From: a virus
DNA length: 62,075 bases
Direction: 5' to 3' (one strand)
IMG/VR virus record: IMGVR_UViG_3300009176_000031
Span: 1-62,075 of that record
Under the pieces are notes generated by a model. It had not been told where the DNA came from, did not search any database, and worked only from the letters and a program-made list of their open reading frames with translations. This document shows positions 1-62,075 of the stretch, piece by piece. Within the stretch, counting starts at the first letter, position 1, and every line of letters begins with the position of its first letter. Made by a program: the position numbers and the translations under genes.

Positions 1-1040
1 CCAGAGAATGAGCCACCACTAATATCCGATACATAAACAGCAGGTCCAGACTTTTTAGACGTCCATCCTAAATGCGTAATATCACTAACTTGTAGTTTAG
101 CAAATTGACTTGCGCCTATTTGTGGTAAATTAGGAACACCAGCAACCGCGATAGCAAAGAGATTCATATTTCGAGCATAGCCATTTTCAGTTATGAGTGT
201 CTGTCCCTCACCACCTGATTGATCCCAAGTAAATGATCCACCACTTAAATCTGTACCAGGGCTAACACCCCGAGTAAAGTTATCTGTATATAACGCACCG
301 GGAACATAAGGAGCAATATGCCGTGTATTCCACTGTAGTCCAAGAGATTTGCCTACTGGACTTTTTACATTCCATACGAACTGTAAAGTTTTACCTACTG
401 TTGTAACAGTCGCTGCAACTAATTCAATCAGCATTGAACCAGTAGCCGCTGACGTTACTGTCGCTTGAGTAGTTCCTGAGGAACCTCCCGTAGCGGTACT
501 AATAAGCGCTGCTCCAACAGAAGTACCATTACCTGTGTTATTTGCAACGTCTAAAATTTCTGCCATAGTACCAAAGGCAGAAGTCCAAGCCGAAAACGAT
601 TGAGAGTTAGTGTCTAAACGAGCATCAGCGAGAAACAGTAATGCATTATTTGCGGCTACAGTAATAGCAGTCGTAGTTACTGTAGTAGAAGCAGTAGTTT
701 TGGCTAATGAAGAGTTAGTACCATAAGGTGAACCTGACGCTACACACGCTCTAAAAGCCATGATTGTTGTGCTAAATGCAACAGTACCCGTCTTAGTGAA
801 TGGTTGCGAAAGTTGCGAACCTGTATACCTCACCCATGAACAAGTTAGTCTCATGGTCGTACCGATATTTAATTCAAACGCTTTAGTCCATGCTGCGGGG
901 GGAGTAACAGCATTGTTATCGTTTGAATCAGATATAGCTATGAGTATATCACCATTTTGTAAACCTGTGGGAAAAGCAGGCGTAACCGACGTCGCTTGCG
1001 CGGCTGCGATAGCCCCAGCGCCTACAAAGGTGATAGCCAT
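1..1040 (-). CDS. Tail spike / receptor-binding protein, module A version (N-terminal part, cut by window edge)
   Basis: The frame is open from ATG at 1040 to position 1, so the C-terminus lies outside the window. Residues 1 to about 215 begin MAITFVGAGAIAAAQ and look like a beta-rich domain with no counterpart in the 42886-45747 gene. From the GKTLQFVWNVKS segment (about position 395 downward) it matches that gene at roughly 98% nucleotide identity, including the WNV repeats and the VPGALYTDNFTRG segment. I infer a homologous spike in which the N-terminal domain has been replaced. It is followed in transcription order by whatever lies left of the window; by analogy that would be a small virion protein and the head-tail adaptor. 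Confidence 0.8.
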   Translation of the reverse strand, partial: MAITFVGAGAIAAAQATSVTPAFPTGLQNGDILIAISDSNDNNAVTPPAAWTKAFELNIGTTMRLTCSWVRYTGSQLSQPFTKTGTVAFSTTIMAFRACVASGSPYGTNSSLAKTTASTTVTTTAITVAANNALLFLADARLDTNSQSFSAWTSAFGTMAEILDVANNTGNGTSVGAALISTATGGSSGTTQATVTSAATGSMLIELVAATVTTVGKTLQFVWNVKSPVGKSLGLQWNTRHIAPYVPGALYTDNFTRGVSPGTDLSGGSFTWDQSGGEGQTLITENGYARNMNLFAIAVAGVPNLPQIGASQFAKLQVSDITHLGWTSKKSGPAVYVSDISGGSFS

Positions 1041-1046
1041 AGTTTG

Positions 1047-1580
1047 TTAAAGGGTGTCGCCCTCAACGCGGATAGTCGCACCATCGTTAGATACAGCAGC
1101 CGTATTAGCAGCCGTTCGTCTAATCCAAATGCCCTTACACTGACCAGGGGGAATATCACCTAAGGCTAGTCCTGTAGCCTTAGTAGTGGGCGCTGAGAAC
1201 GTCTGAGTTGCTGGCGCAGTATTCTCATCAGCAATCTGCTTCATCTGAGGGGAAGCACTTGCAATAACGCTAGCAGCAGTAGTATCCACACTAAGAGCAG
1301 CAACAGCGCCACCTGCTACCTCCGCAGAAATCCATACTACAGGGGAGAGATAGGTTAGTGTAGCGTGGTTGTTATGCACAAAGATTCCACGATATTCTGC
1401 TTCTGACGCAGCGTTCTCATCACCTGTAATATCATCAAACAGGTTACCTAGAGTTGCGTCAGTAATCTGCGTGGTACTAATCTGGTCACCAAGTGATCCA
1501 GCAGCCGTTCCAGCGGTAGTATTACCAGCCGCAGCAACAACACTAAATTTAAGAAGAATATCGGTAGCAGCAATAGGCAT
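1047..1580 (-). CDS. Conserved virion protein, 177 aa, module A copy
   Basis: Starts MPIAATDILLKFSVVAAAGN. Ala/Thr/Gly-rich, probably all-beta, with no motif I can name. It is almost identical to the product of 48043-48576: by eye only two residues differ (Q/A near 38 and Q/T near 115), while about 35 nucleotides differ, mostly silent. It sits between the spike and the small MPSK gene upstream of the capsid gene in both modules. A decoration, neck or spike-associated role is likely from context, but the function is not shown by the sequence. Confidence 0.85.
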   Translation of the reverse strand: MPIAATDILLKFSVVAAAGNTTAGTAAGSLGDQISTTQITDATLGNLFDDITGDENAASEAEYRGIFVHNNHATLTYLSPVVWISAEVAGGAVAALSVDTTAASVIASASPQMKQIADENTAPATQTFSAPTTKATGLALGDIPPGQCKGIWIRRTAANTAAVSNDGATIRVEGDTL

Positions 1581-1588
1581 TATCTCTC

Positions 1589-1783
1589 CTACGGTACTTT
1601 GGTGGGGTCAAGCGGAGCGGTGGATATCTTATCGGTTCTTAACTTTACCTGATTGTCAGGATTACTTTTACCCACCAAGAAACCGCCTTTACTAGCTAAA
1701 AACTGCATCTCTCTGTCAGAGAGAGAACCCGTATAGCCTAAGCCAGCATAGTAACTCATCAGATTATCAACTTTGGAAGGCAC
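1589..1783 (-). CDS. Small conserved virion-module protein (MPSK family), module A
   Basis: A 64-aa protein starting MPSKVDNLMSYYAGLGY, with the central motif GSLSDREMQFLASKG. The right-hand module has an orthologue at 49056-49241 (MPSKHDNI, GSLADRAMLLLASKG) in the same position beside the capsid gene. The function is unknown. Conservation across two otherwise diverged modules supports it as a real gene. It is probably co-transcribed with the 177-aa virion protein gene. Confidence 0.8.
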   Translation of the reverse strand: MPSKVDNLMSYYAGLGYTGSLSDREMQFLASKGGFLVGKSNPDNQVKLRTDKISTAPLDPTKVP

Positions 1784-1805
1784 TTTAATCCTCTCTATGA
1801 CAAAA

Positions 1806-1833
1806 GCCCCGGCCCATAGGGACCGGGGCCTTT
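1806..1833 (-). terminator. Rho-independent terminator after capsid gene A
   Basis: GCCCCGG at 1806-1812 pairs with CCGGGGC at 1823-1829. Read on the minus strand, the stem is followed by TTTTG. It lies directly downstream of the major capsid gene and would limit read-through, giving separate control of the abundant capsid message. The module B capsid gene also has a hairpin at the equivalent place (49262-49298). Confidence 0.85.
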
Positions 1834-1853
1834 GCCGCCTACAACACTACTGG

Positions 1854-3059
1854 TTACGCCTCAGTAATATCCTTGATGACGAAGTTGGCGTTACGCCGGT
1901 TAGTCGCTAACTCCCAGTACTTAGCGAGAATAGCCTCGTACTGGTCGAAACCGTGAACCCACTTCCAGATCGAACCATCTCGGTTAAGGAAGTGCCAGTC
2001 CGAGTCTCGATAAACTTTAAGACTCGACTCGTCAAGTCCGTACAGCGTGTTCTTAGGACAGTCAGGGTCCTCAACAAGAGGAATGTTGCCACCACCGGCA
2101 GCAAACGCAAGGCCCTTGAAACCGCCTGCGAATTCCTGCGTACCAGTGAACTGACGCTGTTGCTGCAAGAGGTTGAAGTACGAACGACGAACACCAAGAG
2201 AAGTTAGGAAGAGGGAGGTCTTAGCACCCAGGGTACGAACGAGGTCAACCTGGGTAATCATAAGAGCCTCAGAGAGCGCACGGTTGGAACCACCGTTAGC
2301 GTCTACAGTAGCCTTCCAAATCGGCACAAGGTTGGGGTCAACGTTGTGCAGCGTACCTGTAGTAGAGACAATAGACGCGAGCCCGTTAGGCTCCTTGCCC
2401 CAGTTAGCAGTACGCACAATGGTATTACCGAGCGCAGTAGTGATAGCCGTACCCGTTACAAGTGTAACAACACCAGTCGCCGGAACGATGGATGCGATGG
2501 TACGAGCTGTTCCACCGGTAATAACCGTGGAGTTGGTAGATGACGTAGTAATGTCAACAACCTGTCCAACCTCAAGGTACTGAGTGTTGGCAACAGTAAG
2601 AGTCTGTAAAGGACCAGTAGCGGCAGAAACTGTCGCCATAGTACCCACGCCGTCACCGTAGAAGATGCGAGCCTGGTCCTTAGCCACGTCATCCTTGAGG
2701 CCACTAATCTCAAGGTCCATCGTATTTGAGAACGCCTGTGTATTAGACGTTGCCAGTTCCATTAACTGACCGGTCATCTTGAGAGCACCATAACCGTACC
2801 TCAGACCGATCTGGACTCGGGTGTAACCCTGCTGTCCAGCCAGAGGAAGCTGTTCGCTCTCATTTCGATAACCGATACCCTGGTTACGAGAAATCTTGAG
2901 GGGGAATACAACGTACTTACCACCAACGTTGCTTTCCACTCCATCAGAGGTCTGTTCAATACGCTTCATACCAACCAGTTCATTCTGAAGCTGGTTCTGA
3001 AGCCGCCCCTGATAAATTTCTTTCAGTAACGTATTAACTGTACTAAGATCAGCAGGCAT
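1854..3059 (-). CDS. Major capsid protein, module A
   Basis: A 401-aa protein starting MPADLSTVNTLLKEIYQGRL. It contains GGKYVVFPLKISRNQGIGYR near residue 45, RIFYGDGVGTMATV near 130, and a C-terminal region HFLNRDGSIWKWVHGFDQYEA. The length and these conserved blocks fit an HK97-fold major capsid protein of the type found in actinobacterial podophages. It pairs with the 400-aa protein of 49313-50515, which shares the block order (GGKYVTFPLRV, VFYGDGLGTLATV, KDGSVWKWVHDYDAYEA) but is clearly diverged. It follows the scaffold gene by 8 bases and is followed by a terminator, as expected for the most abundant virion product. Confidence 0.9.
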   Translation of the reverse strand: MPADLSTVNTLLKEIYQGRLQNQLQNELVGMKRIEQTSDGVESNVGGKYVVFPLKISRNQGIGYRNESEQLPLAGQQGYTRVQIGLRYGYGALKMTGQLMELATSNTQAFSNTMDLEISGLKDDVAKDQARIFYGDGVGTMATVSAATGPLQTLTVANTQYLEVGQVVDITTSSTNSTVITGGTARTIASIVPATGVVTLVTGTAITTALGNTIVRTANWGKEPNGLASIVSTTGTLHNVDPNLVPIWKATVDANGGSNRALSEALMITQVDLVRTLGAKTSLFLTSLGVRRSYFNLLQQQRQFTGTQEFAGGFKGLAFAAGGGNIPLVEDPDCPKNTLYGLDESSLKVYRDSDWHFLNRDGSIWKWVHGFDQYEAILAKYWELATNRRNANFVIKDITEA

Positions 3060-3067
3060 ATGATTTC

Positions 3068-3838
3068 CTAACTTGAGTTGCTCTGGTCAAGAATTTTCTT
3101 CACCAGATCGCGGGTGTCTCTGCTACTCATGTTAGTGGGATCAAAAGCATTGCTGGGTGTTCCTCCACCTGCGCCCAATGGACGTGGTGAAGGCCGGTTT
3201 CCTCTTGTACGAATCTGCTCTTCCAGCGCCTTATACTCTTGAACGGCCTTCTGCAAATCTCCACCGTTTTTGAGTGCTTTCGCTAAAACAACATCTTCGT
3301 CAAACTCACCGTATTCACCCTCTAATGCTTGAAGAGTACTAGTGAGTTGAGCGTTCTCTTCGGCCTGCTGCCTCTCCTGAGTCTGTTTCTGTACCATTTC
3401 GACTACAGAAGCGAGAGTTTGTTCTAACTGGCCGAACCTTTGATCGTATGGATCGTCGCTCTCCTCGTAAGACTCTGATCCTTCCTCAAACCCCTGCTCT
3501 TCTCCACCTAGACTTTGCTGTAGCAACTGCATGAACGCATTTGGGTCCTGTTGCAGTTGCTCAGCAATAGTAACGGCTGCTTGAATATCCGCTGGGTCGT
3601 AATCGTTTAACAGCGGATCGATAGCCGAATACTTCTCCTGGTAGTCCGAGTGTAGTTTCTGGAATCTCTGAGTAGTGCTTCCGTCCCACTCTTTGAAAAC
3701 ACCCTCAGCAATTTGACGTGCAGCCGGGTCCGTAAACTTCTCTAAGTACTGAGCATACGGAGCCTCGTTGTTTGATTCCCCGCCTGTTTCTCCGAAGAGG
3801 TCCTGGGCGGCTGCTGCAACGTCGGGCTGTTCGGACAT
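3068..3838 (-). CDS. Capsid scaffolding protein, module A
   Basis: A 256-aa, acidic, Gln/Glu-rich, probably mostly helical protein. The middle (about residues 90-200) is predicted coiled-coil and contains ESDDPYDQRFGQLEQTL. It has a short basic C-terminus ending DLVKKILDQSNSS, which resembles scaffold capsid-binding tails. It is immediately upstream of the capsid gene, the standard scaffold position. Module B has a matching gene (50541-51380) with DDPYEARFAQHEQMM and a C-terminal ELVKEML. A promoter at 3888-3917 lies 43-50 bases upstream. Confidence 0.85.
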   Translation of the reverse strand: MSEQPDVAAAAQDLFGETGGESNNEAPYAQYLEKFTDPAARQIAEGVFKEWDGSTTQRFQKLHSDYQEKYSAIDPLLNDYDPADIQAAVTIAEQLQQDPNAFMQLLQQSLGGEEQGFEEGSESYEESDDPYDQRFGQLEQTLASVVEMVQKQTQERQQAEENAQLTSTLQALEGEYGEFDEDVVLAKALKNGGDLQKAVQEYKALEEQIRTRGNRPSPRPLGAGGGTPSNAFDPTNMSSRDTRDLVKKILDQSNSS

Positions 3839-3887
3839 TCCATTCCTCTCACGCCTGTACCGTGGATTGGCCCTGGGCTATGGACTA

Positions 3888-3917
3888 ATACTATCGATGG
3901 TTAACTATGTCTGTCAA
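3888..3917 (-). promoter_or_regulatory. Late promoter for scaffold-capsid genes, module A
   Basis: On the minus strand, TTGACA (3917-3912), an 18-base spacer and TAGTAT (3893-3888) form a sigma70/SigA-like promoter about 50 bases before the scaffold start. It lies in one of the few real intergenic gaps of the module. No equivalent TTGACA box is visible before the module B scaffold gene. Confidence 0.6.
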
Positions 3918-3933
3918 GCCTCTCACAAACTAA

Positions 3934-4362
3934 TTATAACTGAGTGGTTGCACTTAAGCGTTTCTTCGCCTTTTTTAACTTACGAACCATAGCCTGTTTA
4001 TTGGCCCGTCCTACAGGGACGGTACCAACAGTTTGACCGCCGGTTTTCAATTCAGCAACGCTACCGCCGTTAGTAGCGACAGGACTTGACAGCCTACGCT
4101 TGATAATCGTCTGTCGTTTAGCCCGATCCTCTGGCGTAAAACTATCTTTGCGATCCTTGCCGAACAAGTCTGGGTGGTTTTTAATAGCAATCTGACGCTG
4201 GTTCTCAGGCAGAACAGACTTAACTACCGCACCGCCCTCAGTCTTACGGGCAAATTTCTTAGGAATCGTAACCGTAGAGATTGGAGAGTTAGTTGGACCG
4301 ACCTGTTCACCCTTAACAAATCCCTTATTTAATCGACGCTTCATAGCGTTAAGGGTTGCCAT
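3934..4362 (-). CDS. Basic virion-module protein of unknown function, module A
   Basis: A 142-aa, very Lys/Arg-rich protein starting MATLNAMKRRLNKGFVKG, with C-terminus VRKLKKAKKRLSATTQL. The basic character suggests DNA or acidic-protein binding, for example a minor head protein. It lies between scaffold and the 78-aa gene, as does the basic 104-aa gene 51477-51791 in module B, though sequence similarity between the two is weak. Its stop overlaps the next upstream gene at the TAATG junction. Confidence 0.75.
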   Translation of the reverse strand: MATLNAMKRRLNKGFVKGEQVGPTNSPISTVTIPKKFARKTEGGAVVKSVLPENQRQIAIKNHPDLFGKDRKDSFTPEDRAKRQTIIKRRLSSPVATNGGSVAELKTGGQTVGTVPVGRANKQAMVRKLKKAKKRLSATTQL

Positions 4363-4598
4363 TACGCCATGCCAGCCGCGTCATCGGCCAGACGAAGAGC
4401 GTACACCTTGTCGTTCTTAGTCATCATATTAAGCCGAGCTGTGGTGAAGTATCCAGCGCTGATAGCAGTTAAACGAGCATCTAACGACGCATGGCTTTGG
4501 TAGTTGGCGGCAGTACCAAGGTTAGCACCACTCTGCGTTTTACCAACGTAACGCTTGTCAACGACCCCATCATTAGCTTCAGTATCAATCTGAGGCAT
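4362..4598 (-). CDS. Conserved small head-module protein, module A
   Basis: A 78-aa protein starting MPQIDTEANDGVVDK. Its C-terminal half, TARLNMMTKNDKVYALRLAD, matches TATLNLMTKNDLEYAVRLID of the module B gene at 51791-52018. It lies directly downstream of the portal gene in both modules. It probably has a minor structural or assembly role; no known domain is recognisable. Confidence 0.8.
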   Translation of the reverse strand: MPQIDTEANDGVVDKRYVGKTQSGANLGTAANYQSHASLDARLTAISAGYFTTARLNMMTKNDKVYALRLADDAAGMA

Positions 4599-4600
4599 AA

Positions 4601-6574
4601 CTAACTCCCTGTATCCGTAGGTGGCGCTGGCTGAGTCGGGTCCTGCTGTGGCCCAGGAGGGGGTCCAGGCGGCGCGTCAGGAGCCTGACCGGCATCAGCG
4701 GTAAGGCTAGGAGGGGCCTGTCCCGGCAAAACCATGCCTGTTCCTAATTGGTTTTGCATATCCATCATGGCATACATCTTGTGCTGAGTCACATGCACAT
4801 CATAAAGGTTCTGAATCTCAGGAGGAAGCATTTCAAACTCTTGAGACTTTCTGAACCTATTGTGAACCTCAACATGGAAACCGTGATTATCCCACTCGTT
4901 CGCCATGAGAGGGATTCCTACAGAGAGTTTAAGGTTCTCTCGCTCAGCCTGACGCCGATCCATCATTACTGATTCATAGACTCTTTCAAGTCCACCAATC
5001 CCAAGCATTTCCATACCAACGTCATTTGGTAACAGACCGTTCTTCATAGCATCCATTAAGAAAGCCTGTTTAGCAGCCTTCGACAACTGCATTGTCGAAC
5101 CGGCTTCAACCCTAACGTCGTAAGTGTTTCCTAGGTCTTTCGCTTTATAGTACTGAGCCTCGAAAGCCCCATCAGAACCCACCACACGGACGAGCCTAGG
5201 AGTATTCCAAAACTGGCTAACGTAGCCGAGAGTAAGGCGCCCAATTTTAACGATCGCATCCTCAATAGACGCTAAGGAGTATGCAAGCGCGCTATCGTCC
5301 TGTTCCTGTAGGAAGGAGATAGCGGTTGCAGCAGTAACCTGCGGGGGAGTGTTACCCCGCGAGATTTCGTGCTGACCACTAATGTCGTCCATATCGCTAT
5401 ACAGACGATCAACGAGGTCGTTAACGTAGGGGGGAATCGACTGTAATGGTAAAGGCTGGGGAGGTGGGAAACCGGGAATGTATTCGATAACCTGACCGGG
5501 TTCCGACGTAATCCTACGAGGGTCTACAGAGCCCTTTGCAGCAAGTAACTGAGGCTTAGACATTCGGTTCTTTGCTTCAACAATTTGCGACCTTGTTCGG
5601 TTGACCTCACGCTGTAACGGAATAAGGTCTACAATTACAGATTCGCAATAGAACCGACCAGTAGGAATATCATCCAGTTTAGCAAATGGGTACATACCGT
5701 GATCGTAAGGGTAACTCTGTTCGTTGTGAACGAGTTTATCTCCTACCATCAGCAGGTACGCACCCTCTGGATACTTCTCATAGTTTCCAGGCTTAATCCA
5801 ATATTCAAGACAAAGTACTTCTTCACGCTTAGGTTTCTCAACACCGATGACGTTCATAAAGGCGTCATCTAAGGGGTTATCAGTACTCGCTACTAATTTC
5901 TCACCTACGTCACCGTAGTTAGCTTTAGCCCACTCCAAAGATTTTGTCATTACGTGGAGCACGTAGGGCTGATATTCGATATCCTCTTGCTCTAAATTAG
6001 GAACAAAGAGGTGGTAGGGGTCAACTCGCTCGTAGCAAATTTCACCCTTTTGATCGCTATCTTTGTCGATCGCTTCGGGGTCCCAATAACACTTGATGAA
6101 TCCGTTACCAGTGTTAGCACTCCACCAAACAGCCTGCCGTAATACTTTCTGGATATTTTTACAACTCCACTGAGCGGAGAAGATCATCTCGGCTACCCGA
6201 GCCGCTACAATATCCCTATCTTCGGACGACAGGGGGGCTACCGTGAAGATAGGCTTATTGGCAGTAAGTTTAGCAATTAGAGTACGAATAATGGGACGGA
6301 TACGGTTAATGATAAGACGTACTCGCCAGGGTGGAGCGTCAGGTACTCTAAGTACGTATCCAGCAGGGGACGCGGACGTATTCGTAACGACGCTATTCTG
6401 TTTACCACTATAAAAAGCGAGGTTAATCTGCCACTGACGCTCTGTAGTTAGCCTAGTATCCCTAGCGCGCTTGTATTGCTCTTGCGCCCAGCCGATGACT
6501 TCTTTTTCTTGGCGACGTTCTTTCAACCCACCCAAAATACTATGGGCGGGCGGTGAGGTTGCGTACTCACTCAT
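4601..6574 (-). CDS. Portal protein, module A
   Basis: A 657-aa protein. The N-terminal part RLTTERQWQINLAFYSGKQN is followed by PWRVRLIINRIRPIIRT, a pattern typical of podovirus-type portal proteins. Mid-protein blocks include PLQREVNRTRSQIVEAKNR and ISGQHEISRGNTPPQVTAA. The C-terminus is Pro/Gln/Gly-rich. The module B portal (52011-54176, 721 aa) shares all these blocks (NKIRPIIRTELAKLTA, ISGQHEISRGQNPSQVTAA). The portal forms the DNA entry ring at one capsid vertex and docks terminase. Its start overlaps the stop of the membrane-protein gene 6571-6942 by four bases (ATGA), suggesting coupled translation. Confidence 0.9.
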   Translation of the reverse strand: MSEYATSPPAHSILGGLKERRQEKEVIGWAQEQYKRARDTRLTTERQWQINLAFYSGKQNSVVTNTSASPAGYVLRVPDAPPWRVRLIINRIRPIIRTLIAKLTANKPIFTVAPLSSEDRDIVAARVAEMIFSAQWSCKNIQKVLRQAVWWSANTGNGFIKCYWDPEAIDKDSDQKGEICYERVDPYHLFVPNLEQEDIEYQPYVLHVMTKSLEWAKANYGDVGEKLVASTDNPLDDAFMNVIGVEKPKREEVLCLEYWIKPGNYEKYPEGAYLLMVGDKLVHNEQSYPYDHGMYPFAKLDDIPTGRFYCESVIVDLIPLQREVNRTRSQIVEAKNRMSKPQLLAAKGSVDPRRITSEPGQVIEYIPGFPPPQPLPLQSIPPYVNDLVDRLYSDMDDISGQHEISRGNTPPQVTAATAISFLQEQDDSALAYSLASIEDAIVKIGRLTLGYVSQFWNTPRLVRVVGSDGAFEAQYYKAKDLGNTYDVRVEAGSTMQLSKAAKQAFLMDAMKNGLLPNDVGMEMLGIGGLERVYESVMMDRRQAERENLKLSVGIPLMANEWDNHGFHVEVHNRFRKSQEFEMLPPEIQNLYDVHVTQHKMYAMMDMQNQLGTGMVLPGQAPPSLTADAGQAPDAPPGPPPGPQQDPTQPAPPTDTGS

Positions 6575-6942
6575 TTATCGTCCCTAGGAAAGAAGGCGTC
6601 TTGCATTTCTTCCTGGTATTCCGACACTTCCCCAACGGGAATTAATCCAACAAGATTCTGATATTTGGCCGCTTCTTGCTCATCTGTTCCAGTCGGCCAA
6701 TAAGGGTCATCCGAAAATGTCGTCCCACTGTTGTGTAGTTGCCCCTGTAAGGCCGCTAGGGTCATGGGGTCCTTCGACAGAATCAGACTCATCAGTTTCG
6801 AGTTGTGGTTCCTCTCCTGTGTCAGAAGTTCCGTCAGTATCTTCATCGGAGACGAAGGGGAGAGTTTCCGCTTGAGATACCACAGCAGGCTCAGACAAAG
6901 CAGCGTCACTAAGGTCGAGTAGACCGATAGCACCAAGAGCAT
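6571..6942 (-). CDS. Small membrane-anchored protein overlapping the zinc-finger gene, module A
   Basis: A 123-aa protein with one N-terminal hydrophobic helix (about residues 2-22), a helical segment with KDPMTLAALQGQ, and the motif PTGTDEQE near residue 84. It overlaps the upstream zinc-finger gene 6707-7240 by 236 bases in another frame. Module B keeps exactly the same arrangement at 54124-54552 (hydrophobic helix, KDLQTLAGLTQ, PTGTDEDE), so the reading frame is under selection and not a chance ORF. The function is unknown; the nested layout recalls spanin pairs, but no lipobox is evident. Confidence 0.75.
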   Translation of the reverse strand: MLLVLSVYSTLVTLLCLSLLWYLKRKLSPSSPMKILTELLTQERNHNSKLMSLILSKDPMTLAALQGQLHNSGTTFSDDPYWPTGTDEQEAAKYQNLVGLIPVGEVSEYQEEMQDAFFPRDDK

Positions 6943-7240
6943 TTAGGACGCCTTCCGCTTTATCTAGCCTATCGCTTAACCCCTTAAGTCTAAGATCACG
7001 CTGGTGTCCATCTGAGAGAACACGCAACATGGTCGCAGGAGAAGCAGCGCCATACTGTTCGGCCATTTCCAAAACACAATAGGAACAAATATAGACTACT
7101 CCATAAAAGTCATCAGAGTGTCCACTATCCGTCATACCACGTTCGTCACTATTGCCAGAACGTCCACAAAACTTGCAAACACCTGGCGCTGCGTAAGCAC
7201 CATTTGCAATAACGGGAAATCTGGCCGTTGGCCCAGTCAC
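6707..7240 (-). CDS. Zinc-finger/coiled-coil protein, module A
   Basis: A 177-aa protein. Residues 22-25 (CKFC) and 52-55 (CSYC) form a likely four-Cys zinc site. It is followed by a helical region (LSDRLDKAEGVLNALGAI) and a very acidic C-terminal tail. The module B orthologue 54269-54808 has CTTC and CENC at matching places and the same acidic tail. Its 3' 236 bases also encode the membrane-protein gene in another frame. It sits between portal and terminase; it may be an assembly or packaging accessory, which is inference. Confidence 0.75.
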   Translation of the reverse strand: MTGPTARFPVIANGAYAAPGVCKFCGRSGNSDERGMTDSGHSDDFYGVVYICSYCVLEMAEQYGAASPATMLRVLSDGHQRDLRLKGLSDRLDKAEGVLNALGAIGLLDLSDAALSEPAVVSQAETLPFVSDEDTDGTSDTGEEPQLETDESDSVEGPHDPSGLTGATTQQWDDIFG

Positions 7241-7861
7241 TTACGACCGCTTGGGAGGCAGGTCGCTCTTTGACTCAGACTTAGACTCGGACGCCTTAGA
7301 CTCGGACGCCTTAGGGGTGGAAGCCTTAGGCTTCTCTTCAACCCTGTAGTCTAAGGAAGTACCAGTGACGCGCTCTTCGTTTGGCTTAACCGTAACAGCG
7401 CTAGCCGCAGCCTTCTGGAGTTCCTCGTCCGACTTACCTTCCAGGTCGTCAAGGAAACTCGGGCCACCCTGTCCACCGTCATCATAAGCACCGGCGGGAG
7501 CACCCATAGGCGTAGCAGCCGCACGACCCTCATTAACAGCCTGGAGACGGTCGGCGTAAGAACTCTGACCAGTACGAACCACAACGTTAGGCTCTGAGAA
7601 AACCTCGCGCTCAACAATAAACGCAGGCTTAGCCTCTAACCCCTGTCGGGCAGCCGCAGGGTTGCTCATTGTGTTGTCGTGGGGCTCCGTAGTAAACGGG
7701 CTGTATCCAATGCCGAGGTTGTCGTAGTCTGGCTCTCGTCCTTCAATACGAGCCCGGTAGTCCTCAAGACGACGACGATCCTCTTCGTCGGAGTAAATAC
7801 CGGGGGTACGTCCGTGCTTACCTTCATGGACGTTGTAATACTTTGTTTCCTCTGTAGCCAT
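7241..7861 (-). CDS. Acidic virion-module protein upstream of portal cluster, module A
   Basis: A 206-aa protein. Residues 8-55 carry YYNVHEGKH, PGIYSDEED and REPDYDNLGIG, which match YNPHEALQ, PGVYLDVVE and REPDFDNLPAG of the module B gene 54869-55366. The C-terminal half is low-complexity with repeated Ser-Lys-Glu units (KASESKASESKSESKS). A minor head protein is possible, but no known domain is recognisable. A gap of 77 bases containing TCTACAGGGG separates it from the terminase gene upstream. Confidence 0.75.
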   Translation of the reverse strand: MATEETKYYNVHEGKHGRTPGIYSDEEDRRRLEDYRARIEGREPDYDNLGIGYSPFTTEPHDNTMSNPAAARQGLEAKPAFIVEREVFSEPNVVVRTGQSSYADRLQAVNEGRAAATPMGAPAGAYDDGGQGGPSFLDDLEGKSDEELQKAAASAVTVKPNEERVTGTSLDYRVEEKPKASTPKASESKASESKSESKSDLPPKRS

Positions 7862-7938
7862 TACTAACTCCTTAAAGGCTTGACCGGCTGGCCGTGGGGC
7901 CAGTCTACAGGGGCCGCCTCAGGGGAGTCCAGTTAATG

Positions 7939-9486
7939 TCACCAATCAGTACCTAATTCATCTGTTGTCCATTTAGTAGCGTACTCACTCCACTCGCCGT
8001 ACTCTTTTGGCAAATCTGCTGAAACCCAGTCGCTTACCGTCTGCTCTCCTACAGAAGCAGCGACTAGATTTAACGGGTTCTCGTTGGGTTTGCTGTCCTC
8101 CCACTCAGGGATATGCAACTCTGGACGAGACATAATGAAGTACCGCAGCGAGTCGCAGGCATGGTCGTTCTTCTTCTGTGGCTTCTCCTTCTTATTGTGC
8201 CTGTGGGCTGTCTTTTTGTTAGTGTACCTATCCCACGCTAGACGACCTAACTCCCAGATAAGCTTCTCACAGTCCGACGTAACGAGCCACATCGGCTTAC
8301 CATCGGGGAGGATAGTATTTAGGTATCGTCGGACCCTGATAACGCCGCTATCGATATCGTTATTCCCAAGGAGAATAGGAATACCAAACTTAATGTACTC
8401 CTCGTAAACAGAAGTACCAGTAACAGGGTTTCGGCCGACAATGCTAGGATCACCAGTGTAAGTGATAGGAGGTCGTCCAAAGGCCGCTGAATATTCGAGG
8501 ACTGTTTTAGCATGTTTATCGATGGTCCACCCATCTTTATAGTGTTCGTGGAACGTGATAACTCGTCCACTATCGGGATCAACAGCATGCCAAAGCCAAG
8601 CGGTAGGGTTAGTTAATCCGTGATCCATAGAGGCGTGTATTTGCCAATGCGTGGGAATTTCCACAGGATTAATAACGTGCGTGTCTTTGGAGAACATAGG
8701 GTACACTTTTCCAGCGATTTCAACAAATCGTCCATGAACACGAGCGTTAACTTCTTCCTCATCCATACCCGAACTAAGAAAGTCAATCTCGGCTGGGGAA
8801 ATATAGGGATTCTCTGTCATATCGATTTCGATAATCTCTACCGCACCGAGTTTGTTGTCTATCCCCGGTTCGTACAGGTCATCGAAAACCCAGGTCATTC
8901 CCTCTACCGGAGTCATGGTGATCCATAAACTACCACCAGTGTCTACTAAACGCGCGCGGCACTCACCGTAGATATCCTGAGGTGGTTCCTCATCAAAGTG
9001 GATAAAGTGTCGAGACGTGCCAGAAAACTTCTCCAAGTCCTGTTCGTAGGACATTAACTCTACAAATGAACCATTCTGAAAATTAAGAATGTGAGTTTGA
9101 TTGTCGTAAGCACTATACCAAGAACCACCACGTAACTCAGAGATAGGAGTAAAGCGTAGTAGGTTCGGTATGATAATCTTCTCCATGCCGTTCGTAAAGT
9201 CCGTCGATACAATTCGTCCACGTACAGGTGCATCCGGTGTTCTTCGGAAGGGATGCTTCCCCCGCAACCAGAACAAATCCTCGGTAATTCCTCCGACTGT
9301 CTTTCCACTTCGGTTACCGCCAATATAGAGTTTAATTCGACTCTGTGATTTGTGAAACAGTTCTTGCTTAGCGTGAGGCCGATAACCGTCAATGTTGGGT
9401 TCGATTGCCTGACGCTTTAACTTCTCGGCAGCCTCTCTAATAGCATCGACTGTTGAGACAGGTTGGTTAGTCTTGGGGCGAGCCAC
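7939..9486 (-). CDS. terL: Terminase large subunit, module A
   Basis: A 515-aa protein, the DNA-packaging motor. Walker A is GGNRSGKT at residues 56-63, Walker B with catalytic acid is FIHFDEEPP at 161-169, and the coupling motif is SLWITMTP at 186-193. The C-terminal RNase H-like nuclease has acidic residues near D288 (ASMDHGLTNPTAW), D346 (YTGDPSI) and D441/D445 (NDHACDSLRYF). The length and motif order are complete. The module B copy 55452-57020 shares all motifs but is clearly diverged. The start at 9486 overlaps the stop of the fibre gene by one base. Confidence 0.95.
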   Translation of the reverse strand: MARPKTNQPVSTVDAIREAAEKLKRQAIEPNIDGYRPHAKQELFHKSQSRIKLYIGGNRSGKTVGGITEDLFWLRGKHPFRRTPDAPVRGRIVSTDFTNGMEKIIIPNLLRFTPISELRGGSWYSAYDNQTHILNFQNGSFVELMSYEQDLEKFSGTSRHFIHFDEEPPQDIYGECRARLVDTGGSLWITMTPVEGMTWVFDDLYEPGIDNKLGAVEIIEIDMTENPYISPAEIDFLSSGMDEEEVNARVHGRFVEIAGKVYPMFSKDTHVINPVEIPTHWQIHASMDHGLTNPTAWLWHAVDPDSGRVITFHEHYKDGWTIDKHAKTVLEYSAAFGRPPITYTGDPSIVGRNPVTGTSVYEEYIKFGIPILLGNNDIDSGVIRVRRYLNTILPDGKPMWLVTSDCEKLIWELGRLAWDRYTNKKTAHRHNKKEKPQKKNDHACDSLRYFIMSRPELHIPEWEDSKPNENPLNLVAASVGEQTVSDWVSADLPKEYGEWSEYATKWTTDELGTDW

Positions 9487-10586
9487 TACGCTACCTTTGC
9501 TTCTAAAGCAACAATACGAGCCTTTAAGTCTTTGATCGTCTCTCTAGATTCCTTCACCAGTTCTTGAAGGGCTTGGATGATGATAGGAGATAGTTGTCCA
9601 TAGTCGATACCCATAGGAGCATCATTTTCATCCTTAGATACAACCTGAGGATAGATTTCGGTAACATCTTCTGCAATCAAACCTGTTTCAACTTTATCTG
9701 GAGTTTCAGTCATTTCTGTACGAAGATAGTCTTTTACGTTAAATTTCATCAGAGTTTTAATGCCTTCAAACCGGGTAGGAACTATATTTGCCTTAACATA
9801 TTTAGAAGAAGAAACTACAAACGATGCCGCAGCCATAGACCGCCAGACAGTTCTAGCGTTATCGTTAGCGTATAATTGTGAGTTAGACGAAAAAATTAAA
9901 GAAACATCTCTACTGCTCATCCAAGCAGGGTCACCAGCAACAGTAGTGTTTAAGGAGTGAATCCAACTTCCATCCCCAAACTTACTTTCCAGCATACTGC
10001 AACGGAACGGATTAGTTCCATTTGGGTAAGTGGCAACTCCCGATAGATATGGGTGAATACCCTGTGCATCAGCGTTGTTGTACCAGCCGTATCCAGAAAC
10101 CAGTGACCTAAACCAACCACTAGGCTGAAAGTCAACAGTTGAGGTTACAGTACCAGCAAAACTCGCACCAGCCCTTAGTACAGCCAGTTTCCCTAGTTCA
10201 TCCAAGGTCATGCCGGTCTGTTGACCAGTAGTGAAATTATTGGTAGTAGCAAAATGCATCCGAGTGCCGTAAGCACCGGACTGTTGAACGTAAATCCCAG
10301 CCTGCGCTTTAGGGGTAGTCCCAGGCACTACCCAAGAGATTCCGGTAGCCTGATCGTTAGGCCACACCGCAGGGGCTAAAAGAACCCCCTCGGCAAAAGC
10401 GCCGGGGGTAGGTACAGTGATAACCCCAGTACTTACTGGTAAAGCCTTATGGGTATGCTTACCGGGGGCAGCCTGTAAAGGACCATTACCTAACGTGTGG
10501 TGAAAACTGTTGGGTCCAAAGTCCAGGTCGTTAATCTTATGTGCTTCATCAAAGTTGTTCTTACCTTTTCTGATATCCTCCGTCAC
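9486..10586 (-). CDS. Tail fibre/spike with C-terminal S74 intramolecular chaperone, module A
   Basis: A 366-aa protein. The N-terminus has the anchor motif DFGPNSFHHTLGNGPLQAAP (residues 22-41), shared with the module B gene 57023-57604. The C-terminus (about 270-366) has ETGLIAEDVTEIYPQVVSKD followed by a coiled-coil (LKARIVALEAKVA). This is the signature of the peptidase S74 / endosialidase chaperone domain, which trimerises fibres and is then cleaved off. The central region is beta-rich. It likely recognises the host surface. Only the anchor is conserved between modules; the distal part is completely different. Confidence 0.85.
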   Translation of the reverse strand: MTEDIRKGKNNFDEAHKINDLDFGPNSFHHTLGNGPLQAAPGKHTHKALPVSTGVITVPTPGAFAEGVLLAPAVWPNDQATGISWVVPGTTPKAQAGIYVQQSGAYGTRMHFATTNNFTTGQQTGMTLDELGKLAVLRAGASFAGTVTSTVDFQPSGWFRSLVSGYGWYNNADAQGIHPYLSGVATYPNGTNPFRCSMLESKFGDGSWIHSLNTTVAGDPAWMSSRDVSLIFSSNSQLYANDNARTVWRSMAAASFVVSSSKYVKANIVPTRFEGIKTLMKFNVKDYLRTEMTETPDKVETGLIAEDVTEIYPQVVSKDENDAPMGIDYGQLSPIIIQALQELVKESRETIKDLKARIVALEAKVA

Positions 10587-12280
10587 CGCAAACGCTCCTG
10601 GTAGTCACGACGGATATACAACTCAATTGCTTCAATCATTCCCTGACTACGGTAGCCACCGTGTGCTACAGTAGCAGCAGAGTTTCCGTCATAGGATAAA
10701 ACAACGTTTCTAAATCGCAAGTTGAGAGGGATAGGGACAAGGCTAGGAATTGTCTCAATGGGCTGGCTAGTCCTAGTTACCTTGTCCGTGACGTATGGGG
10801 ATTCCCAACTCTCTACAGTAACAGCCCAGGTAGGGGCGTATGCAGCAAACGTAAAGTTCTGTAACGAGTTGATAGCCCGCATGAAGTACAACCGTTTGGT
10901 GTGCCCGCTGTCCCCAAATCCGTACCGTTTAGTCACTAGTTTAATGACAGCCGGATTCCACGTCGCTGTACTAGTAGAAGTGAACCTCACGTCTGTAGGA
11001 CCCAAACCGTTGTTGAACTGTCCTGTTACAGCATCATTGAAGTTATAAATATCGAAAGTGAACGTGAAATCAATGCCTACAATGTGAAAGTCTGTTTTCC
11101 AACCAGCGACGAAGATACCGAACCGACCAGTGTGGTCTTTAATCATAGCGGTTGCTACTCGGTCCCCGCCACTACCCGGCCAGTTGTCACTCGCGTTAGT
11201 AGTCTTAACGTTGGGATTCCAGTAAGACCATGCACCAGTACGCATGTTCATAACGTAGGAAAACGCTGGTACGCCGGTGTAAGTTGAGTGGGTAAGAATT
11301 AAGTATCCACCCAGGATATGCAATTTAGCAAAGTTGAAGAACTCAAGCGAGTTGAAAGGGGTAACCGAAAAGCGGTCAGCAACAGTCGGGTCCGTAAGCA
11401 GGTTGACCTTGTTGGACAGGTTAATAAGGTTCCGTCCAACTACCTCGAAAACGTCCCGCCCATCAAACATAAAGATTCGGTTATCTTGAGTGCAAGCCGA
11501 GACTACAGGGTTGCTACTCACCCTTTGTAGGACACCATCTACTCCAGGGTCCTCGCTCCAGTTAAGGGTGAAGATACCTGACTTATGGAAAATCCAAATG
11601 GTGTCCGCAACCATGAACATTTCTAACAGCGGACTACTAGAAGTAGCCCCCTCAATAAGAACGTATCCCCCGTCAGGAGCCGTCCAGATAGTCGGGTCTA
11701 ACTCTTTAGACCACGAAATCCTACTGTCCCCCATTACGAACATGCGGTCTTTTTGCATGAGCGCACGGCTACCTTGGGGAATGTTAGCCGCTGTAGAGGT
11801 GGCCCACGTCCCAGTCATATCGACGTTGGTGACGTATCCGCCCGTTGAAGTCCTAGGAATGAACCAAAGCTGGTTGTTGTATTCGACTACTGTACTCAGC
11901 GCTTTGGTGGGAGTCCCGGTCATTGAGTCAGGGAGCCAAGTTAACGTGTCCGCTTCAAGAAACCCAGGGGTATAATCAAAGTACTTAACTTTGGAAGTAG
12001 ACTGGGTTTGTCCCTCATGAATAAGGAACCGGCTAGCCCCCGAAGGCATTTTAATAACGCCCAACAGTTGCATGCAAACCCGGCTAGTAGTGGGAGTGCT
12101 TAGCCCACTAAACCCAGCGTTCCAAACGGGCGGTCGATAATAGACAACCCCGTTGTCATCGAAGATTACGTTCTGAGCCAAACAGACTTCGTTATCCGAA
12201 ATCCGGTCGTCAATGTCTACTGAGTTCATCCCACCGGGCCAAGGCCCAAGAACGACTTTTTCTCTATGGGTTGGAGTCAC
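10583..12280 (-). CDS. Virion protein, 565 aa, GPxxGG family, module A
   Basis: The N-terminus VVLGPWPGGMNSVDIDDRIS with NEVCLAQNVIFDDNG resembles a family of large podophage tail proteins that begin GPF.GGIN...D.L.D.E. The rest looks like a repetitive beta fold (several DRMFVMGDSRI-like strands). The module B gene 57617-59314 has exactly the same length and the same N-terminal motif (LGPFHGGINFRD). It is probably a tail-tube or tail-knob component placed between small terminase and fibre. It overlaps both neighbours by four bases, so translation is probably coupled. Confidence 0.75.
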   Translation of the reverse strand: MTPTHREKVVLGPWPGGMNSVDIDDRISDNEVCLAQNVIFDDNGVVYYRPPVWNAGFSGLSTPTTSRVCMQLLGVIKMPSGASRFLIHEGQTQSTSKVKYFDYTPGFLEADTLTWLPDSMTGTPTKALSTVVEYNNQLWFIPRTSTGGYVTNVDMTGTWATSTAANIPQGSRALMQKDRMFVMGDSRISWSKELDPTIWTAPDGGYVLIEGATSSSPLLEMFMVADTIWIFHKSGIFTLNWSEDPGVDGVLQRVSSNPVVSACTQDNRIFMFDGRDVFEVVGRNLINLSNKVNLLTDPTVADRFSVTPFNSLEFFNFAKLHILGGYLILTHSTYTGVPAFSYVMNMRTGAWSYWNPNVKTTNASDNWPGSGGDRVATAMIKDHTGRFGIFVAGWKTDFHIVGIDFTFTFDIYNFNDAVTGQFNNGLGPTDVRFTSTSTATWNPAVIKLVTKRYGFGDSGHTKRLYFMRAINSLQNFTFAAYAPTWAVTVESWESPYVTDKVTRTSQPIETIPSLVPIPLNLRFRNVVLSYDGNSAATVAHGGYRSQGMIEAIELYIRRDYQERLR

Positions 12281-13014
12281 GACGCTATCTCCCCACGAAT
12301 GCTTTTGCGGGCACTCGTCTTAACCGCGTGCTCTCCTACAGTAGCGCCTAACGTCCCCGTAATGCTCATCAAGTCGGAGGCAATAGCCTCCATGACTTTG
12401 CTGTCGCTAACGTGCCTAGAGACGCTCTCAATGAAAACCTGGATAATGCGTCCAACGTCTACTTCGCCCTGACGCGGACTCCAACGCCCAGTCATTTCCA
12501 GAATCAGTTTGCTAGCCGAAATGTCTCCACCGCGAGACTGAGCAACGATCGAACGGTAAACTTCATCCAGGTTGTCGTTGAAAACGGACTCGGTTAATTG
12601 GTTAATCGTGTCAGCGAAAACTGGGTCCTTTTTCCAACCGTTCCACTCTTGAGTCGAAATCGTGAGGTCGTCTAGCTTTTTCTTGTCACTTCGTCGGTCG
12701 TGGATATCCCAAATTGCTCGGATAGCAGCGATTTGGCGAGAAGTAAGTATTCCTCTTTCATTAACTTCCGTTGATAACGCCGGCGCCGTAATTCCCCTAG
12801 CGGACAAAGCTTTTCGAAAAGTGACGTGGTTGTACGCCTCAACAATGAACGCTTCGGTCGCCCACAGCAAATGCAAACGGACTTTTTCCGTCGAGGGTAA
12901 AGCCCCATTGAGAATCCACTCGGTTTCCAAGTAGTCCAGTAGCCTAACCTGTTCATTGGTTAACGGAGGGTTCTTCACCCCCATTGGACTAGTCCCTGGT
13001 CCACTCTCGCTCAT
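12277..13014 (-). CDS. terS: Terminase small subunit, module A
   Basis: A 245-aa, mostly helical protein. The middle section, RQIAAIRAIWDIHDRRSDKK followed by LDDLTISTQEWNGWKKDPVF, matches a phage small-terminase type with an HTH that selects the packaging site. The module B gene 59314-60054 has LDLRDNRSQKNKLKDFGVS and LQYQGWLRDPVYKHY at the same place and nearly the same length (246 aa). It is upstream of the large terminase in both modules. Assignment rests on this pattern and context, not on catalytic residues. Confidence 0.75.
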   Translation of the reverse strand: MSESGPGTSPMGVKNPPLTNEQVRLLDYLETEWILNGALPSTEKVRLHLLWATEAFIVEAYNHVTFRKALSARGITAPALSTEVNERGILTSRQIAAIRAIWDIHDRRSDKKKLDDLTISTQEWNGWKKDPVFADTINQLTESVFNDNLDEVYRSIVAQSRGGDISASKLILEMTGRWSPRQGEVDVGRIIQVFIESVSRHVSDSKVMEAIASDLMSITGTLGATVGEHAVKTSARKSIRGEIAS

Positions 13015-13541
13015 GCGACAATCTCTTCTACAGGAGCAGTAACCGGCTGGTTAGGGAGCATTAAAGCCTTATTGCGGTAAACCTTGTAGGCTTGTTGCAG
13101 CGCTGTCAAGGTTGACTCCTTGTACCCGCTCTCCCGCAAACTGTCGAGAATAGTGTCGGGGCACTCTTGCAATTCCAGCGTGTTCTCAAACTTAGTAATC
13201 ACAGCCGGGTGAAAGCAAAAGTCCTTGCAAACCCCCATCCGGCTGTTCAACCCGCTGTCCAACCGCCACCGTTTGAACGGGTGCTGACTCTCCGAAAACG
13301 AATACGGCTCGATCAGTTTCCCGTAGTTAGCCCGCCGCTGGGCAGACTGCCACGATCGATAAGCATCATAAATCCCAGGAACCGAGGCTTCAAGTTCATT
13401 TCCTACAGAGGGTGGTAGTCCAGTATACACCCCCTGCTCTGTACGCAAGACTGTCTGCCGACTGACGTTACAACGCCTAGCCAACTCCACCTGCGTAAGA
13501 TTAAGGAACCGTCTGGCATTCTTAACGGGATTCTCATACAT
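13011..13541 (-). CDS. XRE-family HTH regulator, module A
   Basis: A 176-aa protein from ATG 13541 (MYENPVKNARRFLNLTQ). The HTH is at about residues 8-32 (LTQVELARRCNVSRQTVLRT). I chose this start because GAGGAGG lies 11 bases upstream; longer starts would run through the promoter. It is homologous to 60054-60596 (AQRRANYGKL versus AQRRSNYGVL; DSLRESGYKESTLTALQQAY versus DALLDSGYSAETIAAFDSAF). It is the first gene of the leftward virion operon, so it may regulate late transcription or partner the small terminase. Confidence 0.85.
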   Translation of the reverse strand: MYENPVKNARRFLNLTQVELARRCNVSRQTVLRTEQGVYTGLPPSVGNELEASVPGIYDAYRSWQSAQRRANYGKLIEPYSFSESQHPFKRWRLDSGLNSRMGVCKDFCFHPAVITKFENTLELQECPDTILDSLRESGYKESTLTALQQAYKVYRNKALMLPNQPVTAPVEEIVA

Positions 13542-13559
13542 GCTATTATAGTCCTCCTC

Positions 13560-13597
13560 TTGACACCATGATATACCTGGGCTACGCTGGCTGTCAA
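13560..13597. promoter_or_regulatory. Facing promoters between HTH and RHH genes, module A
   Basis: On the minus strand, TTGACA (13597-13592), an 18-base spacer and TATCAT (13573-13568) would fire the virion operon with a leader of about 20 bases containing GAGGAGG. On the plus strand, TTGACA (13560-13565), 17 bases and TACGCT (13583-13588) points toward the RHH gene. The two boxes form an inverted repeat, so one protein could occlude both. Module B has the same geometry at 60583-60632. Confidence 0.6.
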
Positions 13598-13643
13598 GGG
13601 GATACACTAAGTTCTCCCTACAGGCAGAAGTATAGGACTAACA

Positions 13644-13847
13644 ATGGCCGCTAAGCCAAAGAAGCGCGTGTCGGTTCAGATAGTCGATCCAGAGATGCAG
13701 TATTGGGTCAAAGAAGCAGCGAGGAATTTATCGATATCGGAGTCCCAATTTTTGGAAATAGTGATGTACCAGGCGTTCGAAAGTTACTATGGGCGTACCT
13801 TCACCTGGAAAGGATGGAGGCTTGTTTGGATAGGGGACGGAGGATAA
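13644..13847 (+). CDS. Ribbon-helix-helix-like small regulator, module A
   Basis: A 67-aa protein with a basic N-terminus, then VSVQIVDPEMQYWVKEAARNLSI: a beta strand followed by two helices, as in Arc/MetJ-type DNA-binding proteins. Module B has a related gene at 60655-60951 (DIMVDPKIWSAMVELAGRLN) in the same divergent position next to the HTH gene. It is probably an early repressor or switch protein acting on the facing promoters. That target is inference from location. Confidence 0.65.
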   Translation: MAAKPKKRVSVQIVDPEMQYWVKEAARNLSISESQFLEIVMYQAFESYYGRTFTWKGWRLVWIGDGG

Positions 13848-13862
13848 AGGAGGAGGTATACA

Positions 13863-14090
13863 TTGAGTGAGAGAGGTTCCCCACGGGGAGTGCTCGCTTC
13901 GCTCCCACACCGAAAAAATTTTGAAACGTTTCGAAATGATCTTGAAAGTTTGTCAGGACATGAGGACATGCCATTGTCCACTATGCCACTAGCCATACCC
14001 ATGCCACCTTTGTTCTGTCATGCGAACGTGTCCACGATGTGGAATGGTACTGGCAGAGGGTCGCACCCTCGACTAGTATTTGAGTTGTAG
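13863..14090 (+). CDS. Hypothetical 75-aa protein with TTG start
   Basis: The TTG start at 13863 is preceded by an unusually strong ribosome-binding site, AAAGGAGGAGG, at ideal spacing, 16 bases after the RHH stop. The predicted product is MSERGSPRGVLASLPHRKN followed by FRNDLESLSGHEDM. No domain is recognised and codon use is atypical. It may be a real short gene or a decayed one. The strong RBS is the main evidence. Confidence 0.4.
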   Translation: MSERGSPRGVLASLPHRKNFETFRNDLESLSGHEDMPLSTMPLAIPMPPLFCHANVSTMWNGTGRGSHPRLVFEL

Positions 14091-14125
14091 GGGAGAGCGT
14101 CTCCCCCGCAGAGAGAGGAGACACC

Positions 14126-14458
14126 GTGTTCACTCACGTTGTCAAGGAGCAGGCGTTCCTGCCTGTGCCCGGTGTGCCGGAGTACGTCATCGGCATGGTT
14201 CGCGCTGGCATCATCGGCGCGGCCGAACTGGAGGAGGCGGGTTTCGGCATCTACGTCGAGGCTGGCACCCTCGTCCGGATCGAGCAGACCCTTGAGGCTG
14301 AGGGTCAGGTCGGGCACGTTCTTCACTTGCCGGACGGTAGGCACGTCATCGCGTTCGACTCGATGGTCGAAGAGGTCGCGGAGCCTGACCTGAGTGACCG
14401 CGACTGGTTCGAGTTCGAGTCGAGCCTGAACGATGGCGACGACGACTACTGGCTCTAG
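14126..14458 (+). CDS. Acidic hypothetical protein in GC-rich island
   Basis: A 110-aa protein from GTG 14126, with GAGAGGAG seven bases upstream. The N-terminus is FTHVVKEQAF, followed by a beta-rich middle (YVEAGTLVRIEQ, HLPDGRHVIAF) and an Asp-rich C-terminus ending DDDYWL. Its base composition and codon use (GAC, GTC, CTC) are far more GC-rich than the rest of the window, suggesting a separate origin. The layout resembles its leftward neighbour 14723-15097 (YAIVKQ start, YAGEVVEV, SGRVVITW, acidic end with Trp), so the two may be distant paralogues. The function is unknown. Confidence 0.75.
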   Translation: MFTHVVKEQAFLPVPGVPEYVIGMVRAGIIGAAELEEAGFGIYVEAGTLVRIEQTLEAEGQVGHVLHLPDGRHVIAFDSMVEEVAEPDLSDRDWFEFESSLNDGDDDYWL

Positions 14459-14471
14459 CCGGTAGGGTCGG

Positions 14472-14495
14472 CCCCCTCTCCGAAAGGAGAGGGGG
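14472..14495 (+). terminator. Strong GC hairpin after 14126-14458 gene
   Basis: CCCCCTCTCC, loop GAAA, GGAGAGGGGG: a perfect 10-bp stem with a GNRA tetraloop 13 bases after the stop codon. There is no clear T-run, so it may act as an mRNA-stabilising hairpin or a weak terminator. Confidence 0.6.
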
Positions 14496-14584
14496 TCGGC
14501 TGTTCCGCCTGCGGCGGCTGGATTTTCCTATCGTTGCCTTCCGCTCGCGCGCAAGCGCGGGTGGATTTTCCTTTTGTTGCGGCG

Positions 14585-14666
14585 TTGAAACGATTCAGCT
14601 CTGAAACGATTCAAGAGATTGTCCGACAATCTGACGATCCGATTGTCGGATTGTCTGACAATCCAT
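14585..14666. repeat. Iteron-like palindrome cluster, left arm
   Basis: Two TGAAACGATTCA units (14586-14597 and 14602-14613) are followed by overlapping inverted repeats of ATTGTC/GACAAT up to 14666. Three more copies of the TGAAWCGATTCA type occur on the other side of the GC-rich leftward gene (15269-15317). Such clusters are typical of operator arrays or replication-initiator iterons. Confidence 0.6.
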
Positions 14667-14673
14667 CGGGACC

Positions 14674-14705
14674 GCAAAAGGCCCTGCCGCCGAAACGACA
14701 GGGCC
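14674..14705 (-). terminator. Terminator of leftward GC-rich gene
   Basis: GGCCCTG at 14680-14686 pairs with CAGGGCC at 14699-14705, with an interrupted inner stem. On the minus strand the stem is followed by TTTTGC. It lies 18 bases beyond the stop codon of 14723-15097. Confidence 0.75.
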
Positions 14706-14722
14706 AGTTGCCTACGCGTTAC

Positions 14723-15097
14723 CTACCAACGGTCGTCCTCCTCATCCGTCGGGAACACGTCGCCCCGCTCGACGGACTCGAAGAACGTCCGCACGTCCTC
14801 GTCCTCGTCATCCCAGGAGGAGAGCGACACGTCCTCCTGCGGCGCGTCGAACAGGTCCAGGTCGTCTCCCCAGGTGATGACGACGCGGCCGCTGTTGTCC
14901 AGGATGGTCGTCACGGTGTTCACCCCGTCCGTCTCGCTGCCGGTCACCTCGACGACCTCACCGGCGTAGAGACGGGTCGCCTCACCCTGGCGCACGGCGT
15001 CGTCCTCGGTCATCAGACCCAAGCCCACGAGAATCGCCGTCCTCTCCGAACAGGTCTGGTACGGGCGGGTGACGTCCTGCTTGACGATCGCGTACAT
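14723..15097 (-). CDS. Acidic hypothetical protein in GC-rich island, leftward
   Basis: A 124-aa protein from ATG 15097, with GAGAGGA upstream. It is the only leftward gene inside the early region. The N-terminus is MYAIVKQDVTRPYQTCSERT, followed by VGLGLMTEDDA, LYAGEVVEV, SGRVVITWGDD and a long Asp/Glu tail. It is strongly GC-rich, unlike the neighbours. It is flanked on both sides by TGAAWCGATTCA palindromes and carries its own terminator, so it behaves like an independently transcribed cargo unit. The function is unknown; resemblance to 14126-14458 is suggestive only. Confidence 0.75.
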   Translation of the reverse strand: MYAIVKQDVTRPYQTCSERTAILVGLGLMTEDDAVRQGEATRLYAGEVVEVTGSETDGVNTVTTILDNSGRVVITWGDDLDLFDAPQEDVSLSSWDDEDEDVRTFFESVERGDVFPTDEEDDRW

Positions 15098-15266
15098 GAT
15101 GGTCCTCTCGCTCGGCCCCGGCCTGTCTGACTGGGGTACGTCAGTACAACGCGTGGTCGTCCCTAGTTGTTCCCGGTCAGGGCATGTTTACAACGTTCAC
15201 TTTAAAAACGCCGGCGTTACTAGCGTTAAGGGTCGGAGCTCGAGTGAAAGGTCGTAACGAAGAAGC

Positions 15267-15327
15267 TTTGAATCGATTCAGTTTGAATCGATTCAGTTTG
15301 AGACGATGAAACGATTCAATCGTCTCA
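15267..15327. repeat. Iteron-like palindrome cluster, right arm
   Basis: Two tandem TTTGAATCGATTCAG units (15267-15281 and 15282-15296), each holding the perfect 12-bp palindrome TGAATCGATTCA, are followed by TGAAACGATTCA inside a GAGACGAT/ATCGTCTC inverted repeat. The same core recurs at 14586 and 14602. Confidence 0.65.
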
Positions 15328-15331
15328 CGTA

Positions 15332-15351
15332 GGGCGAGACTTGTCTCGCCC
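15332..15351. terminator. Perfect GGGCGAGAC hairpin
   Basis: GGGCGAGAC, TT, GTCTCGCCC: a 9-bp perfect stem followed closely by a GCCCTTCGGGC mini-hairpin and GTGGATTTTCC. It could terminate leftward or rightward transcription, or be a protein-binding site. Confidence 0.5.
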
Positions 15352-15522
15352 TTCGGGCGGGGTGGATTTTCCATTTTTGTTGTCCACTTAATCACTAGCC
15401 ATTAGAGACGTTATTTAGTTACTTCGGTACGATTACGCAGCGTGCTCGAGTATTACTCTCCGTAATGCCGACATCGTTACGCTGCGTTAATGAAGGTTAC
15501 GCAAGATTACTATAAAAAACCC

Positions 15523-15551
15523 TTGACACTGACCCCCCTGTGTGCCATACT
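15523..15551 (+). promoter_or_regulatory. Early promoter 1
   Basis: TTGACA (15523-15528), a 17-base spacer and CATACT (15546-15551), with TGTG just before the -10 box. It belongs to a set of closely similar promoters (16885, 18406, 23506, 25647). The transcript would start about 30 bases before the ATG at 15588. Confidence 0.75.
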
Positions 15552-15587
15552 AGAACCATCAACCCGAGAGGCCAGGAGGCCAGCAGA

Positions 15588-16403
15588 ATGACTACCGACA
15601 CCGACACTACGCCCGCCACCGACAACGACAACACGGCGCAGGATGCGCCAGAGACTACAGAGGAGAACGCCCCTGTGACAGAGAACGCTACCGACACTAA
15701 CGATGAGCCTCAGGCTCTTACGCTTGAGGACCTTGACTCGTTCGCGCGTATGTTCGCAGAGAAACTTATCGCGCAGATCGAAGAGCACAACGGTTACGTC
15801 GCGCAGATCAAGTCCACGTCAACTAACCTTGACGACGTTATGGACACGGTGCGTAGTAACACCGAGGATGAGACGGTCGTTCAGGCTCAGGCTAAGATCG
15901 ATGAGTTGAATGACTCGCTTAAGGATCTTGAGGACAGGCTGCGCGCCTACGTTAAGGGTAAGGCCGAAGAGATTCTTGCGGCCCGAACCGACACGACGGA
16001 TACTGCGGAGTTGGACACTAAGCGTAAGGCGCTTGCCGAGACTATCGGTAAGGGTGTTGGCTACCTGTCCGATGAGTACAAGGTGGACAAGAAACTCCTC
16101 CCGCTGCCTAAGGTTGCAACCCTGCGGGGTATGTCCTCAGGTTCGTCCGAGGGTTCACCCGGCCGTAGGCTGCGAGGGTTCGCTCTTGTGGTCGATGGTA
16201 AGGATGCGCTTATCTCCGGTAAGTCTACCTTTAGTGCTGGCGCTAAGGCTGCGGGCGTGGACACTGATTCCCTACAGGCAGCGTATTTCAAGGCTATCGG
16301 TACGGATGACGCCGAGAAGTTTCCCCCGTCCGCTACGTTCACTGTGAACGGGCATGAGGTTACTGCCTACCGTGTAGACAAGACGGCGGCTAAGGCATCC
16401 TAA
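15588..16403 (+). CDS. Abundant early protein of unknown function, 271 aa
   Basis: It starts at ATG 15588 with CCAGGAGGCC upstream, 37 bases after a strong promoter. The N-terminal 50 residues are acidic and Thr-rich. Residues about 50-130 are helical (LDDVMDTVRSNTEDE, AKIDELNDSLKDLEDRLRAY). The C-terminal globular part contains GRRLRGFALVVDGKDALISG and FTVNGHEVTAYRVDK. Uniform codon use (CTT, GCG, GAC) and the strong promoter suggest high expression. No known family is recognisable. A hairpin at 16409-16444 separates it from the next gene. Confidence 0.8.
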   Translation: MTTDTDTTPATDNDNTAQDAPETTEENAPVTENATDTNDEPQALTLEDLDSFARMFAEKLIAQIEEHNGYVAQIKSTSTNLDDVMDTVRSNTEDETVVQAQAKIDELNDSLKDLEDRLRAYVKGKAEEILAARTDTTDTAELDTKRKALAETIGKGVGYLSDEYKVDKKLLPLPKVATLRGMSSGSSEGSPGRRLRGFALVVDGKDALISGKSTFSAGAKAAGVDTDSLQAAYFKAIGTDDAEKFPPSATFTVNGHEVTAYRVDKTAAKAS

Positions 16404-16408
16404 CCTAA

Positions 16409-16444
16409 CCGAGAGGGGGAGGGGTAAAACCCTCCCTCTCTCGG
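16409..16444 (+). terminator. Long GA/CT hairpin after 15588-16403
   Basis: CCGAGAGGGGGAGGG pairs with CCCTCCCTCTCTCGG around a short TAAAA loop, five bases after the stop codon. There is no T-run, so it may attenuate or protect the message rather than terminate it. Confidence 0.6.
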
Positions 16445-16468
16445 CCCTAGTAACAAGAGAGAGAGACA

Positions 16469-16597
16469 ATGCAAAAGATAGTGGAGTTACGTTTCGACGT
16501 AGCAGATGAAGAGACGTTTAAGGATATCATGCGTATCCTTGAGATGCAACTAGGGTACATCGTCGATAACGTGACCATCACGTCACGCGACGCTTGA
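16469..16597 (+). CDS. Small hypothetical protein, 42 aa
   Basis: ATG 16469 with AAGAGAGAGAG upstream. The product starts MQKIVELRFDVADEETFKDI and ends VDNVTITSRDA, a likely alpha/beta mini-protein. It is in an operon with 15588-16403 and is closed by a strong terminator. No function is recognisable. Confidence 0.65.
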   Translation: MQKIVELRFDVADEETFKDIMRILEMQLGYIVDNVTITSRDA

Positions 16598-16619
16598 TCC
16601 TAACCTAGAGCTAGAAAGG

Positions 16620-16649
16620 CCCCGCATCCCACAGGGTGCGGGGTTTTTC
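16620..16649 (+). terminator. Rho-independent terminator of first early operon
   Basis: CCCCGCA(T)CCC pairs with GGGTGCGGGG across an ACA loop and is followed by TTTTT. It ends the 15588-16597 transcript. Confidence 0.9.
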
Positions 16650-16650
16650 T

Positions 16651-17063
16651 ATGCCCGAAGGCCGCCGGGTGAATTTTACCATTGTTGAGTTGCTTATTAT
16701 AGGGGCCTTAGGAATCTAACAGACCCAGTAGGTTTGCAAACCAGAAGCGCTGTCCACCACCTCAGGTTCGCCTTATCCCGCCCCTATAGGGCGGGCGCGG
16801 GATAATGCGAGAGCACCTAGCCGGTACAACATGGTATCCCATATGGATTTGGCAGCAAGCCCCTGACCTGCGACTTTACGACCATTGACAAGTAACTATA
16901 CTGTGGTATACTGTAAATATCCACCCGGGATGCAACAACTAGTCTAGTATGCTGCTGGGGATATACTAGCTATTGATCTTGAGGCCCCTGACCAGGCACG
17001 ATGTACCATAGGTTAACATCCATATCCCATTGGGATGTATTAGCTAATGAGGAGGTTGTACGA
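16651..17063. other. Non-coding structured interval before the second early operon
   Basis: No gene is visible. It holds a GTGAATTTTACC element (16669-16680), a 9-bp inverted repeat TATAGGGGC/GCCCCTATA (16698-16706 and 16780-16788) enclosing the perfect palindrome GGTTTGCAAACC (16731-16742), a CCCGCCC/GGGCGGG hairpin (16777-16795), the promoter at 16885-16912 and a roughly 145-base leader. It does not fold as a tRNA. Confidence 0.5.
16885..16912 (+). promoter_or_regulatory. Early promoter 2
   Basis: TTGACA (16885-16890), a 16-base spacer and TATACT (16907-16912), with the extended -10 context TGTGGTATACT shared with promoters at 18406 and 23506. The leader to the gene at 17064 is about 145 bases. 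Confidence 0.75.
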
Positions 17064-17714
17064 ATGGCGTCACAAACGGTTTATAGTCGTGCATTAGCAC
17101 GCGAGTACAGGGAGATGTTGGCTGAACCTAAGACAGCCAAACAGATTATGGAGCAGTACGACCTCAAGTATCCCACTGTTATCAAACAACTCAACTCTCT
17201 GATTTCTCAAGGCATGGTGATTAGAGATCCGAAGCGTACCTCTACCCGCGAGTTTGTATATCGACTCAAGGATACGAGTGCTGTGCCTGTAGTCTACTAC
17301 CAGGGACAGCATTACCGTGTGGATAAGATCGTTGCTTTGTTGTCTCCTGGAATCATAAAGAGATCAGAGCAGCCGCCAGTTAATGTAACGGGCACAAGCA
17401 AAGCAATGTTGGACTTCCCCTATCGATTCACTAAGTACGTCTATGACGCTACTGTAGCAGCCTCACAAGGGTTCGACATTGAGACAGAGGACTACAGAGA
17501 ATACCTATTAACTCTGATCGCGGCCGTCGATGAGATTAAGGCTACGTGCTACGCTATCCTTAATCACCCTGCTATGTGGAGGACAGATGAGGTAGCCAAG
17601 TGGGCTGTAAAGGGAGACGGTGAGAAATTCAACGCAAACAACTTCGCTGCTATGGAGAAGGCAGTACAGGCTGTCTACAAAAAGGAGTTGGATAGGATGA
17701 GCGGCCGTGGATGA
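17064..17714 (+). CDS. Winged-helix DNA-binding protein
   Basis: A 216-aa protein from ATG 17064, chosen because GAGGAGG lies nine bases upstream. The N-terminal 75 residues read KTAKQIMEQYDLKYPTVIKQ and LNSLISQGMVIRD, a typical winged HTH with recognition helix and wing. The C-terminal part is helical and unassigned. It is the first gene of the main early operon, so a phage or host transcription regulator is likely. The target is unknown. Confidence 0.75.
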   Translation: MASQTVYSRALAREYREMLAEPKTAKQIMEQYDLKYPTVIKQLNSLISQGMVIRDPKRTSTREFVYRLKDTSAVPVVYYQGQHYRVDKIVALLSPGIIKRSEQPPVNVTGTSKAMLDFPYRFTKYVYDATVAASQGFDIETEDYREYLLTLIAAVDEIKATCYAILNHPAMWRTDEVAKWAVKGDGEKFNANNFAAMEKAVQAVYKKELDRMSGRG

Positions 17715-17868
17715 GGAAGAGTGGGAGTACACCGCAGAGGACCCTGAGGACTACCCTACTGAGTTTTATGGATTGCCCATTGGTACATACAAGGTAGCGT
17801 ATCTCGGTAACAATCAATTTGAGATTGTTGCACACAAAGTAATAGACCAAGAGGGGTATCTGTTTTGA
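17707..17868 (+). CDS. Acidic small protein, 53 aa, GTG start
   Basis: GTG 17707 overlaps the stop of the upstream gene by eight bases; the stop TGA is at 17866. The product begins VDEEEWEYTAEDPEDYPTEF and ends with a beta-like segment (GTYKVAYLGNNQFEIVAHK). It is tightly packed with its neighbours, suggesting coupled translation. The function is unknown. Confidence 0.65.
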   Translation: MDEEEWEYTAEDPEDYPTEFYGLPIGTYKVAYLGNNQFEIVAHKVIDQEGYLF

Positions 17869-18032
17869 GCAAGCCACCCAATAGCGATAAATGCATTACG
17901 CTGATGTACGTTAGCGGAAAGGATTGGGTTGAAAAGACTAGCCACCATTACGAGAACCTCTCCCCTGTAGGAGAGAAACCTACCTGGCAATGCATTCACT
18001 GTGGGTCGATTTTAGCTAAGAAGGAGAAATAA
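17865..18032 (+). CDS. Small zinc-binding protein, 55 aa, TTG start
   Basis: TTG 17865 overlaps the previous TGA. The product contains an N-terminal Cys (SDKC, residue 10), HH at 28-29 and WQCIHCGSI near 42-48, consistent with a small zinc ribbon. Its stop and the next ATG share TAATG. It contains the CCTGTAGG motif as the codons for SPVGEK. Confidence 0.65.
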   Translation: MSKPPNSDKCITLMYVSGKDWVEKTSHHYENLSPVGEKPTWQCIHCGSILAKKEK

Positions 18033-18223
18033 TGCCAGCCCCTAGTCAATACTATCCAAATCATGACGCTATGTGTTGCTTGTGTTTTGGCCCGTTTAAC
18101 AAGGACGAGTTGTACGTTCAGCCTAACGGGGACGTGTTCGACGTTTGTATCCAATGCCAAATCGATGAGGCTTACATGATGAACTTGAGGAAAATGGGAG
18201 GGAATAAGAATGCCTCTCTATAA
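18032..18223 (+). CDS. Small zinc-ribbon protein, 63 aa
   Basis: CCLC at residues 11-14 and CIQC near 39-42 form a four-Cys zinc site. It starts at the TAATG junction with the previous gene and is preceded by AAGGAG. Similar tiny Cys-pair proteins recur through this operon. They probably act as adaptors on host or DNA targets, but the function is unknown. Confidence 0.75.
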   Translation: MPAPSQYYPNHDAMCCLCFGPFNKDELYVQPNGDVFDVCIQCQIDEAYMMNLRKMGGNKNASL

Positions 18224-18392
18224 AGGGTACGTTAGTTGGAACGATAAGGACCCTGAGAGTGGAGAGATTAGCAACAATGAGTACGCTAGGGAAGGAGATG
18301 ATTGGGAAGAGATATTGAACTATTTGTGGGGGTATGTCACGGACAGGGACAGTACTATAATCCAACTGTCTGTTGAATTGGCTAAGAAATAG
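18210..18392 (+). CDS. Small acidic hypothetical protein, 60 aa
   Basis: Starts MPLYKGYVSWNDKDPESGEI and overlaps the previous gene by 14 bases; AGGGAGG lies upstream of the ATG. It is the last gene before the next internal promoter. No domain is recognised. Confidence 0.7.
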   Translation: MPLYKGYVSWNDKDPESGEISNNEYAREGDDWEEILNYLWGYVTDRDSTIIQLSVELAKK

Positions 18393-18405
18393 TTTCCTTA
18401 AACCC

Positions 18406-18434
18406 TTGACAGGACGCTTATTATGTGGTATACT
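18406..18434 (+). promoter_or_regulatory. Early promoter 3
   Basis: TTGACA (18406-18411), a 17-base spacer and TATACT (18429-18434) in the context TGTGGTATACT. It would produce a leader of about 40 bases with GGAGAGAGGG before the ATG at 18481. Confidence 0.85.
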
Positions 18435-18480
18435 TGCTTCACAAGGCAAGAAGTATGTCATATGGAGAGAGGGTTAGATT

Positions 18481-18777
18481 ATGGATGGTCGCTTTCGGGA
18501 GAGATTGGAAACGCTTAACCGTTGTAAGACAGCGGATGAGGTTGCTGACCTGCTACAGAAGCACGGGGTTAAGGGACAGCGTAACGAGTGCGACACTTGC
18601 CCTATCGCTAGGTTTCTTGGGGACGTTCTCGACGATGAGATTGTCGAGATTGACCGGGACCGGGTGACTATGTATTTCATGCCTGATTACGAGTTGAAGC
18701 AGTATGACTTGGAGGCTGGGCCTCAAGCCTTTATCAAACACTTTGATGAGGGGCGTTATTACGAATTGGAGGAATAA
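18481..18777 (+). CDS. Hypothetical protein, 98 aa
   Basis: Starts MDGRFRERLETLNRCKTADE. Residues 17-60 have GVKGQRNECDTCPIARFLG, with C-x2-C plus an earlier Cys, then alternating acidic strands. It is the first gene after promoter 3. The CDTCPIARFL pattern is common in small actinophage proteins of unknown role. Confidence 0.75.
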   Translation: MDGRFRERLETLNRCKTADEVADLLQKHGVKGQRNECDTCPIARFLGDVLDDEIVEIDRDRVTMYFMPDYELKQYDLEAGPQAFIKHFDEGRYYELEE

Positions 18778-18781
18778 GGGA

Positions 18782-19018
18782 ATGGATTTGTCAGCACACG
18801 AAATGGTTGGCGGTAGGCTAGACGGCAAGAAGATTAAGTTGCCCTGCCCTGTAGGAGATAAGTCTACACCGCCGGATCACCAATACATGAACCTCAGGGG
18901 TGTGACTAAACTTGCTACCCTAGGCAACGAGGCTATTGTCGGTGAGGATTTCGACGTTCAGCTCTATAAGCATGAGGTGAGGGACGATGGAACCCATACC
19001 TACACAGAAGTTGGATAG
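18782..19018 (+). CDS. Hypothetical protein, 78 aa
   Basis: Start ATG 18782, chosen because GAGGAATAAGGGA lies just upstream; the frame is open further 5' but would overlap the previous gene. It contains GGRLDGKKIKLPCPVGDKST and VGEDFDVQLYKHEVRDDG, probably a beta-sandwich. Its 3' end is overlapped by the next small gene. The function is unknown. Confidence 0.7.
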   Translation: MDLSAHEMVGGRLDGKKIKLPCPVGDKSTPPDHQYMNLRGVTKLATLGNEAIVGEDFDVQLYKHEVRDDGTHTYTEVG

Positions 19019-19124
19019 GCCAGACAACTACCAAGAGGTACTGGCTAAATGCTACGTTGCTATGGCTGAGGTTGACTACGATCTAAAGAAGTGGCGAGAG
19101 GAAACGGGGAGAGAGGAGAAGTAA
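18987..19124 (+). CDS. Small helical protein, 45 aa
   Basis: ATG 18987 lies within the end of the previous gene, in another frame, with GTGAGGGA upstream. The product is MEPIPTQKLDRPDNYQEVLA then a charged amphipathic helix ending WREETGREEK. The stop at 19122 is seven bases before the next ATG, which fits operon packing. Confidence 0.6.
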   Translation: MEPIPTQKLDRPDNYQEVLAKCYVAMAEVDYDLKKWREETGREEK

Positions 19125-19130
19125 AAATAA

Positions 19131-19793
19131 ATGCCCCTTTTTACAGAGGACGGCATGAATTTCTGGCAGCCTTGGGGTTCAACGGATGACCTAATGGAGA
19201 ATCCTCCTGACGGTATCTACATCTCGGGTGAGGTACACCGCCAGCCTTTGATGGAGTTAAAGTCTGACGAGTCTATGTGGATGCAAGAGGACTCCGAGGG
19301 TTACGTTACGTGGCACGCTACTGGCGCCGATCCTGTTACCCAAATGTTCGGGGATGAAACCGCCGAACGCGGGTACTGGGATATGGACTGGCAGGATATG
19401 GATAACTGGTACTACCACAGTGACGGGTACAAGGCTCTCATTATGGGGGATGACCCTACGTTTATCGAGAGGCTTGAAAAGCGTAGAGGGCGTCCGTACC
19501 AGAATGCCAACCGCCCTACTGTAGATTGGGAAAGTCCTAGTCAGGTTAGTCAGGTTATCCAGGAAATCTACACGCCTGTGATAATGAGACAAATGCAGGA
19601 TCAATTCGATAGGATAGTCCAGGTCCCTGTCAGGGCTGCTGACTTAACAGACGACGAACTCTATGCACAGTACCTAAGAGACAGACGAAACCTACTAGCC
19701 GAAGTACGTAGACAGAGACTACAGGGAACACACTATTCAGAGAGGAGGGCTAATGTCGATATCGATGACGCCGGAAACGAACTCCCCTTCTGA
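19131..19793 (+). CDS. Hypothetical acidic protein, 220 aa
   Basis: Rich in Trp, Tyr, Asp and Met in the first 120 residues (GYWDMDWQDMDNWYYHSDGY), with a helical C-terminal part (LYAQYLRDRRNLLAEVRRQR). No known domain. It lies directly upstream of the SNF2 helicase gene and overlaps it by 41 bases in another frame, suggesting coupled expression and perhaps a joint role. Confidence 0.75.
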   Translation: MPLFTEDGMNFWQPWGSTDDLMENPPDGIYISGEVHRQPLMELKSDESMWMQEDSEGYVTWHATGADPVTQMFGDETAERGYWDMDWQDMDNWYYHSDGYKALIMGDDPTFIERLEKRRGRPYQNANRPTVDWESPSQVSQVIQEIYTPVIMRQMQDQFDRIVQVPVRAADLTDDELYAQYLRDRRNLLAEVRRQRLQGTHYSERRANVDIDDAGNELPF

Positions 19794-21855
19794 TGAGTTG
19801 GGTATCCTTGCTGAGACTATGGCCCAAATCCGTCAGCAAATGGCGGAGATTAAAACAGCTAATGCTGAGTTGGATGCCGAGGAAAAGAATCTCAACGAGA
19901 CTCTTGACGAGGCACGCGCAGCATACGAGGCTAAGGTAGCCGAGGTAAGTAGTAAGAAAAAGGCTATCGATGACCTGCTTTGGGAAAGTCGTAAGACTCT
20001 CAAGGACCTAGACAAAAAGCTACAGAACGCTGACCGTCAGCACGCTCAGGCTATGGCGATTGCTAATGCCGAGGCCGAGTTTAGGTCGGTGTCCGACGAG
20101 TGGGACGAAATTACCGCTGACGCACCTTGGCGTGAGCGAGCCCTTCCTCATCAACTTGAGGGCGCAAAGAGGGTGGCTTACAGTAGGTCAACCATTGTCG
20201 CTGACGTAATGGGTACAGGCAAGACTATGCTGTCCATTATCGCTCTCGACCTACTGTTGGCTGCTCAGCCTGAGATAACCATTGAGTACGCAACAGTCAG
20301 GGGGTATCACAAGTACGATGAAAACCATGCAACCGTATGTACCACCTGCGAGACTATCCAGGGTAAGCCGGATGGACCGTCGTATGGCGACCTTAATTAC
20401 GACCATTATGGTTCCTACAAGGAAGAGAAAATCATCCCGGCTGCGGGACACAAGATTCTCTATATTGCACCAGTATCCCTTATCCGCAACGTGGAGCGCG
20501 AATTTACAAAGTGGGCCCCCTACAGAGAGAAGCCGATTGTACTCACTGGATACGGTAAGGCTCAGCGGAAAATGGTCCTCGATGTTGTAAAGGACATGCC
20601 TAAGGCTGTTGTCCTTGTCAACTATGAGGCGTGGCGTAAGGACTTCTCGCTTATTGACGATTTGCTGGACGCGGAGTTTGACACGATTGTAGTCGATGAG
20701 GCTCACAACCTTAAGAACCGTCGCTCTGTAGCATATCGTGGGGTACAGTGGCTCATCCAGGGTAAGCGCACGGATGCTCAGGCTAAGACTGTCCACCAGG
20801 GACGCGAGATTTACAACGTGATTCCTATGACTGGCAGCCCTATTCTGAACAAGCCGCAAGAGCTTTACTCTTTGTTGACGCTGGTAGACCGTAAGCAGTT
20901 CCCCAACTCCTCTGTAGGAGAGAACGCTTTCCTGCGCGACTACTGTTACCAGGATAAGGATACGCAGCGGTGGTACTTCCGACCGGGCGGTTTGGAAAAC
21001 CTGGCGCGTAAGATCAGCAACAGGTTCATCCGCCGTACCCGTAAGGATGCAGGTATTGTCCTGCCTCCCCAGGAAATCATCATTCACGAATTGGAGATTG
21101 AGTCCGACCTCTATCCGAAGCAGGCAGAGGCACGGCAGCAAATGCGCGACAACGCTATGCTGTTGCTTAACCCGGCTCGGGGTAACCGACTCATCGCAAT
21201 GATTGAGTTGAGCGTTAGGCTTAGGCTTCGACAGATTGAAACCTGGCCCGCTGGTATCGCCCTCAAGGATGAGGACGGTAACGTCATCGACACCTTGGAG
21301 GTTTACGAATCACAGAAACTCGACTACGTAATCGCTCCCGATGGAGAGGGAGACTATGAGGGGCTACTCACCGAAGTCTGTCCAGAAGAACGTACTGTCT
21401 TGTTCTCTCAGTTTAAGGAACCTGTACGGGAGATTGAGCGTCGTTCAACGGCCGCGGGAATTCGCACCGTTATTCTTGATGGAGATACCCCCTCCGCAAA
21501 GCGAGACGAGATTGCGGCTGACTTTGACCGCTCCGTTACCAAACAAGAGGATGCTAAGTGGGACCTTGTCCTTGCAAACTATAAGGTTGGAGGACTTGGA
21601 CTAAACTTCACCGGAGCCACTCAAGTAATCATTCTTGACGAACAGTGGAACCCTGGCATGCGCGACCAGGCTTACGACCGTACCAACCGCATCGGTCAGA
21701 CCGAGGAGACTACCGTTCACGTTATCCGTATGAAGAACACGGTTGACAGTTGGATGGCTGACCTCATCGATCAGAAAGAGGGCATGATTTCTGGCTTTAA
21801 CACACAGATGAGTAGCACCGCATTCTTCGAGGCGTTGAGGGACGGTGTTATCTAA
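19753..21855 (+). CDS. SNF2-family DNA helicase/translocase
   Basis: A 700-aa protein. Residues about 20-110 form a charged coiled-coil not usual in phage SNF2 proteins. Then motif I is DVMGTGKT (151-158), motif II VVDEAH (313-318), motif III PMTGSP near 360, and a C-terminal RecA lobe with LGLNFTGATQVIILDEQWNP and motif VI DRTNRIGQ. An insertion near 190-230 carries a C-x2-C pair. It is likely to remodel DNA-protein complexes during replication, recombination or transcription. The start at 19753 is supported by AGAGGAGGG upstream. All helicase motifs appear intact. Confidence 0.92.
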   Translation: MSISMTPETNSPSDELGILAETMAQIRQQMAEIKTANAELDAEEKNLNETLDEARAAYEAKVAEVSSKKKAIDDLLWESRKTLKDLDKKLQNADRQHAQAMAIANAEAEFRSVSDEWDEITADAPWRERALPHQLEGAKRVAYSRSTIVADVMGTGKTMLSIIALDLLLAAQPEITIEYATVRGYHKYDENHATVCTTCETIQGKPDGPSYGDLNYDHYGSYKEEKIIPAAGHKILYIAPVSLIRNVEREFTKWAPYREKPIVLTGYGKAQRKMVLDVVKDMPKAVVLVNYEAWRKDFSLIDDLLDAEFDTIVVDEAHNLKNRRSVAYRGVQWLIQGKRTDAQAKTVHQGREIYNVIPMTGSPILNKPQELYSLLTLVDRKQFPNSSVGENAFLRDYCYQDKDTQRWYFRPGGLENLARKISNRFIRRTRKDAGIVLPPQEIIIHELEIESDLYPKQAEARQQMRDNAMLLLNPARGNRLIAMIELSVRLRLRQIETWPAGIALKDEDGNVIDTLEVYESQKLDYVIAPDGEGDYEGLLTEVCPEERTVLFSQFKEPVREIERRSTAAGIRTVILDGDTPSAKRDEIAADFDRSVTKQEDAKWDLVLANYKVGGLGLNFTGATQVIILDEQWNPGMRDQAYDRTNRIGQTEETTVHVIRMKNTVDSWMADLIDQKEGMISGFNTQMSSTAFFEALRDGVI

Positions 21856-22133
21856 TGCCTGATTGGCTAATGGTGCTCACGATAATAGCCGGAGGTATGT
21901 TTGTATACACCGGCATCGCTGGTGCTGTTGCTATTGCTCTTACACGAATGTCTGGTGATGGGTTTATTGGTACATTTAACGGTATCTTCTGGCCTGTTAC
22001 TTGGCCAGTAGTTATTTACTTCTACATGGAACAGCACCGTAGGTACAACACGCTTTATGAGCGAGCACAACAAGACGTCAAGATAGACCAAGCCCGTAAA
22101 ATTGAGCGTATGGAAAAAGAGTTGGGGCTCTAA
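21855..22133 (+). CDS. Small membrane protein, 92 aa
   Basis: Starts MPDWLMVLTIIAGGMFVYTG. There are two hydrophobic segments (about residues 4-29 and 40-56) and a charged cytoplasmic-type C-terminal helix (ERAQQDVKIDQARKIERMEK). Its ATG overlaps the helicase stop. It may act at the host membrane, for example in superinfection exclusion; that is speculative. Confidence 0.75.
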   Translation: MPDWLMVLTIIAGGMFVYTGIAGAVAIALTRMSGDGFIGTFNGIFWPVTWPVVIYFYMEQHRRYNTLYERAQQDVKIDQARKIERMEKELGL

Positions 22134-22382
22134 GTGAAGCCGCTGCGGTGGTTTTGGATAGTGTTCAGTGTTTGGAACCTCATCTTCCTAGCCTTCGATT
22201 TGTATATCGGAAAGTATGCGTTGGCTGGGATCATGGCATTCTTCCTCTGTTATAGTCTATTCATGTGGAGGTACAACGAACGACAAATGGCTAGGAGGCT
22301 AGTGGAGAGGGCTGCCTACAAGCAGACACAAGAAGAGATTGCCGAGATAATGCAGAGAATTCGCAATCAGAGAGGGTACTGA
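22134..22382 (+). CDS. Small membrane protein, 82 aa, GTG start
   Basis: GTG start immediately after the previous stop. There are two hydrophobic helices (about residues 5-46) and a basic/charged C-terminal helix (ARRLVERAAYKQTQEEIAEI). The topology is similar to the previous gene, so the two could form a pair. The function is unknown. Confidence 0.75.
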   Translation: MKPLRWFWIVFSVWNLIFLAFDLYIGKYALAGIMAFFLCYSLFMWRYNERQMARRLVERAAYKQTQEEIAEIMQRIRNQRGY

Positions 22383-22541
22383 GTGACTGAGATTAAGTGG
22401 TTCAACGAGTATGACAACGTTGTTAGGCTGACTAGTTACATGGCGGACAACGGTTACGATGCACAGGAGGTTGCTTACGCAGTAGAGAAGCCGTGGAAGT
22501 TTGTTGACGTGTGGGAGCAGGCAAAGGTACAGGATGACTGA
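22383..22541 (+). CDS. Small hypothetical protein, 52 aa, GTG start
   Basis: GTG 22383 directly abuts the previous TGA. The product is VTEIKWFNEYDNVVRLTSYM then ADNGYDAQEVAYAVEKPWKF, mostly helical. It overlaps the next gene by eight bases. No function is recognisable. Confidence 0.65.
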   Translation: MTEIKWFNEYDNVVRLTSYMADNGYDAQEVAYAVEKPWKFVDVWEQAKVQDD

Positions 22542-22767
22542 CACTACTAGTTGGTGTGCTCAACATCGAAGAAAGGAACCTATCTATGATGACGTGTTTC
22601 GTGTCTGTATGGGATGCGGACACGTCTACCACTCTGCTACACTACTAGTGAGCAAGGACCTACAGGTACAACTCGTCATGTTCGGGGAGTTTGGTCAAAG
22701 CACTAGGCCGCAACCACGCCCTGTAGAGCAAATTACCTACTGTCCTCTGTGTCTTAAAAGTTGGTGA
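22534..22767 (+). CDS. Small zinc-finger protein, 77 aa
   Basis: Start ATG 22534 (MTDTTSWCAQHRRKE). Cys pairs occur at CMGCGHVYH (about 25-33) and CPLCLKSW (end), with an extra Cys at residue 8: a likely zinc ribbon. The frame is open upstream, but the chosen ATG overlaps the previous stop as in the rest of the operon. Confidence 0.7.
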   Translation: MTDTTSWCAQHRRKEPIYDDVFRVCMGCGHVYHSATLLVSKDLQVQLVMFGEFGQSTRPQPRPVEQITYCPLCLKSW

Positions 22768-22771
22768 GAGG

Positions 22772-22960
22772 ATGCTTAGTAAGTATCGAGTTACCGTCAA
22801 CGAGGCTATCACTGGGATAGTGAATGTATCCACCAGTCCACTATCCATTATGGTACAAGGGGCGCTACTGGAAAAAGGCTACAAGGTTGAGTTGTATGAC
22901 GACGTATCAACACCCCCCGTTTGGGTCGATTTAACTAACATGGAGGAAGAAAATGCTTAA
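22772..22960 (+). CDS. Small hypothetical protein, 62 aa
   Basis: Starts MLSKYRVTVNEAITGIVNVS, with a possible alpha/beta fold. It is preceded by GTGAGAGG and overlaps the next gene by eight bases. No motif is recognised. Confidence 0.65.
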   Translation: MLSKYRVTVNEAITGIVNVSTSPLSIMVQGALLEKGYKVELYDDVSTPPVWVDLTNMEEENA

Positions 22961-23192
22961 CAACAAGGCTGAGGCCGTTGTCACCGTCTCGTATACGATT
23001 AACTACAATCGGAACGAAGCACAGGACTACAACATCGATGACACTGACCGCGCTACTCAGTCAATGGACAAGTTGGCTGAGCGAATGGTTCAAATCGACC
23101 TCGAAGAGTTTGGACCTTGTGGTATCCCCGCCGAGATGAACCTTGAGTCCGAGGTTGTTTCCATCAAGGTTTACGAGGTAGAAGATGACTGA
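22953..23192 (+). CDS. Small acidic hypothetical protein, 79 aa
   Basis: Starts MLNNKAEAVVTVSYTINYNR. Strand-rich N-terminus, a helix with ATQSMDKLAERMVQID, and an acidic end YEVEDD. It overlaps neighbours on both sides. The function is unknown. Confidence 0.65.
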   Translation: MLNNKAEAVVTVSYTINYNRNEAQDYNIDDTDRATQSMDKLAERMVQIDLEEFGPCGIPAEMNLESEVVSIKVYEVEDD

Positions 23193-23481
23193 TTTCGAGG
23201 TAGTAGAAATCACACTCATTTGTATCGGGTGCAATAAGCAACCGCATGAGTTGTCCGAGTACTCTGCTATGGCTATGAGTGAGTGGACTGACGCAGTACA
23301 AGGAAACCCTGACCGGATTCCTTGGAACGAGGTCCCTGTAGCAGAACAGAACGAAGTCATTGACGAGTGGGCTTGGTACAACGAAGGCACACTCAACCAA
23401 ACCAACGGGCATTATGTCTGTACGGCCTGTTACATCAAAATGGGGCAGCCGACTAGCAGAGAAGGTTGGAAAGCCCCTTAA
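23185..23481 (+). CDS. Zinc-ribbon protein, 98 aa
   Basis: CIGC at residues 13-16 and CTAC near 79-82 form a four-Cys zinc site flanking an acidic helical region (AMAMSEWTDAVQGNPDRIPW). It overlaps the previous gene by eight bases and is the last gene before promoter 4. The function is unknown. Confidence 0.7.
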   Translation: MTDFEVVEITLICIGCNKQPHELSEYSAMAMSEWTDAVQGNPDRIPWNEVPVAEQNEVIDEWAWYNEGTLNQTNGHYVCTACYIKMGQPTSREGWKAP

Positions 23482-23505
23482 AGTAAAACCCGCATCCCTA
23501 ACCTC

Positions 23506-23534
23506 TTGACAGGGGGTTAGGGGTGTGGTATACT
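23506..23534 (+). promoter_or_regulatory. Early promoter 4
   Basis: TTGACA (23506-23511), a 17-base spacer and TATACT (23529-23534) in the context TGTGGTATACTTG, almost the same downstream sequence as promoter 3. Confidence 0.85.
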
Positions 23535-23580
23535 TGTTCACAAGCCGAAAAACTACTAATGACAGTAGAGGACAGAAACA

Positions 23581-23928
23581 GTGACAACGGAAAACAGCAA
23601 GAGAACTCGCGTCTGCATCGCATGTAAGACAACCATCGCCGGTAAAGTACACGTTCACATCCCTAAGACAAGCGGTAGCGGTGGAGGTGCAAACCTCTGC
23701 ACAGACTGTGGCGACAAGGTAATGGAGTTGTATCTCTCCAAGGTTCGCCGTAATCACCAAGAGACAGCATCGTTCCGTGGATTCATTCAATTCACTAGGG
23801 ACAAGTACAAGGTCGTCAGTCCTAAGGCGTCCGTCACCTACAGTAGCCTGATTGCCTCCCTTGAGAGCGGATCGCTCTCGGTTGAGGATTTGCTCAAGGT
23901 GCTTGAACAGGTTACCCGTAGTGACTAA
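23581..23928 (+). CDS. Zinc-ribbon protein, 115 aa, GTG start
   Basis: GTG 23581, with GAGGACAG upstream. CIAC at residues 12-15 and CTDC near 39-42 form a zinc site around a Gly-rich turn. The C-terminal half has helices (LIASLESGSLSVEDLLKVLE). It is the first gene after promoter 4. It could bind nucleic acid, but the ligand is unknown. Confidence 0.75.
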   Translation: MTTENSKRTRVCIACKTTIAGKVHVHIPKTSGSGGGANLCTDCGDKVMELYLSKVRRNHQETASFRGFIQFTRDKYKVVSPKASVTYSSLIASLESGSLSVEDLLKVLEQVTRSD

Positions 23929-24043
23929 GCAGCGCCGCCTACAAAAGCGCGTTGTCAAAATCAAGAAGAAGAGCGGGGGATTTGTTGACCCTCCTGTTTC
24001 CTTCCGCGACCCCATCGTTACTCCCAAGCCGAAAGGCCGCTAA
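23921..24043 (+). CDS. Very basic 40-aa protein, GTG start
   Basis: The GTG at 23921 overlaps the previous stop. The product MTKQRRLQKRVVKIKKKSGG then FVDPPVSFRDPIVTPKPKGR is one-third Lys/Arg. It shares TAATG with the next gene. It may bind nucleic acid or polyanions. Confidence 0.6.
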   Translation: MTKQRRLQKRVVKIKKKSGGFVDPPVSFRDPIVTPKPKGR

Positions 24044-24402
24044 TGACTGATGAAACCCCTCCTGTAGAGGATCAAGTAGACGAAGCCTACGACGGTATCC
24101 TCGACGAAGCCAAAGACGAAATCATGGAGGTTGTAAACGACCTCCGTAACACAGCCGCTCGCGTTAAGCACGGCGAGGCAGATGCAGAACAGAGTGACTT
24201 GTTCTTCTCTACTCTGGATCAGGTTTTCTCCGAATGGACTGAGTTGGTGATTAACCTTTTCTTGGAGAGAGATGAACCCTCAGATAGTGAAAGGGCATTG
24301 AATCTGTACTCGCTTATCGACATTAGCCGAGCACTACTAGACCAGCCGACAATGACCGAGGTAGCACTAGAGCAAATGAAGAACGAAGAGAGGAATGAGT
24401 AA
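24043..24402 (+). CDS. Acidic helical protein, 119 aa
   Basis: Starts MTDETPPVEDQVDEAYDGIL. Almost entirely helical and acidic, with segments EIMEVVNDLRNTAARV and SRALLDQPTMTEVALEQ. It lies between a very basic 40-aa gene and the overprinted HNH pair; its last eight bases overlap the HNH start. The function is unknown. Confidence 0.7.
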   Translation: MTDETPPVEDQVDEAYDGILDEAKDEIMEVVNDLRNTAARVKHGEADAEQSDLFFSTLDQVFSEWTELVINLFLERDEPSDSERALNLYSLIDISRALLDQPTMTEVALEQMKNEERNE

Positions 24403-25162
24403 CAATGACACCGGAAACGACGAATCCGTCGGAGCAGGACAGGATCAATCGCCTACAGGAAGCAGTAGCGGCGAAACTCAGGGAACAGGGGCACGTAGTG
24501 AACCTTCAAAAGAATACTGCGTCTCCTGCGCCCGAGGATTCCAATGGGAATGCGGGCACGAAGAAAAACTCCACTCTAACTTCGACGCAGCATGGTCGTC
24601 TGACTCGTCTGCGGACCAGGAAGATGAGGGGTCAGACTCTTACCGAAGCGGAATTCACAGAGGGGGTTCTACTAGAGAGGATGCTAGAGAAGGCGTATAC
24701 ACCGGGGATCGGACGGACTCCGGTATTCCACTTCATCACCAGCACGAAGGTTCCGAAGCCGAAGCAGAAGAGGACGAAGAAGGCTACGAAAACGAATCCG
24801 ACCTCATCGCCCGTAGCCAATCCGGTAAGCGAACCCGTCGTTTCAAAAACGACGCAGCCCTCAGGGATCAACAGTCTACAGGACGGAAACGAGCTTCTCG
24901 TCTCTACCCGCTCGACCCTGATGCTGACTGTGAATGGGCAGGAATTACCAATGCCGGTGGAGGTCAATATCCTATTGAGGGTTGCGGAGGTAACAGTAAA
25001 CGCCCTGTAGCAAAGCAGGAATGTAGGCATCACGGTCCTGATAAAAACACCCTCAACAACGAGCCGGGTAATGTTCATAGGATTTGTGTTACGTGTCATA
25101 ATCGTTGGCACGCGCTTAACGACAAGGGCTATGTTTGGGGCTCCAAGACAAGGGGGGACTGA
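24395..25162 (+). CDS. HNH endonuclease-like protein with disordered middle
   Basis: A 255-aa protein. An N-terminal CVSCARGFQWECGH motif (about residues 42-55) suggests a zinc knuckle, and residues 60-170 are Ser/Glu-rich and probably disordered. The C-terminus has CGGNSKRPVAKQECRHHGPD, then GNVHRICVTCHNRWHALND, an HNH/treble-clef nuclease core with paired Cys. HNH proteins nick or cut DNA and in phages often act in packaging or intergenic homing. The first 80% of the gene also carries a second long ORF in another frame (24405-25010). Confidence 0.8.
   Translation: MSNNDTGNDESVGAGQDQSPTGSSSGETQGTGARSEPSKEYCVSCARGFQWECGHEEKLHSNFDAAWSSDSSADQEDEGSDSYRSGIHRGGSTREDAREGVYTGDRTDSGIPLHHQHEGSEAEAEEDEEGYENESDLIARSQSGKRTRRFKNDAALRDQQSTGRKRASRLYPLDPDADCEWAGITNAGGGQYPIEGCGGNSKRPVAKQECRHHGPDKNTLNNEPGNVHRICVTCHNRWHALNDKGYVWGSKTRGD
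24405..25010 (+). CDS. Overprinted ORF inside the HNH gene, 201 aa
   Basis: A second open frame, +1 to the HNH gene, starting at ATG 24405 with GAGAGG 11 bases upstream, a better spacing than the HNH start enjoys. The protein begins MTPETTNPSEQDRINRLQEA, then an amphipathic helix (AVAAKLREQGHVVNLQK), LTEAEFTEGVLLERMLEKAY, a Lys/Thr-rich linker and a hydrophobic C-terminus (MPVEVNILLRVAEVTVNAL). Both frames look protein-like, so this may be genuine dual coding. Alternatively only one is translated; the HNH motif favours the other frame in the 3' part. Confidence 0.5.
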   Translation: MTPETTNPSEQDRINRLQEAVAAKLREQGHVVNLQKNTASPAPEDSNGNAGTKKNSTLTSTQHGRLTRLRTRKMRGQTLTEAEFTEGVLLERMLEKAYTPGIGRTPVFHFITSTKVPKPKQKRTKKATKTNPTSSPVANPVSEPVVSKTTQPSGINSLQDGNELLVSTRSTLMLTVNGQELPMPVEVNILLRVAEVTVNAL

Positions 25163-25383
25163 TGCCACGCAACGTAGACTTGCGATCCGTGATTTTGAAT
25201 ATTGAAGAGGACGGATTAGGTACTGTCCTCTATGAGATGAAAGCGCTCATCGATAAGTTTGAGCGTACTGTAGGAGATGAAGAGATTTACAGGGGGCACG
25301 TCCAAATGATGTGCCTACCTGTAAGTCATGGTGATTTTTACCTTTGGATAGGAGGACAGACAAACGGTGAATGCAACTGCTAG
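25162..25383 (+). CDS. Small hypothetical protein, 73 aa
   Basis: ATG 25162 overlaps the HNH stop and is preceded by AGGGGGG. The product has a helical N-terminal half (ILNIEEDGLGTVLYEMKALI) and a C-terminal beta-like segment ending GGQTNGECNC. No known function. Confidence 0.7.
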   Translation: MPRNVDLRSVILNIEEDGLGTVLYEMKALIDKFERTVGDEEIYRGHVQMMCLPVSHGDFYLWIGGQTNGECNC

Positions 25384-25612
25384 AATGGCTTTGGCTAGAA
25401 CGATTCCGTTAACGCGCCGGTGTAGGTGTTTGGGGGAAACACTAGAACGAGCGCGAAGAATGAACGAAATGGGTATGTGGTGCGGTAGAGAGGCCGACGA
25501 AGAGGATGGATTATGCGAGGTCTGCCGGTTCGGTTGTAAGCCTAACAGGGCTCACGTCTGTACGCTGGAAGAAGTGAGGTTGCGTGATATGGCAATCGAT
25601 AGTCCATCTTAG
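25367..25612 (+). CDS. Small zinc-binding protein, 81 aa, GTG start
   Basis: GTG 25367, with GGAGGA upstream and overlapping the previous gene. It has multiple Cys: CRC (19-21), C at 39, CEVC (50-53), C at 57 and C at 65, suggesting one or two zinc sites. It is the last gene before promoter 5. Confidence 0.65.
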   Translation: MNATARMALARTIPLTRRCRCLGETLERARRMNEMGMWCGREADEEDGLCEVCRFGCKPNRAHVCTLEEVRLRDMAIDSPS

Positions 25613-25646
25613 ACTCATATGGCATACAAATAGTTTGCCTAAAGCC

Positions 25647-25675
25647 TTGACAGCGGATACACTTTGTGCTATGAT
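25647..25675 (+). promoter_or_regulatory. Early promoter 5 (leaderless)
   Basis: TTGACA (25647-25652), a 17-base spacer and TATGAT (25670-25675). The expected transcription start is at about 25682, the A of the nuclease ATG, so the mRNA would be leaderless. Confidence 0.8.
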
Positions 25676-25681
25676 GGATGC

Positions 25682-26572
25682 ATGCCAGTGAGAGAACCAA
25701 TCATCGTTAGTAATAGCGAGGCTCTCGCTTGGCTACGTTGCCGCCGTCAGTACTACTACAACTATGACTTAGCGTTGGAACCTGTCACACAACCGGGTTA
25801 CTTCTTTAAGGGAAATCTCGTCCACGCGGCCCATGAGAGATACTACAAGGCCCTACAGAGCGGCCAGGGGCACGCCCAGGCGGTTCAGGCGGGCAACGAG
25901 GCGTTCCAGGTAGCGCTTGAGAAAGACACCGGCGATAACCTAGGGGACATTGGTACTCTCAAAACAGTAATGAAGAGATACTGGAATGAGGTAGCGGCGA
26001 ATGACGACTGGCAGATTCTTGCGGTCGAAAAGAACTATAACCTACCTCTCACACCCGATTTCTCATTCGGCTTTAAACCCGACCTCATTGCCAATATCGA
26101 TGGACTCGTCACAATTGTGGACCACAAAAACGTCTACGATTTCTGGCACCGTCGTGAGTTGGACTTGGACCCACAAAGCCGAAAGTACATGGCTGCGCTC
26201 ATCGGCCTCGGTAAAGGCGTTGATCGAGTCATGCACAACCAAACTCGATACCGTCTACTCAAAACAAGAACCCAGTCCACCGAAGAGTTATTCCGGCGTG
26301 ACTACGCTACGCCAAACGCTGATGAACGCCGGGGTATGCTCTCAGAACAAATAAAAGTTACGATGCAAGTAGCCAAGCATCGACAACTAGACATTGAGGC
26401 TAGAGAGAGGGAAAGTCTCCGAGTACTTAACAAGCAGGTTTGCGAAAAGTGTGTGTTCGCAGAACTGTGTTACACGGAATTGCGAGGTGGTCAGATCGAG
26501 ACAATGAAACAACTAGACTTCAAACCAAACACCTACGTGCTTGAGCACAGGGATCAAGAGGGTGCTGCGTGA
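25682..26572 (+). CDS. PD-(D/E)XK exonuclease, Cas4/RecB-like with Fe-S cysteines
   Basis: A 296-aa protein from ATG 25682, chosen because the -10 box ends six bases upstream. Nuclease residues are E116, D134 (GFKPDLIANIDG) and D147-x-K149 (TIVDHKN). C20 together with C254, C257 and C263 (CEKCVFAELC) forms the four-Cys set that binds a 4Fe-4S cluster in AddB/Cas4-type nucleases. It heads a recombination operon with a Sak4-like ATPase and an SSB-like protein, so it probably resects DNA ends to make single strands for annealing. No CRISPR array is present, so a Cas4 role in immunity is unlikely. Confidence 0.9.
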   Translation: MPVREPIIVSNSEALAWLRCRRQYYYNYDLALEPVTQPGYFFKGNLVHAAHERYYKALQSGQGHAQAVQAGNEAFQVALEKDTGDNLGDIGTLKTVMKRYWNEVAANDDWQILAVEKNYNLPLTPDFSFGFKPDLIANIDGLVTIVDHKNVYDFWHRRELDLDPQSRKYMAALIGLGKGVDRVMHNQTRYRLLKTRTQSTEELFRRDYATPNADERRGMLSEQIKVTMQVAKHRQLDIEARERESLRVLNKQVCEKCVFAELCYTELRGGQIETMKQLDFKPNTYVLEHRDQEGAA

Positions 26573-26706
26573 CAAACAAAGAGAGATTGGAGATTTACCT
26601 ACGACAAGTTACTGGCCCAAAGTATGTAGATGGGTTTGCTAGGATTACTCCAAAGCAACGTAAGCGCATCCGTCTCCATGACAATAAGGCAAGAGGTAAT
26701 CAGTGA
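26569..26706 (+). CDS. Small basic protein, 45 aa, GTG start
   Basis: GTG 26569 overlaps the nuclease stop, and its own stop overlaps the next GTG. The product MTNKERLEIYLRQVTGPKYV then DGFARITPKQRKRIRLHDNK is strongly basic. It resembles the small Lys/Arg proteins (P.Q.RR..H...) often seen beside actinophage nucleases. The function is unknown. Confidence 0.65.
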   Translation: MTNKERLEIYLRQVTGPKYVDGFARITPKQRKRIRLHDNKARGNQ

Positions 26707-27512
26707 CAGTGATTGAAGTCCCTAACGTCCCACAGATTGTGACGGACGGTGTAACCGAACCGGAGGATCAAGTCCTCCTAAGACTACTCGACAGTATCGC
26801 CCCTGTAGGGGAGCGAAGCAGGTGGACAAAGGTTCTGATTTATGGGGACCTTGGAACGGGTAAAACGGTGTGGGCTGGTAACAGCCCGAACCCGTTGCTT
26901 GTTGCTATCGAGGTCGGTGCCAAGAGCCTCTTGAATCACTCAGAAACTCGTGACGTAGAGGTAATGGAGTTCCGTAGTGTCAAGCAGGTTGAGGCATTAG
27001 CAGGTAAACTACAGGAAGGGAAACTAGGACAGTTTGACACCATCATCCTCGATACCTTTTCAGAATTACAACGTCTCGTCCTCGACAATCATCTTGCGGA
27101 TGGACACCGACGCGATCCAGATAAGTCTCTTTATACTCCCCTTGGCAAAGACTATCAGACTAATGGCGAGCATATGCGACGAATCGCTGCCGCGTTTCGG
27201 GACGTACCCCGCAATGTTATCTTCACCTCACACGAAAAAGAGGACAAAAACGAAGAGACTGGTGCGGTTTATCTCCGTCCCGATCTGGCACCGAAAGTCG
27301 CTAAGACTCTCGGGGGGTATGTGGACTTGGTTGGTCGCATCACCTCAAACATGGCAGAAGATGCAGAGTCCTTCGAATCCGAAGTAAGGATTCGTCCGAC
27401 AAACAGGATCATGGCAAAGACTCGCATCATGCCTCTGCCTACAGTTATGAAGAACTCCAGTTTTATGACAGTCTATGAAGCCAACTTGGCGCAAATTGAA
27501 AGGGAAAACTAA
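26703..27512 (+). CDS. RecA-fold ATPase, Sak4-like single-strand annealing protein
   Basis: A 269-aa protein. Walker A is GDLGTGKT (48-55), with a Walker B-like strand TIILDTFSE ending near D117, followed by NVIFTSHEKEDKNEETG, a sensor region typical of the phage AAA_24/Sak4 family. It overlaps the small basic gene upstream by four bases and the SSB-like gene downstream by one. With the exonuclease before it and the SSB after it, it likely forms a phage recombination system. Confidence 0.85.
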   Translation: MTVIEVPNVPQIVTDGVTEPEDQVLLRLLDSIAPVGERSRWTKVLIYGDLGTGKTVWAGNSPNPLLVAIEVGAKSLLNHSETRDVEVMEFRSVKQVEALAGKLQEGKLGQFDTIILDTFSELQRLVLDNHLADGHRRDPDKSLYTPLGKDYQTNGEHMRRIAAAFRDVPRNVIFTSHEKEDKNEETGAVYLRPDLAPKVAKTLGGYVDLVGRITSNMAEDAESFESEVRIRPTNRIMAKTRIMPLPTVMKNSSFMTVYEANLAQIEREN

Positions 27513-27985
27513 TGACAACCGACCCTCTGATGGATGACGCGATGACTGATGACGTGGCGGGTTTCTTCTCCGACCTCGGACTAGACGACGCTCCTGACAA
27601 CCCCAACTATGTTCCTGATGGGAAGTACCACGCTTTTCTCTTCGGAGTGAAGCCCTTCAAGAAGAACGACAACGGAGTCGAGAAGAAGAAGCTTATCTTC
27701 TCGTACAAGATTGACGACCCGAACGCCAATGAGTACAATGGCAAGAAGATTGACGTGTGGCGTGAGGCTAACGCTGACGACGACCCTGGTACGAAGGCGT
27801 GGCTCAAGAGAGACCTTAAGGAACTCGGTGTTCCCGAAGGACGTATGGCTGGCCTGCGCTTTGCCGACATTATCGGTGAGCGTGTCACCATCAAGGTGAA
27901 GAACAACGGGCAGTACACGAACATCAACGAAATCAAGCGTGAAACTGAGGGAGCGGGTTCGGCTAACGACGAGCCCGACTTCTAA
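27512..27985 (+). CDS. Single-strand DNA-binding-like protein
   Basis: A 157-aa protein with an OB-like beta-rich core (KYHAFLFGVKPFKKNDNGVE, FADIIGERVTIKVKNNGQYT) and an acidic tail ending DEPDF, the usual SSB tip that recruits partners. It is adjacent to the Sak4-like ATPase, a very common pairing. It resembles the DUF669/DUF2815-type phage SSB-like families. It is followed by a terminator. Confidence 0.8.
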   Translation: MTTDPLMDDAMTDDVAGFFSDLGLDDAPDNPNYVPDGKYHAFLFGVKPFKKNDNGVEKKKLIFSYKIDDPNANEYNGKKIDVWREANADDDPGTKAWLKRDLKELGVPEGRMAGLRFADIIGERVTIKVKNNGQYTNINEIKRETEGAGSANDEPDF

Positions 27986-27993
27986 TTAGAACG

Positions 27994-28033
27994 CCCCTAC
28001 AGAGGTTTCCGGTTGTTCCGTCCTCTGTAGGGG
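27994..28033 (+). terminator. Terminator of recombination operon, built from the CTACAG motif
   Basis: CCCCTACAGAGG (27994-28005) and CCTCTGTAGGGG (28022-28033) form a perfect 12-bp stem with a 16-base loop, nine bases after the SSB stop. The following TCTAAAC is a weak T-tract. Both arms are full copies of the motif spread over the window. Confidence 0.7.
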
Positions 28034-28082
28034 TCTAAACTGGACCGGCGCCTTAGGTGTTTCCTCCGGCCAGAGTAAACGG

Positions 28083-28165
28083 CACCGGGTTGAATCTCGA
28101 TGAGTAAATCACAGGCTTGAAAGTCGAGAAGGTGGATCGCTGGAACGGTCCTCCTAAACCCGGTG
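28083..28165 (+). other. Structured element with 9-bp closing stem, next to tRNA
   Basis: CACCGGGTT (28083-28091) pairs with AACCCGGTG (28157-28165). The interior contains GGCTTGAAAGTC, like a Ser anticodon arm (CTTGAAA loop), but no T-arm (GGTTCRAAUCC) can be formed. It may be a decayed tRNA-Ser or another structured RNA. Confidence 0.4.
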
Positions 28166-28172
28166 TTCTCCT

Positions 28173-28246
28173 GCCCTCGTATTCCAACCGGCAGAGAAAC
28201 TTCCCTTAAAAGGAAGCAAGTGTGGGTTCAACTCCCACCGAGGGCA
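28173..28246 (+). tRNA. Putative tRNA-Leu (UAA)
   Basis: Acceptor GCCCTCG/CGAGGGC, a short D-stem, anticodon arm CTTCC-CTTAAAA-GGAAG with anticodon TAA, T-arm GTGGG-TTCAACT-CCCAC, discriminator A. The variable region is only five bases, whereas bacterial leucine tRNAs normally have a long variable arm, so charging identity is uncertain. No encoded CCA. Confidence 0.75.
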
Positions 28247-28269
28247 CGCTATTCTAATTAAAGGAGAGC

Positions 28270-28353
28270 ATGATGCGTTTCGACGGCTACTGGGTCTTAG
28301 CTCTTATTGTTGGGTTCCTTCTAGGTGTAGTGGTGATGATCGCTTTCCGGTAG
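28270..28353 (+). CDS. 27-aa membrane peptide between two tRNAs
   Basis: ATG 28270 with AAGGAGAG just upstream and stop TAG at 28351. The product MMRFDGYWVLALIVGFLLGV then VVMIAFR is a single transmembrane helix with a charged N-terminus. It occupies almost the whole gap between the tRNA genes. It could be a small membrane toxin or regulator, but the function is unknown. Confidence 0.6.
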   Translation: MMRFDGYWVLALIVGFLLGVVVMIAFR

Positions 28354-28360
28354 TACATAT

Positions 28361-28433
28361 GCCCCTATAACTCAGTTGGTAGAGTAGCGGACTTTTAATC
28401 CGCGAGTCGTCCGTTCGAGTCGGACTGGGGGCA
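28361..28433 (+). tRNA. tRNA-Lys (UUU)
   Basis: Acceptor GCCCCTA/TGGGGGC, D-arm ACTC-AGTTGGTA-GAGT, anticodon arm GCGGA-CTTTTAA-TCCGC, T-arm GTCCG-TTCGAGT-CGGAC, discriminator A. A complete cloverleaf, no encoded CCA. It probably supports translation of AAA codons. Confidence 0.93.
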
Positions 28434-28509
28434 CGCTACTCATCGTCTTTTTAAGCCAAGGTTGTCTAGACCCAGCGGCCTTTCCTTAAACAGATAGGGA
28501 AGAGGACGT

Positions 28510-30267
28510 GTGTTGCCAAACATAGAGCCAAACTTTGGCTTAGAACATTACCTCACAACGATCTTTGAAACCACGGAGGGTTATGTCTATTTAGCAACTA
28601 AGGATCAGGAAACATCGGCTTGGGATCAATCCTTCTTTCAGTGGCCTGAGCAGCGTTCCCTGGTAGAAGAGTTTATCGTAGGTAAAGGGCAAGCGACCAA
28701 TGTGTATATGGCGCCTGCTCTTTTTTCTTCCCCTAGTAGCAAGAAACATTTTGTCAAGGGTAGCCATGTGTATTGGGCTGACTTCGATGGGAACATTCCA
28801 TCTGAACAGCACCTTATCGATAGTGGTATTCCAGCGCCGACGTTGAGGGTCCGTTCTTCTACAGAGGACCATGAACATTGGTACTGGCGATCAGAAGAGT
28901 TTAACACAAGTACTAAGGACATTGACGGGGTAAACAGGTCCTTAGCGATTACCCTTGGCGCGGATATGTCGGGGTGGGACGCGGATCAGGTTCTCCGGCC
29001 ACCTTTTACGACAAACTTCAAGAACTCCCTTCGGGTCGATTTAATCGAGGTAAACAACAATTCCATACCTCGCCAGCGATTTACACAACTCGATGTAAGT
29101 CCTGAGACAACCTTTGAGGAATTCGATGAGAATTCCGTTGAGCCCTTACAGTATATCGTGGGTCGTTACAACTTCACACAATACGAACTGGATCGTATGG
29201 CTCCGACTCCAAAGGGAGACAAGTCAGATCGTATCTATGAAATTGCACAATTCTGCGCCGAAAAAGGTATGGCCGACAAAGAGATATTTTCGGTTGTATA
29301 CTGGGCAGATAAACGAGTGGCGAAGTTCTCGGAACGTACTGACAAGATACATATGTATAGCGTCCTTGTCGCAAGGGCGAGGGCTAAGCACCCGCTAAAG
29401 AGCACAATTATCGGGTTTGAGTTCCGTACAGCATCGGAGATTCTCAATGACCCTGTTGAAATCGAATGGCAAATTGAAGGACTTCTACAACGATCTGGAA
29501 TTATGCTTCTGGCTGGTTCTCCTGGCGTTGGTAAGTCGCAGATTTCTATGAGAGCACTCATGGCTATGGCTATGGGACAAGAGAAATTCCTAGGGCTTCC
29601 CCTACAGGAAGGGTGTCAACCGGCTATCTTCTTCTCCTTGGAGATGCCCACTGTAGAGTTGAAGATTCTCTTTCAATCAATGCTTAAGAGCATGACACAG
29701 GATGAACGAAATACATTAGACAAGTACTTGTTGTGGCACGATGCAGGATTGCCTATCAACTTCCGTGACCCGTTGGTAAGGCAGAGAGTGGAGAAATCCA
29801 TAGAGGAAAATGGCATCCAGACTCTTGCAATCGACTCTCTTAGCAAAATGGGGATTCGTAAGATGCAGGATGAGGAAGCGATTATTGAAATGATGGAGTG
29901 GTTTGACCATGTACGTTTTACTTACAATACTTCAATTTGGGTTATTCATCACAATCGTAAGGCTAACTCTGACAGGAAAGCCGATACGCTGGATGACGTA
30001 TATGGTTCTCGCTTCCTCACAGCAGGCGCTACTAGTATCGTTACTATGGATCGAAATGGTAAAAAGGATCTAGCCAAACTCAGGTTTGAGAAGATTCGTA
30101 CTGCACCCGAGAAAGCACCTATGACGGTTCGTAGACAGCCCCATAACCTCGACTTCATGGTTGAGGGAATACAGTCTATGCCTGACGTTGTTGAAGCGGA
30201 GTTAGATTCTCAAATCGATTTGGATGAGGAAGTATCCTCCGAAGTGGACTTCAATGGCGATCTCTAA
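28510..30267 (+). CDS. Primase-helicase (PrimPol-like N-terminus plus RepA-like ATPase)
   Basis: A 585-aa protein from GTG 28510. The N-terminal domain has VYWADFDG (D91, D93) and EHWYWR near 122-127, resembling the acidic-pair and His motifs of virus-type PrimPol primases. The C-terminal RecA-fold has Walker A GSPGVGKS (336-343), FFSLEMP near 374-380, Walker B LAIDSL (D442) and WVIHHNRK near 475, as in RepA/AAA_25 replicative helicases. It likely unwinds DNA and primes synthesis at the fork. It overlaps the polymerase gene by 11 bases. Confidence 0.85.
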   Translation: MLPNIEPNFGLEHYLTTIFETTEGYVYLATKDQETSAWDQSFFQWPEQRSLVEEFIVGKGQATNVYMAPALFSSPSSKKHFVKGSHVYWADFDGNIPSEQHLIDSGIPAPTLRVRSSTEDHEHWYWRSEEFNTSTKDIDGVNRSLAITLGADMSGWDADQVLRPPFTTNFKNSLRVDLIEVNNNSIPRQRFTQLDVSPETTFEEFDENSVEPLQYIVGRYNFTQYELDRMAPTPKGDKSDRIYEIAQFCAEKGMADKEIFSVVYWADKRVAKFSERTDKIHMYSVLVARARAKHPLKSTIIGFEFRTASEILNDPVEIEWQIEGLLQRSGIMLLAGSPGVGKSQISMRALMAMAMGQEKFLGLPLQEGCQPAIFFSLEMPTVELKILFQSMLKSMTQDERNTLDKYLLWHDAGLPINFRDPLVRQRVEKSIEENGIQTLAIDSLSKMGIRKMQDEEAIIEMMEWFDHVRFTYNTSIWVIHHNRKANSDRKADTLDDVYGSRFLTAGATSIVTMDRNGKKDLAKLRFEKIRTAPEKAPMTVRRQPHNLDFMVEGIQSMPDVVEAELDSQIDLDEEVSSEVDFNGDL

Positions 30268-31957
30268 TGACGAATTCTACAAGCATCTATCAGCCGCCGA
30301 TGCTGCTCCGATTATTGCTGTAGACACTGAGACAACCGGGCTCAAGGTTCGTGAGGGTATTGATTACCTCATGGGTATCAGTATCGCTTACACCTTCAAG
30401 GGTGTGGTGATGAGTGCGTACTTTCCGTTTCGTCACGAAGAAGATAATCTCGACAAGGATTTGCTTGGGCCGCTTGGAGATTTGCTTCGTACCCATCGAC
30501 TTGTCTTTCACAATGCGCCCTTCGACCTCGCATCCCTACGAACGATTGGTCTCGTTTGTGAGGGTGAGATATGGGACACGCAAGTCATGGCGCATATGTA
30601 TAACGAAAACCTACCCAGTAAAGAACTCGATTGGCTCTCCAAGTTCTTCCTCAAGGATGAAAAGACTGGCGAGAAGGTAAACATATGGGCTAAGGTATTC
30701 GGCTGGTCTACAGTACCAGCATCCGTAATGGAACAGTATGCAGCCAAGGATGCGGAATTAACTCTCCGAATCTTCAAGGTGTTGTATGTTCTTCTTAAGC
30801 AGCAGGACCTTATTAAACTGTGGCCGTGGGAAGATTGCTTCATCAAGGCTATTACTGAGATGGAGAAGTGGGGGCTACTACTTGATAAAGACTTAGCCAA
30901 CAAGTTTGCGGCTATGGCTACCGTTAAGATGCAAGAGATAGAAGAAGAGATTGGATTTGCACCATCGGGACGTATAGCGTTATCTGAGTTGTTGTTTGAT
31001 AAACTTGGGCTACCCGTTCTAGAAAAAACAGAGACAGGAGAACCATCACTCAACAAACACGTAATGGAACAATATGATGCCATGCTACAGGCAAGTGATA
31101 ACAGGACAGCGCAGTTGGTCGTGGCCTACCGAGGTTGGCAAAGGTCCAACTCTGCGTGTTACGTCGGGTATCCTAAGCTTTCCGGCCCCGATAACCGCAT
31201 CCATCCGTCGTTTAAGATTTTCGGCACTAAGACCGGACGGCTCTCCTGTGTTGAGCCTAATCTTCAACAAATACCGAGACGAAGTGAAAAAGCTTGGGAC
31301 GGCCAAATCAAGAATCTCTTTGTTCCAAGTCCCGGTTTCGATTTATGGGAATTTGATTATGGTCAACTTGAGTTCCGACTGGCATCATTATACGGCGGAG
31401 ATGCGACTTTACTTACCGCCTGGCAGAATGGTGAAGATCCTTACCAGCAAGTTGCCGATGCAGTACATATCACTAGACAACAAGCAAAGACACTAGTGCT
31501 GTCTATGCTTTATGGGGCAGGGGTTGACAAAATTGCGTACACGCTCAGGATCAGCAACTCCGAAGCAGAGGCAATTAGAAACAACTTTCGAAGGACTTAT
31601 CCCGGTCTTAAACGTAAAATGGCGGCTGCAACTATCAAAGCCTCGGAGCAACGTCATGTTGCCTACTGGACGGGTAGGCGACGTCACTTCGGGAAGTTTA
31701 ACCCTGATGAAGAACACAAGGCTTTTAATTCTGTTCTACAGGGCGGAGGATTCGAGATCGTCAAGCGAGCCATATGCAAACTGCTCCCGCTCAGTAGTGA
31801 AGAGCATCGAATGGTACTCACCATCCATGACTCGATTGTATTCGAAATCAAGAAAGATCATGTATCAACGTTTGTCCCCGAGGTTGTTAGAATTATGGAA
31901 GGCTCAAGCAAGTTCAAAATTCCGTTCAAAGTTGAGGCAAAACAATGGGGAACTTAA
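30257..31957 (+). CDS. DNA polymerase I family replicative polymerase
   Basis: A 566-aa protein from ATG 30257 (MAISNDEFYK); an upstream ATG at 30224 is also possible. The 3'-5' exonuclease domain is intact: DTETTG (24-29), HNAPFD (87-92), YAAKD (163-167). The polymerase domain has GRLSCVEPNLQQIP (329-342), motif A DYGQLEFR (369-376), motif B RQQAKTLVLSMLYG (409-422) and motif C IHDSIVF (525-531). There is no 5'-3' exonuclease domain, which is normal for phage A-family polymerases of this size. Confidence 0.95.
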   Translation, partial: AISNDEFYKHLSAADAAPIIAVDTETTGLKVREGIDYLMGISIAYTFKGVVMSAYFPFRHEEDNLDKDLLGPLGDLLRTHRLVFHNAPFDLASLRTIGLVCEGEIWDTQVMAHMYNENLPSKELDWLSKFFLKDEKTGEKVNIWAKVFGWSTVPASVMEQYAAKDAELTLRIFKVLYVLLKQQDLIKLWPWEDCFIKAITEMEKWGLLLDKDLANKFAAMATVKMQEIEEEIGFAPSGRIALSELLFDKLGLPVLEKTETGEPSLNKHVMEQYDAMLQASDNRTAQLVVAYRGWQRSNSACYVGYPKLSGPDNRIHPSFKIFGTKTGRLSCVEPNLQQIPRRSEKAWDGQIKNLFVPSPGFDLWEFDYGQLEFRLASLYGGDATLLTAWQNGEDPYQQVADAVHITRQQAKTLVLSMLYGAGVDKIAYTLRISNSEAEAIRNNFRRTYPGLKRKMAAATIKASEQRHVAYWTGRRRHFGKFNPDEEHKAFNSVLQGGGFEIVKRAICKLLPLSSEEHRMVLTIHDSIVFEIKKDHVSTFVPEVVRIMEGSSKFKIPFKVEAKQWGT

Positions 31958-32277
31958 GACGTGAGTATGAAATACTTTCCGACCAAGAGCGACAGAGAGG
32001 TATGTGGATGGAAGGCAGTACTGTGCCTATTGCTGGCACGTTAGCCAACGCAGCAGAAGTCGTGGCGGGGCACCGGGACCTGTCACCCCCCGACGTGGCC
32101 CTGATTTTGGATTGTCTCGGTATCACAAGAGAAGAGTACGACCTAGATAAACTCAGTGATGAGTATGCAACAGTAAAGGAGCGAGCGGTATGTACTTGGC
32201 TATCGATCCAGGAGGTAAGCGAACCGGATGGGCATATTTCGACGGGGACGGGCAGCCAACCTCGCAAGGCATCGTAG
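31945..32277 (+). CDS. Hypothetical protein, 110 aa, between polymerase and resolvase
   Basis: Starts inside the end of the polymerase gene (MGNLRREYEILSDQERQRGM) and overlaps the resolvase gene by 88 bases in another frame. The middle (SPPDVALILDCLGITREEYD) could be helical and DNA-binding. The last 30 residues, encoded in the overlap, look low-complexity. Real expression is plausible but unproven. Confidence 0.55.
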   Translation: MGNLRREYEILSDQERQRGMWMEGSTVPIAGTLANAAEVVAGHRDLSPPDVALILDCLGITREEYDLDKLSDEYATVKERAVCTWLSIQEVSEPDGHISTGTGSQPRKAS

Positions 32278-32603
32278 AAACAGAAGACAATCTAAAAAGC
32301 TTAACAAAACTCCTCCGCAATATGTCTCCTTCCGTACTGATAATGGAGAAATTCAGACTATATCCTTTCAAGAGTACAGCACAAGCATGGAGCGCAATGA
32401 GGGAGGTGCAGGTAGCAGGGGCAGTAAAGATGTGGGCCGAATTGAACTACATTGAAGTAGTAGAACAGCCCGCTACTATTCTAGGTATTGCTTTCAAGTA
32501 CCAGGGCAAAACAAAACCCGCACACCCAGCAGATGATATGTCTGCTAAAGCACACGGGGTCTACTACTTGGTGACTAACAACATCATCAAGGAGGCGAGA
32601 TGA
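32190..32603 (+). CDS. RuvC-like Holliday junction resolvase
   Basis: A 137-aa protein with an RNase H fold: AIDPGGKRTGWAYFD (D6), SVLIMEKFRLY (E53) and HPADDMSAKAHGVYY (D115/D116, H122) give the acidic metal site of RuvC-type nucleases. Phages use such enzymes to resolve branched DNA before packaging. It is placed at the end of the replication genes and overlaps the neighbours upstream by 88 bases and downstream by four. Confidence 0.85.
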   Translation: MYLAIDPGGKRTGWAYFDGDGQPTSQGIVETEDNLKSLTKLLRNMSPSVLIMEKFRLYPFKSTAQAWSAMREVQVAGAVKMWAELNYIEVVEQPATILGIAFKYQGKTKPAHPADDMSAKAHGVYYLVTNNIIKEAR

Positions 32604-32851
32604 TCTGTAATTCCTGCAAAGACGCGGCGGATACTGGAATCCAATCAATCCACCAACAGTGTTGGGGTTTAACCCATAGCCCATCATGGTGCGATTGTCA
32701 ACACAGGGAGACACGGGATGAAGCAGGACAAGCGCCGGGAGCGTATGTTAGCCCTGATGGGCAACGACCCGGAACTGGCAGCGGCCCTAGAGGACGTGAA
32801 AAAAGAGGAGACACCTCTTACAACGAGCCAGTCAGCCAAACAAGAGGATGA
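32600..32851 (+). CDS. Small Cys-rich protein, 83 aa
   Basis: CNSC at residues 3-6, HQQC (18-21) and WCDCQH (30-35) form a probable zinc motif, a pattern familiar in small actinophage proteins. The C-terminal half is Gly/Arg-rich and overlaps the next gene by 134 bases in another frame. The overlap region may be only passively open. Confidence 0.65.
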   Translation: MICNSCKDAADTGIQSIHQQCWGLTHSPSWCDCQHRETRDEAGQAPGAYVSPDGQRPGTGSGPRGREKRGDTSYNEPVSQTRG

Positions 32852-33182
32852 TTTCTATGAGGCTCAAGCCGTAATAGCGGCGGTCTTTGATAGAGAGAGT
32901 TTCACAGAAAAACTTTGTCAGTACTGCGATCGTCCATTCCTGACAAATAACCCTCGTAACGTTTCTCTATGCTCTGTAGGTTGCGCTCAAAAATCTCTAA
33001 GTAATCTAGGGATAGACTGGAATCCAGATCGTAGTCTAGCGGATCGGTGGTTACTTCAACTGACACCTCCGCCACTGACTGTGCCAGCCGTAGCCCTAGA
33101 ACATTTATTGTCTCTCTTATCTCCAAGGAATGATGCTTCACAGCCTCCTTCCTCAACAGAAGAACGTAATCAGGCATCATAG
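32718..33182 (+). CDS. Zinc-ribbon protein, 154 aa
   Basis: The helical N-terminus starts MKQDKRRERMLALMGNDPEL. A zinc ribbon is at about residues 68-90 (CQYCDRPFLTNN, LCSVGCAQKSL), followed by GIDWNPDRSLADRW, a pattern repeatedly seen in actinophage early genes. The C-terminal 50 residues are Pro/Leu-rich. Its last 281 bases run antisense to the 3' part of the WhiB gene, so this is the convergent end of the early operon without a visible terminator. Confidence 0.75.
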   Translation: MKQDKRRERMLALMGNDPELAAALEDVKKEETPLTTSQSAKQEDDFYEAQAVIAAVFDRESFTEKLCQYCDRPFLTNNPRNVSLCSVGCAQKSLSNLGIDWNPDRSLADRWLLQLTPPPLTVPAVALEHLLSLLSPRNDASQPPSSTEERNQAS

Positions 33183-33405
33183 TCCTAAACACCTGACGTT
33201 CATCGTCGGTTGTTCCTCCCCATACGCCTTCCTCTTGATAGAGGATAGCAAAGTCCCTACAGGGACCTTTTACTGGACAGAGGTTGCAGAACTTCTTTGC
33301 CTTTGACGGGGAACCACCCGTACTATAGAAGAACAGCTTGTCCTTTGTTTCGGGCGTCAGTTTAGAACATCGGGCAAAAGCCCGCCACCCCTGTTGATCC
33401 CGCAT
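32902..33405 (-). CDS. whiB: WhiB-family transcription factor
   Basis: A 167-aa protein from ATG 33405 (MRDQQGWRAFARC). C13, C40, C43 and C49 are the four Fe-S ligands (FCNLCPVKGPC) and GVWGG is at 60-64. WhiB proteins bind SigA and modulate promoters in actinobacteria. I prefer this start because the -10 box ends six bases before it; a longer start at 33441 would include the promoter. The C-terminus is unusually long (about 100 residues after WGG) and is antisense to the 32718-33182 gene. It could direct the early-to-late switch or block host development. Confidence 0.9.
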   Translation of the reverse strand: MRDQQGWRAFARCSKLTPETKDKLFFYSTGGSPSKAKKFCNLCPVKGPCRDFAILYQEEGVWGGTTDDERQVFRTMMPDYVLLLRKEAVKHHSLEIRETINVLGLRLAQSVAEVSVEVTTDPLDYDLDSSLSLDYLEIFERNLQSIEKRYEGYLSGMDDRSTDKVFL

Positions 33406-33411
33406 CTTTGG

Positions 33412-33441
33412 AGAATATCTACAGGGCGGTCTTGCTGTCAA
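33412..33441 (-). promoter_or_regulatory. Promoter of whiB, with CTGTAG motif in the spacer
   Basis: On the minus strand, TTGACA (33441-33436), an 18-base spacer holding CCCTGTAGA, and TATTCT (33417-33412). The predicted start coincides with the ATG at 33405, so the mRNA is leaderless. The motif inside the spacer would suit repression. Confidence 0.65.
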
Positions 33442-33458
33442 GTCTATCCCAAAAAAGA

Positions 33459-33587
33459 TTACGCTGAGTCGTTCAGTGTATCACGGTCAGAGTCGCCAAC
33501 CTCCTCGTTAGTATACTCCCAATCCAAGTCGCTTATGTCGTCAACCTCGGGATCGGGTTCAATATCGTCAGGAGTATACTCACTCAT
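33459..33587 (-). CDS. Very acidic 42-aa protein coupled to the endolysin
   Basis: ATG 33587 overlaps the endolysin stop (ATGA); the stop TAA is at 33461. The product MSEYTPDDIEPDPEVDDISD then LDWEYTNEEVGDSDRDTLND has about 40% Asp/Glu. It lies last in the lysis operon. It may be a lysin inhibitor, a DNA mimic or a small virion protein; none is shown by the sequence. Confidence 0.65.
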   Translation of the reverse strand: MSEYTPDDIEPDPEVDDISDLDWEYTNEEVGDSDRDTLNDSA

Positions 33588-34042
33588 TTGGGCTTCCTTC
33601 CTAACTTCTTGGCTGTAGCAGCACAAGCCTTCGGCGGCTTGTTGATTTCGAAGTGCATTTCGTCAGCGCGGTTCTGGTAATCTCCGCCCCAACGAAGGCA
33701 ACCGTCATACCGCCTGAGTTGCGCGCGAATCTTTGTCTCTTGGGTATTACTGAATGTATTACGTTTGCCTAATGGGTGGCGAGTTGCATTAAGGTCCATA
33801 GCAGTTCCGCTTGCGTGGTTACTGACGACGTTGCTCCCTCTAATGTCTCGGGCGGCGTATCCCCAATCATCGAGTTGTCCGCTGTCGATGTTTTCGATGT
33901 TGTTGTCGAACCAATCAGCGAAATGCTTGAGAAGCCAGCCGGTGTTACCCTTACGAAGCCTGATTTCACGTTTCTCGCCAACCTTCCAGATGCGAGTTAC
34001 TTCCTTGTCGTTGGCTGAGTAGCCGTTCTGACTTCTTGCCAT
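33584..34042 (-). CDS. Endolysin, M15-type D-Ala peptidase
   Basis: A 152-aa protein. SNHASGTAMDLN (H76, D83) and DEMHFEI (D127, H130) are the zinc ligands and catalytic acid of VanY/M15C peptidases, which cut the peptide stem of peptidoglycan. No separate cell-wall binding domain apart from a basic C-terminal tail (KKLGRKPK). The gene sits next to the holin, so this is most likely the lysis enzyme rather than a virion hydrolase. Confidence 0.9.
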   Translation of the reverse strand: MARSQNGYSANDKEVTRIWKVGEKREIRLRKGNTGWLLKHFADWFDNNIENIDSGQLDDWGYAARDIRGSNVVSNHASGTAMDLNATRHPLGKRNTFSNTQETKIRAQLRRYDGCLRWGGDYQNRADEMHFEINKPPKACAATAKKLGRKPK

Positions 34043-34251
34043 TACTTTTTGTCCTTTTCTTTATTAAATGTAGAGACTTGTTCCTTACCAAATACAAAAA
34101 GTGCTACAATTACAGAAGATAGAAATGCAGCCCAAAAATTGCTAATCCAACTCTCATCGAGTTTGTCTAACCCTGTAAGAGCCAGTAGGTTTGCAAAGAA
34201 TGCGGTAAAAGCTATCCAAAACGGTTTACCATATTCTTTTGCACTCTTCAT
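34042..34251 (-). CDS. Holin
   Basis: A 69-aa protein with two transmembrane helices (about 12-28 and 36-54) and a charged C-terminus (KEQVSTFNKEKDKK), the typical size and topology of a small class II-type holin. It is immediately upstream of the endolysin with start-stop overlap. It would form membrane lesions that release or activate the lysin. Confidence 0.8.
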   Translation of the reverse strand: MKSAKEYGKPFWIAFTAFFANLLALTGLDKLDESWISNFWAAFLSSVIVALFVFGKEQVSTFNKEKDKK

Positions 34252-34258
34252 TTGCAGC

Positions 34259-34891
34259 CTACTTTAAGATTTGAACGCCCCAGGCACCCTCATTAGCGCC
34301 TAGTTTGCGTGTTCTAACATTCAACCCTGTTTTCGGAGCCTCGATAATTTTACCATTACCGACGTACACAGCGATATGGTCGGCACCCTTGTTACGACTT
34401 GAGTTATCCCAAGCCACCAAGTCACCTACTCTCAATTGATTGATAGCAACTCGTTTGCCATAACTAGCCTGTTGGTTCGACACTCTAGGGATTTTAATTC
34501 CAGCGCGGGAGTAGGCGTACTGGACCAAACCCGAACAGTCGAACGATACACCAGGCTGTTCTTTACCCCACCCATAGGGTAAGCCTAGTTGCTTTTGGGC
34601 TGCATTAGCAATACGGTTACCTGCTTTGGAGCCACCCTGAACGGGAGCCTTAGTGCCAAGGACTCGGGGAGCCTTGCCGTTCTTAGTAGGGCTACCAGCA
34701 AATTGAGCATCGGGGGCGTCTAGCATAGAGAGAATGCTATGCTCAAAACTACTGGTACGCTGGCGAGAAGCATTAGTAGCCGCTATGATAGAGGCCGATG
34801 CCTGACTTGTTGCGCTACTACCTGAATCCTGTAACCTCTGTAGGAAGGTCTGAGGGGTGAATTGTTTAGGTGCGCTAGGTTGGATGCTCAC
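34259..34891 (-). CDS. Virion-associated NlpC/P60 peptidoglycan peptidase
   Basis: A 210-aa protein. The C-terminal NlpC/P60 domain has PYGWGKEQPGVSFDCSGLVQ (catalytic C119), VGDLVAWDN and DHIAVYVGNG (H172). The first 90 residues are Ser/Ala-rich and resemble a virion-targeting segment. It is paired with a transglycosylase gene (four-base overlap) and the internal virion proteins, so it probably opens the cell wall during DNA entry rather than at lysis. Confidence 0.87.
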   Translation of the reverse strand: MSIQPSAPKQFTPQTFLQRLQDSGSSATSQASASIIAATNASRQRTSSFEHSILSMLDAPDAQFAGSPTKNGKAPRVLGTKAPVQGGSKAGNRIANAAQKQLGLPYGWGKEQPGVSFDCSGLVQYAYSRAGIKIPRVSNQQASYGKRVAINQLRVGDLVAWDNSSRNKGADHIAVYVGNGKIIEAPKTGLNVRTRKLGANEGAWGVQILK

Positions 34892-35499
34892 CTAAGTCTC
34901 CCTGTAACTTTTGCAGCATATGAAGCGATTGAAGGATACGCACCTTGCCTACGAGTGCTGGTACTTCGAGCGGCCCCTTCTCCACCATACCAAGCCTTTG
35001 CAGCACCAGCAGCACCATACTTGTTGTAATAGTACCGCAGTTTATTGCGAGCAACTTTCTCCTGTAGGTCAGGGCTATTTAGGAATTGACTAGTACTAAT
35101 CGAGTGACCTAGAGCATCCTTAGACCACGATGGAACATTTGCAGGCATAATCTGATACTTTCCGAGCGCACCACTACTCGCATTAACCGCTCGATAGTTC
35201 CCACCGGATTCCTGCTTAGCGATAGAGTTGACAAAAGCATTGAAACCTTTGGAGGGCTGTGACCGCTTTCCTACAGGAAGTGACGATCCGCTGCCTAGTG
35301 GTCGAACAGCAGACTTACTCGAAGAGTTGACTATATCAGTGTTAGGACTAGACCCAAGCATTGAATTCAGTTTGCTGCGATAACTCTGCGAACGCCTACT
35401 GATAGCAGCGATATCAGCCGCAATACCCGCACCCGCATCAACACTAGCCCCACCTTGTAGGCGAGCCATAAAGCCATTATCAAACGACTTTTTAGCCAT
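34888..35499 (-). CDS. Virion-associated lytic transglycosylase
   Basis: A 203-aa protein. NSIAKQESGGNYRAVNASSG carries the catalytic Glu (E97) and is followed by ALGKYQIMPANVPSW, the hallmark of SLT/resuscitation-promoting-factor-like lysozyme folds that cut the glycan strand. The N-terminal 80 residues are Ser/Gly-rich, similar in style to the neighbouring NlpC/P60 protein. The two enzymes likely act together in DNA ejection. Confidence 0.87.
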   Translation of the reverse strand: MAKKSFDNGFMARLQGGASVDAGAGIAADIAAISRRSQSYRSKLNSMLGSSPNTDIVNSSSKSAVRPLGSGSSLPVGKRSQPSKGFNAFVNSIAKQESGGNYRAVNASSGALGKYQIMPANVPSWSKDALGHSISTSQFLNSPDLQEKVARNKLRYYYNKYGAAGAAKAWYGGEGAARSTSTRRQGAYPSIASYAAKVTGRLR

Positions 35500-35500
35500 G

Positions 35501-38500
35501 CTAATCCTTGAAGTCGGATGGGATTAGGTTGATGGGGATTTTAGTCTCGGGGTCTAGGTTGTGATCCTTGAGATACTTCTTACGCCACTTGGTATACTGG
35601 CGGGCTGTTGCAATATCACGACGGATAAGTTCACTCATTTGACGCTCAGCAGTATTGGACTGTATCGAAACACCCGATGCCCAAGATACCAGAGCATCCA
35701 TCTTGTTAGGTTTACCGGCAACGATATTTGCAACCTGCCTACTGATAGGTGTCTGACTAGCCCCATAGTAGGTAAGGTCCTTAGCCCATTGACCCAATCC
35801 TGGTTGAACATCTTTGCTGCGTACAGGAGCACCAGTGAAGAAGTTTTTATTTGCATAGAGTTCGAATGCAGCCTTAACAGCAGGGTTAAGACTGGACCCC
35901 ACACTACGAATACCAGGTTGGAATCCGCCAAACTGTGTAGCAGCATCGCCAAATGGTGAACCAATGTTGAAATACTTTTGAGGATGACCGTCTGCTCCTA
36001 GTGGTAGGAAGCCTCCGTACCTCATCCATTGAGGAATGACCTGCTGTGTATCCATATACGGGCCTGATTGATAAGGCTGACCGGAGACACTAGAGATAGT
36101 ACGAACGATCTTAGGAATAACCGCTACTTTACCAGGCTTAGTAAAGAGCATCTGAGTCTGATAAGGAAGCGACTTGCGAATCCATTTGTAGAACGGAATG
36201 ATGTTCGACATAACTTGTCGTTCACGCTTCGTGAAGTCAGTGTAGTCGAAGTGCCCATTCTGAACACGCTCAGAAGCGTAGTTGATGATATCCTCAAGAG
36301 TCTTAAGTTTCTTGGGATTCGTCTCAACCATGTGAATGAAGTGTGCTAGGCGCCAGTAGTCCTCTCGATCAGCAGAAAGGTCCATAGCCTTTGCTTTAAG
36401 ATCAGCCAACTTGTCAAACTTAAGGTTACCCTTCTTACCCTGTCTCTTGAAGATGTTGCTAAATTCGCCAAGAGTGTAGTTTTGACGGTTACCACCGTGA
36501 TTGTATCCAGCCCAGATTTCAGCCATGTTTAGTTCATCACGGTGTTTTCCGTTGAAGTCTTTGAATCCACCCTTGACCTTAACAAAACCCTTTGTCTTAG
36601 ACCACCGAGGGTGCTGTTCAGTAACGTTCCAGATATCCCTACGACTCGCTCCCATGACGGCTTCTTTGCGGGGACCAGGAGGTGTTTCCAACAACCTCTT
36701 GATACGCATAATCTTAGCAGCCTTGGTATGTGACCTAGTAGAAATACCCTCGGCCATATTGACGTACCAGTCGCCAATTGAGTTGCGAACGTGGAAGCCA
36801 GGGTTAGGAACGGTTACAAAGAACTTCCACTGACCAGTCAAGTTGTTAATATGGCCTAGTGCTTTAGCCATTTCTTTTTCATCTTCAAGGGTGTTCGTGA
36901 TCCGCTTTAAACCCTCGATGGTGTCTGGATGAAATAAGTGACCCTCAAATTCTTTAGGAGTACCTGGGCCGGTAATCTCCGTCCATCCTTCTTTACGAAG
37001 TTTGGCAACGTCAGGATAAGCGGTTGCTGCTAACGAGGGGTCCTTTTCGATCATCTTTCTGCCTACAGCAGAGGAAGCATCGAAAGCACCCCACCCCTCT
37101 CTCGCTCCAACATAGGTAAGTTTCTTAGAGAGTGCCTGCTCCATAGCCGATTCAAGAGCGAACACCATATGTCCAGCATCCCCAACTTTGTCAGACTGAG
37201 ATAGAATACTGTTGAACACAAAGTTCGGGTCTTTCTCGAAGTTACCCTTGATTGTCATACCGGAGTACTTAAAGAATCGGTTAATATCCTCGGCATTCAA
37301 TACATGGCGAGGGTCTAACCCGTCCATGTTACGAGGGTTAGTGAACATCTGTGCCGCCCTGTGGATACGACTACCTACCCACTCAGCAGCATCAACCTTT
37401 TCCCCTGCTTTATTGACAATGATATCCAAGCCAGCAGGCATCCCGTTTAGTGCCGATGTTGCAATATGCCTTCTCTGATCCTCTGTAAATCCGCCAAGGG
37501 CTTTTCTAATAGTCTGTTCTCTCGCGTTTACCCGAGATAGACCCTGGGATCGTAGACGTAAGTGCAGTTTGTGTAACTCAGGAAAGACCTTAGCAGAGTT
37601 AACAAAAGTCTTTTGAAATACATCAACAGTGTGCTTGATTGGATCGAACGTCCCTGGAAGCCTAGAGGACGCCCCCGCTAAGCCCTTGAATGGTGCAGCG
37701 GCAGCAGCAACGGCATACCGACTTAAGGGAATCTCAACTCCCTTTTCAGCCAGTCCACCAGTCTCAGTACCTAGTTTTCTAAGACCAGGGATTTTGAAAC
37801 CACCGATAGGCTTTAACGCGATGTTACGGTATCCAGCATTATCTACAATAGCCTGTGACAACTTGATGAGACTGAGTTCCATCTCATCTTTAGCAGCCTT
37901 GCCTCCTGCATCGACAGCAGCCCTACTTGCTCCTGCTTCTTCTAACTGTTTTCTAATAATAGTCTGATGGAAGTTTCCACCTAGTTTAGCAGCTTTTTCA
38001 ACATCTTTCCTGACAGTAATACTAGCACGAACAGCCTTCTGATTTGTCTGTCCAGAAGTTAACGCTGTGTGCATTAAGTGATTAAATTCTGGACCACCCT
38101 TAATACCCAACTTTTCAAGTTGGTCAGCCATTTCTTTAATACTGCCCTTGAGGGCTCCTACCTTACCTGCACGACCAGCAAGTCCAACACCTAAGTAGGT
38201 AGTTGGGTCTAAGCCAATGTCAGGTACAATCATCAATGCTTTAACCCAGCCAGGTAGACTACCCTCACCGTGTCTAATCTGGCGAGGGGTCTTACCTGTA
38301 TGAGCAGCATGAACAGCATCAGAAACGTATTGTGCTACGTCCTGAAAACTCTTTTTCTTCTTTCCTTCTAACCCTTTCAAAGCCCCTTTAGCCGTGGCTT
38401 GCAGGGTGTCTACTATACTAGCGCCTCTTACGTTAGCCCTTGTGCCCTGTAGGACGGCGTTAGCAGAGGCGTACTGACCACGAAGAAGAATGTCACCCAG

Positions 38501-38848
38501 ACGACCCCAGAATCCGGTGCTGTGTGGGCTATCTACCTTCCCTCCTACAGAGCGCGTCTTGGCTTCATCACGCTGAACAGTGAGATACTTGTCTAAGGCG
38601 TCTCCCACCGGCATTCTACCAGGAGCACCAGCCCTAGGAAGAATAGCGTGAGACTTAAGGCGAGCCTTACGCTTTTGGGTTAAATCACCAAACACACTGT
38701 CCTTTGCTGACGGTGCAGTTTTCTTAGGCGTACCAAACGGAGCGGCAGGAGTACTACCGCCCAATGCTTTGACCTGAGCCTTATATGCCTGAGTATAGAC
38801 AGCACTCAGTCTAGGATCAGAGAATAAAGCTTTTTTGGTGGCTGCCAT
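35501..38848 (-). CDS. Large internal virion (ejection) protein
   Basis: A 1115-aa protein starting MAATKKALFSDPRLSAVYTQ. Mostly helical, with a Gly/Ala-rich mid-section and charged C-terminal half; no enzymatic motif is visible. Size and position (between the wall-degrading enzymes and the 699-aa protein) match the giant internal core/ejection proteins of podoviruses such as the T7 gp16 class, though sequence relatedness is not claimed. WKFFVTVPNPGFHVRNSIGD and NIIPFYKWIRKSLPYQTQML are conspicuous aromatic blocks that might contact membrane. Confidence 0.75.
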   Translation of the reverse strand: MAATKKALFSDPRLSAVYTQAYKAQVKALGGSTPAAPFGTPKKTAPSAKDSVFGDLTQKRKARLKSHAILPRAGAPGRMPVGDALDKYLTVQRDEAKTRSVGGKVDSPHSTGFWGRLGDILLRGQYASANAVLQGTRANVRGASIVDTLQATAKGALKGLEGKKKKSFQDVAQYVSDAVHAAHTGKTPRQIRHGEGSLPGWVKALMIVPDIGLDPTTYLGVGLAGRAGKVGALKGSIKEMADQLEKLGIKGGPEFNHLMHTALTSGQTNQKAVRASITVRKDVEKAAKLGGNFHQTIIRKQLEEAGASRAAVDAGGKAAKDEMELSLIKLSQAIVDNAGYRNIALKPIGGFKIPGLRKLGTETGGLAEKGVEIPLSRYAVAAAAAPFKGLAGASSRLPGTFDPIKHTVDVFQKTFVNSAKVFPELHKLHLRLRSQGLSRVNAREQTIRKALGGFTEDQRRHIATSALNGMPAGLDIIVNKAGEKVDAAEWVGSRIHRAAQMFTNPRNMDGLDPRHVLNAEDINRFFKYSGMTIKGNFEKDPNFVFNSILSQSDKVGDAGHMVFALESAMEQALSKKLTYVGAREGWGAFDASSAVGRKMIEKDPSLAATAYPDVAKLRKEGWTEITGPGTPKEFEGHLFHPDTIEGLKRITNTLEDEKEMAKALGHINNLTGQWKFFVTVPNPGFHVRNSIGDWYVNMAEGISTRSHTKAAKIMRIKRLLETPPGPRKEAVMGASRRDIWNVTEQHPRWSKTKGFVKVKGGFKDFNGKHRDELNMAEIWAGYNHGGNRQNYTLGEFSNIFKRQGKKGNLKFDKLADLKAKAMDLSADREDYWRLAHFIHMVETNPKKLKTLEDIINYASERVQNGHFDYTDFTKRERQVMSNIIPFYKWIRKSLPYQTQMLFTKPGKVAVIPKIVRTISSVSGQPYQSGPYMDTQQVIPQWMRYGGFLPLGADGHPQKYFNIGSPFGDAATQFGGFQPGIRSVGSSLNPAVKAAFELYANKNFFTGAPVRSKDVQPGLGQWAKDLTYYGASQTPISRQVANIVAGKPNKMDALVSWASGVSIQSNTAERQMSELIRRDIATARQYTKWRKKYLKDHNLDPETKIPINLIPSDFKD

Positions 38849-38850
38849 TA

Positions 38851-40950
38851 TTAACCCTTAGGCGCATTGGGGAAGGCTTTGTAATACGTAGCCCAGAACA
38901 AATTTTTCTCTGCCGAAGTGAACCTCAACCTATTGAGTCGCTCAACAATCATTGCATGTGGGGTTTTGTTACGTGTCGTCTCAGAAGAACCCTTCCACTG
39001 TGGCGGGAATGCCCTCACAACAATTGGAATATCTTTCTTAGCTTTAGAGCTAGCATTTTGCGTACTTAACCAAGTAACCGCCCCAGCATATCCTTGCTCT
39101 GCCTTTGCTGTCTTGTCCGCAGCGGCGGCTGCTTTAAGTTTGTTGGCAATAGCAGCATTAGCCGCAGCAACCGCATCACGACGGGCCTGTAATTCAGAGT
39201 TGTTGGCTCTAATTTCGTTAGCACGCGCCTTGTATTGAGCGTCAGTTTCATTCTTTTTGCGGGTTAACTCAAGACCCTGAATCTTGATCTTAAGAGCCAA
39301 TCGAGCGGTTTTGTTCTTAGCCTTGTTGTTAGCAATGTTTGCGGTCAGGGTGTCTCGGCTAATACCAAGTTTCTCCGCAGCAATAGCGTTAAGCGCATCA
39401 TTCTGAGCAGCCTCGGCGTCAGTAGCAGCCTTCTTGTCGAGGAGTTGACCAAGAAGAACCTGAACCTTGCCAGCCTTTGTAGACTTGAGAATGCCAGCCT
39501 GAGACGAGAGCGTGCGGGTAAGTTCTTTCATTGTGCTGATACGGTCGTTCTGAGCAACAGCAGAAGAAGCACCAATACTAGCGTTCAGCCTACGAAGCAT
39601 AGTATCGGCATTAAGGCCCTGATTCTTGATAGTCGATGTAGCGTTAGCACCCTGGGTTTTCTGTAACTCAGAGAGAAATGTTGCATCTCTCTGTGATTTA
39701 TCATCTGCGGTTGTATTAGCATCAAGCCCTAGTTTTTGATTTTCAGCATTGGTAGATGCCGCAGCTTTTTCATAAGCTGTTTTAGTGTCGTTAGATAGTT
39801 TATCATAGATAGCCTGAGTATCGGCTGTAGACTTACTGTAGCTAGTTTCAGTGTCTTTACGGTCTGCTTCTGTTTCACTTTGAGCAATATCAAAAATCTG
39901 TTTGATCTTACCTACATCTTCGTTACCCTGGGTTGTCGCTTCTGTAGCCTGACGATTAAGTTCGGCAACCTGAGGGTCAATCTCAGAATTTACTGTAACC
40001 TGAGCCCTGGTTTTAAGAGGGTTACTTACTGTCTTAGTGGTTTTAGGGTCCTTCATTTTAAGCCAACGAGCCCACGCAGCAGGGTGCGTCTTTTTAAACT
40101 GAGCCCGCTGAGCGGTGTTCATCTTTGCAAATTTAGGGTGATTCTTTAAGAACAACTTACGAGCAGAATCATTGACCGTTGTAGTAGTAGTGTCACCAGT
40201 GTTAGGATCAAACGTACTAGAAGGAGTAGGTGCAGCAGGAGCGGTCGTTGTACTACCACCACCACCTCCACCCCCTCCTACAGAAGTGCCACCACCACCG
40301 CCGCCACGATTGCGATTTCTACTAGGAGTAGTAGTACCGCCACCTCGACCTGTAACTCCCCTTCCCCCGTTTTTGAGGGAGTCAGGTTTAGGGCCTGAAC
40401 TAAGGGGAGTTGTTTTAGTTCCTTTACCTTTGCCTGGTCCTTTGTTTCCCTTGTTACCCTTAGTGTTAGAAGCCTGAGTAGTCTTACTACCCTTATGAGC
40501 AGCAGGAGTACCAGGGGTAGGTAAGTGAGGCGCAACTCTCGCAACGTGAAAGAGGTCCACGCCTGTTAATGGTTTGGGCGTTACAATGGGCTTGTTCTTG
40601 GGGTTAGCAGGAGACTGCCCTGTAGTTAAAGACCTAGTTGCAGGCGGTGTCTTTCGCTCTGCTACCCTAGCCGATCTAGGCGTCTTGGGAGGCTTTCTAT
40701 TTACATCGCTAATTTTCTTCCCACCGAACATAACCTGTGCAACTTTACTAGTTGTACTAGTAATTTTGCGACCTACTTTTTGGGCAGGGTGATTATGTGA
40801 AACAGGACTTGGACGCGGTGCTTTAGTAGGCTTAGGTGGAGCAATTGGATTCGGTCCTCTTACTAAAGAACCCGTTATTCTAGGTGCGGGTGGCTTTCTA
40901 ACAGGAGGTTTTTTGGCTGGCTTCTTAGAGCCCGCTACTGTTTTCAGCAT
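38851..40950 (-). CDS. Pro/Lys-rich and coiled-coil virion protein, 699 aa
   Basis: Start ATG 40950 (MLKTVAGSKKPAKKPPVRKP), one base after the stop of the upstream gene. The N-terminal 250 residues are Pro/Lys/Gly/Thr-rich and disordered, including a long glycine tract. A short motif, FLKNHPKFAKMNTAQRAQFK, is shared with the next gene (FLAAHPAFAKMSHAEREKYR). The middle (350-600) is Ala-rich helical. It is probably an internal or entry-complex protein; no known domain. Confidence 0.75.
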   Translation of the reverse strand: MLKTVAGSKKPAKKPPVRKPPAPRITGSLVRGPNPIAPPKPTKAPRPSPVSHNHPAQKVGRKITSTTSKVAQVMFGGKKISDVNRKPPKTPRSARVAERKTPPATRSLTTGQSPANPKNKPIVTPKPLTGVDLFHVARVAPHLPTPGTPAAHKGSKTTQASNTKGNKGNKGPGKGKGTKTTPLSSGPKPDSLKNGGRGVTGRGGGTTTPSRNRNRGGGGGGTSVGGGGGGGGSTTTAPAAPTPSSTFDPNTGDTTTTTVNDSARKLFLKNHPKFAKMNTAQRAQFKKTHPAAWARWLKMKDPKTTKTVSNPLKTRAQVTVNSEIDPQVAELNRQATEATTQGNEDVGKIKQIFDIAQSETEADRKDTETSYSKSTADTQAIYDKLSNDTKTAYEKAAASTNAENQKLGLDANTTADDKSQRDATFLSELQKTQGANATSTIKNQGLNADTMLRRLNASIGASSAVAQNDRISTMKELTRTLSSQAGILKSTKAGKVQVLLGQLLDKKAATDAEAAQNDALNAIAAEKLGISRDTLTANIANNKAKNKTARLALKIKIQGLELTRKKNETDAQYKARANEIRANNSELQARRDAVAAANAAIANKLKAAAAADKTAKAEQGYAGAVTWLSTQNASSKAKKDIPIVVRAFPPQWKGSSETTRNKTPHAMIVERLNRLRFTSAEKNLFWATYYKAFPNAPKG

Positions 40951-40951
40951 G

Positions 40952-41614
40952 TTACACCATATACTTTCCGGCAGCAGTTGCGCTTCGACGCTTTCTAGCA
41001 TTTTCTAAAATAGCATTAAGCGCATCTTTTGCACTAGCACGCGCCGCTACGTTACGGGCTGTACTAAAACTTGCATTCTGATTAATGTCTGTTTCAGCAT
41101 TAGCGAACTGATTATCTTGAACACCTTTTGCTGAGATGTACCCTGTAGATCGACCCATCCCTCTCGCACCGTAGTTATTTAATAACCTACGATAAATGGG
41201 GTCTTTACTTTCATTTAGATCACGTAGACCTCTAGTTTGAGCACTACCAATTTCTGAATCACTACTATTTAGTTGATTGTTAATATCATTAAAATTTGAC
41301 CATCCTGCGGCTTCCATATCATCAGCGCTTGCATCATATGGAAGTGCGTTTAAAGGAACTTGAGTAGCAGGTACAGGAGCCTCAGCCGCAGCAGCCGCAG
41401 CCGCAGGACTACCAGGAGGTGCAGCGGCCGCTTTGCTAGGGGCAGCAACAGGGGCTTTAGCCGTATTACCCCATGTACCAGTAAAGCCATTGGCTTCTAT
41501 CCATTGAGTGTTAAACGCAGGATGAGAGGCTCGATACTTTTCACGTTCCGCATGGCTCATCTTAGCAAAAGCAGGATGGGCCGCTAAAAACTTAGTAACT
41601 GCTGCTGTCGCCAT
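40952..41614 (-). CDS. Virion protein with HPxFAKM motif, 220 aa
   Basis: Starts MATAAVTKFLAAHPAFAKMS. The N-terminal 35 residues repeat the HPxFxKM...HP pattern found in the neighbouring 699-aa protein, suggesting a shared interaction motif. An Ala/Pro linker follows, then a region with NSSDSEIGSAQTRGLRDLNE and helices. It is probably part of the internal/ejection complex. Its start overlaps the stop of the next gene (TAATG). Confidence 0.72.
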   Translation of the reverse strand: MATAAVTKFLAAHPAFAKMSHAEREKYRASHPAFNTQWIEANGFTGTWGNTAKAPVAAPSKAAAAPPGSPAAAAAAAEAPVPATQVPLNALPYDASADDMEAAGWSNFNDINNQLNSSDSEIGSAQTRGLRDLNESKDPIYRRLLNNYGARGMGRSTGYISAKGVQDNQFANAETDINQNASFSTARNVAARASAKDALNAILENARKRRSATAAGKYMV

Positions 41615-41775
41615 TAGCTAGCCAACCTTCGCTTCATTGCCGCTAATAGAGCCTGTTTACGCGAGCGCTTACGAAAGCCCTCTTTGTTTTTAACACCAAC
41701 ATGAGCAGCATTACTACCCATTCGATACACAGTGTTTCCAGCCAGATACCGGGCTTGCGGCAGGTGCTTGGTCAC
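41614..41775 (-). CDS. Small basic protein, 53 aa, GTG start
   Basis: GTG 41775, stop TAA at 41614-41616 overlapping the next ATG. The product MTKHLPQARYLAGNTVYRMG then a strongly basic end KEGFRKRSRKQALLAAMKRR. It fills the only gap in this part of the late operon. It may bind DNA or portal. Confidence 0.6.
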   Translation of the reverse strand: MTKHLPQARYLAGNTVYRMGSNAAHVGVKNKEGFRKRSRKQALLAAMKRRLAS

Positions 41776-41816
41776 GGGTCCATCCTAATTGACTGTACCA
41801 CTCGGAGTCAAGCCTT

Positions 41817-42461
41817 TCAGCAATAAGGATACCACTCTTCATTCACATAGTCAGTAATGAAGGGGTAATACTGAACCTCACGGTCCTGCCCTATTGTATT
41901 CTGGATTCCACCTTTAAACTCATTGATCTTTACAGAATACTTAGTGGCATCATCATCTAATTCGGCTGCTTGAGCAATACAGTACTCTACGATCCTAGGA
42001 TGAAAGTCCAAAGGTAATTCAGGAGTCTGAGTAGTAGCCGTAATGACAACAGGATTACGGTAATAAAAAATTCTAAGATCAGAAACACCAGTAGTAGCAG
42101 GAGCAGGGTACAGAGAAATAACGTTACCCCAAGTCCAAAATACAGAAGGTGATCCCTTTGGGTAGTTAACTGAATCATCTTTTGAGGGATACAATTCTTC
42201 CGCTTGTTGTAACGATACCTGTCGTAATCTCTGACCCTGCCATTTGACACTGTATACACGGTTAGTATCAATAGGCATGGTGTAGTCAGGGTTGTTTGCG
42301 ATAGTAGCCGCAGTAGACGTCTGAGCCAAGATATCTACAGAGGAGCAAATTTCTAGTTGGGCATCGTTCACCCACCTGATGATATCAGCATCAGTGAAAA
42401 TCTGGCTGGTATCATCACCCATTTGACGACGGACTCTTGTAGCAATTTCGGATACTAGCAT
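41817..42461 (-). CDS. Head-tail adaptor/connector protein
   Basis: A 214-aa protein. The N-terminus reads MLVSEIATRVRRQMGDDTSQ, then FTDADIIRWVNDAQLEICSS, a pattern typical of phage adaptor proteins that dock under the portal. It is followed by beta-rich blocks (VYSVKWQGQRLRQVSLQQAE, FWTWGNVISLYPAP). Only one copy exists in the window, although the head genes are duplicated, so both head modules would have to use it. Confidence 0.75.
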   Translation of the reverse strand: MLVSEIATRVRRQMGDDTSQIFTDADIIRWVNDAQLEICSSVDILAQTSTAATIANNPDYTMPIDTNRVYSVKWQGQRLRQVSLQQAEELYPSKDDSVNYPKGSPSVFWTWGNVISLYPAPATTGVSDLRIFYYRNPVVITATTQTPELPLDFHPRIVEYCIAQAAELDDDATKYSVKINEFKGGIQNTIGQDREVQYYPFITDYVNEEWYPYC

Positions 42462-42895
42462 TATCCATACTTCCGTCCATTGTGACGAACAGTGTGAAGT
42501 TTGTTCCTACCACCTGATGCTACAAATGCAATGAAATCGTTAGCCTCTTCTACCTGTTCTTGCCAGAGTTTCCGCTGATATTCTTTATGCGCTCGCTCTT
42601 GAGCCTCGATAATTTCAAGAGTGTTATGCTTAGACATATCACCAAGTTCAATACGAGCGAGAACATTGCGATTGAAGTTCTTCTCATTGTCCACATAGAA
42701 AACTACTTCTTCTTTACCATCGCTTCGTTTCTCCACGATAGCAAAAGCAGAATCTTTTGGACCTCTGTTCTCAGGGGGCACCCACCGTACATCGAGATTA
42801 GACCACTTTTGTCGAATGATCTCTACAGTCCGTGAGATTTCTTCATTGATCCAGTGACCATCTTCATGCGGTACTGGTAGATTGCTTAGGTCCAC
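42461..42895 (-). CDS. Virion protein (VPHEDG family), 144 aa
   Basis: The N-terminal block VPHEDGHWINEEISRTVEII, then LDVRWVPPENRGPKDSAFAI. It is a paralogue of the 48589-49041 gene, which has VPHEDGSLISPAIDRTIDVI and LDVKWIPRDKRKPGDSAFAI. The C-terminus is helical and charged. It lies next to the spike gene and overlaps it by ten bases. The function is unknown; module A has no copy beside its own capsid gene. Confidence 0.78.
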   Translation of the reverse strand: MDLSNLPVPHEDGHWINEEISRTVEIIRQKWSNLDVRWVPPENRGPKDSAFAIVEKRSDGKEEVVFYVDNEKNFNRNVLARIELGDMSKHNTLEIIEAQERAHKEYQRKLWQEQVEEANDFIAFVASGGRNKLHTVRHNGRKYG

Positions 42896-45747
42896 GATGA
42901 TGCTCCCGTGTTAACTGGTGTCCATATATCTGAACTGTGGGCAATTGGCGTATATGCGTCAGAACCTTTAGTTACTGGAGTCCAGACGTCTCCCACTTTG
43001 ACGACTGGAATATACACGACCTGTCCATTAATGACAGCAACCCAGTAAGTAGTTGCTAATCTAGTGTTCCAACGTATCGATACTTCGTTACCTGCTAATT
43101 GAGCGACTTTCCAGAGAAATTGCCTTTGCACACCAGCGGGTACAGGGTGGTAAACCCGCCAAATGAACTGAATGTTGGTTGTAACGAATGATGCAGTATT
43201 CCAGCGAAGTAGCAATACTGCCGCTGTTGTTGCTTTAATGTTCCAAACTAGACTGGTAGACTTGCCTGTTACACTTGTAACGTTCCAGACAAAACCAACA
43301 GACTTACCAACAGGCTGATTTAGAATACGCCAAACTAGACTAACTTGGTTAGTGACAGTAGCTCTAATCGCCCAATCTAATTCTAATGCTTTGAAGGTTG
43401 TCTGTCGTAGATTCCAGACAGTCTGCAAAGATTTAGAAGTAGTCTGCGCTAGATTCCAAACCAGCCCTAGACTATTAGTTGTAGTTTGAGCAACGTTCCA
43501 CTGTAACCCTAAACTCTTACTTACTGTTTGCTGAGTATTCCAGACGAACGCTAGAGACTTTCCTACAGGGATGACATTCTGCTGGACATTCCAACTCAGA
43601 CCGAGAGACTTACCAACAGGCTGTGGGGCGACTACTCCAAACCACTTAGCGTTGAGATAATCCTCAACCTGCTTTCGCTCTACATCAGACAGTTTTCGAT
43701 TATACTGAATAACCTCAGCAACTTCACAGTCACAAGTTTCTTCTGTGCCAGTAGGAGAATAACCATTTATTGCAAAGTTACCCTTCCAACCACCAGTAAC
43801 CTGATGATCGCCAGAAATGAATACCCCATTACTATATAGCCATACTTTAGCATCTCCCGGTACGCCCTCGCCTGTTCCAGTATAAAAATGCCAGTTAGTT
43901 GTCTGCGACTTGCGTATATCAGGAACTGTGAAACCCTCAATGTAGAAAACATCTTCAAATCCATTCCAATAACCAATAAGCAGATTGGACGGCGGGTAAA
44001 TAGAGTCTACAATACGACCTGCTGCTGTCCCCCACATCCGTCCTACATAAAGGATTGTCCAGTTTAGATCAATGTCAGTATTAGTAATTCTCACTCTAGC
44101 CTGATTGGTATTAAACCTTACTACTGGCTTTCCATTAAGTGCATTAGTTCTCAGAGATGGGGCTGGTGACCCAACCATTGTACCAGGCAAAGCAGGGTTT
44201 GCTAAGTTAGGCCACGGATCAATAGGCTCAGCAGATAACTGACTAGCATCAAACCATATGGCACAGCCTGCTAAATCAGTGGGTTGGAATGGCCCGCCAA
44301 TTGGTGCTGCGACAGCCCACTTTAGTTCTAGAGACTGGTTAACTGAAGTATTAACATTCCAGTACAACTTGATTCTAGTAAATGCAACCGTGTATACGTT
44401 CCATCTAACATCTAACGATTTAGTTGTTAGAGTGTATACGTTCCATCGCTGATCTAGCGACTTGGTTGTTAGTGTCCTGACGTTCCAAACAGTACCAAGA
44501 GACTTAAAGACTAGGCTGGTAACGTTCCAGCGCAAGTCAACAGGCTTGGCAACTAGCGCTCTAACATTCCAAACCCCCTGTAGGGATTTGCTTGTTACAG
44601 CGCTAGTGTTCCAAACAGTCTGTAGAGACTTACTAGTTGTAGTTTGGACGTTCCAAACTAATCCTAAATTGACTCCTACAGGAGTAGCAACAGGAACAGT
44701 GGCCTGCGCTACGTTCCACTTTAACTCAAGTGTCTTAGTTTGAGGACCAGGAGTTGCTCCTAAAGTCCCACCACTAAAGTTATCCCAAAAATCTTTCTCG
44801 CCTTGATTTACAATGTAATAAGAATCAGTTATAAAAAATCCTGGCCGTCTTACACTTTGTGGCCCATCCCAAAGAGGACTAACTGATGCTAGTACACGAT
44901 AAAGTTCTACTCCATTGAAAAATGCAATTAAAGTATCGCCGGAAATACTGCCCTTACCAGCAGCAGCATAATCAGTCGGAGTCCAGTATTCTAGTCTAAA
45001 TACATCGCCAACCTTTAATGCCGCTGGTAGATTAAAAGCAGACCCTACAATTGTACCACCTCCACCGTCTCTTAAGACAATCGCAGCAGTTAATCCATTT
45101 AAATCTGCTTCCTGTAAACCGTAAAATGCTCCAGAGAATGAGCCGCCACTAATATCCGATACATAAACAGCAGGTCCAGACTTTTTAGACGTCCATCCTA
45201 AATGGGTAATATCACTAACTTGTAGTTGAGCAAATTGACTTGCGCCTATTTGTGGTAAATTAGGAACACCCGCAACCGCGATAGCAAAGAGATTCATATT
45301 TCGAGCATAACCATTTTCAGTTATGAGTGTCTGTCCCTCACCACCTGATTGATCCCAAGTAAATGATCCACCACTTAAATCTGTACCAGGGCTAACGCCC
45401 CGAGTAAAGTTATCTGTATATAACGCACCGGGAACATAAGGAGCAATATGCCGTGTATTCCACTGTAGTCCAAGAGACTTGCCTACTGGAAGGCTTTTTA
45501 CATTCCATACGAACTGTAAAGTTTTCCCAACCGAAGTCTTTATATTCCAGCGAATGTCTAGGGTTTTTGCTACCTGAGTGATTGGTAGGTCTTGCCAAGT
45601 ATTTGTAGGGTAACTTCCCCAAGTACCTGTGACATTATTCCAAGAAGTAGGATTAGGACTAAGAACAGCCGGAACCGAATCCCAGTAGCCTGCGGGGTAA
45701 GTTCCCCACGGACTAGTTAATGCTCCCCAGGCATTAGGGTTAGCCAT
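42886..45747 (-). CDS. Large tail spike/receptor-binding protein with WNV repeats
   Basis: A 953-aa protein. About 26 copies of a 13-15 residue repeat of the type KSLxxxWNVxxxx occur in three blocks (near residues 60-105, 340-490 and 705-900). Between the first two lies a beta-sandwich-like region (YTDNFTRGVSPGTDLSGGSF). Residues about 500-700 resemble a LamG/concanavalin-type domain (CAIWFDASQLS, VIQYNRKLSDVERKQVEDYL). The C-terminus has WTPV repeats. It is probably a trimeric spike binding a cell-wall glycan. The segment ending at 45131 is about 98% identical to window positions 1-395. Confidence 0.82.
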   Translation of the reverse strand: MANPNAWGALTSPWGTYPAGYWDSVPAVLSPNPTSWNNVTGTWGSYPTNTWQDLPITQVAKTLDIRWNIKTSVGKTLQFVWNVKSLPVGKSLGLQWNTRHIAPYVPGALYTDNFTRGVSPGTDLSGGSFTWDQSGGEGQTLITENGYARNMNLFAIAVAGVPNLPQIGASQFAQLQVSDITHLGWTSKKSGPAVYVSDISGGSFSGAFYGLQEADLNGLTAAIVLRDGGGGTIVGSAFNLPAALKVGDVFRLEYWTPTDYAAAGKGSISGDTLIAFFNGVELYRVLASVSPLWDGPQSVRRPGFFITDSYYIVNQGEKDFWDNFSGGTLGATPGPQTKTLELKWNVAQATVPVATPVGVNLGLVWNVQTTTSKSLQTVWNTSAVTSKSLQGVWNVRALVAKPVDLRWNVTSLVFKSLGTVWNVRTLTTKSLDQRWNVYTLTTKSLDVRWNVYTVAFTRIKLYWNVNTSVNQSLELKWAVAAPIGGPFQPTDLAGCAIWFDASQLSAEPIDPWPNLANPALPGTMVGSPAPSLRTNALNGKPVVRFNTNQARVRITNTDIDLNWTILYVGRMWGTAAGRIVDSIYPPSNLLIGYWNGFEDVFYIEGFTVPDIRKSQTTNWHFYTGTGEGVPGDAKVWLYSNGVFISGDHQVTGGWKGNFAINGYSPTGTEETCDCEVAEVIQYNRKLSDVERKQVEDYLNAKWFGVVAPQPVGKSLGLSWNVQQNVIPVGKSLAFVWNTQQTVSKSLGLQWNVAQTTTNSLGLVWNLAQTTSKSLQTVWNLRQTTFKALELDWAIRATVTNQVSLVWRILNQPVGKSVGFVWNVTSVTGKSTSLVWNIKATTAAVLLLRWNTASFVTTNIQFIWRVYHPVPAGVQRQFLWKVAQLAGNEVSIRWNTRLATTYWVAVINGQVVYIPVVKVGDVWTPVTKGSDAYTPIAHSSDIWTPVNTGASSWT

Positions 45748-46889
45748 TAAAGCTCCGCACTAAAACCAACATAACCATTAACGCTTGCTGTAAAGAGAGA
45801 ATATCCACGTCCGACTACTAAACTACCAGCGGTATCTATCACCATATCTGCTGCTTCTTTAGTACTTGAGGTAGTTACTCTTAGATTAGTAACTGCTGTA
45901 TTTGCTGTACGCTCGCTAGTATTAAATGTTCCAGAAAAAAAGATAGTTGGAACAGCCCGCATCGTAACGGGAAACCTATACGGCACATAAGCAGCAACAG
46001 TAGTCGCCGCAATGCCAAGTGGACTTATACAAGCGCCAATAGCCCCACCATCACTATGAATATAACAATATCTCTGACACCAGGCTAATTGAACCTGCTG
46101 CGGAAGCCGCTCAAATGGCGTAGCGGATGAGCCGGCCTCTAGTTGAACATCTGTCAAGTAAATCGTAGTGTTTTGAATACCAATATTCGACGAACGCGAA
46201 GAAAAATTAGACCCAGCAGATAACCAGAAATAGACACATAAATAATCGGTATCACTAGTTCCGACTGATTTCCCAACAATACTAGGAATCGTGAAAGTGA
46301 CTGAATAACGAGTAAAAGTATTATTAAGCGTTATTGCGGATACAGACGTTTGTAATGTAGCCGAAGGTGAACCGCCTGTACCAAAGAACTGTTCTACTTC
46401 AATTCCGATTTTAGGACTACCAGAAATAGCATAACCAATAAACGAAAGCGTTACTTGCTGACCTGCTAGTGTACGAACGCTCTCTATACGTTGGCTAACA
46501 TAAGCATAATCAATAACCGAGTTAGCTTGCCCCGATACTACCGACTGAATACTTGCTTTTGCTCCATTCATACCACCGCCAGATTGCAAACTTTCATTAA
46601 CCGGACTTATGGTATGAGTTCCATCAACATTATTTTTAAACCAACCATCAACAGTATAAACACCAGATGCTGTAAAGCCGCTAATACCTCGTTGACGAAT
46701 ACTCATATCACCGTTACGAATCACATTGCGATATGCAGTCTGGACACTCTGCATTGAGTTGATACTGTTCTGTAGAGCAACAGCACCATCATCAATCTTC
46801 TGCATGTTGTCGCCAATGTCTTGCTCGACAACAACTAAATCTGTGCTAGTAGGCTTCCGCAGGTTCCACTTAGTCGTGTTGGTAGCCAT
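45747..46889 (-). CDS. Tail fibre protein, tandem paralogue 1
   Basis: A 380-aa protein. The N-terminal anchor begins MATNTTKWNLRKPTSTDLVV, then DIGDNMQKIDDGAVALQ. The middle is a carbohydrate-binding-like beta domain, and LEAGSSATPFERLPQQVQLA is the common phage-fibre motif near residue 255. Paralogue 2 directly upstream shares the whole plan. The two likely form distal receptor-binding parts of module B virions or hetero-fibres. No such genes are present in module A. Confidence 0.8.
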   Translation of the reverse strand: MATNTTKWNLRKPTSTDLVVVEQDIGDNMQKIDDGAVALQNSINSMQSVQTAYRNVIRNGDMSIRQRGISGFTASGVYTVDGWFKNNVDGTHTISPVNESLQSGGGMNGAKASIQSVVSGQANSVIDYAYVSQRIESVRTLAGQQVTLSFIGYAISGSPKIGIEVEQFFGTGGSPSATLQTSVSAITLNNTFTRYSVTFTIPSIVGKSVGTSDTDYLCVYFWLSAGSNFSSRSSNIGIQNTTIYLTDVQLEAGSSATPFERLPQQVQLAWCQRYCYIHSDGGAIGACISPLGIAATTVAAYVPYRFPVTMRAVPTIFFSGTFNTSERTANTAVTNLRVTTSSTKEAADMVIDTAGSLVVGRGYSLFTASVNGYVGFSAEL

Positions 46890-48043
46890 TACAACTCCGC
46901 ACCTATTTCAAAAAAGACGGGAGTACCAGAAAGTTGACGGAGGTAAGCAACTCTACCAGCAGTACCAGTACCTGTAGGGAAAGTCACTTGCCATTCAGCA
47001 TGATCAGCATTTGATACCCCAGCAGTCATACCACCAGTAACAGCCCAGTTTGCTGTAATTACATCCGTAACATATGCAGTACCGGAGGATGCATTAAATA
47101 TAGGTGTTGAAGGCGCCCGTAACCTAACAGGCAAGGGAATCATAAACAGTGCGACTGTCGCAGCAGCAAGGTTTCCTACAGCCAGTGTTTCATTAACAAG
47201 AGCTGTAGTCTTACGATAATAGTATCGTTGATTCCAGGCTAACTGAACTTGCTGTGGTAATCTTTCAAACGGAGTTGCTACAGGGCCGGCCTCAAGTTGA
47301 ATATCTGCAAAACCAAAGTTACCATTTTGGATAGGAACATTCCCATTGCTTGCTGTATAATTCGAGCCACCTGACAACCAGAATTGAAGAAGTAAGAAAT
47401 CTGTACCGTCTGTACCAACAGTCTTACCAACAATACTTGGAACAGTAAACGTTACTGTATATTTAGTCGGAGTCTGATTAACAGTAACTCCACCAACTTG
47501 TACTTGTGCTGTTGCAGCACTAGCACCGCCACCCGCACCGAAACTTTGCTGAACAAAAATCCCAAGTTTGGCTGTTGACAAAACCCCACAATAACCGATA
47601 AAAGAAAGTGTTACTGTTTTTCCAGCAAGAGTGCGCACACCTTCAATTCTCTGTTGAAGATGTAAGTAGTGAGTTGCTAAAGTTGCACCAGTTAAGTTTA
47701 TCTGCATAGCGTAGGCTGCATCACTACTACCAGGATATACTCCGGCTCCCGCAGAGATTTGATAAACTCCGCAAGTACCATCATTATGAGTAGTTTTCCA
47801 ACCATCCAGTCCAGTAGTAAATGCTAGACCGGTCACTGTTATTGCAGTACCGCGTTGTGCAATCTGAAAATCACCATTACGGAGTTTGTTACGGTAGGCA
47901 GTCTGAACAAGTGGAGCAGCAACTTGCAACGCGCCTACTGCATCATCAACCTTCTGCATGTTATCTGATATATCAGTTGTAACATTGACAATATCAGTAA
48001 CACCAGGCTTACGAAGGTTGAGATTAAGCGTGTTAGTTGCCAT
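46889..48043 (-). CDS. Tail fibre protein, tandem paralogue 2
   Basis: A 384-aa protein. Anchor MATNTLNLNLRKPGVTDIVN, then DISDNMQKVDDAVGALQ. The shared motif LEAGPVATPFERLPQQVQLA is near residue 258, and the C-terminal 110 residues are variable. It overlaps its paralogue by one base, a tandem duplication with divergence concentrated after the LEAG motif, which suggests selection on the receptor-contact end. Confidence 0.8.
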   Translation of the reverse strand: MATNTLNLNLRKPGVTDIVNVTTDISDNMQKVDDAVGALQVAAPLVQTAYRNKLRNGDFQIAQRGTAITVTGLAFTTGLDGWKTTHNDGTCGVYQISAGAGVYPGSSDAAYAMQINLTGATLATHYLHLQQRIEGVRTLAGKTVTLSFIGYCGVLSTAKLGIFVQQSFGAGGGASAATAQVQVGGVTVNQTPTKYTVTFTVPSIVGKTVGTDGTDFLLLQFWLSGGSNYTASNGNVPIQNGNFGFADIQLEAGPVATPFERLPQQVQLAWNQRYYYRKTTALVNETLAVGNLAAATVALFMIPLPVRLRAPSTPIFNASSGTAYVTDVITANWAVTGGMTAGVSNADHAEWQVTFPTGTGTAGRVAYLRQLSGTPVFFEIGAEL

Positions 48044-48576
48044 TAGAGAGTATCACCCTCAACGCGGATAGTCGCACCATCGTTAGATACAGCAGCCGTA
48101 TTAGCAGCCGTTCGACGAATCCAAATACCCTTACACTGACCAGGGGGAATATCACCTAAGGCTAGTCCTGTAGCCTTTGTAGTTGGCGCTGAGAACGTCT
48201 GAGTTGCTGGCGCAGTATTTTCATCAGCGATTGTTTTCATCTGAGGGGAAGCACTTGCAATAACGCTAGCAGCAGTAGTATCCACACTAAGAGCAGCAAC
48301 AGCGCCACCTGCTACCTCCGCAGAAATCCATACTACAGGGGAGAGGTAGGTTAATGTAGCGTGGTTGTTATGCACAAAGATTCCACGATATTCTGCTTCT
48401 GACGCAGCGTTTTCATCACCTGTAATATCATCAAACAGGTTACCTAGGGTTGCATCCGTGATAGCAGTAGTAGAGATTTGGTCACCCAATGATCCAGCAG
48501 CCGTTCCAGCAGTAGTATTGCCAGCCGCAGCAACCACGCTGAACTTGAGTAGAATATCCGTCGCTGCAATAGGCAT
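48043..48576 (-). CDS. Conserved virion protein, 177 aa, module B copy
   Basis: Almost identical in protein sequence to 1047-1580 (two differences by eye), although surrounding genes in the modules are far more diverged. Synonymous changes cluster toward the 5' end of the gene. No known motif. Its conservation suggests contact with a shared partner such as the spike. It starts at ATG 48576 with AAGGATGAG upstream. Confidence 0.85.
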   Translation of the reverse strand: MPIAATDILLKFSVVAAAGNTTAGTAAGSLGDQISTTAITDATLGNLFDDITGDENAASEAEYRGIFVHNNHATLTYLSPVVWISAEVAGGAVAALSVDTTAASVIASASPQMKTIADENTAPATQTFSAPTTKATGLALGDIPPGQCKGIWIRRTAANTAAVSNDGATIRVEGDTL

Positions 48577-48588
48577 TAAAACTCATCC

Positions 48589-49041
48589 TTACTCGTAGAT
48601 TATACCATCATGCTTATATTGATGCTTTGGAGAACGCCAAACATGCGATGCTAAGTCATGCGCTTCGGCCATAGCATCGTCATATTGTGCTTTCTGACGA
48701 GCATGTACCATAGCATTCTTAGCGTTAACTCGGGCTTCTACAGAACCATTACGTCCATCGGCATCTGCTAAACGGTTAAGAATTGCATCACTATTAATCA
48801 TCTGTTCTTCATCATCAACATACATAACGACATAATCAGGACGATCATGATTACCAAGTTGACTATATGTAATCGCAAATGCAGAGTCACCAGGCTTACG
48901 TTTATCCCTGGGAATCCACTTAACGTCAAGGTGCCAATCGTATTGGCGAATTACATCAATAGTCCTGTCAATTGCAGGACTAATTAAAGAACCATCTTCA
49001 TGTGGTACAGGAGCATTAACAATAAAAGATTCCATACTCAT
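48589..49041 (-). CDS. Virion protein (VPHEDG family), module B paralogue
   Basis: A 150-aa protein with VPHEDGSLISPAIDRTIDVI, then YDWHLDVKWIPRDKRKPGDS, related to 42461-42895. The C-terminal half is helical (EARVNAKNAMVHARQKAQYD). It sits between the 177-aa protein and the MPSK gene. The matching slot in module A is empty, so this is a module-B-specific paralogue. Confidence 0.78.
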   Translation of the reverse strand: MSMESFIVNAPVPHEDGSLISPAIDRTIDVIRQYDWHLDVKWIPRDKRKPGDSAFAITYSQLGNHDRPDYVVMYVDDEEQMINSDAILNRLADADGRNGSVEARVNAKNAMVHARQKAQYDDAMAEAHDLASHVWRSPKHQYKHDGIIYE

Positions 49042-49055
49042 TAAAAACTCCGAGA

Positions 49056-49241
49056 TTAAGGGTAGTTCGCAGGATCAATGACTTCAACAGGTTTCTTACC
49101 GAGTTGTCGTTGTCTATCAGCAAGACTACCTGTAGTAGCACCTTTACTAGCCAATAACAACATAGCACGATCAGCAAGACTGCCTACAGTCCTGCCAGCC
49201 GCAATATGCTGGGCTAGAATATTATCGTGCTTGCTAGGCAT
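49056..49241 (-). CDS. Small conserved virion-module protein (MPSK family), module B
   Basis: A 61-aa protein starting MPSKHDNILAQHIAAGRTVG, with SLADRAMLLLASKG and a second SLADRQ unit, orthologous to 1589-1783. It is adjacent to the capsid gene in both modules. The function is unknown. Confidence 0.78.
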   Translation of the reverse strand: MPSKHDNILAQHIAAGRTVGSLADRAMLLLASKGATTGSLADRQRQLGKKPVEVIDPANYP

Positions 49242-49261
49242 AACTACTCCTAAACCTGAGA

Positions 49262-49298
49262 GGGGCCAGTAGGCGCCTCGGCAACACCTACTGACCCC
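49262..49298 (-). terminator. Hairpin after capsid gene B
   Basis: GGGGCCAGTAGG (49262-49273) pairs with CCTACTGACCCC (49287-49298), a 12-bp stem with one A-C mismatch on the plus strand (G-U on the minus-strand RNA). It lies directly downstream of the capsid stop, parallel to the module A terminator, but has no T-run. Confidence 0.7.
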
Positions 49299-49312
49299 TG
49301 CTCATGGGATTT

Positions 49313-50515
49313 TTACGCCTCGGTCACATCGTCAAGCAGACCTTGAGCGTTGCGCTGGTTAAGGCCCATCTCCCAGTACTGCTTGAGAACAGCCTCGTAA
49401 GCGTCGTAATCGTGTACCCACTTCCAAACTGATCCATCCTTCTGTAACCAAGACCAGTCCTTGTCGCGGTAAATCTTGAACTTACTCTCGTCAAGGAACC
49501 ACATCTTGCCAGGAGGTGCATCAGGGTCCTCTACAACAGGAATCTCACGTCCGTTGTTAAACGCAAGACCTGTAAGACCGCCATCGAACTCCTTGGTGTT
49601 AACATATCGACGCTGCTGTGAAAGCAGGTTGAAGTACGCACGTCGAACACCAAGAGAGGTAAGAATAAGACTCGTCTTACCACCGTTAACGCGAACGTCG
49701 TCAGTAAGCTTAATCATAAGACCCTCAGAAAGAGCCCTACCAGTACCGCCGTTAGCGTTAACAACACTCTTCCAAAGCGGCTGAGTGGTGGGGTCAACCG
49801 TGAATAAAATACCGGTAGCCTTCACAATAGAGGCTAATCCGTTAGGCTCACGGTTCCAGTTACCGGTACGAGTCAGAATATGACCAACTGTATCGGCAAC
49901 AGCAGCACCATCAAATGTAACGTTAAGGCCAGAAATAGCCGTAATCTGACGGTTGTAAGCAATGGCTGACGCGCCCCCAACACCGGGACCAACACCCGCG
50001 TTAACAATATCGATCTGCTGACCAACCTCAAGGTACTGGGTTGAAACAACAGCAACAACGTTATCAGCCGTACCCGCAGTAGACACAGTAGCAAGAGTAC
50101 CTAGACCGTCACCGTAGAATACACGGTTAGTGTCCTTAGCAATATCACTCTTGAGATAAGTCATCTCAAGGTCCATAGCGTCGGCAAACGCCTGGTAGTT
50201 TTCCGAGGCTAATTCCATCGACGGACCCGACATACGGACACGACCGTATCCGTACTTAAGGCCAATACGAACTGAAATGAAGCCCTGCTGCCCTGCGTTT
50301 TGCAGTTGCTCAAGTTCGTTACGGTAACCAATACCAGCGTTACGACGAACACGTAACGGGAAAGTAACGTACTTACCACCGACCTGCGACTCAACGCCAC
50401 TAGAGGTGCGAAGGATACGCTTATATCCTACGGCTTCCTCTTGTAACTGGTTCTGAATCTTACCCTGATATACTTCCTTTGTAATGGCATCAAGTGTTGC
50501 CATTGTGTTAGGCAC
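49313..50515 (-). CDS. Major capsid protein, module B
   Basis: A 400-aa protein starting MPNTMATLDAITKEVYQGKI. Conserved blocks with module A: GGKYVTFPLRVRRNAGIGYR, RVFYGDGLGTLATV, EPNGLASIVKATG, TSLGVRRAYFNLLSQQR and KDGSVWKWVHDYDAYEA. By eye it is only moderately similar overall, so the two proteins are orthologues from different phage lineages rather than a recent duplicate. Whether they can co-assemble is unknown. Confidence 0.9.
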   Translation of the reverse strand: MPNTMATLDAITKEVYQGKIQNQLQEEAVGYKRILRTSSGVESQVGGKYVTFPLRVRRNAGIGYRNELEQLQNAGQQGFISVRIGLKYGYGRVRMSGPSMELASENYQAFADAMDLEMTYLKSDIAKDTNRVFYGDGLGTLATVSTAGTADNVVAVVSTQYLEVGQQIDIVNAGVGPGVGGASAIAYNRQITAISGLNVTFDGAAVADTVGHILTRTGNWNREPNGLASIVKATGILFTVDPTTQPLWKSVVNANGGTGRALSEGLMIKLTDDVRVNGGKTSLILTSLGVRRAYFNLLSQQRRYVNTKEFDGGLTGLAFNNGREIPVVEDPDAPPGKMWFLDESKFKIYRDKDWSWLQKDGSVWKWVHDYDAYEAVLKQYWEMGLNQRNAQGLLDDVTEA

Positions 50516-50540
50516 AATATCTCCTTGTTAGCCTTGACTG

Positions 50541-51380
50541 CTACGCATTATCAGCGTTAGCAGCAGCCCTTAACATCTCTTTGACTAACTCTTGGGTATC
50601 GGCGCTACCCAATTTAGAAGGATCGGTCCTAATGGTAGGCAATCCACCATTGGAAGATAGCACCGTAGGTGCCCCATTAGCAGTTTGCTGGGTCCGAGTT
50701 ACGTCTCCACCGTAACTCTTTACCATAGACTGAAACGCCTTTACGGCATCTTCACCATCGACACCGTTCGCTATTTGCGTAAGCACGAACGTCTCATCGT
50801 AGTGGCCGTAAGTATCCTTAAGTGCCCCAAGGTAGTCATCAAGAGCCTCTTGATTTTCCTTGGACTCATTAGCCTCAACGTCTGCTAAGAACGTTTCTGC
50901 TAACTTCTCCATCATTTGCTCATGCTGAGCAAATCGGGCTTCGTAAGGATCGTCGTCCTCGTCGTCTACCTGACCGCCTGTGTCCCTAACTCCCTGGCTA
51001 CCAGCAGCCTGCTGTAGAAACTCCGCCATAATGTCAGGGTACGCTTCCTGCATTGCTGCAAGAATCTTAGCCGGCTCGTTCTCAATTGCGGCTGCGATAC
51101 CTAACGCCTGATTAACAAACTCAGGGTCTACATCATTTTCGATGTAGGGCTTCCACGGCTCGTACTGTTGCTGTAAGTTCTGGAACCTAGACTGTACACC
51201 TGAATCCCACCTTTCAAGGTGGGGCTTCACAATGGTGCGTAAAGCCTCATCCGGCAGAATATCTAAAATCTCCTGCCAGGCAGGGTGACCTTGACTATCA
51301 GTGTCACCAGCATTATCTGTACCATTGTCATTCTGGCCCTGGATAATGTCGCCGTTTTCAAATCCTGCGTTCTCTCCCAC
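50541..51380 (-). CDS. Capsid scaffolding protein, module B
   Basis: A 279-aa acidic, helical protein. It includes DDPYEARFAQHEQMMEKLAE and YDETFVLTQIANGVDGEDAV, matching module A positions, and a C-terminus DTQELVKEMLRAAANADNA. It is directly upstream of capsid gene B. A 96-base gap upstream holds CCTACAGGAAGG. Confidence 0.85.
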   Translation of the reverse strand: MGENAGFENGDIIQGQNDNGTDNAGDTDSQGHPAWQEILDILPDEALRTIVKPHLERWDSGVQSRFQNLQQQYEPWKPYIENDVDPEFVNQALGIAAAIENEPAKILAAMQEAYPDIMAEFLQQAAGSQGVRDTGGQVDDEDDDPYEARFAQHEQMMEKLAETFLADVEANESKENQEALDDYLGALKDTYGHYDETFVLTQIANGVDGEDAVKAFQSMVKSYGGDVTRTQQTANGAPTVLSSNGGLPTIRTDPSKLGSADTQELVKEMLRAAANADNA

Positions 51381-51476
51381 TTACTTCTCCTTAACCGAGT
51401 ATCGGGCTGTACCATTTATGGCCCTGGCCTTCTACTCACAGGGTAGCAGAGTGGGCTTCCTACAGGAAGGATATAC

Positions 51477-51791
51477 TTAGAACTCTTGACCGTAATTAAT
51501 CTTACGGTTAATATTCTTAGCGGCAGCCTTCCTAACCTTCCTACCTCTAACTGCCGTTCCGGCGATACGTGCCGCAGCAGCCTTCTGCATCTTCTGAGGT
51601 GTAACACGTAAGTTTGGCTGGCTATTAGCCGCAGCCTTGGCCTTCATTGCATTGTTAGTACTTGAAAGACGCTGCGCAACATTAGCCTGATTAGTAGGTG
51701 TATTAGTCTTCGCAGCAACGTTGGCCTGAGCCCGTAACTTCGCTGTCTTTAACTTCAGAGCAGCAGCATCTAATCCAGCCGGAACAGACAT
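51477..51791 (-). CDS. Basic virion-module protein, module B
   Basis: A 104-aa, Ala/Lys/Arg/Asn-rich protein (MSVPAGLDAAALKLKTAKLR; C-terminal RKVRKAAAKNINRKINYGQ). It occupies the slot of the basic 142-aa module A protein 3934-4362; both are basic and lysine-rich but I cannot align them confidently. It may be a minor head or DNA-contact protein. Confidence 0.72.
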   Translation of the reverse strand: MSVPAGLDAAALKLKTAKLRAQANVAAKTNTPTNQANVAQRLSSTNNAMKAKAAANSQPNLRVTPQKMQKAAAARIAGTAVRGRKVRKAAAKNINRKINYGQEF

Positions 51792-52018
51792 TAGATACCT
51801 GCCGCATCGTCAATAAGCCGAACAGCATACTCAAGGTCATTCTTAGTCATCAGATTCAATGTTGCAGTAGGATAACTAGCCGCTGCCGCAGCAGTAAGAC
51901 GCGCCTTAAGTGCAGCAACGTCCTTATAGTTCGTAAGAGTAACTGTCTGCGTTGCGGAACCCTGAGTGCGACGCTTATCTGTCCAACTGTGCTTACCTTC
52001 AATATCCGCATTAGCCAT
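51791..52018 (-). CDS. Conserved small head-module protein, module B
   Basis: A 75-aa protein from ATG 52018 (MANADIEGKHSWTDKRRTQG), chosen because it overlaps the portal stop; the frame is open upstream but reads through the portal's low-complexity tail. The C-terminal TATLNLMTKNDLEYAVRLID matches the module A gene 4362-4598. Confidence 0.78.
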   Translation of the reverse strand: MANADIEGKHSWTDKRRTQGSATQTVTLTNYKDVAALKARLTAAAAASYPTATLNLMTKNDLEYAVRLIDDAAGI

Positions 52019-54176
52019 TAGGAGGACCTCCCTGTGGGGGCTGTTGTGCGTTAGGATCACCTTGTGGCGGTCCTGCTTGTTGTGCGTTAGGGTCGCCACC
52101 CGGTTGCCCCGGTTGACCCGGTTGTCCTTGCTGTTGCTGAGCATTAGGGTCGCCACCAATAACAGGACCCTGACTACCATCAGGCATCTGTTGAATCATG
52201 CCACCCTGTAGTGCTAAGCGGTGAGTCATAACGTGTAACTCAAAGAGTTGCTTAATCTCATCACTAAGCATCTCAAAACCTTGAGTCTTACGGTATGCAT
52301 CATGCAGAGCAATGTGCATCTGATGATTGTCCCAGGAATTAGCCTCGATAGCATACTCAGAGTGCTGAGCATCAAACGGCATACCGTTCATCTGAGACAT
52401 AGCGTTCTGCATCTGGAACTCTGGCATATCTCCAAGAGCCTTAAGCTTAAAGTTTTCTCGCTGTGCCTGACGCTTATCAACCAGGAAGTCCTCGTAAGCC
52501 TTTTCGATACCACCGAGGTCCAGTAACTCTAAGAACATCGGTGCTTCGATAGCACCCAACTTAAAGATATCCATTAAGAAGGCTTGCTTGGCGGCCTTAC
52601 TCTTCGGTAACGCAGAGCCCGACTCAACGCGGATATCCGTATTACCTCTAAGGTCCGATCCCTTCCATTGCTGCGCTTCAAACGCCCCGTCTGTACCCGT
52701 AACGCGAACCATGCGCGCAACGTCCCAATACTGGGTAACGTACTTGAGGTAGAGTCGTCCGACTTTTTCAACGGCTTCCTCCAGACTAGCAATACTGAAT
52801 GCTAATTTGGATTCGTCTTGTTCCTGTAAGAAGCTAAGCGCCGTTGCAGCAGTAACCTGCGAAGGGTTCTGACCACGAGAAATCTCATGCTGTCCACTAA
52901 TATCATCAAAATCTTGCTGTAAACGATCAAGTTCCTGAATAACGTAAGGAGGAAGACTATCCATTGGCAAAGTATCAGGTCTATCAAAACCAGGAGTATA
53001 AAGAATAACTTGCCCTGGTTCGGAAGTAATCTGCTTAGGATTAATAGAACCTCGCGGAGCCATTAACTTCGGCTTAGCCATGAGGTTCTTAGCTTCAATA
53101 ATCTGTGAGCGTGTACGGTTGTATTCCTTCTGGATAGGAACCAAGTCCGTAACAACAGAGTCCCCGTAAAACTTACCTGTAGGAACATGGATAAACTTAC
53201 TAAACGGGAACTGACCGTGTTGATACGGGAATCCGCCAGAGACTACGCCCTGTTCATCTGTCACTACCCTAGCGGTATTCTGTACGATTCTACCACCGCA
53301 CACAGTAAGAAGCCCACCCTGCGGGAAAGCAGGGTGTCCATTCGGCTTAATCCAAAACTCCAAGCAGAGAACCTGATTCTTATTCTCCTGCTGAGCGCCG
53401 ACTAGATTTAAGAAGGAATCCTCTAGCAAATCATCTGTCGCCGTTACATTAGCAGATACGTCATATCCATAGGCACCCTTAAGCCATTCAGGGTCTTTAG
53501 TTGTAGCATGGATGACGTATGGCTGTAACTCAATATCTTCTTCTAAAAGATTCGGTACAAACAAATGGAACGGGTCTACGTGCTCAACGCAGATATCCCC
53601 GAGAGTGTCTTCATCAGGAACCTGCTTAGAAGGGTCCCAGTAAGTCTTAAAGTAAGCCGTACCACAAATGGAGCCCCACCATGTAACCTTACGTACAATA
53701 CTAGCAATAGCCTTATCCCTGTAGGCGGCAGTAACAATATTCTCGCCTACACGCGCGGCCACCACATCTTCATCCTCGGTAGTAGCCGGGATGACACTAA
53801 AGGATGGGCGCTGCGCTGTAAGTTTAGCCAACTCAGTACGAATAATGGGACGAATCTTATTCACAACAACGCGGACACGCCAAGCCGGAGCCTTCGGTTC
53901 ATATAATTGAAATCCGGTGCTCGAAGCAGCACTCGTAATTAGCCTTACATTTTGTTTACCAAAATAAAAGGCTAAGTTCGTGTACCACTGGCGCTCTGCG
54001 GCTTGACGTGACCGCTTACAGCGTGCATACTGGTCGTTCGCCCATGCCAGTAGCGCTGCATCCTCTCGGTCATCTTGAAAAGTCTTAAGAGGATTCTTAC
54101 TCTTAAGACGCTCCATTAAAGACTTAGGATCGTAACTCTCGCTGGACGAGTCCGGCGCTGTCGAAATCATCGACAT
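52011..54176 (-). CDS. Portal protein, module B
   Basis: A 721-aa protein. N-terminal RQAAERQWYTNLAFYFGKQN, VVNKIRPIIRTELAKLTAQR, PIQKEYNRTRSQIIEAKNL and ISGQHEISRGQNPSQVTAA match module A. The C-terminal 60 residues are a Gln/Pro/Gly/Asp repeat (GDPNAQQ units). It is 64 residues longer than module A. It overlaps the membrane-protein gene by 53 bases. Confidence 0.9.
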   Translation of the reverse strand: MSMISTAPDSSSESYDPKSLMERLKSKNPLKTFQDDREDAALLAWANDQYARCKRSRQAAERQWYTNLAFYFGKQNVRLITSAASSTGFQLYEPKAPAWRVRVVVNKIRPIIRTELAKLTAQRPSFSVIPATTEDEDVVAARVGENIVTAAYRDKAIASIVRKVTWWGSICGTAYFKTYWDPSKQVPDEDTLGDICVEHVDPFHLFVPNLLEEDIELQPYVIHATTKDPEWLKGAYGYDVSANVTATDDLLEDSFLNLVGAQQENKNQVLCLEFWIKPNGHPAFPQGGLLTVCGGRIVQNTARVVTDEQGVVSGGFPYQHGQFPFSKFIHVPTGKFYGDSVVTDLVPIQKEYNRTRSQIIEAKNLMAKPKLMAPRGSINPKQITSEPGQVILYTPGFDRPDTLPMDSLPPYVIQELDRLQQDFDDISGQHEISRGQNPSQVTAATALSFLQEQDESKLAFSIASLEEAVEKVGRLYLKYVTQYWDVARMVRVTGTDGAFEAQQWKGSDLRGNTDIRVESGSALPKSKAAKQAFLMDIFKLGAIEAPMFLELLDLGGIEKAYEDFLVDKRQAQRENFKLKALGDMPEFQMQNAMSQMNGMPFDAQHSEYAIEANSWDNHQMHIALHDAYRKTQGFEMLSDEIKQLFELHVMTHRLALQGGMIQQMPDGSQGPVIGGDPNAQQQQGQPGQPGQPGGDPNAQQAGPPQGDPNAQQPPQGGPPNG

Positions 54177-54552
54177 AATCGACAGTATCTCCTAATCCAG
54201 ACTCGTGTATTAGTTGCTGATGCAACTTATACTCATCTTCATCCGTACCTGTAGGTATGTATTCAGATTTAGATGTTATTGAGGAATCTGTTAAAGTCTG
54301 GGTCAGACCGGCTAGGGTCTGTAGGTCCTTCGTCCGTACTTGGTTGATTAGGCTCTGTACTCTGTCCTGCTCCATCTTGAGGGATACTTTCAGGTAATCT
54401 ATCGTCTCTTGATTCGGTCTGTTCAATAACTGTCGTATCAAAAGGAAGTTCAGTATCAGTAGAACTAATAATACTCCGAGTAGCAAGCCAACTACGAGAT
54501 AATCCGTCAATGGTACGCTCCAACTTCTGTACGTGAGAGTGTAATACGGCAT
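54124..54552 (-). CDS. Small membrane-anchored protein overlapping zinc-finger gene, module B
   Basis: A 142-aa protein. A long hydrophobic helix (about residues 15-43) is followed by a helix (LKVSLKMEQDRVQSLINQ) with KDLQTLAGLTQ and the motif YIPTGTDEDE. It overlaps 54269-54808 by 284 bases and the portal by 53. The same plan is found at 6571-6942. Conservation of both protein sequence and overlap is strong evidence of expression. Confidence 0.75.
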   Translation of the reverse strand: MPYYTLTYRSWSVPLTDYLVVGLLLGVLLVLLILNFLLIRQLLNRPNQETIDYLKVSLKMEQDRVQSLINQVRTKDLQTLAGLTQTLTDSSITSKSEYIPTGTDEDEYKLHQQLIHESGLGDTVDYVDDFDSAGLVQRELRS

Positions 54553-54808
54553 TATGCGCTAAAAGAGTATCACGCTCTTGCTCAACAGCGTCAAACTCAG
54601 ATTTAGTAAACGCACCAAAAACAGCCGCTAACTCTAACGCGCAATTTTCACAGAAGTAGATATTTCCAAAAAACTCTACGTAGTTCTGAGGGTCTGCAAA
54701 AGTCTCACGTGAGTTAGACGCCGACTTCCCGCACGTAGTACAGGAAGCCGGCGTCATCATATTACCTGCTGCAATAGGTAATACACGGCCCGAGGCATCT
54801 AACTTCAC
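54269..54808 (-). CDS. Zinc-finger/coiled-coil protein, module B
   Basis: A 179-aa protein. CTTC (23-26) and CENC (53-56) form a zinc site, followed by a coiled-coil (ERDTLLAHNAVLHSHVQKLE) and an acidic tail (DEGPTDPSRSDPDF). It is orthologous to 6707-7240. The 3' half encodes the membrane protein in another frame. Confidence 0.75.
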   Translation of the reverse strand: MKLDASGRVLPIAAGNMMTPASCTTCGKSASNSRETFADPQNYVEFFGNIYFCENCALELAAVFGAFTKSEFDAVEQERDTLLAHNAVLHSHVQKLERTIDGLSRSWLATRSIISSTDTELPFDTTVIEQTESRDDRLPESIPQDGAGQSTEPNQPSTDEGPTDPSRSDPDFNRFLNNI

Positions 54809-54868
54809 AGCAAACCGTCTCTCTTGTTTAGAGGGATTGATTACAACCTACTGTTAGATGTAATCTTA

Positions 54869-55366
54869 TTAGTCGTCTGAGTATTCGTCGTCAGATGTAG
54901 TAGCAGGCGGGGTCTTGGACTCTTCCTGCTGAACATCTAAACTCAGACGCTCTACCTGTGCGCGAGACTCAGACTGGCGTACACCAGCCTCTCTACGGGC
55001 CTCAATGCGCGCAACGCGCGCATCATAAAGGTCCTTCTCACGCGCAGCGTTGGCCTCAGCAGCTAACTCCGCATGCTCGTCAGAACCTTCCTGAATAGCA
55101 GAACTGTCTGCAACAGGAACCTCTAACGTAACAAGCGGCTCTAACGTAAGACCAAACGGAGTGTGAGGTAATTCTCCCTGAGTAACGAGGGGAGTACCTG
55201 TACCTGCGGGTAAATTGTCGAAGTCAGGTTCACGGTCTTCCATAACGGCACGAACACGCTCAGCCTGCTGACGCTCCACAACATCAAGGTAAACGCCAGG
55301 GTCACGCTGGAGAGCCTCGTGAGGGTTATAGAAATCGACTTCCTCACTCTTAACAGTATCCACCAC
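54869..55366 (-). CDS. Acidic virion-module protein, module B
   Basis: A 165-aa protein. YNPHEALQRDPGVYLDVVE and REPDFDNLPAG match module A 7241-7861. The C-terminal half is Glu/Arg-rich helical (EANAAREKDLYDARVARIEA). It follows terminase by an 85-base gap containing CCTACAGGAAGG. The function is unknown. Confidence 0.75.
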   Translation of the reverse strand: MVDTVKSEEVDFYNPHEALQRDPGVYLDVVERQQAERVRAVMEDREPDFDNLPAGTGTPLVTQGELPHTPFGLTLEPLVTLEVPVADSSAIQEGSDEHAELAAEANAAREKDLYDARVARIEARREAGVRQSESRAQVERLSLDVQQEESKTPPATTSDDEYSDD

Positions 55367-55451
55367 GGCTAATTCTCCTTATTGTTTCGGCGCCGTCAGT
55401 AGTAGAATAGCATATGAGTCTGCCTACAGGAAGGATTGTATTAGGCAGTAT

Positions 55452-57020
55452 TTACCACTCGCCGCCCATCTCTTCATCTAATACAAAATCTGAGCCGCCT
55501 GGAATTACGTTGAAATCGCCCTGCCTGTTATTTTCGCGCTGCTCTAACATCTGCCAGTCTACTATGTGATCGTTAGGATAGACTACCGGCGCATCAAGCG
55601 GGTTATCTGTCTGGCGCTTAATCTCTCGTCTAGCGTCGTAGTCACCTGTAAGGTCTGGCCGGGACATAACAAAATAACGAAGGCTATCACAAGCGTGATC
55701 GTCCTTCTTATGCGGGGCTTCAATAGGGTTGTTTTCAGACTGGCTCTTACGATTACTATATGTCTTCCATCGATATCGGGTTAATTCTTTAATAAGATGA
55801 GAACAGTTTTTAGTGACGTGCCAGTTTGCTCGTCCATCAGTTCTAGTTCGCATGTAATTGGCAACTCGTTGGATACCGGCGCTAACATCGTTGTTACCCA
55901 ACGTAACAGGTACACCGTACTTAATGTACTCTTGTTGGATACTGGTTCCCGTAATTGGATCTGTGTTTCTAATGCTGGGATCACCAATGTAATAGTCCGG
56001 TGCCCGTTTGAGTTGCTTGTTGATTTCATGTACTCGCTTAGCGTGCTGTTCAACTGTTTCGCCTGACTTATAGTGCTCTTCAAAAGTAAGGAGTGCACCG
56101 TCCGGTGAGACCGAATGCCAGAGCCACGCCGTCGGATTGTTAAACCCGGCGTCAAGAGACGCAATCCAAAGCCAATCTTTGGGAGGGGAAAAGGATGCAT
56201 CAATAACATGCGTACCGCCGGGGCGCGGGTCAAACTTCTTGTAAATAAGTCCGCCGAGTTGGATGAACTTGCCATGAACGCGCGCCTCCCTATCATCCTC
56301 GTCCAGCGATGAAATAAACTCCTGAACCTCACCTTCACTAAGGTGAGGATTTTCAGTCATATCTACAATAATTACATCAATAAGAGGACTGCCAAGTAAA
56401 CCTGGCTCATACATAATGTCATAGACCCACGTCATACCTAACAGTGGAGTCATCGTAAGCCAAAGTGACCCACCTGTATCAATAAGGCGAGCCACGTTCT
56501 CAACATAAATAGCCTCTGGAGGCTCTTCATCAAAATGAACAAAGTGTCTACTTGTACCAGCGAACTTATCAAGGTCCTGGTCGTAAGACATAAACTCGAC
56601 GAAGGAACCATTTTCTAATGTAAGAGTACGTAGTTGATTATTGTAAGCCGTAAACCATGATCCTCCCTTAAGTTCTGAAGGCGGTAACCATCGTGCTAGT
56701 TCAGGCTTGACAATCTTCTCAACACCCCACCCAAAGTCTGTAGAGACAATACGTCCTCTGACGGGAGGTGGAGGTGTTTGTAAATAGGGATGCTTACCTG
56801 TAAGCCACCAGACGTCTTCAACGACACCACCAGTAGTTTTTCCTGATCGGTTACCACCAATATAAAGACGTCGTTTCTTTGGGGATTTATGGAAAGCCTT
56901 TTGCTTAGCGTGCGGCACGTAACCCAAAACATTTGGCCTACGCGCGCCCGCAGACAACTTTTCGCTAATGAGCCTTAGTGCTTCTTCTGGCGTACTGATT
57001 GTCTCTACTTTGCGGGCCAC
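55452..57020 (-). CDS. terL: Terminase large subunit, module B
   Basis: A 522-aa protein. Walker A GGNRSGKT (55-62), Walker B HFVHFDEEPP near 160-169, SLWLTMTP coupling motif, nuclease ASLDAGFNNPTAW, YIGDPSI and KDDHACDSLRYF. All catalytic residues are present, so both terminases of this window look functional. Divergence from module A is large outside the motifs. Each is adjacent to its own small terminase and portal, which suggests module-specific packaging sites. Confidence 0.95.
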   Translation of the reverse strand: MARKVETISTPEEALRLISEKLSAGARRPNVLGYVPHAKQKAFHKSPKKRRLYIGGNRSGKTTGGVVEDVWWLTGKHPYLQTPPPPVRGRIVSTDFGWGVEKIVKPELARWLPPSELKGGSWFTAYNNQLRTLTLENGSFVEFMSYDQDLDKFAGTSRHFVHFDEEPPEAIYVENVARLIDTGGSLWLTMTPLLGMTWVYDIMYEPGLLGSPLIDVIIVDMTENPHLSEGEVQEFISSLDEDDREARVHGKFIQLGGLIYKKFDPRPGGTHVIDASFSPPKDWLWIASLDAGFNNPTAWLWHSVSPDGALLTFEEHYKSGETVEQHAKRVHEINKQLKRAPDYYIGDPSIRNTDPITGTSIQQEYIKYGVPVTLGNNDVSAGIQRVANYMRTRTDGRANWHVTKNCSHLIKELTRYRWKTYSNRKSQSENNPIEAPHKKDDHACDSLRYFVMSRPDLTGDYDARREIKRQTDNPLDAPVVYPNDHIVDWQMLEQRENNRQGDFNVIPGGSDFVLDEEMGGEW

Positions 57021-57022
57021 AA

Positions 57023-57604
57023 CTAAACGTCTCCCACCTTAACAATACTAACACCAGAGTAACCTGGACCTGCGGATGAATTGATAGCAACACCCGAGTC
57101 TTGATAACAAAAGAATGTAAAGTAGTCTGTACCATTCATATAAATACCATTACCACAACACTGAACACAAGTTTGAATATAAGGAGCAGGACCTAAATAC
57201 TGTGCTCCTACCCAATTAGCAGGAGCAATACCAGTAAGATTCTTTTGAATGGCTACAGCACGTAACTGTCCACCTGTTGCAGCCCAAGTAAAATGAAACT
57301 CAACATTATAGATACCTGGAACCTTAGGAGTAACAGCACCATTAATATTGTTGATATTCCAGTTTTTAGTATCGTCTGTCTCTAATACAGTATCATGATA
57401 AACTAATTGCCATGCCCCTGTAGGTGTACTAAATACAATACTTTTCATCGATCTATGTCTAATGGTCTTTCCATGCTTATGACTACCCGGTGCAGCCTGA
57501 AAAGGACCATTACCTAACGTATGATGTTGTGACTGAGGGCCGAAGTCAACATCAGAACGTTCATGTGCTTGATTAGAAAGGTCTACTGCGCCTCTAGCGT
57601 CCAT
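57023..57604 (-). CDS. Short tail fibre with C1q-like head, module B
   Basis: A 193-aa protein. The anchor DFGPQSQHHTLGNGPFQAAP (residues 20-39) is shared with module A 9486-10586. The C-terminal 140 residues (GIYNVEFHFTWAATGGQLRA, YFTFFCYQDSG, YSGVSIVKVGDV) look like a C1q/TNF-type jelly-roll trimer head. The module A protein instead ends in an S74 chaperone, so the receptor-binding end has been exchanged. Six Cys/aromatic positions near 128-133 (CVQCC) are unusual for an extracellular fibre. Confidence 0.78.
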   Translation of the reverse strand: MDARGAVDLSNQAHERSDVDFGPQSQHHTLGNGPFQAAPGSHKHGKTIRHRSMKSIVFSTPTGAWQLVYHDTVLETDDTKNWNINNINGAVTPKVPGIYNVEFHFTWAATGGQLRAVAIQKNLTGIAPANWVGAQYLGPAPYIQTCVQCCGNGIYMNGTDYFTFFCYQDSGVAINSSAGPGYSGVSIVKVGDV

Positions 57605-57616
57605 CCTACAGGGGCC

Positions 57617-59314
57617 TTAGCCTGGTGCAAATGTCTGAGACGGTACGTGAGTAGTCTCACGCGAGCGATCGTCAATCTCTAACTCAGTAGAGGGAATCTC
57701 CCAATGGTAACTCTTGATAGTACCACTGGTAGTATTATAGAGTTCGTTAGTATTTAACTCGACTTCCATACGCAGGTGTCGGAACCTAGTCCGTAACGAA
57801 TGCCATACACCTTCGTATACCTTATCGTGCTGAGAAGGTTGAGCATTAATAGTAATATTGCTTACAATACTTTGCGAAAGATTCTCATAGAACAGGGACA
57901 TAAACTTATAGCCTACAGTGAAGACGTTGTTGTTATCGTCCCACCAGAAGTTTTGTAAATGAAGGTATGCCCTGAATAGGCGCTTCATGTTGACCTTCTC
58001 GCCAAAGTCGTATTCCTTAGTACAGAACTTAGCGAAAGGTGGACCGTTAACTCCAATTCTATCCCTGTCTGTTTGACCCTGCCGAGTCAGGATAGTAATA
58101 GGAGCATCTGTAGTAAGAGATCGCGCATGAATAGCGCCCTTCTCTTCATTCGCATAGACAGGTCCCTCAATAGTACAGTGGGTAGTCTCACCGGGTTCTA
58201 CACGATCATTGGTATACATAGTCCAAGCCCCTGTTTGTAAGTCTAGTACAAACAACGGCTTGATAGTATTGAAACCAGGATTGAACCCTGAAACTAATTC
58301 CCAACCGGTGAGGTACAACTTGTCATCACTGGCTGCAAGAGTATGGTTACCTTGGTTACTACCCTTGAGATAGTTATTAACTGCTGCGTCACCTGTAACC
58401 GCGTCACGGTTAATATTCTCTCGCAGTCCTAACTTATCGGACAACCAGTAAATCTGTCCACCTACAAGTTCAAATACACCAGACCTATTGGACCCGAAGA
58501 TACGATTCTTGTAAGCAATCGCGTTTTCAGCACCAGTGGTAGCACTAATCATCTGTAGCGTACCATCGTCTACCGGATCATTAACATAGTCTAACGTCCA
58601 AATAGACTGGCCCTTGAAGATGTACAGCCTGTTGTTGAGGCTGATGATCTTATTAATCCGGTCATCTGCTTCACCAACATCAAACAGTCCACCGTCAGGG
58701 TCAGCCCAGACATTAAAGTCTGTAGGCTTACTGTAGTAAACTCTGTTAAAGGTAGTTGTCTCAGTAACAAACAATCTATCCGAATGAATCGTACCAGTTA
58801 AAAGGTCACCACCAATAGGAGCCGGCCCGTTAATAAGACTCCAAGCATTCGCACCGCCTACAGTGCTGACGTCATTAAGTAAAACCTTGGCGATCTTACC
58901 CACACCTGCTGTAGCAGACTGTAAGCCGAAGTACAGGTATCCCTTGTAATAGACACCGAACCACGCGTTCTTATACCCCGCTGTTACGGGGCTTACTTTG
59001 GCGACCCAGTTACCGGTAGATGCCTCGACTGTACGTGTGTGTAATTGTATACCGTCATTAGCGGCCTTATACATAATCCACACCATGTACCCCGGCGTCA
59101 TCACTCCACCTACATAGGAGAGGGTCGTAGGCCATTCGGATGCGATGGTGTGAAATAAGGGCGGACGCGACTGTAACTTACCATTAACATCAATATCGAT
59201 ATTAACGGCATAGGCCAACTCGTCATCGGCTAAATCTGTCCAACTGTCACGGAAGTTAATCCCGCCGTGAAATGGACCTAATTGTACAGTCCTTCGACGC
59301 TTCTCAATCTTCAT
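57617..59314 (-). CDS. Virion protein, 565 aa, GPxxGG family, module B
   Basis: N-terminal VQLGPFHGGINFRDSWTDLA and DELAYAVNIDIDVNGKLQSR match module A 10583-12280 with identical total length. It is beta-rich throughout (RLFVTETTTFNRVYYSKPTD). It is likely a tail-knob component. It overlaps the small terminase gene by one base. Confidence 0.75.
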   Translation of the reverse strand: MKIEKRRRTVQLGPFHGGINFRDSWTDLADDELAYAVNIDIDVNGKLQSRPPLFHTIASEWPTTLSYVGGVMTPGYMVWIMYKAANDGIQLHTRTVEASTGNWVAKVSPVTAGYKNAWFGVYYKGYLYFGLQSATAGVGKIAKVLLNDVSTVGGANAWSLINGPAPIGGDLLTGTIHSDRLFVTETTTFNRVYYSKPTDFNVWADPDGGLFDVGEADDRINKIISLNNRLYIFKGQSIWTLDYVNDPVDDGTLQMISATTGAENAIAYKNRIFGSNRSGVFELVGGQIYWLSDKLGLRENINRDAVTGDAAVNNYLKGSNQGNHTLAASDDKLYLTGWELVSGFNPGFNTIKPLFVLDLQTGAWTMYTNDRVEPGETTHCTIEGPVYANEEKGAIHARSLTTDAPITILTRQGQTDRDRIGVNGPPFAKFCTKEYDFGEKVNMKRLFRAYLHLQNFWWDDNNNVFTVGYKFMSLFYENLSQSIVSNITINAQPSQHDKVYEGVWHSLRTRFRHLRMEVELNTNELYNTTSGTIKSYHWEIPSTELEIDDRSRETTHVPSQTFAPG

Positions 59315-60054
59315 TAAATAACTACCCCGGCAATCTGTTGCGCGCCTACAGGGCTAGATAAACTGGCTGTATTGGCAGTGCTAGATGCTAACTGCCGTGT
59401 CATCTCGCGGGCTTGGGCAAACTGTAAGAGTTCCTTTGCGATAGCCTCTTGTATCTCAGGATTTGGTACATGCTTCTGTACTGCTTCGATTACACGTAGA
59501 AGCAGCATGTTAACATCTACACCCGTATTACCGTCTCGGGACGGTACGTAACGTCCGGTGAGTTCGTTGAAATATTTAATCGCACTAACGTCACCAACCC
59601 TAACGCGCTCAACAAGCGCGAGATGCGCTTCATGCTGATTGTCTCCGAGGTAGTGCTCCGCTCTAGTTTGAATGTAATGCTTATATACTGGGTCACGTAA
59701 CCATCCCTGATACTGTAGGGTACTGACGCCAAAGTCTTTCAGTTTGTTCTTTTGACTACGGTTGTCCCGCAAATCTAAAAGTGCATTAGCAACACCGAGT
59801 TGTAGTTCTGTTAAAGATTTAGAATTAGATTTATTATTGCTCCCTGGGGGTCCAGAAAGTTCGGCCAAACCTCTGAGACTAATACCGCGACTAAGAACAG
59901 CATCCCTGAAGTCAGCACTACTAAAATGCTTCCAAAGAACGTCTGCATTAAGCCCGAGACTGTTTGCATAGTCTTTCGTAGGGATAGTTCCATGTTCATA
60001 CCAATACTGTTCGAGAAAATTAATAAAGTCGGATTGCTGGTATGTCAATGCCAT
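59314..60054 (-). CDS. terS: Terminase small subunit, module B
   Basis: A 246-aa protein. QSDFINFLEQYWYEHGTIPT and DLRDNRSQKNKLKDFGVSTL, then GWLRDPVYKHYIQ align with module A 12277-13014. Mostly helical, with the conserved VGDVSAIKYFNELTGRYVP block. It lies upstream of the 565-aa protein and terL as in module A. Confidence 0.75.
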   Translation of the reverse strand: MALTYQQSDFINFLEQYWYEHGTIPTKDYANSLGLNADVLWKHFSSADFRDAVLSRGISLRGLAELSGPPGSNNKSNSKSLTELQLGVANALLDLRDNRSQKNKLKDFGVSTLQYQGWLRDPVYKHYIQTRAEHYLGDNQHEAHLALVERVRVGDVSAIKYFNELTGRYVPSRDGNTGVDVNMLLLRVIEAVQKHVPNPEIQEAIAKELLQFAQAREMTRQLASSTANTASLSSPVGAQQIAGVVI

Positions 60055-60596
60055 TACCGAACCTGCTCCCTCACTGACCGCTTGTACTCTATAAAAGCAG
60101 AGTCGAAAGCCGCAATAGTTTCGGCTGAGTAACCTGAATCAAGTAAAGCATCTTTCAGGACTCCTGGCAAGGATTGCATTAGATTATTTTCATGTATCAG
60201 TCTATGTATTAAGCCTTGGTGTACACAGTACAGTTTGCAGATTCTAGTTGTCGGAATGTTACTTAGCGCACAGACGAACATGAACGGGTTAACGGGATTG
60301 GAGCCGCCTACAGGGTATCTGTCATTTACAGGGAATGTTAGGACACCGTAGTTAGAACGCCTCTGTGCGTACTGGAACGCTTTGTAGTCTCTGATTAAGT
60401 TATTGTAATCAACTGCGTCTTCCCATTCGTTACGGTACAGTAGGTAGTAGTCCAGTAATGTGTCGCTCGGTCGTTCGTATTGTGCAGCCTCGTTAGAGAT
60501 AACAAGCTGCTTGCTGACTCCCGCTTCTCGGGCAACCCGTACAAGCGTCCAATGCATGTGCTCGCGGATTGCTCGGAGGGGGTTGACTTCCTCCAT
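60054..60596 (-). CDS. XRE-family HTH regulator, module B
   Basis: A 180-aa protein from ATG 60596 (MEEVNPLRAIREHMHWTLVR). The HTH is at about 17-40 (LVRVAREAGVSKQLVISNEA). I chose this start because the -10 box of the promoter ends seven bases upstream, predicting a leaderless mRNA; a longer frame to 60938 exists but runs antisense through the RHH gene. Homologous to 13011-13541. Confidence 0.85.
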   Translation of the reverse strand: MEEVNPLRAIREHMHWTLVRVAREAGVSKQLVISNEAAQYERPSDTLLDYYLLYRNEWEDAVDYNNLIRDYKAFQYAQRRSNYGVLTFPVNDRYPVGGSNPVNPFMFVCALSNIPTTRICKLYCVHQGLIHRLIHENNLMQSLPGVLKDALLDSGYSAETIAAFDSAFIEYKRSVREQVR

Positions 60597-60602
60597 GAGA
60601 CA

Positions 60603-60632
60603 AGAGTAGCATGTGGTTATAGAGACTGTCAA
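60603..60632 (-). promoter_or_regulatory. Leaderless promoter of module B operon, facing a rightward promoter
   Basis: On the minus strand, TTGACA (60632-60627), an 18-base spacer and TACTCT (60608-60603); the predicted start coincides with ATG 60596. On the plus strand, TTGACT (60583-60588) with TAGCAT (60607-60612) points to the RHH gene. The arrangement mirrors 13560-13597. Confidence 0.6.
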
Positions 60633-60654
60633 GGCCAATCTGTGAGAGGTTCTA

Positions 60655-60951
60655 ATGGCTGACAAAAATAAAAGCGATAAAGGCAAACCGATCGATTGGA
60701 CAGGTTGGAGTGGTGATAAAGACAGAATGAGTATTAGCGATCTTCCTACAGAGGAGAAGTCCCGCCTACAGCGCCGGGATATAATGGTCGATCCGAAAAT
60801 ATGGTCGGCTATGGTAGAGTTAGCAGGCCGGCTGAATAAAGATGTAGATATGTACCTGTCAGAGTTAATACAAAATGAACTAAGACGAGTTGGAGTAACA
60901 TGGTGGGAGGACAGGAACAGTAAAGTGATGAGGGGCATTTTGGAAGAATAA
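60655..60951 (+). CDS. Ribbon-helix-helix-like regulator, module B
   Basis: A 98-aa protein with GAGAGG upstream. A charged N-terminal extension is followed by DIMVDPKIWSAMVELAGRLN, then KDVDMYLSELIQNELRRVG, a probable RHH fold. It is homologous in position and core to 13644-13847. Two CTACAG motifs lie in its 5' part (60745 and 60766). Confidence 0.65.
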   Translation: MADKNKSDKGKPIDWTGWSGDKDRMSISDLPTEEKSRLQRRDIMVDPKIWSAMVELAGRLNKDVDMYLSELIQNELRRVGVTWWEDRNSKVMRGILEE

Positions 60952-61262
60952 GAAATGGTTTACTAACGAGAGCGGGTACAAATATAAGGAATGGTTTACT
61001 AAGCGATAGCGGGGAAAATCTTACACAAGTACCGTTAAGAAATCGCAAGCGATTTCCTGTTTTTCTCTTGCGACATGCTTCGCATGTGCAAGGCCAACAG
61101 ACACACACCCTTTAGCCCGCTGACGCGGACTAAAGAACACCCGACATACGTGCTTCGCTACGTATGACGTGTGTATCACTCGCGCTGTTAGCCGACCGAC
61201 ATATGTCTATTATCCCATCCCTCTAAGGCTGCGAACGTGGTCGTAAGTGGGCGGAACGTAGT

Positions 61263-61346
61263 GCATGCTAGGGACGTGACTTGTACAGGATGGGCTACTT
61301 CGTAGACCCATCCTTTTGTACAAGATCACGTTATCATTCTGCATGC
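61263..61346. repeat. Four-tier interrupted palindrome 1
   Basis: Nested arms: GCATGC (61263/61341), ACGTGA/TCACGT (61274/61326), CTTGTACA/TGTACAAG (61280/61317) and GGATGGG/CCCATCC (61288/61307) around a CTACTTCGTAG centre. The plus strand has TTTT after the inner stem, so the core could also terminate transcription. Confidence 0.75.
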
Positions 61347-61717
61347 TCAAGCAACTCTCTTCAGAAATCTCGTGCTACATCTACACGGCCTCTGACCTGC
61401 ACTTTTGTACCTGACCATCTCCCAATGTCTTGCAAGTGTACAATCTACATCTGTTCTCAAGTGCAAGAAGGTGATTGTCCATCCTATACTTGATCTTGTA
61501 CCCTCACATACACAAGCGTCTGTACCGCTCTGACCTGCACTTTCTCTGGTTTCAAGTATCTCGTCGTCTCTCAACCATCTCGGTTTTACGCATTGTACAT
61601 CATGTGCAACGCCGTAACTACGGTTCGTGCAACTCTAGCATTAGACTTAAGCAAGGTCCTGTTCGCTTAGCCTTACACCGGGAGGGTTTAGACTCTCGGA
61701 CAGAACGTAACACTTCG

Positions 61718-61767
61718 AGAGCAACACGTTAGTTCACGGCCGGTTGCTAGAGCAACACGTTAGTTCA
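61718..61767. repeat. Direct repeat of 19 bases, twice
   Basis: AGAGCAACACGTTAGTTCA at 61718-61736 and 61749-61767, period 31 bases, separated by ACGGCCGGTTGCT. Possible iteron or protein-binding sites within the non-coding region. Confidence 0.8.
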
Positions 61768-61803
61768 AGAGCGCCGCAGCGCACAGCCGCACACTCACTC
61801 CAC

Positions 61804-61870
61804 AATCCAATGCGGATCGCGTGTTAATGCGCTCGTCCCTCACGCAAAACTAACACGCGCGCATAGGATT
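61804..61870. repeat. Three-tier interrupted palindrome 2
   Basis: AATCC/GGATT (61804/61866), ATGC/GCAT (61810/61861) and CGCGTGTTA/TAACACGCG (61818/61851) around a 24-base centre. Confidence 0.75.
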
Positions 61871-61974
61871 GCTGGCTCGCTGGCTCCGCAGGTAATTTCG
61901 CCTCCGGCGACGCGCATCGGTGACTCCGCGAAGGATTGTCACGAGCATCGCGGAGGATCAAGGCAAGGGCGCTA

Positions 61975-62056
61975 CTAAGTGCCGCGAGTAATCTTACCTG
62001 TTGGACACAAGAACAAAAGCGTGTCCAACATCTAAGATTCCTCACGTCGCACTTAG
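61975..62056. repeat. Three-tier interrupted palindrome 3
   Basis: CTAAGTGC/GCACTTAG (61975/62049), AATCTTA/TAAGATT (61990/62033) and TGTTGGACAC/GTGTCCAACA (61999/62021) around a 12-base centre. The outer and inner stems are perfect, separated by short unpaired gaps of unequal length. Confidence 0.8.
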
Positions 62057-62075
62057 CGCGTGCTTCGCATGGAAC

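Follow-up and report, generated by a model that had tools for sequence, protein, structure and literature searches.

In a group of short-tailed actinobacterial soil phages, the gene for a small membrane protein lies between terL and the portal gene and overlaps a zinc-finger (ZnF) gene in a different reading frame. This overlapping gene is real and near-universal in the group; the gene family is new, although overlaps of this type are already known. Our analysis started from the window, by which we mean the whole stretch of DNA under study, an IMG/VR virus record of 62,075 bases. Its closest named relatives, judged by portal and TerL, are Arthrobacter Jasminevirus phages, Cellulosimicrobium phage DS1, Microbacterium phage Shocker and the Manatee Spring phage MW202795.

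The window holds two copies of the module, A and B, both on the minus strand. In the A copy, the membrane-protein gene (6571..6942, 123 amino acids) shares 236 nt (6707..6942) with the ZnF gene (6707..7240, 177 amino acids), its frame being +1 relative to that of the ZnF gene. The membrane gene and the portal gene (4601..6574) have 4 nt in common (ATGA), and terL is at 7939..9486. In the B copy, the membrane gene (54124..54552) encodes 142 amino acids from an ATG, or 128 from a TTG at 54510; it overlaps the ZnF gene (54269..54808, 179 amino acids) by 284 nt with the ATG start or 242 nt with the TTG start, and the portal gene (52011..54176) by 53 nt, while terL is at 55452..57020. The TTG has GGAG upstream of it and corresponds to the start position in a 71%-identical relative (L009), and it would be the better-placed start. 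The first-pass annotation had already placed the two pairs at 6571-7240 and 54124-54808, with overlaps of 236 nt in A and 284 nt in B, and these values are exact by sequence. It had also called the gene nested: the overlap is real, but full nesting is inexact, because only about 63% of the length of the A membrane gene is shared with the ZnF gene and its 3′ end enters the portal gene. The interval between terL and ZnF in the A copy is occupied by an uncharacterised acidic gene (7241..7861), which is conserved and, like its B homologue (54869-55366), has an N-terminal motif YN.HE....PG.Y and an acidic C-terminus; the B homologue had no PHROG match. No Rfam family was found in window positions 6000-8000.

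Several features concern the record as a whole. Across its stretches 1-13600 and 34000-60900, terL, the portal gene and the major capsid gene each occur twice, and positions 1-398 resemble 45131-45531 (97%), as do 1047-1582 and 48043-48578 (92%). Judging by its sequence, the record may represent not one virus but two related podophages that were merged during assembly, in which case the A and B copies would come from two phages. The early region carries genes for tRNA-Leu(TAA) and tRNA-Lys(TTT) at 28173-28434; a tRNA-Asn call at 49995-50088 lies inside a capsid gene and is probably false. The terL-ZnF-membrane-portal module is also present in a 46,429-base contig of phage-genome size (L166) in the assembly of Streptomyces griseosporeus JCM 4766.

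A tblastn search of the phage collection with the A membrane protein gave no match. Since the protein is too diverged for such a search, we used portal and terL as seeds, and gathered loci with portal and TerL profiles that are blind to the nested gene, removing one spurious portal hit. This yielded 115 distinct terL-portal regions, every one of which has a +1-frame ORF that overlaps the upstream gene and ends at or inside the portal start. An N-terminal hydrophobic membrane helix is encoded in 114 of the 115, a few of them scoring slightly low, and the exception is MW202795 (L006). The membrane gene always adjoins the portal gene, and in this set its distribution is as wide as that of the portal. 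The CxxC...CxxC pattern occurs in 107 of 116 upstream genes tested. On average, the overlap is 225 nt long (range 95-329), the membrane protein has 124 amino acids and the ZnF protein 176; the one remaining sense frame is open across the overlap at none of 114 loci. The earlier claim that the membrane protein is conserved between terL and portal is thus borne out by regions that were found without using the gene. We also looked for loci in which the frame is interrupted and the phage nevertheless kept, which had been named as grounds for doubting the gene. No interrupted frame was found; MW202795 and its relative L177 lack the helix and keep a shorter +1 gene.

The first-pass annotation had argued that both frames code from motifs conserved in each. 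One of these, TLAALQGQ of the A membrane protein (6739-6762), does lie within the overlap. However, PTGTDEQE (6673..6696) lies past the ZnF stop codon, and both CxxC pairs of the A ZnF protein (7166-7177 and 7076-7087) are likewise outside the overlap, so these motifs show that each protein is conserved and do not test double coding.

More direct evidence comes from permutation and substitution. We shuffled the synonymous codons of the ZnF gene and checked the +1 frame for openness and hydrophobicity. The frame remained open in 6.5% (A) and 3.8% (B) of shuffles, and the observed hydrophobicity was reached in 0.4% (A) and 0% (B). Across loci, the frame was open in a mean of 19% and a median of 12% of shuffles per locus, and at 105 of 114 loci the observed helix hydrophobicity was exceeded in fewer than 5%. 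When the codons of the membrane gene were shuffled instead, the ZnF frame stayed open in 11% on average. We then counted differences by codon position in non-overlapping pairs of relatives. Where only ZnF is encoded, the values for positions 1/2/3 are.168/.109/.371; in the overlap, numbered by the ZnF frame, they are.266/.165/.155; and where only the membrane protein is encoded, numbered by its own frame, they are.170/.110/.419. In the overlap, the peak of change has thus left the third ZnF position for the first, and this first position serves the membrane gene as its wobble. In the overlap, dN/dS is 0.28 (NN/NS; 95% interval 0.19-0.36) for the membrane frame and 0.87 (NN/SN; 0.66-1.11) for the ZnF frame, and amino-acid identity between relatives is 76% in the membrane frame versus 65% in the ZnF frame, which is always open and acidic there. 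The membrane protein is therefore firmly constrained, while the ZnF tail, though its frame stays open and its composition acidic, can vary almost freely in sequence.

Initiation signals point in the same direction. A Shine-Dalgarno match of at least 4 nt precedes 80% of 114 membrane-gene starts, compared with 55% of ZnF starts and a background of 23%. The start is ATG in most loci, under a start rule that itself prefers ATG, and an in-frame stop lies a median of four codons upstream across loci. In the A copy, a TAA in the membrane frame abuts the ATG, and a Shine-Dalgarno-like GGAAGG is found at 6951..6956, inside the ZnF gene. These patterns support a putative start and ribosome-binding site of the membrane gene's own within the ZnF gene. 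The earlier proposal that both frames are coding is hence backed by codon-position rates, dN/dS-type counts and ribosome-binding-site enrichment, with the membrane frame as the strongly constrained one. At 108 of 114 loci, codon usage in the overlap is closer to that of the genome when read in the ZnF frame, which favours that frame as the ancestral one, even though constraint is now stronger in the membrane frame. The same codon fit is what could be said for there being no separate gene, the +1 frame being a by-product of ZnF codon usage or a frameshifted extension of ZnF, but this is almost certainly wrong, as the permutation and substitution tests contradict it, ribosome-binding sites are enriched at the internal start, and the stops beside that start leave almost no room for a frameshift and rule out a fusion with ZnF.

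The way in which the helix is written helps to explain how two messages can share the same DNA. Codon position 2 of the membrane frame is position 3 of the ZnF frame, and a T there gives hydrophobic codons. At the ZnF wobble, T makes up 72% over the helix, 37% upstream, 29% after the helix and 37% in terL and portal; as the enrichment is confined to the helix, it looks imposed by the helix. The two messages would be compatible in that the helix needs only T at second positions, which are ZnF wobble positions, and beyond the helix the ZnF protein has presumably become an acidic disordered tail that tolerates the demands of the membrane frame. Gene E of phiX174, within gene D, is in the +1 frame and likewise has its helix written by the wobble T of the upstream frame (PMC8227390). 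The likeness thus extends to the shared strand, the +1 frame and the path from upstream-wobble T through codon-position-2 T to a membrane helix (PMC8227390). There are also clear differences. The overlap here is partial, whereas E is fully nested, and the phages are tailed dsDNA phages. Unlike in the D/E pair, conservation is higher in the membrane frame, and the tail of the outer gene is relaxed; unlike in phiX174, T is enriched locally (72% versus 37%) and not across the genome; and the lysis role of E is without support here. Phage membrane proteins in overlapping frames are also known from the Rz/Rz1 spanins. In contrast to these, the proteins of the window match no spanin family, and the gene does not lie in a lysis cassette.

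An AlphaFold2 model of the A ZnF protein has a C4 zinc domain at residues 1-65, a helix at 68-104 and an unstructured acidic tail over the membrane gene. Each of the zinc-finger cysteines is present in 97-98% of 114 members, and they are lost in Jasmine and Shocker. The ZnF proteins of the window matched no PHROG or Pfam family, and the lone relevant family match is phrog_37518, of unknown function, which is the ZnF homologue in Jasmine. The C4 arrangement is like that of the ClpX C4 zinc finger (PF06689), to which there is a weak structural match (2ds5_A: Z 3.8, rmsd 2.7, 43 residues aligned). In sequence, however, the A protein scores E 0.83 and 10 bits against PF06689, under the Pfam cut-off of 27; just 2 of 82 family members match this profile at all (best E 0.0015), and the ZnF protein, unlike ClpX, lacks an AAA+ domain. 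Foldseek searches with the model returned very weak matches to zinc domains in the PDB and, among viral models, a single one of 175 residues (A0A898KB96), perhaps the ZnF homologue of phage DS1 itself.

The membrane proteins share a layout of an N-terminal membrane helix, a second helix, a helix with a conserved S-K-D-x-x-T-x-x-x-L pattern, and an acidic tail. For the A protein, AlphaFold2 places helices at residues 2-27, 32-55 and 59-71, the last containing SKDPMTLAALQ, followed by weak C-terminal helices and an acidic tail that carries PTGTDEQE; pLDDT is about 80-97 up to residue 60 and drops thereafter, and pTM is only 0.35. The flank before the membrane helix averages 5 residues, and in 96% of loci K and R are more abundant on the C-terminal than on the N-terminal side of the helix. 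By the positive-inside rule, the short N-terminus is predicted to face outwards and the C-terminus to lie in the cytoplasm. PHROG and Pfam scans of the window membrane protein gave only chance-level or unrelated matches, with none to holin families. Foldseek with the model returned no useful match. Searches of PDB sequence profiles gave weak or spurious matches only (those to Tako8 look spurious), and literature searches for this overlap found nothing.

Annotation of the gene is missing from eight published Jasminevirus records and from phage DS1; among Jasminevirus records, L005, L175 and L176 have the overlapping gene without annotation. In the Jasmine record NC_041875, gene numbers skip from 13 to 15 and a gap of 95 nt is left before the portal gene. 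In Shocker, the gene is annotated as gp19 (L004:5580-5930), but with a start at 5679, which is 99 nt past the start at 5580 and omits the helix.

A true absence of the helix is seen in MW202795 and L177, a 70% relative, which have a shorter +1 gene. A portal tree, built from this single gene with a quick method, groups the two together within a helix-bearing clade (support 99), so the helix was most simply lost once. Their products retain the coil and the acidic tail, with 34 identities in 87 positions. Loss of the helix in this lineage shows that membrane anchoring is not always needed, and the fact that the rest of the protein was kept argues against a holin. A holin or an exclusion protein would not be expected to survive such a loss, but a protein with a core job in the cytoplasm or the virion could.

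As a whole, the data are best explained by a real overlapping pair whose membrane protein would be a core part of the packaging-portal module, a reading that we consider somewhat more likely than not. The link to the portal is suggested by gene order and conservation. The protein would be anchored on the cytoplasmic side of the membrane, with its cytoplasmic portion binding the portal or an early head intermediate. It could then either aid portal or prohead assembly at the membrane, or sit at the portal vertex and be ejected with the DNA into the host membrane; these are two sub-models of the packaging-portal explanation.

In T7, genes 6.7 and 7.3 immediately precede portal gene 8, and we know of no overlap of the present type among T7 genes. 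The T7 portal barrel carries 12 copies of gp6.7, a small portal-associated protein that is ejected (PMC11784390). This protein offers a precedent for the sub-model in which ours would be a minor component of the virion, packed at the portal or core, that leaves with the DNA and inserts into the host membrane. This is a plausible reading that we hold tentatively. It suits the fact that Jasmine, which belongs to the group, is a podovirus by morphology (PMC5513430), the general likeness to gp6.7 and gp7.3 as small podovirus proteins acting at portal and tail (PMC11784390), and the conserved soluble part that outlives helix loss. On the other hand, no sequence or fold match was found, the word ‘transmembrane’ is absent from PMC11784390, and a hydrophobic N-terminal helix would need to be stored within the virion.

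The other sub-model casts the protein as a tether at the membrane or a chaperone that helps the portal or prohead to assemble and is absent from the mature virion; we hold it only slightly less likely than the first. The predicted N-out/C-in orientation in 96% of loci, the acidic cytoplasmic part and the constant position beside the portal gene would all fit it. To our knowledge, the T4 gene with the comparable role, gene 40, is not beside the portal gene. T4 proheads begin on the membrane with gp40, the viral factor required for the membrane-bound portal initiator (PMC9958956), so the likeness lies in the role proposed here (PMC9958956). However, no homology to gp40 was found, T4-like membrane assembly is not known in this group, and MW202795 and L177 do without the helix.

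A lysis protein, either a holin or an amurin like phiX174 E, would share the encoding logic of D/E (PMC8227390) and the single N-terminal helix. It is nonetheless improbable, because the gene sits between terL and portal, matches no holin family and lacks the helix in one lineage, and because the Jasminevirus phage Brad has a separate cassette of a membrane protein and lysin A. Small phage membrane proteins often serve superinfection exclusion, but this or another accessory membrane function is very improbable here, as accessory genes vary in presence and place and this gene is at one place in all 115 regions.

Comparable genes may exist further afield. Small terL-portal ORFs with an N-terminal hydrophobic stretch are found in distant podoviruses, namely Bacillus phage Pascal (gp3, phrog_14137), MW202622, MW202627 and an Omnitrophota contig (L172:2303-2650, L169:3476-3754, L174:2323-2724 and L167:4214-4540). 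Unlike the family described here, they lack the ZnF overlap and share no motif with it, and we regard their relationship to the membrane gene as a lead, not as evidence of homology. No such hydrophobic ORF was found between terL and portal in a TM7 phage, MW202554, MW202458 or a Clostridia contig. As a broader but doubtful proposal, a small membrane-anchored protein encoded just upstream of the portal gene could be a central and so far overlooked part of the machinery that builds the portal vertex or ejects the DNA in many podoviruses, whether their hosts are Gram-positive or not; in the actinobacterial clade its gene also overlaps that of ZnF, an arrangement that may couple expression of the two.

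These results identify one more conserved gene in a large group of soil podoviruses, most of them uncultured but with culturable members that infect Arthrobacter, Microbacterium and Cellulosimicrobium. They provide a strong case in dsDNA phages of a phiX174-type overlap with a helix written by wobble T, and the more than 100 homologues open the evolution of such overlaps to quantitative study. The membrane protein is also a candidate for how short-tailed actinobacterial phages handle the membrane in head assembly or DNA entry.
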